A stretch of DNA of 29,510 nucleotides. Origin: a virus. Shown here piece after piece: positions 1-29,510 of this stretch (the stretch's first letter is position 1; each line of letters opens with the position of its first letter). Under the pieces are notes generated by a model. That model was not told the origin of the DNA, did not search any database, and worked only from the letters and a program-made list of their open reading frames with translations. Made by a program: the position numbers and the translations under genes. Location of the stretch: positions 1-29,510 of the IMG/VR virus record IMGVR_UViG_3300032307_000243. The stretch is one strand, 5' to 3'.

Positions 1-1
1 A

Positions 2-733
2 GCACCAATTAGTAGGCTTGGTGGTACCACGTTTGTAATGGACGACGGTGATGACAAATTTCTTCGTAAAAAGCCAGCAGGTGAAGGGCCACCTGAATAT
101 GCCGGTATAGAACAAGATGAAACCGATGGGGACAAAACAATTCCTCATAACGAGCTTGTAAGAATACGTACACGTACAGGTCATCAAATATTGTTGCACA
201 ACAGTGAAGATTTAATATACATTGGAAATGCTAAAGGCACAACTTGGGTAGAACTAACTAGCAATGGTAAAATTGACATTTATGCACAAGATAGTATAAG
301 CATTCATACAGAAAATGATTTAAATGTTACTGCTGATAGAGATATAAATTTTGTTGCTGGAAGAAATATTAACTTTAATGCTGCCGAAAACTTTTTTATG
401 ACCTTAGGAACAAACTATGAAATTAAAGCTGGCGGTGACGGTAAACTTACAGTTGGCGGACAAAGTAATATTAAAGCCGGCGGCAATCATGTAGAAACTG
501 CGGCTAATATTCATATGAATGGTCCATCTGCTGCCGAAGCTGGAATTGCGCCTAAAGCGCAAAGAATACCTTTGCACGAACCTTGGGCAGGTCACGAAAA
601 TTTAGATCCATTAAGTCACACATTGGATAAAACTGAAGCAGTACAGTCACCAGAATTAACAGAACCTGCATTTTTTAATCAATACACTACAACATTTGAC
701 ACCTTTGCTAAAGTAAAAGGAACTGAGGATTAA
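2..733 (+). CDS. gp5: Baseplate central spike/hub protein, gp5-like, C-terminal part (5' truncated)
   Basis: The reading frame is open to the window edge, so the true start lies upstream; the ATG at 38 is internal. The visible part begins with the segment SRLGGTTFVMDDGDD, which resembles the junction between the OB-fold and the needle in T4 gp5 and VgrG-type spikes. A regular beta-strand series follows at residues about 75-175 (from the ATG at 38), with alternating hydrophobic/polar residues and repeated Asn, Asp and Gly at turns, as expected of a trimeric intertwined beta-helix needle. The needle pattern ends near NIHMNGPSA, and a Pro-rich, less regular tail of about 65 residues follows. In T4 the spike sits at the centre of the baseplate and punctures the outer membrane. 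Whether a lysozyme domain exists upstream cannot be seen. gp25 follows after 8 bases. Confidence 0.85.
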   Translation, partial: APISRLGGTTFVMDDGDDKFLRKKPAGEGPPEYAGIEQDETDGDKTIPHNELVRIRTRTGHQILLHNSEDLIYIGNAKGTTWVELTSNGKIDIYAQDSISIHTENDLNVTADRDINFVAGRNINFNAAENFFMTLGTNYEIKAGGDGKLTVGGQSNIKAGGNHVETAANIHMNGPSAAEAGIAPKAQRIPLHEPWAGHENLDPLSHTLDKTEAVQSPELTEPAFFNQYTTTFDTFAKVKGTED

Positions 734-741
734 ATAATTTT

Positions 742-1182
742 ATGGCTACACAACGATTATACGATAAAATTACTGTAAAAGGTAAAACAGATATAGCTGA
801 AACTCCTTTACCTAGAACATACAGGGGGTTTAGCACTATCAGTGCGGACAGTGAAAGTTATACATTATATGATCTTGCCTTAATTAAACAAGACTTAATC
901 AATCACTTTCATATTAGACAAGGGGAAAAACTCAGCGATCCTGAGTTTGGGACTATTATTTGGGATATGTTATTTGAGCCATTAACTGAAGATTTAAAAG
1001 AAGTAATATTACAAAACGTAGAAGACATTATCAACTATGATCCAAGAGTACGTGCTGATGAAGTAGTTATTACCAGCTACGAAAGCGGTCTACAAATAGA
1101 ATGTACTGTTACGTATCTCCCTTATAACGTAGCAGAAACACTTCAATTTAGATTTGATCAAGCCAACGGTTTAATTACTTAA
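742..1182 (+). CDS. gp25: Baseplate wedge protein gp25 (GPW/gp25 family)
   Basis: The 146-aa product is close to T4 gp25 (132 aa). The diagnostic region is residues about 45-100: an 'alikqdlinhf' helix, then the motif GEKLSDPEFGTIIWDMLFEP, an acidic helix, and INYDPRV. This pattern is typical of the gp25/gpW/TssE family. In contractile tails gp25 binds gp6 in the baseplate wedge core and primes sheath assembly; the family name 'lysozyme' is historical and no catalytic residues are claimed. The gene lies 8 bases after the gp5-like gene. The nearest Shine-Dalgarno match, GAGG at 725-728, is 13 bases from the ATG, longer than usual, so translation may be coupled to the upstream gene. The next gene is gp6, its known structural partner. 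Confidence 0.95.
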   Translation: MATQRLYDKITVKGKTDIAETPLPRTYRGFSTISADSESYTLYDLALIKQDLINHFHIRQGEKLSDPEFGTIIWDMLFEPLTEDLKEVILQNVEDIINYDPRVRADEVVITSYESGLQIECTVTYLPYNVAETLQFRFDQANGLIT

Positions 1183-1202
1183 TTAAACTAGCACATTATA
1201 AA

Positions 1203-1234
1203 ATCCGCTAAATATAGATATATGGGAAGCGGAT
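1203..1234 (+). promoter_or_regulatory. Hairpin abutting the gp6 start codon, with a late-promoter-like motif inside
   Basis: A perfect 6-bp inverted repeat, ATCCGC (1203-1208) and GCGGAT (1229-1234), ends directly against the gp6 ATG at 1235. The 20-base loop contains AT-rich GCTAAATA (1207-1214, overlapping the end of the 5' arm), one mismatch from the NATAAATA late consensus, and the Shine-Dalgarno-like GGGAAG (1224-1229). A transcript starting about 8 bases after that motif would lack the 5' arm, while read-through RNA from gp25 could fold the stem. The stem is short, so the regulatory meaning is inference. Confidence 0.4.
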
Positions 1235-4200
1235 ATGTCATCAACTGATAGACAAAATAGATTACTAGTAGCAGAAGACTGGAAAAGAGTTTACCAGAGC
1301 TTTAGAAACGCAGATTTTCAAAGTTACGATTTTGAAAATTTACGCAGAGTAATGATTAATTACTTGCGTGAAAATTATCCAGAAGATTTTAACGATTATA
1401 TTGAAAGCAGTGAGTACCTTGCACTTATTGATATGATTGCATTTTTGGGTCAAAGTATTGCGTTTCGTGTTGACCTAAATGCTCGTGAAAACTTTTTAGA
1501 ACTAGCAGAAAGACGCGAAAGTGTACTGCGTTTAGCACGTTTACTCAGCTACAATGCTAAAAGAAATCGTACAGCAAACGGCCTTTTAAAATTTACCAGC
1601 GTCAGTACAACACAGACTGTTATTGACAGTAACGGTAGAAATTTAGCTGGACAAGTAGTTTTATGGAACGATCCTGCTAATAATAATTGGTATGATCAGT
1701 TTGTTAAAGTAATGAACACTGCTATGCCAACATCAAGTCAGTTTGGAAACCCAGACGACAAAGCTACAATCTACGGAATTCCCACAGAACAATATCGTTT
1801 TCAAACCTATAGCACAGGCGTTCCTGTTTTTGGTTTCACCAAAACTGTTGATGGACGCAACATGAATTTTGAAGTTGTAAGTACAGTTTTAGAAAATGAT
1901 CAAAACATAGTTGAAGATGCACCGCAAGCTGGAAAACAGTTGGCATTTTTATACAGAGATGATGGTAAAGGCGCAGCCAGTCCGACATCAGGATTCTTTT
2001 TACATTTCCGTCAAGGCAACTTAAACACTGGAACTTTTACAGTGTCTCAGCCTAGTACTAATGAAATAATTGACATTGAAGCTAACAACATTAATGATAC
2101 TGATGTATGGCTCTATCGATTAAACACTAACGGAGTTGAAAGCGAACTATGGGCCAAAGTACCAAGTTTTGAATCTAACAATGTAATTTATAACAGTCTT
2201 AAAAAGAACATTCGTAATATTTACGGAGTAGTAACACGTGCCAATGACCGTGTTAGTCTAACATTTAGTGATGGTACTTTTGGTACATTGCCATTGGGAA
2301 CATTTAGAACTTATTACAGAGTTAGTAATGGTTTGTCTTATACAATTAATCCTAAAGATGTAAGGAATGTTAGTATTGATGTACCTTACATTAGTAATGT
2401 GGGGCAAGCCGAAGTACTGACAATTACAATGAATTTACAGAGTTCTGTAAGTAACGCCGCCTTAAGCGAAAGCAATGACAACATTAAAGCCAACGCACCT
2501 GCTACTTACTATACACAAAATAGAATGATTACTGGTGAGGATTATAATATTAGTCCTCTGTCAGTAAGCCAAGACGTAGTAAAAATTAAAGCAGTAAACA
2601 GATCCAGTAGTGGCATTAGTCGTTATTTTGACCTAATAGATCCTACTGGAAAATATTCAAGTACTAATTTGTTTGGTGACGATGGCATAATTTATAAAGA
2701 AGATTACACTGACAGTTTTAGATTTAGTTACACAACTAGAACAGATATTGAAGGAATAATTTATAATCAAATTTTAGATGTGTTAAAAGATACTGATTTA
2801 CGTAATTTTTATTATGCTAATTTTAGTAAAATTACAACAGGGTCGTTAAACATTGCTTGGTTCCGAAAAACTTCAGATACAAATGAAAGTACAGGTTATG
2901 TTGGAGACAGTATTGATTCAACACCTTATAGAACAGGCACATTTGCTGCCACAGACTTACAATACTTTGAAGAAAATGCACTTGTAAAGTTTGAAGCACC
3001 AGCAGGAAAATATTTTTTAACTACTGATGATAACAAATTAGTTACTGGTTCAGCCACTGTTCCAGGAGCAGCCACAAGTATTTGGGCTAAAGTTATCAGT
3101 GTTAGTGGTGACGGAACAAATAATGGCAGAGGTGAACTCGCAGACGGTAGCGGTCCTATCGTGTTAAACAACATTGTACCTTCTGAAGCCATTGTTTCAC
3201 AAATTATTCCACGTTGGAGAACTAGTATTGCAAGTAATGTAATTGCTAGTATGATAGAATTAATTTTTGCTAACAAACCATTTGGACTACGATATGACAT
3301 TATTACTAAAACTTGGAAAATTATATTTGAAGGTAATTTGAATATTAATGATAAATTTAGTTTAGGTAAACAAGGTGATAATAGCAATCAAAAATTAGAC
3401 AGTAGTTGGTTACTGTTGTTTACTACAGATACTGAATTTTATACTGTGGCTTCAAGAAAATTACGTTATGTTCTTGAAAGTGATCAGCAAATTCGCTTCT
3501 TCTTTGAAAAAGCCAATAAAATTTATGACAGTAAATCAAATACTATTGTTAAAGACAGAATTAAAGTTTTAAGCGTAAACAATAAACCTAATGTAACATC
3601 AGCCTTTACATTTGACCAAGATTGGGAAATTGATAAAGAATACATAGGGCTAGATGGATATGTTGATAATAAAAAAATTGAACTTGCATTTAGTGATACC
3701 GACAGCGACGGAGTTGTTGATGATCCAGATGTTTTTGAAAATATTGTTGATACGTCAACAACAGCTATTCAAGAAAAATATGTTATATTAGAAAGATATG
3801 ATGTGATTCCAGGTCAACAAGACTATAGATATATTAGTAACAGTAACGAAACAGTGTTAATGGTTGCTAATGAATTATCAGTTGGTAATTTAAACTTGTA
3901 TGTCGATGGGCAATATTTTTACTTTGAAGATAAAGCAGTCGTTAAAAAATTAGATAAAATTCAAGGTAGATTTGTAACAAGTTTAGATTACAAAGTTTAT
4001 CCTGGTCGTGCCGGATTAAAATTCCAATACGTGCATAGTGCAGATTATGAAACAAGGATTGATCCTGGCCAAACAAATATTGTTGATTTATATGTGTTAA
4101 CTAGAGAATACGATGTTGAGTTTAGAAAATGGCTATCAAATAGTATAGACGATGAACCTTTACCATCAAGCTCAGACCAATTGTTTATATCACTGGCACC

Positions 4201-4693
4201 GTCGTTGAACGCTATTAAATCTGTCAGCGATGAAATCATATATCATCCTGTAAAATATAAAGTATTATTTGGAGCAAAAGCAAGTTTAGATGTTAGAGCT
4301 AGTTTTAAAATTATTAAAAATACAGAGCAACCAATTAGTGATAACGACATTAAATCTAGAGTAGTTACTGCAATTAACGAATTTTTTGCATTAGAAAATT
4401 GGGACTTTGGTGACAGCTTTTACTTTAGTGAATTAGCAACTTATGTAATGAACAGAACAGCACCATATCTAGTAAATTTTGTAATTGTTCCAAGACAAAG
4501 TAATTTGTCTTTTGGTAGTTTATTTGAAATTAAAGCAGATAGTGATCAAATTTTTATTAATGGTGCAACTACAGATGATATTGAAGTAGTAGAAGGCATA
4601 ACATCCAGTGTTATTGCATCCGGTGGATCTATCACAGCAACAAGTAATGTAACAGCACAACAGAGTGTAACAAGTAGAACAGGGAGTTATTAA
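1235..4693 (+). CDS. gp6: Baseplate wedge protein gp6, enlarged
   Basis: The N-terminal 110 residues are a clear T4 gp6 signature: a helix-rich stretch with NYLRENYPEDFNDYIESSEY, then a segment ending in VDLNARENFLELAERRESVL and ARLLSYN. Further on are features shared with baseplate-J proteins: SDGTFGTLPLG at residues 345-355 and ITGEDY at 432-437. The C-terminal region from about residue 1030 (SDNDIKSRVVTAINEFF, then a Phe/Tyr-rich segment) resembles the gp6 dimerisation end. In T4, gp6 dimers form the inner ring of the baseplate and bind gp25 and gp7. At 1152 aa the product is nearly twice the T4 length (about 660), the excess apparently lying between residues about 480 and 1000, in beta-rich sequence not recognised here. 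The start is supported by GGGAAG at 1224-1229. The stop TAA shares its last base with the next ATG (TAATG). Confidence 0.93.
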   Translation: MSSTDRQNRLLVAEDWKRVYQSFRNADFQSYDFENLRRVMINYLRENYPEDFNDYIESSEYLALIDMIAFLGQSIAFRVDLNARENFLELAERRESVLRLARLLSYNAKRNRTANGLLKFTSVSTTQTVIDSNGRNLAGQVVLWNDPANNNWYDQFVKVMNTAMPTSSQFGNPDDKATIYGIPTEQYRFQTYSTGVPVFGFTKTVDGRNMNFEVVSTVLENDQNIVEDAPQAGKQLAFLYRDDGKGAASPTSGFFLHFRQGNLNTGTFTVSQPSTNEIIDIEANNINDTDVWLYRLNTNGVESELWAKVPSFESNNVIYNSLKKNIRNIYGVVTRANDRVSLTFSDGTFGTLPLGTFRTYYRVSNGLSYTINPKDVRNVSIDVPYISNVGQAEVLTITMNLQSSVSNAALSESNDNIKANAPATYYTQNRMITGEDYNISPLSVSQDVVKIKAVNRSSSGISRYFDLIDPTGKYSSTNLFGDDGIIYKEDYTDSFRFSYTTRTDIEGIIYNQILDVLKDTDLRNFYYANFSKITTGSLNIAWFRKTSDTNESTGYVGDSIDSTPYRTGTFAATDLQYFEENALVKFEAPAGKYFLTTDDNKLVTGSATVPGAATSIWAKVISVSGDGTNNGRGELADGSGPIVLNNIVPSEAIVSQIIPRWRTSIASNVIASMIELIFANKPFGLRYDIITKTWKIIFEGNLNINDKFSLGKQGDNSNQKLDSSWLLLFTTDTEFYTVASRKLRYVLESDQQIRFFFEKANKIYDSKSNTIVKDRIKVLSVNNKPNVTSAFTFDQDWEIDKEYIGLDGYVDNKKIELAFSDTDSDGVVDDPDVFENIVDTSTTAIQEKYVILERYDVIPGQQDYRYISNSNETVLMVANELSVGNLNLYVDGQYFYFEDKAVVKKLDKIQGRFVTSLDYKVYPGRAGLKFQYVHSADYETRIDPGQTNIVDLYVLTREYDVEFRKWLSNSIDDEPLPSSSDQLFISLAPSLNAIKSVSDEIIYHPVKYKVLFGAKASLDVRASFKIIKNTEQPISDNDIKSRVVTAINEFFALENWDFGDSFYFSELATYVMNRTAPYLVNFVIVPRQSNLSFGSLFEIKADSDQIFINGATTDDIEVVEGITSSVIASGGSITATSNVTAQQSVTSRTGSY

Positions 4694-7600
4694 TGGCTGA
4701 AGAGCAAAATGAGTATGGCCTGCCTGTAGGTAAGGGTGAAAAAAGAAGAACTGCTAGATTACTGCCTAGATTTTATAGGACTGAACCTAATAAAAAACTT
4801 CTTCAGGCTACAATCGATCAGCTGACTCAGAGCGGTACTGTTAAACGAATTAACGGATTTATTGGCAGACAAAACGCTAAAGCAGTTACTGGCAATGACG
4901 TTTTTGTTCAAGCACCTACAACAGAAAGACAAAATTATCAATTAGAACCTTCTCTTGTTGCTAAAGATACTTTAGGCAATGTTACTTTCTTTAAAGATTA
5001 TATTGACTATATTAATACTGTAGATGTTTTAGGCGGTATTAATAAAAATCATCAAAGATTAAACAAAGAAGAATTATATAGTTGGAGCCCCCAAATTGAC
5101 TGGGATAAGTTTGTAAACTTTCAGCAATATTATTGGCTACCGTATGGCCCACAAGTTGTTAAGGTATTTGGCCAACAACAGGCAGTAGTTAGTACATATA
5201 CTGTTGAATTACGAGATGAAGGCGACAATAATGCCTATCTGTTTACTCCAAATGGATTAACACGAAACCCAACTCTTAAATTATACAGGGGTCAAACCTA
5301 TAGGTTTGAAATTAATACTCCAGGGGAACCTTTTAGTATCAAAACTGTTCGTGAATCTGGAACACTATATCGTTATACAAAAAATGTTTCAGCAAGTTCA
5401 GTTCAAAACGGAGTAATTGAGTTTACTGTTCCAGAAGATGCTCCTGACGTTTTGTATTATGTCAGTGAAAACAGTGTTGACACTGGCGGAGCATGGCAGA
5501 TATTAGACATTGAAGAAAACACATTCATTGACGTAGAAGCAGAAATTATTGGTAAAAAAACTTACAAGTTATCTAGCGGATTGGATTTAAGTAACGGTAT
5601 GAAAGTTACTTTTGGTGGTAATGTTACACCAGAAAAATATGCTTCAGGTAATTGGTTTATAGAAGGTGTTGGCGACAAAATTAAATTAATTTCTGAACAA
5701 TCATTAGAAATTGTTACAAGCTATTCAGAAAATTTTGAAGTATTATTTGATGATTCAGGATTTGATACGTTACCTTTCAGTGATGCTACTGCTTATGCTT
5801 CAGATAAAGATTATATCACAATTAACAGAGGTAGCATAGACGGTAACGCATGGAGTAGGTATAACAGATGGTTTCATCAAGATGTTATTATTAAAAGCGC
5901 ACAAGAAGCCGGACTTACTCCAGTTTTAGATCAAACACAACGAGCCAATAGACCTATTATTGAATTCGCTCCAGATTTAAAATTATACGAATATGGTACT
6001 AGTGTAAAGAAAGATGTTGACTTAGTAGATTTATATACTAGAGATGTTTTTTCTACTATTGAAGGTAGTTTAGGATACACTATAGATGAAATACCTTTAG
6101 CTAATGGACAACGAATTTTATTTTTAGCAGATACTGACGCACTTGTTAGAGGTAAGATTTACAGGGTGGAATTCATCAGTTTACAAGAGCCTAATCAAAA
6201 TCCTAAAAGACAAATCCACTTAGTTGAAGAATCTGATTCTAGCCCATTAGTTTATGAATCTGTGCTAGTTAAAAACGGTGTTGAAAACCAAGGAAAAGTT
6301 TTTTGGTACAACGGTACAGAGTGGAAAACAGCACAACAAAAAACCAAAGTTAATCAATCACCATTGTTTGATTTGTTTGATTTAGACGGTGTTAATCTTA
6401 ATGATGCTACAAAATATTCTGGATCAACATTTACTGGTAATAAAGTTTTTTCTTATAAAGAAGGGTCAGGTAGCAATGATCCAATTTTAGGATTTCCTCT
6501 TACTTACAGAAATATTAATAATGTAGGCGATATAGTTTTTACTTTTGATCTATTACAAAATCAATTCTTTTATAAAGAAGGTGTTGATGTTATAACTGAA
6601 AATACTGATAGTAAATTTCTTAAAAAAATTATAGATAGGGAAACAGGGGTTCATGTCAACGGTTGGGTTATAAATCAATTAACTAATGTACAGCCTATTG
6701 TTAGGATCTATAAAGATTCTAAAAATACTACAGAGTTCTTAGTAGATGTATATGATAACATTGACGAGCTTGCTGATCTAAAAGTAAAAGTTTATATTAA
6801 TGGCAAAAGATTAGACGCATCTAAATTTGTTGTACAAGATACACCCGTATACAAAAAAGTAGTACTGGCTACAGCAGTTAACGAATCAGATGTTGTTACA
6901 TTAAAATGCTATGCTAAACAAAATAAAAATAATAACGGGCATTATGAAATACCATTAAATTTACAAAACAATCCGTTAAACAACAACATTAATATCTTTA
7001 CTCTTGGTGAAGTTATTGATCATGTTGACAGCATTGTAGATAATTTAGATGTGTTTGTTGGAGCATATCCAGGAACTGGTAATCTACGTGATTTAGGAGT
7101 TATTGCGCCTTACGGTACAAGATTTGTTCAACATAGCGGGTCAATGAATCTAGGACTTTACTTTTTAACATCTAAAAATTCAAACGTAATTAAAGCTATT
7201 GAGACTGTTAGAGATGATTACGGCAAGTTTAAAAGAAACTTTGCTAATACTGCTAAAGAGTTTGGTGACGATTTGTCTATTAAAGATTCAGTAGACAAAA
7301 TACTATTTGAAATTAATAAAGACAAACCAAAAATGTCACCGTATTATTTTAGTGATATGATTGGTTATGGCGCAGCAATTAAAACAGATTATGAAGTAGT
7401 TGATTTTAGAATTAAAACTTATCCTATTAGTAATGTGTTTGATCTTAATCAGTTAACAAATAAAAGCGTCAACGTATACTTAAACAATGAACAATTAGTA
7501 TATGAAAAAGATTACACCTTTAATGAAGGCGGGTTCGTAGTTATATCTGCAAATATTGATAATGGCGATGTGATTACTGTTTATGAATATGAAAGCACTG

Positions 7601-10600
7601 ACGGTTGCTTGATACCGCCAACTCCAACAAGTTTAGGATTATGGCCAAAATTTGAACCAAAAAAATATTTAGATACTACATTAGTTGCACCACAAAATGT
7701 GATACAAGGACACGACGGCAGTGTCATTTTAGCGTACAATGATTATAGAGATGACTTAATATTAGATTTAGAAAAACGTATTTTTAATAATATTAAAGTA
7801 AATTATGATCCTGTTATATTAGACATTTATGATTATATTGCTGGTTATAATAGAACAACTGATTACACATTAGAAGAGTTTAATAAAGTATTAGCTCCTA
7901 ATTTTTATCAGTGGACAACGTTAATAGATAGAGATTTTACAAAACCTCTAAGTTACGCACCTAATAATCCTTTTACCTACAACTATTCTAAGAGCTCTGC
8001 ACCAGATGGAACATCTTTACCTGGTTACTGGAGAGGAGTTTACAAATGGTACTTTGACACTGATAGAGTCCATTTGTGCCCATGGGAAAGTTTAGGTTAT
8101 AGTATTGAACCATCGTGGTGGCAAAACGTGTATGGACCTGCTCCGTATACAAAAGATAATTTAATTTTATGGAATGATTTAAAAGATGGTATCGTAAGAG
8201 AGCCAGGAAAACCTTTAGTTAGAAAAACAAAATTTGCAAGGCCAATTTTAGAAAACATTCCAGTAGACGAAAATGGTAACCTAGTAGCACCAGTTGATGC
8301 TAATATTGCTAATGGGTTTTTCTCGTCACAAATTACTGATGACTATGTGTTTGGAGATCAAAGTCCTGTAGAAACAACATGGAGAAGAAGTAGTTACTAT
8401 CCATATAGTGTGTTATCTGCAATGACTTTAATGCAACCAAATAAAGTTATTGGATCTTTAATTGATAAATCTAGAGTAATTAAAAGTGATAGTCAACAGT
8501 TAATATACAAAGATACTGGATTACGTTTAAGACTAAAAGATTTAGTAGTTCCCTCAATCCCAAGCGATGACACAAGAGTTATGACGGCAGGGTTGATTAA
8601 CTTTGTCGTTGATTATATTTTAAGTGATAACTTAAAATCAATAACTGAATTTAAAAATGATCTAACAACATTAACAAATCAGTTAAGCCATAGACTAGGC
8701 GGGTTTACTAGCAAAGAAAAATTTAATTTAATATTAGATAGCAAAAGTCCAACTGCTACTGCTGGTGTTTTTGTACCGCAAGAAAATTACACAGTATTTT
8801 TGAATACAGGATCGCCTACTAAAAAATTAACGTACAGTGGCGTTATTGTTACTAAAATTTTAACAAAATATGGAAGTGGATTTGAAGTAAAGGGTTATAG
8901 TCAAAAACAACCTTTCTTCTACTATTATCCATGGACACAAAGTGGCAACACTATTAATGTTGGCGGTATAAGTGAAAGTTTTATTCAGTGGACTGCTGGT
9001 CAAATTTATACTGCTGGAAATATTGTACAGTACAATAATGCATATTATAGAGTAAAAACAACACACACTGCTCAAGCAAATTTTGATAATACGTTATATC
9101 AAAAATTGCCTAAACTTCCAGTTGTAGGCGGTCGTGATGCCATTGTTAGAAAGAAATGGGATCGAACTCCTACCATTGTAAATTATGGAACAACTTTTAG
9201 AACTATTCAAGAAGTAGTAGATTTTTTACAAGGTTATGGTGAATACTTAAAAGACCAAGGGTTTGTTTTTGATGAATATAACACTGACTTAAAAGAAATT
9301 ACTAGTTGGGAAACTGCTGTAAAAGAATTTTTATTCTGGACTACTCAAAATTGGAGTACTGGTGAGGACAAGTATGTTGATTGGATTCCTGATGCAGAAT
9401 ATAAAGAGGGCGTAATTGTAATTTACAATGGAGATTACTACAGATCAAAATTTGATCACACAACTACTAATTTGTTTGACTCAACATTATATGTTAGATT
9501 AGAAAATCTCAGTCAAGACGGCGCTAGTGCTATAGCACTAAGTCCATCAGCTCTTGGCCTTGCAATGAATTTAGAATTTAACGTTGTTGATGATCTAAGA
9601 GATACATTTAATGACTATGAAATTTTTAGAGCAGATGGACAAAAATTTGATCAGAACTTTTTAAATTATACTAGAGAAGACAATACATTTGCTTTCAGTC
9701 CACGAGTTGATGGCATTGGAATTTATGGTGCAGGATTTTATCTTGTACAAAAAGAGCATGTTCTTTTAATTGATAATGTAACACAATTTAATGATACTAT
9801 CTATGATTTAGAAGCAGGATATCGTCAAGAAAGAATTAAGGTAGCAGGTTATAAAACATCTGACTGGTATGGCGGTTTTGATATTCCTGGATTTATCTAT
9901 GATAAAGCATATATTGAAGTATGGCAACAGTGGAATGATTATAATTTAGGTGATATTGTAAAATATAAAGAGTTTTACTATAGTGCATCTAAATTTTTAC
10001 CTGGCGCAGAAGAATTTGTAGCCAGTGACTGGATTAGATTAGATGAAAAACCAGAATCTCAATTATTACCTAACTGGGATTATAAAGCAGATCAATTTAC
10101 TGACTTTTATGATTTAGAAAGTGATAATTTTGATGCAGGCCAACAACGTATAGCTCAACATTTAATTGGCTATCAAAAGCGTCAATATCTTGAAAATATT
10201 ATTAAAAACGATGTAAGTGAATACAAGTTTTATCAAGGTATGATTCCTGAAAAAGGCACAACAAATGTGTTGAATAAACTATTTGATGTGTTAAGTGCTG
10301 CGGATCAAGAAAGTATTGACTTTAATGAAGAATGGGCAGTACGCCTTGGGCAATACGGTGGTTCAGACGCATTTGAAGAAATTGAATTTAATCTTGATCA
10401 AACACTGTTTAAAACAAACCCACAGGCATTTGAACTTGTAAATGTAGTTGATAATAATCTTGTAGATTTTGTTATCAGACAAACTCCTGCCCAAATTTAC
10501 GTTAAACCTAAAGAGTACAATAATAATCCTTGGCCATCCCGTACCGGTGGCAGAGATTATTTAAGAACTCCTGGCTATGTTAGATATGATCAAATTAATG

Positions 10601-13600
10601 TTAATATTGATTCTTTAGACAACATTGTTAACGAAGATATAGATACATTCAAAGATGGTGATTATGTTTGGTGCGCATTCCAAAATAGAGATTGGAATAT
10701 CTATAGATTTACACCTGCAGAATTTTTTGTAAAAGATTTAGAGTATAATAACAATGTGTTAAAAATACAATGTGATAAAATACCTTCTGTTGAAGCAGGA
10801 GACTATATTGGTATTATTAACAGCGACTTAGTTAAGGGGTTTCATAAAGTTGATGATGTTGTTCTTAACAACATTTACATTAACAAAACAATTAAAAATT
10901 GGAAAGATCCTTTCCAAGATAGTGCGCAAATATTAATTTATAAATTAACACCACAGCGTTTTTCCAGCATTGATTCAATAACTTTGCCTAAAGTTATTAA
11001 AAATTCTGAATATGTTTGGACTGATGATGTTGGTAACGGCAAACCTGGAGTATGGAAAAATATTCCAGTTTATGCTAGGAAAAAATTAACAAACCCATTA
11101 TTGCCAGCTGGTAGCAGATTAGGTAAAGCACTAGCAGTAAGTCGCAATGGTCAAATAATGGTAACGTCCAATGATCAAGATGAAATACTTGTTTACAACA
11201 AATCTAACAGCACTACAGGATGGACACGTAGACAAAGTTTACAGCCAGCTCCAGCACTTGGTGTGCTAACAGGATTTGGCGATGTGCTGGCGCTAAGTGA
11301 AGATGGTAAATTTATGGCAGTCGGCCTACCAAACTCAAGCACAGTGTCTACTAAATTTAAAGGCGATTATAATAATACTGGTGCTGTTACATATAGCGCA
11401 GGCGATATTGTAAGAGTAGGAAACACACACTGGAAAGCCAAAAAAACTGTAGTAGGTGATGGTAGTTCTATTAGCTTAAACTCATTAGATTGGGAACCAG
11501 CATATTTGATAGAAGTTGATAATGTTGGAGGAACAGCCAGTGTATTAGCAAATCAAGGTATGGTAATTCTCTATATTAGAGATGACAACGGTGATTATGC
11601 GTTCTTAAATTCTTTTGTAAGTCCAGAACCAACTACAAACGAATATTTTGGATCAAAAATTAAAATAGCCAAAAAAGATAACAGCTATACTATGGCTATT
11701 AGCAGTATTGGATATAATTCAGGTCAAGGTAGAGTTTACTTATTTGATTATAATAGCACAGCCAGCAGATGGCAAATGGGATACGATTCTAAATATAGAG
11801 GTTTTTATAGTGGTACTGTAGAATATGGAATTGGTGACATTGTGTTCTATGACTTTAAACTATATCAAAACATTAGAGCCTGTGAAGGAATTAATCCAGA
11901 AACAACAAATAATTGGCAACGTATCACAGATAAAAATATTTTAGGTTACTTCCCACAACAGATAACAACTGCTGAAACAGATTCTAATTTAGATTACTTG
12001 CCAATGGTAGGTGATGGATCTACAGTAATTGATGGGTTAGGAGATTCTACTACACAAGCTAAAGAAACTGTTGAAGCTATAAGACAAGGGGATCAGTTTG
12101 GGTATGACTTTGACTTTAGCCAAGATGGTTCGTATCTTATAGTTAGTGCTCCTTTAGCAGATCAATTAGTATATGAAAATTTTAGAGGAATATATAGAAC
12201 TAATCAAACTTATATACTTAACGATGTTGTTCTGCATTCTGGAAGTTATTACAAGTGTTTAATAAGTTTTAATGGTGTTGCTGCCGGTGTATTTGATGCT
12301 GGTAAATGGCAACTATTGTCGTCATCTCTTGAAGCAAATAATGGCAAAGTGTTTGTTTATAAAAAAGATGAAGATAGTTATGACCTTATACAAACTTTAG
12401 GAAGAAGTAACGTAAACTTTACCAGCGCCGAAAAATTTGGTGAAAGCGTATCATTAGCATCAGATGGAAGCACCGCGGCTATTGGTAGTTTATTAGCTGA
12501 TGACATTAAGACTGATCAAGGCGTTGTACGAGTATTCAATTTACAAAATAATAATTTTGTATTCAAACAATTAATTAAAAATAGAAGCCCAGAATCTGTT
12601 GAAGGGTTTGGTGCTGAAATAAAATTTATAAACAACAATAAAACTCTTGCAATATTAAGTGCGTTAGGTGATAGTACAATTACTACAACATTTGATTCTA
12701 ACAACACAACATTTGATAGAACTTCAACAAGGATTCGTGACTTTAATAGAGACAGCGGTAGAGTTGACATTTACGACAAGTACAATGAAAACTTTATATT
12801 TTCAGAGTCATTGCCAGTAGAAAATTCTAGTATTGATAGATATGCTTATGCGTTTGATGCAGGCAATAACGTTATTGTAACATCAGCTATAAATGCAGTA
12901 AGCACATCAGTTAGAAATGGTGCATTATACACATATACTAAGTCTACAAATGGATTTAGTTGGACATTGGATCAACAAGAGTCTAACAAAGTTGATATTA
13001 GTAAAATTAAAAAAGTTTTCTTATACAATAAGAAAACAAACGATCTAGTAACATACTTAGATGTTATCGACCCAGTTCAAGGAAAAATTGCCGGGGTTGC
13101 AGAGCAAGAAATCAAATACAAAACATATTATGATCCGGCTACTTACTCTATTGGTACAGATGATCTACGTGTAGATGAAGGAATGGCTTGGTTAGATAAT
13201 CAAGTTGGTACACTGTGGTGGAATCTCACAAGGGCTAAATTTTTAGATAGTTATACTGGTGACATTGTTTATAAAAACAGCACTTGGAATACATTATATG
13301 AAACTGCAAGCATTGATGTTTATGAATGGGTTGAAACTAAACTAACACCAGAACAGTGGGACGCAAAAGCTGACACCGAAGAAGGACTCGTATTAGGTAT
13401 TAGTGGCACTAGTTTATACGGTAATAATGCTTACAGTGTAAAAAGAAAATATGATTCAGTTTCTCAAACTTTTAGAAATACCTATTATTTCTGGGTTAAA
13501 AATAAAACTATAGTCCCAAATGCACAGGGAAGAAGTATTTCTGCTAGTGATGTAGCTTCTTTGATAAGAGACCCTAAAGGACAAGGACTTAAATTTATAC

Positions 13601-16600
13601 AATTTACAGATACTGATTCTTTCAGTTTAGTTAATATTACTAACAACTTACAGAACAGTGAGACTGTTTTAGCAGTGCAATATTGGATCGTTGATCAAGA
13701 AAAACTGAATATACATGCTGATTGGAAGATTATTAGCGATAATAAAAACACAGAAATTCCGTCACTAATAGAAAGAAAATGGATAGACAGTTTAATAGGG
13801 GTTGATGAAAATAATAAATTAGTCCCAGATATTAATTTGCCACCTAAACAAAGATACGGTGCACAATTTGTGCCAAGACAAAGTATGTTTGTTAATAGAT
13901 TAGAAGCGTTAAAACAATTTGTTGAAAGACTTAACAGTGAATTTAAAAAATTATTAATTGTTGATGCTGTTGATTTAACTGATTTTAATTCTATTGATAA
14001 AGAACCGTCGACAATTTCTGGATTATACGACTATGTTGTAGATGCAGACAATGAACTACGATTAATTAATACAGGTGGTTTTAGAGCACCAAGTTTGAGA
14101 CCAGTGGTAGTTGATGGTGAAATTATTGATGTTTTAATTGATAATGCAGGTTCTGGATACATCTATGCTCCTTACTTAACAATTAATGGAACAGGTAAAG
14201 ACGCTAGAATTAAAACTATTATTGATGAAACTAATGGTAGTATTATTGGTGTAAACATAATAAACAAAGGTTACGGATACAATGAATTTGCTACAACAAT
14301 TACTGTAAGAGATTTGTCTACTCTGGTTAAAAGCGACACTAATGCTATTGGCCGCTGGAGCATTTATGCTTACAATACTGTATCAAATTCTTGGACTCGT
14401 ACAAAAACACAAGGGTATGACGTTACTCAATTTTGGAATTATATTGACTGGTATTCAACTGGATACAATCAATTTACTAAAGTTGATTACATAGTGGATG
14501 GAACTTATCAACTTTACACATTAGAAGCTGACATTGGCCAAATAGTTAAAGTTAAAAATGTGGGATCAGCAGGTTGGGTATTATTAGAAAAATTCTCTAA
14601 TATCAAGAGTGTAGATTACACTCAGTCATATAGAGTAGTGGGTAGACAAAACGGCACTATTCAATTGTCTAATAAATTCTATCAATTTGTAGACACTAAT
14701 TTAGGCTTCGATGGTCCATTATTTGATGCTGATACTTATGATAATTCTGGATCTATTGAGTTAAGGATTATTCTTACAGCCCTTAAAGATAAAATATTAA
14801 AAGATGATTTAAGATACATCTATTTAGATTTATTCTTTGCTAATTTACGTTATGTATTGACAGAACAAACATTTGTTGATTGGATATTTAAAACAAGTTT
14901 TGTTAAGGCCATGCATAATGTTGGCGAATTAAAACAAAAAGTTACTTACAATAATGATAGTTTAGAAGATTTTGAAAATTATATTTCTGAAGTAAAACCA
15001 TACAGAACTAAAATTAGAGAATATGTAAGTAACTACACAGCTAAAGATGACAGTCAGAGTGTAGTAACTGATTTTGACTTACCTGCGGTTGCCAAAGGAA
15101 ATAAAATAGAGCCATTAACAGTTACAGTAGACAATGAGACTATAGTAACTAATGATCCTGAAATTAATGAATATCCATGGAAACATTGGTTGGACAATGC
15201 TGGTTTTAAAGTAGACGAAATCACATTAGTTGATGGTGGTTCTGGCTATATTAATCGTCCTGTAGTAAACATTATTGGTAAATGCACTACACCTGCTGTG
15301 GCTAGAGCGTATATTGCTAACGGTAAAGTTACAAAAATTGAACTATTATCTAAAGGTTCTGGCTATCTAAAAGCACCAATTATAGAAGTGTCTGGCGGAT
15401 TTGCCACAACAGGTACAACTGCTAGAGCAGTAGCTATTATTAAAAATGATGTTGTGCGTAGTAATTTAATCAAAATTAAATTTGATAGAATTACTAGAAA
15501 CTTCTTTATTACAGATTTGTCTGTTACAGAAACATTTACGGGTACAGGGTCTAGATTACAGTTTCCATTAAAATGGAGCCCAGACACTCGCATTGGTAAT
15601 ACAACTGTTACTGTACAAAATCAAGAAGCACTACGTGATACCTTTACAGTTACTAGCAGAAAATCTACTAGTAGAGGATATACTTCATATTCTGGACTGT
15701 TAACGTTTGATACTGCACCTGCGGTAGGTGAACAAATTAGTATTACCTATGTAAAAGACTTTAATAATTTGTCTGCGGCAGATCGCATTAATTATTACTA
15801 TAATCCAGAAACTGGGCAGTTAGGTAAAGATATGGCCCAACTTATGACTGGTGTGGATTATGGCGGTGTAAACATTGTAGGACTTGATTTTAAAGCTAGT
15901 AATGGCTGGGATGAATTGCCATGGTTCAATGACGTATGGGACACATTTGATGCAACGTTTGATGATTACATAGTTACAGTATCAGATAGCAGTTATGAAT
16001 TCCAATTGCCATACACTCCTGCTGTTGGACAGCAAATTAACGTTTATGTTAATGGTGTAAGAATAGACGATCTATATTTTGATTTGTACGACGGAAGCAC
16101 TGTACAACCTAATGGCAGAGTTGTAGCACCTGCTACAGCTAGAATGAAAACAATTATTGGTAACGGAACTACTAGTACTTTTGCTTTACCTAACTTAACA
16201 AATAACCCGCCACTAGATATAAATTCTGGCGACCAAGTTATTTTTAGAAAGGCCACAAGTGATGGATCACAAGCACCAAATAATTTGGATTATGATACTG
16301 CGCTAAGTGGCGGAGATATGGCATATTCTACAGCAACAGGTCTTGCGGCTGAGGATATTATTGTTGATGGTGACGGATTTGCAACACCAACTTCTAGCCC
16401 AGCCACAGAAGAAGTAGTGCCAGGTCAAATTTTTGACGCAGTTGCAATTAAAGTATTTCACAGACCAACTAATGGATCTGCCAATGTTGTAACTAAAAAT
16501 TATGTTGCAGATGGCGCTACAACATCTTTTTCTATAGAACAGTATCCTAATACACAAGAAGCATTGATAGTAAAAATTAATAATAACATAGTTGATTTAG

Positions 16601-18636
16601 ATACCGAGTACACTGTTAATTATGACACTAAATCAATAGAATTTTTAACAGCTCCTGCAGACAAAGCTATAGTATCTGTAACTAGTTTTGGTTATAATGG
16701 AACTGACATATTAGATCTTAATTATTTTGTAGGCGATGGCAGCACAATTGAATACATTACTGGAGCAACATGGAGTGAATCAGCAACATCATTAGTAGTT
16801 GTTTCTGGAGTACCAAAAGATTATGTATTGTTTAGGACTGACGCATCTTATGAAAGTAAAGATAAAATTGGAATAAGATTTGGCGCTGCTCCAGATGATG
16901 GTACAGTTATCAATTATCTAATTTCAGGATCTTCAGAAAGAACATTCAGTTTAACATCTAAAGAAACTATTGTAGGCGACGGCTCAACAAGCATGTTTAC
17001 GTTGTCAAATAATTTAGGCAATAAAGATCCTTTTGAAGCTAATATTATTGTTAGAAATGCCAATACAAATCAAATTTTGTCTGGGCCTGATAACACGTAT
17101 TACACTCTTACAAATGATAATTTAAGATATAAAATTCCTACAGTTAAGTTTGAAGCTGATTTTTATGAAACTAATGATTTTAAAGTCTATCTTAATGGTG
17201 ACGAACTGACATTAATGTTAGATTACACACTTGATTTACTAACCGGTGAAGTTATTTTAAATATCGACACATATGTAGATGACGGCAGATTAATTGTAAG
17301 CATATTACCAAACGCTCAATATCAAATATCTACAGACTCTACTAATAAAATTATATCTTTTGCCAGTTCACCTGCATTGAATCATGAAATTGTTATACTC
17401 AGTATGTATAATCATGATGTTTTAGATATTGAACGTAGTCATATTACAATAGAAACTGCTAATTCTTTAACACCTGACACGGTTGAATATTTAGAATATG
17501 GTAAATCGTTAGGTGGTATACTTGCTCTAAATAGAGAAGTTGTAAGTGATGATTTTGTGTTAGTTATTAAAAATAACACGTTACTGACTTCTAGTGTAGA
17601 TTATGTATTGTTACCTAATAAACTTGAAGTTAAATTAACTGATAGTCCCGTAGACGGTGATGAATTTAGTGTAATAACATTTTCTAGCAATGTATCTAAA
17701 GGCGGTTTTGGATATATGCAGTTTAAAGATATGCTAAATCGAGACCACTACAAGAGAATTTCTAAAGATAAAAGTACAATTCTTGTTGAGCCGTTAAACT
17801 ATTATGACAATCAAATTGTTGTAGACAATGGCACAGTATTAACAGAACCTAACAGAGGTAGAAATTTACCAGGTGTAATTTATATTAACGGTGAACGAAT
17901 TGAATATTTTGTACTTAATGGCAATATATTATCACAAATTAGAAGAGGAACACTAGGTACTGGAACACCTCTAGTACATGCTTCTGGTTTAGATGTTATA
18001 GACATTGGGCCTACAGAAACAATACCGTACACTGACGAAATGATTATTGATACACACGTTCACGACGGTAGTACTAATTTAATTCCATTGCAGTATAGAC
18101 CAGAACCAACAACAGGTACTATAGATGACGGCAGTACAGAATATACTGAATGGTTTAGAAGTACTATTCCTGCACAACTTGGCCAATGTGACGAAATTGA
18201 AGTATTTGTTGGCGGATACAATATTAAAGGAACATGGGAATCAAACATTGATTATAGTATGAATGAGATAGTTGTATATGGATCTTATATGTTCCGTTGT
18301 GTACAAAATCATACTAGTGGCGAATCTTTTGCAGATGACAAAAACAAATGGGAATACTTTGTGGGAACACAGAGATTGAAGAAAGTTCCGTATAAAGTTT
18401 ACAACAACGATTTACATCCAGAAAGCCCCGAGGGCGATGAACAGTTTGAAGCAGATTTTGCTGTAGACGGCACTTCACATACTGTGCGTTTAACACAGGA
18501 TCTAACTATTGGAACTAAAGTTGTAGTTATAAAGAAAGTTGGACATGTTTGGAATGATCCAGGCAAGAGCTTAGTTGATTCTAACAACAAAGTTGCTAAT
18601 TTCCTTAAGAATACTAGCACTTTATTCCCTCGATAA
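4693..18636 (+). CDS. Giant multidomain virion structural protein (4647 aa), probable baseplate/tail component in the gene 7 position
   Basis: One uninterrupted frame of 4647 codons, giving a protein of roughly half a megadalton. AGGGAG at 4681-4686 lies 6 bases before the ATG, which overlaps the gp6 stop by one base. Visible parts in order: a compact N-terminal region (1-160) with FYRTEPNKKLLQATIDQLTQ and an aromatic FQQYYWLPYGP; a cupredoxin-like domain (about 180-275); a long Tyr/Trp/Asn-rich stretch; three CBM5/12-like modules (about 1432, 1562 and 1742); an FG-GAP-type beta-propeller (about 2142-2763) with three more such modules inserted; GSGY repeat blocks (about 3140-3206 and 3505-3585); DGST-type beta modules (about 3615-4300); a C-terminal segment with a YINGERIEYF motif and a seventh CBM-like module (about 4513-4556). 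No signal peptide or membrane segment is evident. Between gp6 and fibre genes it occupies the slot of T4 gene 7 (1032 aa). Similarity to giant structural proteins of marine T4-like phages is from memory; homology to gp7 is not shown here. Confidence 0.85.
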   Translation: MAEEQNEYGLPVGKGEKRRTARLLPRFYRTEPNKKLLQATIDQLTQSGTVKRINGFIGRQNAKAVTGNDVFVQAPTTERQNYQLEPSLVAKDTLGNVTFFKDYIDYINTVDVLGGINKNHQRLNKEELYSWSPQIDWDKFVNFQQYYWLPYGPQVVKVFGQQQAVVSTYTVELRDEGDNNAYLFTPNGLTRNPTLKLYRGQTYRFEINTPGEPFSIKTVRESGTLYRYTKNVSASSVQNGVIEFTVPEDAPDVLYYVSENSVDTGGAWQILDIEENTFIDVEAEIIGKKTYKLSSGLDLSNGMKVTFGGNVTPEKYASGNWFIEGVGDKIKLISEQSLEIVTSYSENFEVLFDDSGFDTLPFSDATAYASDKDYITINRGSIDGNAWSRYNRWFHQDVIIKSAQEAGLTPVLDQTQRANRPIIEFAPDLKLYEYGTSVKKDVDLVDLYTRDVFSTIEGSLGYTIDEIPLANGQRILFLADTDALVRGKIYRVEFISLQEPNQNPKRQIHLVEESDSSPLVYESVLVKNGVENQGKVFWYNGTEWKTAQQKTKVNQSPLFDLFDLDGVNLNDATKYSGSTFTGNKVFSYKEGSGSNDPILGFPLTYRNINNVGDIVFTFDLLQNQFFYKEGVDVITENTDSKFLKKIIDRETGVHVNGWVINQLTNVQPIVRIYKDSKNTTEFLVDVYDNIDELADLKVKVYINGKRLDASKFVVQDTPVYKKVVLATAVNESDVVTLKCYAKQNKNNNGHYEIPLNLQNNPLNNNINIFTLGEVIDHVDSIVDNLDVFVGAYPGTGNLRDLGVIAPYGTRFVQHSGSMNLGLYFLTSKNSNVIKAIETVRDDYGKFKRNFANTAKEFGDDLSIKDSVDKILFEINKDKPKMSPYYFSDMIGYGAAIKTDYEVVDFRIKTYPISNVFDLNQLTNKSVNVYLNNEQLVYEKDYTFNEGGFVVISANIDNGDVITVYEYESTDGCLIPPTPTSLGLWPKFEPKKYLDTTLVAPQNVIQGHDGSVILAYNDYRDDLILDLEKRIFNNIKVNYDPVILDIYDYIAGYNRTTDYTLEEFNKVLAPNFYQWTTLIDRDFTKPLSYAPNNPFTYNYSKSSAPDGTSLPGYWRGVYKWYFDTDRVHLCPWESLGYSIEPSWWQNVYGPAPYTKDNLILWNDLKDGIVREPGKPLVRKTKFARPILENIPVDENGNLVAPVDANIANGFFSSQITDDYVFGDQSPVETTWRRSSYYPYSVLSAMTLMQPNKVIGSLIDKSRVIKSDSQQLIYKDTGLRLRLKDLVVPSIPSDDTRVMTAGLINFVVDYILSDNLKSITEFKNDLTTLTNQLSHRLGGFTSKEKFNLILDSKSPTATAGVFVPQENYTVFLNTGSPTKKLTYSGVIVTKILTKYGSGFEVKGYSQKQPFFYYYPWTQSGNTINVGGISESFIQWTAGQIYTAGNIVQYNNAYYRVKTTHTAQANFDNTLYQKLPKLPVVGGRDAIVRKKWDRTPTIVNYGTTFRTIQEVVDFLQGYGEYLKDQGFVFDEYNTDLKEITSWETAVKEFLFWTTQNWSTGEDKYVDWIPDAEYKEGVIVIYNGDYYRSKFDHTTTNLFDSTLYVRLENLSQDGASAIALSPSALGLAMNLEFNVVDDLRDTFNDYEIFRADGQKFDQNFLNYTREDNTFAFSPRVDGIGIYGAGFYLVQKEHVLLIDNVTQFNDTIYDLEAGYRQERIKVAGYKTSDWYGGFDIPGFIYDKAYIEVWQQWNDYNLGDIVKYKEFYYSASKFLPGAEEFVASDWIRLDEKPESQLLPNWDYKADQFTDFYDLESDNFDAGQQRIAQHLIGYQKRQYLENIIKNDVSEYKFYQGMIPEKGTTNVLNKLFDVLSAADQESIDFNEEWAVRLGQYGGSDAFEEIEFNLDQTLFKTNPQAFELVNVVDNNLVDFVIRQTPAQIYVKPKEYNNNPWPSRTGGRDYLRTPGYVRYDQINVNIDSLDNIVNEDIDTFKDGDYVWCAFQNRDWNIYRFTPAEFFVKDLEYNNNVLKIQCDKIPSVEAGDYIGIINSDLVKGFHKVDDVVLNNIYINKTIKNWKDPFQDSAQILIYKLTPQRFSSIDSITLPKVIKNSEYVWTDDVGNGKPGVWKNIPVYARKKLTNPLLPAGSRLGKALAVSRNGQIMVTSNDQDEILVYNKSNSTTGWTRRQSLQPAPALGVLTGFGDVLALSEDGKFMAVGLPNSSTVSTKFKGDYNNTGAVTYSAGDIVRVGNTHWKAKKTVVGDGSSISLNSLDWEPAYLIEVDNVGGTASVLANQGMVILYIRDDNGDYAFLNSFVSPEPTTNEYFGSKIKIAKKDNSYTMAISSIGYNSGQGRVYLFDYNSTASRWQMGYDSKYRGFYSGTVEYGIGDIVFYDFKLYQNIRACEGINPETTNNWQRITDKNILGYFPQQITTAETDSNLDYLPMVGDGSTVIDGLGDSTTQAKETVEAIRQGDQFGYDFDFSQDGSYLIVSAPLADQLVYENFRGIYRTNQTYILNDVVLHSGSYYKCLISFNGVAAGVFDAGKWQLLSSSLEANNGKVFVYKKDEDSYDLIQTLGRSNVNFTSAEKFGESVSLASDGSTAAIGSLLADDIKTDQGVVRVFNLQNNNFVFKQLIKNRSPESVEGFGAEIKFINNNKTLAILSALGDSTITTTFDSNNTTFDRTSTRIRDFNRDSGRVDIYDKYNENFIFSESLPVENSSIDRYAYAFDAGNNVIVTSAINAVSTSVRNGALYTYTKSTNGFSWTLDQQESNKVDISKIKKVFLYNKKTNDLVTYLDVIDPVQGKIAGVAEQEIKYKTYYDPATYSIGTDDLRVDEGMAWLDNQVGTLWWNLTRAKFLDSYTGDIVYKNSTWNTLYETASIDVYEWVETKLTPEQWDAKADTEEGLVLGISGTSLYGNNAYSVKRKYDSVSQTFRNTYYFWVKNKTIVPNAQGRSISASDVASLIRDPKGQGLKFIQFTDTDSFSLVNITNNLQNSETVLAVQYWIVDQEKLNIHADWKIISDNKNTEIPSLIERKWIDSLIGVDENNKLVPDINLPPKQRYGAQFVPRQSMFVNRLEALKQFVERLNSEFKKLLIVDAVDLTDFNSIDKEPSTISGLYDYVVDADNELRLINTGGFRAPSLRPVVVDGEIIDVLIDNAGSGYIYAPYLTINGTGKDARIKTIIDETNGSIIGVNIINKGYGYNEFATTITVRDLSTLVKSDTNAIGRWSIYAYNTVSNSWTRTKTQGYDVTQFWNYIDWYSTGYNQFTKVDYIVDGTYQLYTLEADIGQIVKVKNVGSAGWVLLEKFSNIKSVDYTQSYRVVGRQNGTIQLSNKFYQFVDTNLGFDGPLFDADTYDNSGSIELRIILTALKDKILKDDLRYIYLDLFFANLRYVLTEQTFVDWIFKTSFVKAMHNVGELKQKVTYNNDSLEDFENYISEVKPYRTKIREYVSNYTAKDDSQSVVTDFDLPAVAKGNKIEPLTVTVDNETIVTNDPEINEYPWKHWLDNAGFKVDEITLVDGGSGYINRPVVNIIGKCTTPAVARAYIANGKVTKIELLSKGSGYLKAPIIEVSGGFATTGTTARAVAIIKNDVVRSNLIKIKFDRITRNFFITDLSVTETFTGTGSRLQFPLKWSPDTRIGNTTVTVQNQEALRDTFTVTSRKSTSRGYTSYSGLLTFDTAPAVGEQISITYVKDFNNLSAADRINYYYNPETGQLGKDMAQLMTGVDYGGVNIVGLDFKASNGWDELPWFNDVWDTFDATFDDYIVTVSDSSYEFQLPYTPAVGQQINVYVNGVRIDDLYFDLYDGSTVQPNGRVVAPATARMKTIIGNGTTSTFALPNLTNNPPLDINSGDQVIFRKATSDGSQAPNNLDYDTALSGGDMAYSTATGLAAEDIIVDGDGFATPTSSPATEEVVPGQIFDAVAIKVFHRPTNGSANVVTKNYVADGATTSFSIEQYPNTQEALIVKINNNIVDLDTEYTVNYDTKSIEFLTAPADKAIVSVTSFGYNGTDILDLNYFVGDGSTIEYITGATWSESATSLVVVSGVPKDYVLFRTDASYESKDKIGIRFGAAPDDGTVINYLISGSSERTFSLTSKETIVGDGSTSMFTLSNNLGNKDPFEANIIVRNANTNQILSGPDNTYYTLTNDNLRYKIPTVKFEADFYETNDFKVYLNGDELTLMLDYTLDLLTGEVILNIDTYVDDGRLIVSILPNAQYQISTDSTNKIISFASSPALNHEIVILSMYNHDVLDIERSHITIETANSLTPDTVEYLEYGKSLGGILALNREVVSDDFVLVIKNNTLLTSSVDYVLLPNKLEVKLTDSPVDGDEFSVITFSSNVSKGGFGYMQFKDMLNRDHYKRISKDKSTILVEPLNYYDNQIVVDNGTVLTEPNRGRNLPGVIYINGERIEYFVLNGNILSQIRRGTLGTGTPLVHASGLDVIDIGPTETIPYTDEMIIDTHVHDGSTNLIPLQYRPEPTTGTIDDGSTEYTEWFRSTIPAQLGQCDEIEVFVGGYNIKGTWESNIDYSMNEIVVYGSYMFRCVQNHTSGESFADDKNKWEYFVGTQRLKKVPYKVYNNDLHPESPEGDEQFEADFAVDGTSHTVRLTQDLTIGTKVVVIKKVGHVWNDPGKSLVDSNNKVANFLKNTSTLFPR
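5230..5517 (+). other. Cupredoxin-like domain in the giant protein, copper ligands not conserved
   Basis: Residues about 180-275 read as a small beta-sandwich: NPTLKLYRGQTYRFEINTPG, EPFSIKT (212-218), then IEFTVPEDAPDVLYYVSENS (242-261). The order 'NPTLxLxRGxTYxFxI...xPFxIKT...FTVPxDAPxxLYY' is that of cupredoxin-like domains. In copper-binding members a His precedes the PF, and a Cys with a later His follows the YY. Here these places hold Glu and Val/Ser, so metal binding is unlikely and a structural or adhesive role is more probable. The domain call rests on motif recall without a structure comparison. Confidence 0.55.
8986..9111 (+). repeat. CBM5/12-like aromatic module 1 in the giant protein
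   Basis: Residues about 1432-1472 follow the pattern W-x-x-x-x-x-Y-x-x-G-x-I-V-x-Y-x-x-x-Y-Y: QWTAGQIYTAGNIVQYNNAY, then YRVKTTHTAQANFD and a Leu-Tyr close. This matches the consensus of carbohydrate-binding module family 5/12 (chitin-binding type 3 fold), in which the Trp and Tyr residues stack on sugars. The closing Trp of the classic module is replaced by Leu-Tyr. It lies about 90 residues upstream of module 2. Confidence 0.55.
9376..9504 (+). repeat. CBM5/12-like aromatic module 2 in the giant protein
   Basis: Residues about 1562-1604 repeat the module-1 layout: VDWIPDAEYKEGVIVIYNGD, then YYRSKFDHTTTNLFD and STLYVRL. Modules 1 and 2 share the ending 'F-D-x-T-L-Y-x-x-L', a closer likeness to each other than to modules 3-7, which suggests a local tandem duplication. 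The Trp, Tyr and 'G-x-I-V-x-Y' positions fit a CBM5/12-type fold. Confidence 0.55.
9916..10044 (+). repeat. CBM5/12-like aromatic module 3 in the giant protein
   Basis: Residues about 1742-1784 contain VWQQWNDYNLGDIVKYKEFY, then YSASKFLPGAEEF and ASDWIRLDE. This copy has the full classic layout, including the closing Trp ('S-D-W'), and is one of the closest to the CBM5/12 consensus. Sugar binding is inferred from the conserved aromatic positions. Confidence 0.6.
11356..11505 (+). repeat. CBM5/12-like module 4, inserted after propeller repeat 2
   Basis: Residues about 2222-2271: FKGDYNNTGAVTYSAGDIVR, then VGNTHWKAKKTVVGDGSS and SLDWEPA. The 'Y-x-x-G-D-I-V-x-x-x-x-x-x-W' core and the closing 'D-W' fit the module family. 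It interrupts the FG-GAP series between repeats 2 and 3, so it probably projects from a propeller loop. Confidence 0.55.
11791..11928 (+). repeat. CBM5/12-like module 5, inserted between propeller repeats 3 and 4
   Basis: Residues about 2367-2412: YRGFYSGTVEYGIGDIVFYD, then FKLYQNIRACEGINPETTNN and WQRI. It has the 'Y-x-x-G-D-I-V-x-Y' core, a Tyr in the second strand and the closing Trp. It is the second insertion into the propeller series. Confidence 0.6.
12181..12321 (+). repeat. CBM5/12-like module 6, inserted between propeller repeats 4 and 5
   Basis: Residues about 2497-2543: FRGIYRTNQTYILNDVVLHS, then GSYYKCLISFNG, FDAGKWQLL. The 'Y-x-x-N-D-V-V' core replaces 'G-D-I-V', and the Tyr-Tyr and closing Trp are kept. 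Modules 5 and 6 both start with an 'F/Y-R-G-x-Y/F' segment, suggesting common descent. Confidence 0.55.
14110..14310 (+). repeat. GSGY repeat block A in the giant protein
   Basis: Residues about 3140-3206 hold two units of the pattern 'G-x-[I/V]-x-x-[V/I]-x-[I/L]-x-[N/D]-x-G-x-G-Y-x-x-x-P/A': GEIIDVLIDNAGSGY followed by YAPYLTING, then GSIIGVNIINKGYGY followed by NEFATTITV. Such units occur in many phage and bacterial extracellular beta-rich proteins. Function is unknown. Confidence 0.5.
15205..15441 (+). repeat. GSGY repeat block B in the giant protein
   Basis: Residues about 3505-3585 hold two units: DEITLVDGGSGYINRPVVNI, then GKVTKIELLSKGSGY followed by LKAPIIEVSGG, each ending in an Ala/Arg-rich strand (AVARAYIANG, TTARAVAIIKN). 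Block B matches the consensus more closely than block A about 300 residues upstream, and the two are separated by a helical segment with several 'Y-x-x-x-I' heptads. Confidence 0.5.
15538..17160 (+). repeat. Series of DGST-type beta modules in the C-terminal third of the giant protein
   Basis: Residues about 3616-4156 contain five modules opening with '[G/D]-[N/D/T]-G-[S/T/A]-x-x-x-[F/Y]': GTGSRLQFPL (3617), GNGTTSTFALP (about 3823), ADGATTSFSI (about 3939), GDGSTIEYITG (about 4014) and GDGSTSMFTLS (about 4095). Several continue with an 'I-V-x-[I/V]-N-x-x' strand, a 'Y-x-[V/L]-N/D' strand and a closing 'F-x-x-A-P-x-x-G/K-x-x-[I/V]' strand. This is a common layout of small beta-sandwich repeats in phage fibre-like proteins. 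Spacing ranges from about 75 to 205 residues. Confidence 0.5.
18229..18360 (+). repeat. CBM5/12-like module 7 near the C-terminus of the giant protein
   Basis: Residues about 4513-4556: KGTWESNIDYSMNEIVVYGS, then YMFRCVQNHTSGESFADDKN and KWEYF. This copy has the clearest classic form: 'W-x-x-x-x-x-Y-x-x-x-x-I-V-x-Y', then an aromatic strand with 'C-V-x-x-H-T-S-G', then 'F-x-x-D-x-x-x-W-x-x-F'. It is about 90 residues from the end of the protein. Confidence 0.65.
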
Positions 18637-18639
18637 ATA
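18632..18639 (+). promoter_or_regulatory. T4-type late promoter motif GATAAATA
   Basis: GATAAATA matches the NATAAATA late-promoter form described for marine T4-like phages (T4 itself uses TATAAATA). It overlaps the stop codon of the giant gene and lies 19 bases before the next ATG, so transcription would begin about position 18646-18648, just before the GAGAGA ribosome site (18648-18653). Position at a gene junction before structural genes supports the call. Confidence 0.6.
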
Positions 18640-18658
18640 CACTGATTGAGAGACAACC

Positions 18659-19267
18659 ATGCAAAATAGAGACTTAACAGGATTACATATAGAAGGCCAT
18701 ATTAAAATTTGGTACCCTGAGACCGGTGAAATTGCTGTAAACAAGCGAAATGCCATACATTATGAGAATATGAGCATAGCACTTGCGGATAGTATTGCCA
18801 ACTCTGGTCAGGGTTTTATATATGAAATGGCATTTGGAAACGGTGGAACTACAGTAGATCCCACTGGAATTATTACTTACTTGACACCAAATAGCACTGG
18901 TATTAATGCTAGTCTTTACAATCAACGTTATAGTAAAGTAGTTGACGATAGAAGTGTTTCTAACGTTGATCCTACAAGAAATTATATTGAAACAAGACAC
19001 GTAACTGGAGTTAATTATACTGATGTATTTGTGACTTGTTTATTAGATTACGGCGAGCCTAACGGTCAAAACGCATTTGACAATACGACAGATAACGAAG
19101 GCAATTTTGTATTCGATGAATTAGGACTCAAATCGTATAGTACTAGTGGTCAAAGTAGATTATTGACCCATGTAATTTTTCATCCAGTACAAAAAAGTTT
19201 AAATCGATTAATTCAAATTGATTACACAGTTAGAATTCAAAGCCTTACAGGCATAGCTGGAGCATAA
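18659..19267 (+). CDS. Putative baseplate/tail structural protein (202 aa), family not recognised
   Basis: I do not recognise this protein with certainty. It starts with GLHIEGHIKIWYPETGEIAV, then a helical stretch 'HYENMSIALADSIAN', a glycine-rich turn MAFGNGGTTVDPTGIITYLT, and ends in beta strands (LLTHVIFHPVQKSLNRLIQI and DYTVRIQ). There is no signal peptide or membrane segment. The late-promoter motif just upstream, GAGAGA at 18648-18653, and the setting between the giant structural gene and the fibre genes point to a virion component. By T4 gene order the slot corresponds to gp8-gp11, but the length (gp8 334 aa, gp11 219 aa) and sequence do not settle which, if any. It ends one base before the next ATG. 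Confidence 0.7.
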   Translation: MQNRDLTGLHIEGHIKIWYPETGEIAVNKRNAIHYENMSIALADSIANSGQGFIYEMAFGNGGTTVDPTGIITYLTPNSTGINASLYNQRYSKVVDDRSVSNVDPTRNYIETRHVTGVNYTDVFVTCLLDYGEPNGQNAFDNTTDNEGNFVFDELGLKSYSTSGQSRLLTHVIFHPVQKSLNRLIQIDYTVRIQSLTGIAGA

Positions 19268-19268
19268 G

Positions 19269-21350
19269 ATGGCATATCAAGTTAGATTTACTGATACTAC
19301 TAAAACTCCGATCACAGTACAAGATCAAACTCTTAACACTGAAAAGAGTGTAGCGTTTGTTGGTAAAAATTATGCCGGTTATAGTCAAGCTATTGCAGAA
19401 AACTTTTTACATTTATTAGAAAATTTTGCAAAAAGTTCTCCCCCAACAACACCAATTACTGGACAATTATGGTATGATACCACAGTTGGGTCTAATAACC
19501 AACTTAAATTATACGATGGTACCAGTTGGGTAGCGGCAGGAAATGTTAAAAAATCAATTAATGCACCAACAACATCGGTCATTGGAGATCTTTGGGTAGA
19601 TACAGATAACCAACAGTTATATTTGTATAATGGTACAAGTTGGGTTTTAGTTGGGCCACAATATAGCATAGGTCAAAAAACTGGTGCAGAAGTTGAATTA
19701 ATTTCTGACACAGTCGGTGATAATATTAGACCATGTTTAACACTGTTTGTTAAAGATGAGCGTGTAGCAATTATAAGCGAATATGATTTTACACCTAAAT
19801 CAGCTATAGAAGGTTTTAGGGATATTAAACAAGGTATTAATTTATCTACAAAGAATTTTAATTCAAGCGTTACAGGTAATAAATTTTGGGGTACAGCAGA
19901 AAAAGCAGAAGCATTGATTGTAGGCGGAGCGGCTATTGCCGCTGCAAACTTCTTAAGAGGCGATGCAATCAGTACTACCAATTACGGGTTAAATGTTAGA
20001 AACAACGCAGGTGTTAGTATTGGTGGTGATCTTGCGCTGAGTATTAGTATTGACAGCAACACTGTTGTATTTTATAACAAAATATCTGGCTCAAGTATAG
20101 ATTTTAAAGTAAAAACAGCCACAAGTAATCCTACAGTATTAAGAATTGACAGTACAGAACGTGTAGGTATTAATAAAACTAACCCTGATGAAGCATTAGA
20201 TGTTACGGGCAATATTAAAACTAGTGGCCAACTTATTGTAGCAGGTACTGAAAATGCCACAAGTTTAGTAACAGGTAGTATTAAAACTAACGGTGGTGTC
20301 AGTGTTACGAAAAGCCTTTTTGTTGGAGAAGGTGTAAACGTAACTGGGTCTAGCTCATTAGAAAATATTTTACCAAAAACTGACAGTACATACAATTTAG
20401 GATCCAATGCAGTACGTTGGAGTAACATTTATGCAGATAATGTTACTGCTGATAATTTTACAGGTAGTTTTACTGGGTTTTTAACTGGCAATATTAGTGG
20501 TAGTGCCGGTAGTTTAGTTAGTAATACTGAATTTAGTTTAGGTGATAGATTAGACGGTTCAGGAAATATTATTCAAGCTAGTGATGTTGTTAGTACTGGG
20601 ATAAATTTTAATGGATCAACAACCTCTGGTAAAGTAGTTTTGACAGGTATTATTGCTAGTACATTCATTACTAACAAAACCCCATTATTAGATTCTTTTA
20701 GCACTGATGAAATACTTATAAGTAGAAGCGGAAATCTTAGAAAAAGTACAAAAAATACTTTTTTAAGAAACGTCCCAACAGTACCAACTGGTGCAATTTT
20801 TCCATTTGCAGGTACAGTTGCCCCAACAGGATATTTGTTCTGTGATGGTAGCGAGCAACTCATAGCTAACTATCCAGAATTATTTGCTGTAATTCAATAT
20901 AATTATAAACCTTTAAGTCTATTAGTAGGTGTTTCCACGTTTGCTATTCCAGATTTACGAGGAAGATTCCCACTAGGTAGAGATAATATGGGTAACGGCA
21001 GCGATAACCCAGCAAATAGAGTTACCGATGTTGCCGCTGACTCTGTTGGTGGTGTTGGCGGTAGTAGTGAAGTTGCACTTACAAGAAACAATTTACCAGA
21101 ACACGTTCATGATCTCAAAGGTAATGCAGGAAGTCAATTCTACGCATTTAGACCTAGTGCTGGATCACCTCCAGATACTAACGCTGAAGGTGCTAACGGA
21201 CTCGTTGCTAGTGGTCAAGGCCAACTTATGGTAGACAGTGGCGGCATATTTGTAGATGATTTGCCATCAAGTACTTTAGGTGTACCTGTTGGAGTAACAA
21301 ACCATTACCAAACATTTAATTATATTATATTCACAGGTAGGATAGCATAA
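19269..21350 (+). CDS. Tail fibre protein with C-terminal gp12-like tail-collar domain
   Basis: This is a 693-aa fibre protein. Residues 1-130 carry a domain shared with the next two genes: VGKNYAGYSQ, ENFLHLLENFA, and two 'G-[Q/D]-L-W-[Y/V]-D ... L-x-[L/Y]-Y-[D/N]-G-T-S-W-V' units ending in VGPQ; a third shared segment (FTPKSAIEGF, FWGTAEKAEAL) runs to about 220. The middle is a beta-rich shaft with YNLGSNAVRWSNIYADNVTA. Residues about 505-570 are a phage tail-collar domain (PTGAIFPFAG, APTGYLFCDGSEQ, FAIPDLRGRFPLG), followed by LPEHVHDLKG with an HVH at 612-614. In T4 gp12 an HxH motif holds a zinc ion at the trimer axis near the receptor-binding tip. The protein probably adsorbs to the host surface. 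GGAG at 19259-19262 lies 6 bases before the ATG; the stop overlaps the next start by one base. Confidence 0.85.
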   Translation: MAYQVRFTDTTKTPITVQDQTLNTEKSVAFVGKNYAGYSQAIAENFLHLLENFAKSSPPTTPITGQLWYDTTVGSNNQLKLYDGTSWVAAGNVKKSINAPTTSVIGDLWVDTDNQQLYLYNGTSWVLVGPQYSIGQKTGAEVELISDTVGDNIRPCLTLFVKDERVAIISEYDFTPKSAIEGFRDIKQGINLSTKNFNSSVTGNKFWGTAEKAEALIVGGAAIAAANFLRGDAISTTNYGLNVRNNAGVSIGGDLALSISIDSNTVVFYNKISGSSIDFKVKTATSNPTVLRIDSTERVGINKTNPDEALDVTGNIKTSGQLIVAGTENATSLVTGSIKTNGGVSVTKSLFVGEGVNVTGSSSLENILPKTDSTYNLGSNAVRWSNIYADNVTADNFTGSFTGFLTGNISGSAGSLVSNTEFSLGDRLDGSGNIIQASDVVSTGINFNGSTTSGKVVLTGIIASTFITNKTPLLDSFSTDEILISRSGNLRKSTKNTFLRNVPTVPTGAIFPFAGTVAPTGYLFCDGSEQLIANYPELFAVIQYNYKPLSLLVGVSTFAIPDLRGRFPLGRDNMGNGSDNPANRVTDVAADSVGGVGGSSEVALTRNNLPEHVHDLKGNAGSQFYAFRPSAGSPPDTNAEGANGLVASGQGQLMVDSGGIFVDDLPSSTLGVPVGVTNHYQTFNYIIFTGRIA

Positions 21351-22627
21351 TGGCGTATGTATTAAACAAAACTGACGGATCAGTTTTAACTGAATTGATT
21401 GACAGCACCATTGATCAAACAAGTACGGATCTTACACTGATCGGAAAAAACGTATCTAATTACGGTGAATATTTTAATGAAAATTTAATTAAACTTTTAG
21501 AAAACTTTGCCAATACTACTGCACCAAGTTTTCCAATATCTGGACAAATTTGGTACGATACATCAGATAATAGATTAAAAGTCTATGATGGCACACAGTT
21601 TAGAACTAGTGGCGGCCCTATTGTATCTGGTACTACACCCACAAATTTAATACAGGGTGATCTTTGGGTAAACAACATAACAAATCAAATGTATTTTTAT
21701 GATGGCATTGATTTGTTATTAGCTGGTCCTTTATATAGTGATGAACAAGGCATTTCTGGACCTGAAGTTGTAAGTTTACAAGATTCGTCAGGCAATTTAA
21801 AAGTTATTGTTAAAGAATGGTGCGGCCAAACTTTAATGGGAATTTATAGTAAAGACGAGTTTACACCTGCTTCACCAATTGACGGATTTACTGGAACAGT
21901 TAAAAAAGGATTTAATGCAGGTACACTTTCAGATTTTAAATTACATGCTACGGCAACCAAGGCAGATGGACTAACAAATCCTAGCAATCCAACTGGAAAT
22001 GCGTTAACTGCAACATCTTTTGTTAGTACGACTAGTAATAGTACAATGCAAGGTACACTATCTGTACAAAATGGAACACCATTAGTACTTGGGCCAAATC
22101 AAAACAACGAAGTTAGGATTAGTTCATCATCCTTTCAAATGGTCAGTAATAATTCTGGTCAAGACTTTGTTGTAAAAGTAAGAAATGCATCATTTACTAA
22201 TGATGCTATTATGGTAAAACCTTTAACATCAAGGGTAGGTATTTTTAATTCTACTCCAACAGCTACATTAGACGTTGGGGGAGATGTAAAATTATCAGGC
22301 GATTTAACACTAACTGCTGGGAAATTTAAGCCTTATTATAATAGAATTGTAACAACTCATACTGCTGTTTCTGGAGAAAGATTAATAGTTGATATTGTTG
22401 CTCCAATAACAATAACACTTCCAGCAAGCCCAGCAGTGGGTGATTACGTCACAATTATTGATGCTAGTAGTGCAGGTTTTGGCACACATAATGTAACAGT
22501 TGCAAGAAATGGCAGCAAAATCAATAATGCTACTTCAGATTTGGTAATAAATCAAAGTGGCAGAGCATTTACTCTTGTCTATGTAGGGGCGACAAGGGGC
22601 TGGGTTTATGAGAATAACCTAGTTTAA
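21350..22627 (+). CDS. Tail fibre paralogue with a beta-sandwich tip (425 aa)
   Basis: The N-terminal part repeats the scheme of the preceding gene: LTLIGKNVSNYGEYFNENLI, KLLENFA, GQIWYD ... LKVYDGTQF and GDLWVN ... MYFYDG, ending in LLLAGP near residue 127, then DEFTPASPIDGF. The body is shorter than in its neighbours. Residues about 330-425 form a distinct tip: a 'PITITLPASPAVGDYVTIID' run, VTVARNGSKI and FTLVYVGATRGWVYENN. That pattern is common at the ends of phage fibre proteins. No collar domain and no HxH motif are present. The start overlaps the upstream stop by one base (TAATG), so translation is probably coupled. It is likely a virion fibre or fibre-adaptor subunit sharing an attachment site with the two paralogues. 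Confidence 0.8.
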   Translation: MAYVLNKTDGSVLTELIDSTIDQTSTDLTLIGKNVSNYGEYFNENLIKLLENFANTTAPSFPISGQIWYDTSDNRLKVYDGTQFRTSGGPIVSGTTPTNLIQGDLWVNNITNQMYFYDGIDLLLAGPLYSDEQGISGPEVVSLQDSSGNLKVIVKEWCGQTLMGIYSKDEFTPASPIDGFTGTVKKGFNAGTLSDFKLHATATKADGLTNPSNPTGNALTATSFVSTTSNSTMQGTLSVQNGTPLVLGPNQNNEVRISSSSFQMVSNNSGQDFVVKVRNASFTNDAIMVKPLTSRVGIFNSTPTATLDVGGDVKLSGDLTLTAGKFKPYYNRIVTTHTAVSGERLIVDIVAPITITLPASPAVGDYVTIIDASSAGFGTHNVTVARNGSKINNATSDLVINQSGRAFTLVYVGATRGWVYENNLV

Positions 22628-22634
22628 ATAAATA
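22627..22634 (+). promoter_or_regulatory. T4-type late promoter motif AATAAATA
   Basis: AATAAATA matches NATAAATA and overlaps the last base of the upstream stop codon. It lies 20 bases before the ATG at 22654, with AGGGG at 22641-22645 as the ribosome site. The spacing matches the motifs before the genes at 18659 and 24165. Confidence 0.6.
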
Positions 22635-22653
22635 TAGAAAAGGGGTTTAGGGA

Positions 22654-24129
22654 ATGCCTTATAACATTAATAGATACAACGGAACATTGTTAACTACTGT
22701 AGAAGACGGTACAGTTGACACAACCTTAGATATCAAACTTATCGGTAAAAATTACGCAGGTTACGGCGAAGTTCAAAATGAGAATTTTGTACATCTTTTA
22801 GAAAATTTTGCTGGAACTGGCGAACCAGCAAAGCGAACTACTGGTCAAGTTTGGTATGATAGTGCCAATAAAAAGTTAAAATTTTATGACGGTACTAAGT
22901 TTAGAACAACTGGTGGCGCTGAAGTGGGCACCACAGAACCAGTAGGTTTAACTACAGGTGACTTTTGGTTCAACACGTCAACCAATCAACTGTATGCTTG
23001 GGATGGCGGCGAGTTTATTTTAGTTGGTCCACAAGCAGTTGCTGATGCAGAAACTACACAATTACGTTCTAGAAGCGTTGTAGATACTGCAAGTGCAACT
23101 CATGCTATTGTTGAAGCAGTTATAGATGGATCAACTGTTTATGTTATTAGTAGTGACGAGTTTACCCTAAATAATTCCCTTAATCCTATTACTGGTTTTA
23201 GTGTAATCAAAAAAGGTATTACCCTAATAAACACACCAAACGTAACTGGTGGAGTTGAAGTGGCTGGGGTAACTAGCTCTGATCATAGATTTTGGGGAAC
23301 ATCATCAAACGCATTAAAACTTGGCGGTGTTGATGCAAGTTTGTTTACAAGAAAAGACGTTTCAGAATACCCATCAGCAATACAAAGATTTGCTGACATT
23401 GGTTATACTGTAGGTAATGATAACGATTTACGTGTTTACATTGATGGAACAACCCCAACAATCCAAAATGATCTAAGTGATAGTATAGTTTTCAAAACTA
23501 CACTAAGCGGAACAAAGATTCCACTTAGATTAGTAGGAGCTGATTTATTGCCTGGTGTTAATAATACATCAAATATTGGATCTAGTGCTTTAAGATATGC
23601 AACAATTTTTGCTACAAGTTTTAATGGTACAGCAACACAGTCTGATACATTAAATGTTGGTGGAACTTATAGAACTGCTTCAACTGCATCAAGTGTTAAC
23701 ACTATTGCGGCCAGAGATGGATCAGGCAACATTTATGCTAATCGTTTTGAAGGTGTTGCTTCTGAAGCAGAATACGCTGACTTAGCTGAAAAATATTTGA
23801 CTGACGCTGAGTATACGGTTGGAACAGTTGTTACAGTTGGTGGTGAAAAAGAAGTTCGTGCATCAGTTTTTGGTGATCGTGCAATTGGCGTAATTTCAGC
23901 AGCACCTGCGTATCTAATGAACAGCAAAGCAGATGGACAACCAGTAGCACTTAAAGGCCGTGTGCCAGTACGTGTTGTGGGGTCTATAAAGAAAGGCGAT
24001 AGATTAGTTGCATCAGACAATGGATGTGCCATACATGCTAGTTTCCATCAGTTTGCTGATGTGTTTGGAATAGCACTTGAGTCAAATAATGATGTAGCTG
24101 AAAAATTAGTTGAAGCAGTGATACTGTAA
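22654..24129 (+). CDS. Tail fibre paralogue with a third type of C-terminal domain (491 aa)
   Basis: The N-terminus again shows the shared domain: IKLIGKNYAGYGEVQNENFV, HLLENFA, GQVWYD ... LKFYDGTKFRTTGGA, GDFWFN ... LYAWDGGEF and LVGPQ at about 124-128, followed by DEFTLNNSLNPITGF and FWGTSSNALKLGG. A shaft segment SNIGSSALRYATIFATSFNG parallels the one in the first paralogue. The last 125 residues are different: ASEAEYADLAEKYLTDAEY, GTVVTVGGEKEVRAS, then GVISAAPAYLMNS, KGRVPVRVVGSIKKGDRLVA and a final 'VEAVIL'. This closing domain is of a type seen in marine phage fibres, and its role is not known to me. The gene has its own late-promoter motif and AGGGG ribosome site upstream. Confidence 0.8.
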   Translation: MPYNINRYNGTLLTTVEDGTVDTTLDIKLIGKNYAGYGEVQNENFVHLLENFAGTGEPAKRTTGQVWYDSANKKLKFYDGTKFRTTGGAEVGTTEPVGLTTGDFWFNTSTNQLYAWDGGEFILVGPQAVADAETTQLRSRSVVDTASATHAIVEAVIDGSTVYVISSDEFTLNNSLNPITGFSVIKKGITLINTPNVTGGVEVAGVTSSDHRFWGTSSNALKLGGVDASLFTRKDVSEYPSAIQRFADIGYTVGNDNDLRVYIDGTTPTIQNDLSDSIVFKTTLSGTKIPLRLVGADLLPGVNNTSNIGSSALRYATIFATSFNGTATQSDTLNVGGTYRTASTASSVNTIAARDGSGNIYANRFEGVASEAEYADLAEKYLTDAEYTVGTVVTVGGEKEVRASVFGDRAIGVISAAPAYLMNSKADGQPVALKGRVPVRVVGSIKKGDRLVASDNGCAIHASFHQFADVFGIALESNNDVAEKLVEAVIL

Positions 24130-24137
24130 TATAAATA
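24130..24137 (+). promoter_or_regulatory. Perfect T4 late promoter motif TATAAATA
   Basis: TATAAATA is identical to the T4 late-promoter -10 element recognised by the gp55 sigma factor. It begins one base after the upstream stop codon, 35 bases before the ATG at 24165, with AGAGAG (24151-24156) as the probable ribosome site. Confidence 0.7.
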
Positions 24138-24164
24138 GAAAGCAATTAAAAGAGAGAATTAGAC

Positions 24165-25130
24165 ATGCCAGGATCAGCAGGAATTTATCCAAAGAATGAC
24201 GGTGATACCATTTATGCAGCCGATTACAACAATATTCAAGATACTGTTCAAACCCTTTTAGGCACAGGTCTTGCTGATCAAGGTTACGGTCAAGCCGTTG
24301 CTTCTACTCAAGTAGCAGTTGATACTAAAGTAACTGTAAGTCAGTGGACTACACTAAGAGGTGATTTACTTAAGATACGAACACATCAAACAGGTGTGGA
24401 CGAAACTGGTAACTTAACAGTGCCAACAACTAGTGATAAAATTACTAATGAGTTTGTAAATCAATATAAAACATACGGAACAACTGCTACTACTAACAGA
24501 TTCACGATTGCTAGTAATCAAGGACAAGAAGAGGCATTTGTTTCTAGACAAAGAACAACTGCTTGGAATGGAGTATTAACTCACACAGTTACAGTAACAT
24601 TTGCCAGCGCAAATGCAGCTCGTCATTGGTTCAATGCAGGCGGACAATTTAGATTTACTGCCAGCAGAACAGGCGGAAGTGCATCTACTAAAAACAGCGT
24701 TTGGGAAACACTATTAAGTGACATGGCAGTTATCACACTTGCAGCCAACGGTACTACTTATAGTGGTACTGGCGGAACAGCTCAAACTAGTACTGGGTGG
24801 TATCAGTTAACTACATCTAACACAAAGATTTTTGAAAAACCAGCTGCCGCAGGTGTTTATAATGAAAATGATTATAACATCAATGCTCGTAAAAATGCCA
24901 ATGACAATACAGCAACTGAATTAACACTTACTATTGAATTTAGAGATGATGATTCAGGTGATCAAAGACCTGTAGATCCAGGCACATTAGGTGCTGATGG
25001 TTTAGGTACAGCAGGACCTGGTATTGATGAAGATGTTGACGGAACATTGACTAGCGTAGTTAGAATTTTTAGACCAATCGGCAGCAACGTTGAATTAACT
25101 GCACCCGCAGTTTCTGAATCAGGTCTATAA
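24165..25130 (+). CDS. Putative virion structural (tail/fibre-associated) protein, 321 aa
   Basis: The N-terminus GDTIYAADYNNIQDTVQTLL is of a form common at the start of phage tail and fibre proteins, where it acts as an assembly or attachment helix. The middle has a beta-rich segment (THTVTVTFASANAARHWFNA, GGQFRFTASRTGGSASTKNS, then VWETLLSDM), a recurrent pattern in marine phage structural proteins: Trp-Phe-Asn-x-Gly-Gly followed by an Arg-Thr-Gly-Gly turn. The end is acidic and glycine-rich (GTLGADGLGTAGPGIDED) before a final strand VVRIFRPIG. There is no signal peptide or membrane segment. It is the last gene of the late structural block and has a perfect TATAAATA motif upstream. Direct function is not known. 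Confidence 0.7.
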   Translation: MPGSAGIYPKNDGDTIYAADYNNIQDTVQTLLGTGLADQGYGQAVASTQVAVDTKVTVSQWTTLRGDLLKIRTHQTGVDETGNLTVPTTSDKITNEFVNQYKTYGTTATTNRFTIASNQGQEEAFVSRQRTTAWNGVLTHTVTVTFASANAARHWFNAGGQFRFTASRTGGSASTKNSVWETLLSDMAVITLAANGTTYSGTGGTAQTSTGWYQLTTSNTKIFEKPAAAGVYNENDYNINARKNANDNTATELTLTIEFRDDDSGDQRPVDPGTLGADGLGTAGPGIDEDVDGTLTSVVRIFRPIGSNVELTAPAVSESGL

Positions 25131-25140
25131 ACCAAAATAC

Positions 25141-25169
25141 TTGACTTTTAACTCCTCACTCTTTATAAT
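25141..25169 (+). promoter_or_regulatory. Sigma70-type promoter TTGACT-17 bp-TATAAT
   Basis: TTGACT (25141-25146) is one base from the -35 consensus, TATAAT (25164-25169) is a perfect -10, and the spacer is the optimal 17 bp. The expected start is near 25175-25177, giving a leader of only about 10-12 bases that begins at the Shine-Dalgarno GAGGAG. It opens the glycosyltransferase cassette and, being host-like rather than late-type, suggests early or middle expression. Confidence 0.75.
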
Positions 25170-25183
25170 AGAGTAGAGGAGTT
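25150..25183 (+). promoter_or_regulatory. Hairpin sequestering the ribosome-binding site of the 115-aa gene
   Basis: AACTCCTC plus ACTCT (25150-25162) pairs with AGAGT (25170-25174) and GAGGAGTT (25176-25183), with one bulged A at 25175 and a 7-base loop TTATAAT: 13 base pairs. The 3' arm contains the Shine-Dalgarno GAGGAG (25176-25181), 5 bases from the ATG at 25187. In read-through RNA from the structural genes the site would be paired. RNA from the promoter nested in this region would lack the 5' arm. A terminator role is less likely because only TTTCT follows the stem. Confidence 0.65.
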
Positions 25184-25186
25184 TCT

Positions 25187-25534
25187 ATGGATGACAAGCT
25201 AAAACAAGCATTTGAAGTTGCCAATTATATGACCACGTTGGCTGATCAAAAGCGAATATTAGTTGAAGAATACCATCAAAATATCATATATTTTTTTAAT
25301 GGTGGGTGTTTTCGTGCTGATAGAGAATTAATCAATTTCGTAAAAACATTGATTGATTTAGGCAGAAACGATACTGTTCTTATTGACAGTAACAACATGC
25401 CAGTAGATATAAAAAATCTAAAGAGTTTTTTAGATGAGATATTGGACACACATTTTTCAGCTATAAATTCTTATCATAACAAATACCAAAAACTTAGATC
25501 TTCTAGATCCGTTGAAAGTATCTTGGATCTATGA
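25187..25534 (+). CDS. Orphan 115-aa protein, first gene of the glycosyltransferase cassette
   Basis: I do not recognise this family. The product is a mostly helical, charged, soluble protein: an N-terminal helix KLKQAFEVANYMTTLADQKR followed by a short beta segment NIIYFFNGGCFRA, a second helix ELINFVKTLIDLGR, a strand TVLIDSNNMPVDI and a final helix with an SYHNKYQKLRSSRS run. No membrane segment, signal peptide or catalytic motif is visible. The Shine-Dalgarno GAGGAG (25176-25181) is strong and lies inside the hairpin described at this position. The stop TGA overlaps the start of the following glycosyltransferase gene (ATGA), so the two are probably translationally coupled and act together. 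Confidence 0.75.
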   Translation: MDDKLKQAFEVANYMTTLADQKRILVEEYHQNIIYFFNGGCFRADRELINFVKTLIDLGRNDTVLIDSNNMPVDIKNLKSFLDEILDTHFSAINSYHNKYQKLRSSRSVESILDL

Positions 25535-26358
25535 CTCAAGGAATTTTGATATTTGCTTTCAATAATTCTGAAATAGACTATGTGTCTATTGCTGCCTACG
25601 CCGCTAAACAGGCTAAAAAATTCTTAAATTTACCTGTGTCTATAGTTACAAATCAATCTAGTTACGTGCAAGATAAATTTTCAGAAGTTTTTGACAAAGT
25701 TATTTTGTTTAATGATACAAGTACGCAAGTAAAAAGATTTTATAATGGATCTGACAGTTATAAATCAGCAGTTTGGCATAACGCTTCTAGATCAAATTGT
25801 TATGACTTTACACCATATGATGAAACTTTGGTAATTGATTCTGATTTTATTATAAACAGTGATTTTTTAAAATACTGCTGGACTCAACCTAATGATTTTT
25901 TAATTTATGATAATTCATTAGATTTAGCTAGTTGGCGTGATACATCAGAGTTTGACTACATTAGTCAGTATAGTATTAAATTTTATTGGGCAACTGTGTT
26001 CTTTTTTAGAAAAAATAAAAAAACAGAATTATTTTTTAATCTAGTCGAATACATTAAAAACAACTGGAACTATTATCAAAGATTGTATCAGTTGCCTAGT
26101 TTAAAATTTAGAAATGACCATGCATTTAGTATAGCTATTAATATTTTAGGCAATGATTTTGTAACTACTATCCCAAACAAATTAGCGTATATTACTGATA
26201 GAGATTATCTTTTAGAACATACTGATACAAAAATGAAATTTTTAATTCAGAAAAAAGGCCTATCAGATCAATATACAGCAATAAGCACTGCTAATATGGA
26301 TATGCATGTAATGTCAAAATACAGCCTGTTACAAGTTATAGGAAATAATAATGAGTAA
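25531..26358 (+). CDS. Putative GT-A-fold glycosyltransferase (DSD motif)
   Basis: The 275-aa product has a Rossmann-like start GILIFAFNNSEIDYVSIAAY and KKFLNLPVSIVTNQ, then TLVIDSDFII with D103-S-D105 as the likely DxD motif, which in GT-A glycosyltransferases holds the metal and nucleotide-sugar. Later comes YWATVFFFRK (about 150) and RNDHAFSIAINIL (about 195), in the places where the next gene has NCYLGVHYFQK and SMDLNASLAI; the two are paralogues. There is no membrane anchor. The C-terminal HxxGxxKPW-like element of family GT8 is replaced by MDMHVMSKYSL. Sugar donor and acceptor cannot be told. It overlaps the upstream gene by 4 bases and the downstream gene by 8. Confidence 0.65.
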   Translation: MTQGILIFAFNNSEIDYVSIAAYAAKQAKKFLNLPVSIVTNQSSYVQDKFSEVFDKVILFNDTSTQVKRFYNGSDSYKSAVWHNASRSNCYDFTPYDETLVIDSDFIINSDFLKYCWTQPNDFLIYDNSLDLASWRDTSEFDYISQYSIKFYWATVFFFRKNKKTELFFNLVEYIKNNWNYYQRLYQLPSLKFRNDHAFSIAINILGNDFVTTIPNKLAYITDRDYLLEHTDTKMKFLIQKKGLSDQYTAISTANMDMHVMSKYSLLQVIGNNNE

Positions 26359-27178
26359 AGGGCATGTATTTTTAGCACAAAATAGTTCTGTTGATTATGT
26401 AACACAGGCTTATATGTTAGCTTGTACTATAAAACACAATAATAAAGTTCATAATCAAACTTGTTTAATTACTTCTGATAACGTACCTGATGAATATAGG
26501 CACGTATTTGATTATATCGTTCCAATACCAGGATATGATGATGCACAAAATAGTCAATGGAAAATACACAATCGTTGGAAAATCATACATGCAACACCTT
26601 TTAGAGAAAATTTAGTTTACGATACTGACATGTTGTTAGTTAGTTCTAATGACCATTGGTGGGATTTTTTGTCTAAGAAAGATGTGGTGTTAACTAGTTG
26701 TGTAAGGGATTACAAAGGAAGAATTGTAACTAATGATTTCTATAGAAAAACCTTCACAGAAAATAATTTACCAAATTGTTATCTAGGCGTACACTATTTT
26801 CAAAAAACTAATCGAGCATACGAATTTTATAAATGGTTAGAAATTATTACTAATAACTATGAATCCTTTTATGAAAAATTTGCCCCAAAGCATAAACAAA
26901 AATTTTGTAGTATGGATTTAAATGCTAGTTTAGCAATCAAATTTATGGATGCTGAACATGATTTTATGCTAGATATAACTACACCTTCGTTTATACATAT
27001 GAAACCCGCAATACAAGGATGGTCATCGGCAAATAAATCATGGCAGGATACTGTAGCATATGATTATAATGGTAATTTAACTGTTGCTAATATTAAACAA
27101 CAGGGTGTTTTTCATTATACGGAAGATGATTTTGTAAATAATAGGATTTTAGAAAAAATAAATGGATTATCTTACTGA
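26351..27178 (+). CDS. Putative GT-A-fold glycosyltransferase (DTD motif), paralogue of the preceding gene
   Basis: The 275-aa product opens with GHVFLAQNSSVDYVTQAYML and TCLITSDNVPDE, then a basic-aromatic stretch QWKIHNRWKI and NLVYDTDMLLV with D91-T-D93 as the probable DxD metal/nucleotide-sugar site. NCYLGVHYFQK (about 142-152) and SMDLNASLAI (188-197) correspond to elements of the preceding protein. FIHMKPAIQGW (215-224) places a His followed by Lys-Pro near the C-terminus, as in GT8-type enzymes. It has the same length as its neighbour, so a gene duplication is likely. The gene overlaps its neighbours by 8 bases upstream and 17 downstream. Substrate is unknown; candidates are virion fibres or host glycans. 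Confidence 0.65.
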   Translation: MSKGHVFLAQNSSVDYVTQAYMLACTIKHNNKVHNQTCLITSDNVPDEYRHVFDYIVPIPGYDDAQNSQWKIHNRWKIIHATPFRENLVYDTDMLLVSSNDHWWDFLSKKDVVLTSCVRDYKGRIVTNDFYRKTFTENNLPNCYLGVHYFQKTNRAYEFYKWLEIITNNYESFYEKFAPKHKQKFCSMDLNASLAIKFMDAEHDFMLDITTPSFIHMKPAIQGWSSANKSWQDTVAYDYNGNLTVANIKQQGVFHYTEDDFVNNRILEKINGLSY

Positions 27179-27752
27179 GGAAGAGATAAAAATAGCGCAA
27201 ACCCCGTACCAAGTACCAAAATTTGCCTATATATACTACAATGATCGTAGAGAAATCACTAGTATTTCTCCAATTAAGTACGACAATTTAGATTATTTAG
27301 AAGTAACATTTGACAGAGCCAAAGATTTTCTACAAGGTAAAAAAGATTTTGCAAGATATGATTTAGAATACTTTCGATCAAATACTGACAAAGTAGTTAA
27401 TACTACACAACGAATTAGAAAATCAATTATACATGAAATACTGACAGTAGATACAAAAAATATTTGTGATGTAACATTAATACATAACAAAAATTATTGG
27501 CAAATTGATTTAAGCAGTAAAGTTATTGATGCTTTACAGCGACAAAATTTAAATTCTTCAATAAAATTCTTTGTTACTAAAAAATCAAATCCTAATTTTT
27601 TAATTAATAGTTTAGAAATAAAAGCAATTGATTTACTTTCTAAAAAAACAATAAAATTTTCTAGTAAAGAAGAAATGTTTTTAGATAATATTAGTGTATA
27701 TACATACCCAGAATTTGATTCATATGGATTATTAAAAAATGGCAACAATTAA
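27162..27752 (+). CDS. Orphan 196-aa protein within the glycosyltransferase cassette
   Basis: Not recognised. The start is MDYLTEEEIKIAQTPYQVPK, followed by FAYIYYNDRREITSISP, DYLEVTFDRAKDFLQGKKDF, a helical basic stretch, and beta-rich sequence such as NYWQIDLSSKVIDAL and SIKFFVTKKSNPNFLINSLE. It is Lys/Asn-rich, soluble, with no membrane segment and no DxD motif. The gene overlaps the preceding glycosyltransferase by 17 bases and the next gene by 14, which suggests a coupled, conserved cassette. The Shine-Dalgarno is weak (AGGA 27143-27146, 15 bases away), consistent with translational coupling. A partner or acceptor-binding role for the glycosyltransferases is possible but unsupported. Confidence 0.7.
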   Translation: MDYLTEEEIKIAQTPYQVPKFAYIYYNDRREITSISPIKYDNLDYLEVTFDRAKDFLQGKKDFARYDLEYFRSNTDKVVNTTQRIRKSIIHEILTVDTKNICDVTLIHNKNYWQIDLSSKVIDALQRQNLNSSIKFFVTKKSNPNFLINSLEIKAIDLLSKKTIKFSSKEEMFLDNISVYTYPEFDSYGLLKNGNN

Positions 27753-28647
27753 CGTTTTAGATTGTGACATTATATATCTCAGCTATGATGAGCCTAATGC
27801 TGAAAAAAATTATGCTGACTTATTACACAAAGTACCTTGGGCAAAACGTGTGCATGGTGTTAAAGGTAGTGATAGTGCGCACAAAGCGTGTGCCAAACTT
27901 AGTGATACAGATAGATTTATAACTGTTGACGGTGATAACATCATTAAGGCAGATTTTATAAATCAAAAAGTAGATATAGACGATAGTGTAGATTTATCAA
28001 AAAGTGTTATTAGTTGGGGTGCGTACAATATCATCAATGGTTTAATTTATGGTAACGGTGGTATAAAATGTTGGCCTAAAGAATTTGTATTAAACATGCG
28101 TACACACGAAAATGCTGATCCAGAAAATATTAAAGCTCAAGTTGATTTTTGCTGGGACGCACACTATATCCAACAAAATGACTGTTATAGTGAAATTTAT
28201 AACAATGCTACTCCTTTACAAGCATGGCGAGCAGGTTTTCGCGAAGGCGTAAAAATGACACTACTAGAAGGTACTAAATTAGCAGACCCTGGCCAGTGTA
28301 GAAAACGTATACATTGGAAAAATTTAGAACGTCTTATGGTTTGGAGTCACGTAGGTATGGATGTTGAAAATGGCATATGGGCCATTTATGGAGCAAGACA
28401 TGGTTGTTACAAAACTAATTTAACTAATTGGGACTATCAAAACGTTAGAGATTTTGAATACCTAAATAATTTGTGGAACATTGAAGTAAAAAATAAAATT
28501 GACGAACTTAATATTTTAGATGAAATTCAAAAATTAGGTGATGAGATTACTAGACACATGGATGTGCCTATGGGATCAGTTGATGCTACAGCCAGCAAAT
28601 TTTTTAAATTAGTTTATAGAAATCCTAGTAGAACAAAGGTAACTTAA
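27739..28647 (+). CDS. Putative glycosyltransferase-like protein with DGD motif (302 aa), paralogue of the next gene
   Basis: The protein begins with CDIIYLSYDEPNAEKNYADL, then AKRVHGVKGSDSAHKA and RFITVDGDNIIKADF with V63-D-G-D66. The strand-DGD-strand order is that of a GT-A metal site. Further motifs shared with the next gene are YGNGGIK, AWRAGFREGVK, RLMVWSHVGMD and FEYLNNLW. The repeated invariant Arg, His, Asp and Trp residues suggest an enzyme. I infer a glycosyltransferase or nucleotide-sugar-related enzyme from the DGD motif and the adjoining glycosyltransferases; no established family is certain. There is no signal peptide or membrane segment. It overlaps the upstream gene by 14 bases; its TAA shares one base with the next ATG. 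Confidence 0.6.
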   Translation: MATINVLDCDIIYLSYDEPNAEKNYADLLHKVPWAKRVHGVKGSDSAHKACAKLSDTDRFITVDGDNIIKADFINQKVDIDDSVDLSKSVISWGAYNIINGLIYGNGGIKCWPKEFVLNMRTHENADPENIKAQVDFCWDAHYIQQNDCYSEIYNNATPLQAWRAGFREGVKMTLLEGTKLADPGQCRKRIHWKNLERLMVWSHVGMDVENGIWAIYGARHGCYKTNLTNWDYQNVRDFEYLNNLWNIEVKNKIDELNILDEIQKLGDEITRHMDVPMGSVDATASKFFKLVYRNPSRTKVT

Positions 28648-29345
28648 TGTACGATATAGTGTTTATTAGCTACCAAGAATTAAACGCAGAAGAAAACTGG
28701 CAAAAGTTAAAATCTAGATTTCCTATGACTATGCGTGTACATGGAGTCAAAGGAATTCATCAAGCACATATTCAAGCAGCCAAAAAAGCATTTACAAAAA
28801 TGTTTTGGGTCGTTGACGGTGATGCAGGCGTGTTAGATAGTTTTGACTTTAATTATGTAGTTCCTGAAAAACAATTAAGTACGGTTCATGTATGGCGCAG
28901 TCGCAATCCAGTAAATGATTTAGAGTATGGAAATGGCGGAGTAAAGTTACTGCCAAGACAACTAACTATAGATATGGATATATCACGAACTGACATGACT
29001 ACAAGTATTAGTAATCATTTTAAAGCAGTGCAAGAAGTCAGTAATGTTACATTGTTTAACACTGATCCGTTTAATACATGGCGCAGTGCTTTTAGGGAAT
29101 GTGCAAAATTAGCAGGCAAAGTTATTGATAGACAAAAAAATGATGAAACTGAGTATAGATTAAATGTCTGGTGTACTGTTGGCAAAGAAAAACCTTACGG
29201 ACAATTTGCATTAGAAGGTGCAATGTCTGGAAAATTGTATGGAACTCAATGGGGGCAAACTCCATCAGAAATGAAAAAAATTAATGATTTTGATTACTTA
29301 AAAAGTATATATGATCTTACAAGTGTAGAAGAAAAATGCAAATAA
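28647..29345 (+). CDS. Putative glycosyltransferase-like protein with DGD motif (232 aa)
   Basis: This is a shorter relative of the preceding gene product. The shared blocks appear in the same order: DIVFISYQELNAEENWQKL, MRVHGVKGIHQAH, MFWVVDGDAGVLDSF (V56-D-G-D59), NDLEYGNGGVK, TWRSAFRECAK, RLNVWCTVGKE and NDFDYLKSIYD. It lacks the roughly 55-residue helical C-terminal extension of the 302-aa protein, so it approximates the minimal family core. AAAGG at 28635-28639, 7 bases before the ATG, is a fair ribosome site, and the start overlaps the upstream stop (TAATG). The next gene begins inside its last codons. Function is inferred as for its paralogue. Confidence 0.6.
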   Translation: MYDIVFISYQELNAEENWQKLKSRFPMTMRVHGVKGIHQAHIQAAKKAFTKMFWVVDGDAGVLDSFDFNYVVPEKQLSTVHVWRSRNPVNDLEYGNGGVKLLPRQLTIDMDISRTDMTTSISNHFKAVQEVSNVTLFNTDPFNTWRSAFRECAKLAGKVIDRQKNDETEYRLNVWCTVGKEKPYGQFALEGAMSGKLYGTQWGQTPSEMKKINDFDYLKSIYDLTSVEEKCK

Positions 29346-29510
29346 AAGATTACTTAGATAGATTTGAAATTTTATTTCCCAATAATGATACAGTAAAAGA
29401 TTATCGTCGGGCCTACACCGATAAAGATTTGTCTAGTATTTTTAGACTAGTTAATAATGAAGATTTAAGAAAATCCGTAATGGAGGAAAACTTATACAGT
29501 ATATTTAGAT
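29336..29510 (+). CDS. 3'-truncated gene of unknown function
   Basis: An ATG at 29336 overlaps the end of the preceding gene by 10 bases and opens a frame that stays open to the window edge, giving 58 visible residues starting MQIKDYLDRFEILFPNNDTV. The visible part is charged and helical (KDYRRAYTDKDLSSIFR, then LRKSVMEENLYSIFR). The overlapping start is the same arrangement as in the rest of the cassette, which supports it being a real gene. No family is recognised. Confidence 0.6.
   Translation, partial: MQIKDYLDRFEILFPNNDTVKDYRRAYTDKDLSSIFRLVNNEDLRKSVMEENLYSIFR

Follow-up and report, generated by a model that had tools for sequence, protein, structure and literature searches.

A predicted seven-bladed FG-GAP propeller with three CBM5/12-fold modules in its loops inside a giant phage structural protein

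Introduction

Propellers in phage tails, domains inserted into a tail propeller and CBM insertions in baseplate proteins are already known. The propeller of the integrins alpha-L and alpha-M is built of seven FG-GAP blades and carries an inserted domain, the alpha-I domain, which sits between blades 2 and 3. In propellers of antiparallel four-stranded blades, one face of the ring carries the A-B and C-D loops and the other face the B-C and D-A loops. Among phages, the SU10 nozzle and T7 gp12 are seven-bladed tail propellers in which the connection from blade 2 to blade 3 holds inserted domains; the SU10 nozzle carries in addition a fibre-dock loop on blade 1 (PMC9509320). PhiKZ gp131C is described as a seven-bladed tail propeller at the baseplate periphery and phi11 gp45 as a five-bladed tail propeller with a proposed binding of GlcNAc, and neither description reports inserted CBM modules. 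In siphophages, lactococcal ones among them, evolved Dit proteins contain CBM-type insertions in loops, present in some relatives, which in lactococcal phages improve adsorption to EPS-bearing hosts (PMC10688798). In the Bacillus phages Vp4 and Deep-Blue several CBM folds occur on wedge and tail proteins, and the CBM-bearing baseplate wedge protein of Vp4 binds cells; these modules are CBM16- and CBM22-like beta-sandwiches, and no propeller is mentioned (PMC11406892).

The window analysed here, a whole virus record of 29,510 bases, encodes a giant protein with a predicted propeller that shares elements with several of these systems. As in the integrins, it combines seven FG-GAP blades with insertion into the propeller; whereas the integrins have one large alpha-I domain, the window propeller has three small CBM5/12-fold modules, two of them inside blades (in B-C loops), and identity between an integrin alpha subunit and the phage propeller is ~13%. 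The likeness is one of fold and repeat type and does not imply a shared function. With evolved Dit it shares CBM-type modules in loops of a baseplate protein that vary among relatives. The phage type differs, however, and the scaffold is not Dit but an FG-GAP propeller in a phrog_10938 protein; moreover, the function demonstrated for evolved Dit is here proposed by analogy. The SU10 nozzle and T7 gp12 differ in that their inserts are Ig-like nozzle domains and not CBM5/12 modules, their tail is short and their propeller lines the tail channel. Finally, Milano gp124 and the tail fibres of Agrobacterium phage 7-7-1 carry tandem modules with the same fold and sequence profile as those of the window, but in Milano gp124 they stand at the N-terminus of the spike, for baseplate attachment, and there is no propeller.

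Results

The giant protein (4647 aa; 4693..18636, + strand) is a phrog_10938 virion structural protein whose gene follows a gp25-like baseplate wedge gene (742..1182, +; phrog_261, E = 2e-18) and a gp6-like one (1235..4693, +; phrog_10646, E = 1e-298). In T4, gene 7 lies directly behind the genes of gp25 and gp6. The window has this order, which is identical in Pseudomonas phage PA5oct, and the giant protein occupies the place of T4 gp7 in it. Profiles of residues 1-700, 700-1440, 2785-3480 and 3900-4647 retrieved no baseplate protein from the PDB, and residues 3136-3216 gave a weak profile match to tailspikes (E = 7e-4). A match of residues 3458-3578 to phrog_460 (head closure) was treated as incidental. 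The N-terminal third shows ~25-30% identity with large-genome phages and is also common to hundreds of uncultured virus contigs. According to its annotation, the PA5oct homologue was detected by ESI-MS/MS, which bears out the original prediction that the propeller lies inside a phage structural protein.

Downstream, positions 19269-24129 encode three adjacent paralogous fibre/collar-like proteins of 693, 425 and 491 aa that share the N-terminal module GKNYAGY..ENFxxLLENFA. Positions 25531-29345 hold a run of small ORFs that, by eye, resemble glycosyltransferases or related enzymes and include two paralogues (27739-28647 and 28647-29345). A phage decorating virion or host glycans would fit the sugar theme.

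The propeller region comprises residues 2142-2763 with its inserts (11116..12981, +). Pfam FG-GAP_2 scored 26.3 bits on this region (cut-off 23) and 15.7, below the cut-off, on the full-length protein; it was found in 51 of 57 relatives, with a best E of 5.8e-16. A profile of the region retrieved integrin alpha-L from the PDB by sequence alone (E = 2e-4). AlphaFold2, run with 57 sequences, produced seven four-stranded blades with a mean pLDDT of 80 and a pTM of 0.78, so that residues 2142-2763 are predicted to form a closed ring. The seven FG-GAP-type repeats proposed at the outset for residues ~2142-2763 are thus supported by Pfam, by the PDB profile and by the structure prediction suggested as a check. 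Superposition of the model on the integrin alpha-L headpiece (5e6r) gave a VIA Z of 28.8 over 350 residues at 3.2 A, the match spanning model residues 46-675, and the Foldseek search reached an E of 3e-11. WD40 propellers were nearly as good a fold match (Z ~27).

A tblastn search with the window propeller against named phages gave no match, and the same search with the insert-free propeller of the relative L005 gave one, an uncultured freshwater phage annotated as FG-GAP repeat (E = 2e-6). The propeller profile gave 134 pattern matches when scanned against genomes of bacteria and archaea, none of which was confirmed. PHROGs assigned no family to the window propeller; matches in the propellers of single relatives were due to collagen and fibre inserts.

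Blade limits were assigned by DSSP on the AlphaFold2 model, all features being on the + strand. Blade 1 covers residues 2143-2183 (11119..11241). Blade 2 (2194-2309; 11272..11619) is split between strands B and C, according to the model and a comparison with relatives, by insert 1 (2213-2287; 11329..11553), which occupies the B2-C2 loop and has a CBM5/12-like core at ~2222-2270 according to the model and the family profile. Blade 3 (2318-2362; 11644..11778) is followed, in the D3-A4 connection, by insert 2 (2363-2465; 11779..12087), made up of a CBM5/12-fold core at ~2367-2413 and a low-confidence linker. Blade 4 (2466-2569; 12088..12399) is again split between strands B and C, by insert 3 in the B4-C4 loop (2487-2550; 12151..12342), whose CBM5/12-like core at ~2497-2543 is indicated by Pfam, the model and the family profile. 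In the model, the ring is completed by blades 5 (2581-2628; 12433..12576), 6 (2638-2706; 12604..12810) and 7 (2716-2762; 12838..12978).

At insert 2 the window protein reads ...SRWQMGYD, the insert and then ETVEAIRQGDQFGYDF, compared with ...SAWTLEGAVETVTTVGDNFGYDF in L005, a close insert-free relative; on the basis of such relatives insert 2 was placed after the tryptophan-containing strand D of blade 3. The original prediction had the inserts after repeats 2, 3 and 4. Their number was right, and insert 2 does follow the last strand (D) of blade 3, but inserts 1 and 3 are each located within a blade (2 and 4, respectively), in the loop from strand B to strand C. In L005 and L071 the blades are identical in arrangement and all three inserts are missing, which indicates that the inserts are independent of the blades. 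As had been anticipated, they are not blade strands: inserts 1 and 3 in the model, and insert 2 when predicted alone, form separate small beta domains. Given the B-C and D-A positions of the loops and the topology of propellers, all three inserts are deduced to leave the same face. Of the expected three small beta domains on one face, the predictions thus give the separateness, and the common face follows from the topology of the chain.

We then considered the identity of the modules. Pfam CBM_5_12 (cut-off 26.2 bits) scored 65.7 on the whole protein, 48.3 on region 7990-11112 and 24.7 on the propeller region; taken singly, inserts 1, 2 and 3 scored 14.5, 12.9 and 20.7, all below the cut-off. 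Including the inserts, the giant protein contains seven CBM5/12-like modules, four of them outside the propeller, starting at residues 1433, 1564, 1744 and 4515. Identification of the inserts rests on the family profile, on the predicted fold of insert 2 and on the four-strand spacing of inserts 1 and 3. In the first AlphaFold2 model insert 2 had a pLDDT below 50. When it was predicted alone with 36 other modules, the pLDDT rose to ~90 over about the first 50 residues (11-50), and its strands started at 11/26/32/51, the spacing of the other two modules, whose strands start at 143/160/166/188 (insert 1) and 418/433/439/460 (insert 3) of the propeller model. The small twisted beta fold of chitin-binding domains was thus obtained for insert 2, and for inserts 1 and 3 by strand spacing only. 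Foldseek superposed insert 2 on chitin-binding domains at 0.6-1.2 A over ~40 columns (0.6 A for 1wvv, 0.9 A for 2d49), with E values of only 0.02-0.07. A second structural comparison gave a Z of 6-7 over 45 residues, which, being below 8, is modest for so small a domain; the sequence profile of the modules agrees with the predicted fold. Insert 2 also matched parts of phage and injection-system tails (8kec, 7b5h, 8fqc and 9rkv). Searched against PDB sequences, the module profile matched phage tail proteins best, namely the 7-7-1 tail fibre and Milano gp124.

The presumed ligand-loop tryptophan of chitin-active CBM5/12 (the modules of chitin deacetylases) aligned with a phenylalanine in the family profile. 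This position was phenylalanine in 249 of 315 modules, tryptophan was not among its six commonest residues, and inserts 1 and 2 of the window protein had no aromatic residue there. As the exposed tryptophan of the ligand platform is mostly replaced in the family, we speak of a CBM5/12 fold and not of CBM5/12 in the functional sense. Judged from this alignment, phenylalanine in place of tryptophan weakens the case for chitin-type binding and would be compatible with another ligand. Of the aromatic modules of CBM5/12 pattern proposed at ~2222, 2367 and 2497, the fold and the family profile hold, although each module by itself stays below the Pfam cut-off.

To place the inserts among relatives, a non-redundant set of 126 propellers was drawn from 307 retrieved loci, and the 123 of these that are shorter than 1000 residues were aligned. 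Total length ranged from 438 to 967 residues around a constant core of seven blades. Half of these relatives (62/123) contained CBM5/12-like modules in the propeller and the other 61 contained none; propeller modules are therefore accessory. Occurrences by site were 49 in B2-C2, 10 in D3-A4, 7 in B4-C4, 5 each in B1-C1 and D1-A2, and one each in D4-A5 (L009, with two modules) and C5-D5 (L063). Only CBM counts were used, the number of long inserts at D3-A4 (90) being inflated by a different module in C3-D3. Thus B-C and D-A loops, at six sites, account for 77 of the 78 occurrences and a C-D loop for the remaining one, and no A-B loop of the 123 propellers held an insert of 35 residues or more. 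Since the sequences are not independent, sites are the proper unit to count; six of the seven lie on the B-C/D-A face, for which a one-sided binomial gives ~0.06; by site count, the bias to the B-C/D-A face is suggestive only.

Modules changed frequently. A tree built with FastTree from 403 core columns requires at least 25 changes at the commonest site, gains and losses pooled, and at least 24 for presence or absence of any propeller module. L062 and L063 are 71% identical, and L063 has one cleanly inserted module where the loop of L062 is empty. Other kinds of insertion were also seen. Many relatives (L023, L046 and L056 among them) carry in the C3-D3 loop, before strand D3, a second module of ~70 residues with the pattern YNPxGS...GMxxxGxGF...QxV, on the face opposite to that of the CBM5/12-fold modules; L023 and L209 have both this module and a CBM5/12-like module directly behind strand D3. 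In L336, as compared with L338 and L353, the CBM5/12-like module of the B2-C2 loop is itself split by a segment of ~70 residues. The D4-A5 loop of L009 (IMGVR_UViG_3300037189_030513) contains, besides its two CBM5/12-like modules and in alternation with them, two collagen-like (GIQ)n stretches. Pfam Collagen was detected in the propeller of one relative (1.8e-12), and the presence of collagen in such a loop hints at neighbouring copies making trimeric contacts.

Not every member of the protein family has the propeller. Two homologues, in Atu_ph07 and Phosso (L083, residues 2280-3170; L084, residues 2325-3200), retain the sequences that flank it, with ~880 residues of different sequence in its place, a pattern resembling replacement of the propeller as a cassette. 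No convincing match to the propeller was obtained in PA5oct, SCTP-2 or RaK2. In contrast to the propeller modules, the CBM5/12-like modules at residues 1433-1472 (8989..9108, +), 1564-1603 (9382..9501, +) and 1744-1783 (9922..10041, +) were present in 81/81, 77/78 and 78/78 relatives, respectively, and are therefore part of a fixed design. The C-terminal one (4515-4549; 18235..18339, +) was found in 27 of 31.

Discussion

We favour the reading, with a probability of roughly 0.45, that the propeller is an accessory host-adhesion display platform in the giant protein, docking being a close rival. The seven blades would be kept as a rigid scaffold, one face of which would take up small CBM5/12-fold modules in its B-C and D-A loops. 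In the window phage the three modules (B2-C2, D3-A4 and B4-C4) would sit next to one another on that face and, by analogy with evolved Dit, most likely add weak multivalent binding, or avidity, for host surface polysaccharide at adsorption; exposure of the modules on the virion and the type of ligand are what we infer here. The seven-bladed fold, the module fold, the concentration of modules in B-C and D-A loops, module gain and loss and the dispensability of modules among relatives argue for adhesion, as do the contrast with the fixed modules outside the propeller and the precedents of evolved Dit and of the Vp4 wedge protein. Phenylalanine in place of tryptophan at the ligand loop argues against it, as do the statistical weakness of the face bias (six of seven sites) and the fact that phage modules of this fold solved in baseplates lie in attachment segments.

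These last structures lead to the reading that the inserts are protein-protein docking sites for tail fibres, spikes or neighbouring wedge proteins, different insert sets matching different fibres, which we regard as plausible, if less probable than adhesion. The closest sequence relatives of the modules in the PDB, as noted above, are phage tail proteins. In Milano gp124 the modules (27-118) belong to the N-terminal portion that binds the tail; within them lie two proline-rich motifs, 55-60 and 100-115, reported to touch the wedge proteins BW2 and BW3. Likewise, residues 124-187 of the A-1(L) chain 8kec_a belong to the 'joint' domain, which binds the wedge periphery. Receptor-binding proteins usually attach to BW3 (e.g. 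T4 gp7), according to the Milano paper, and the window ORF stands in the gp7 position; in the seven-bladed propeller of the SU10 nozzle, blade 1 carries the loop that serves as fibre dock, and the fixed modules at 1433, 1564 and 1744 would suit an attachment role. However, half of the relatives have a propeller free of such modules, and frequent change at the main site is less expected of an attachment point, even if fibres change too. If docking were true, CBM5/12 annotation in phage tails would often denote virion connectors and not sugar binding.

It is improbable that the loops of one face simply tolerate any domain and that the modules spread by recombination without a selected role. The same loops do hold other modules as well as collagen-like repeats and long segments of unknown kind, and the CBM5/12-like module can itself be interrupted (L336), but a single fold turns up at six or seven sites with its consensus aromatic residues kept, and it is missing from every A-B loop, equally open to chance insertion. 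A reading of the inserts as additional blade strands or as loops of low complexity is largely refuted and very improbable: despite the low pLDDT of insert 2 in the first prediction and a tail of ~55 residues that stays unmodelled, insert 2 predicted alone is confident over residues 11-50 and matches a chitin-binding domain, and the blades are complete in relatives without inserts.

The adhesion reading can be extended, more tentatively, to a two-faced exchange scaffold, on which modules swapped in the B-C and D-A loops would retune adsorption while the ~70-residue C3-D3 module occupies the other face in many relatives. Such a scaffold would be the phage version of the integrin alpha-I arrangement, the one domain being replaced by several exchangeable modules. 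In the open-access literature we found no paper joining FG-GAP, phage and propeller; nor did we find CBM5/12-fold modules recorded as inserted at several sites in a single propeller, or a one-sided, labile distribution of modules. Together with the lack of matches of the window propeller in named phages, this agrees with the original prediction, in which such an arrangement was not known to have been described.

If the favoured reading is true, many uncultured phages swap small binding modules on one face of one rigid protein, and there would be a testable account of how the giant wedge proteins of large-genome phages add to host recognition. The natural series of propellers with 0, 1, 2 and 3 modules on the same scaffold could then separate adhesion from docking.
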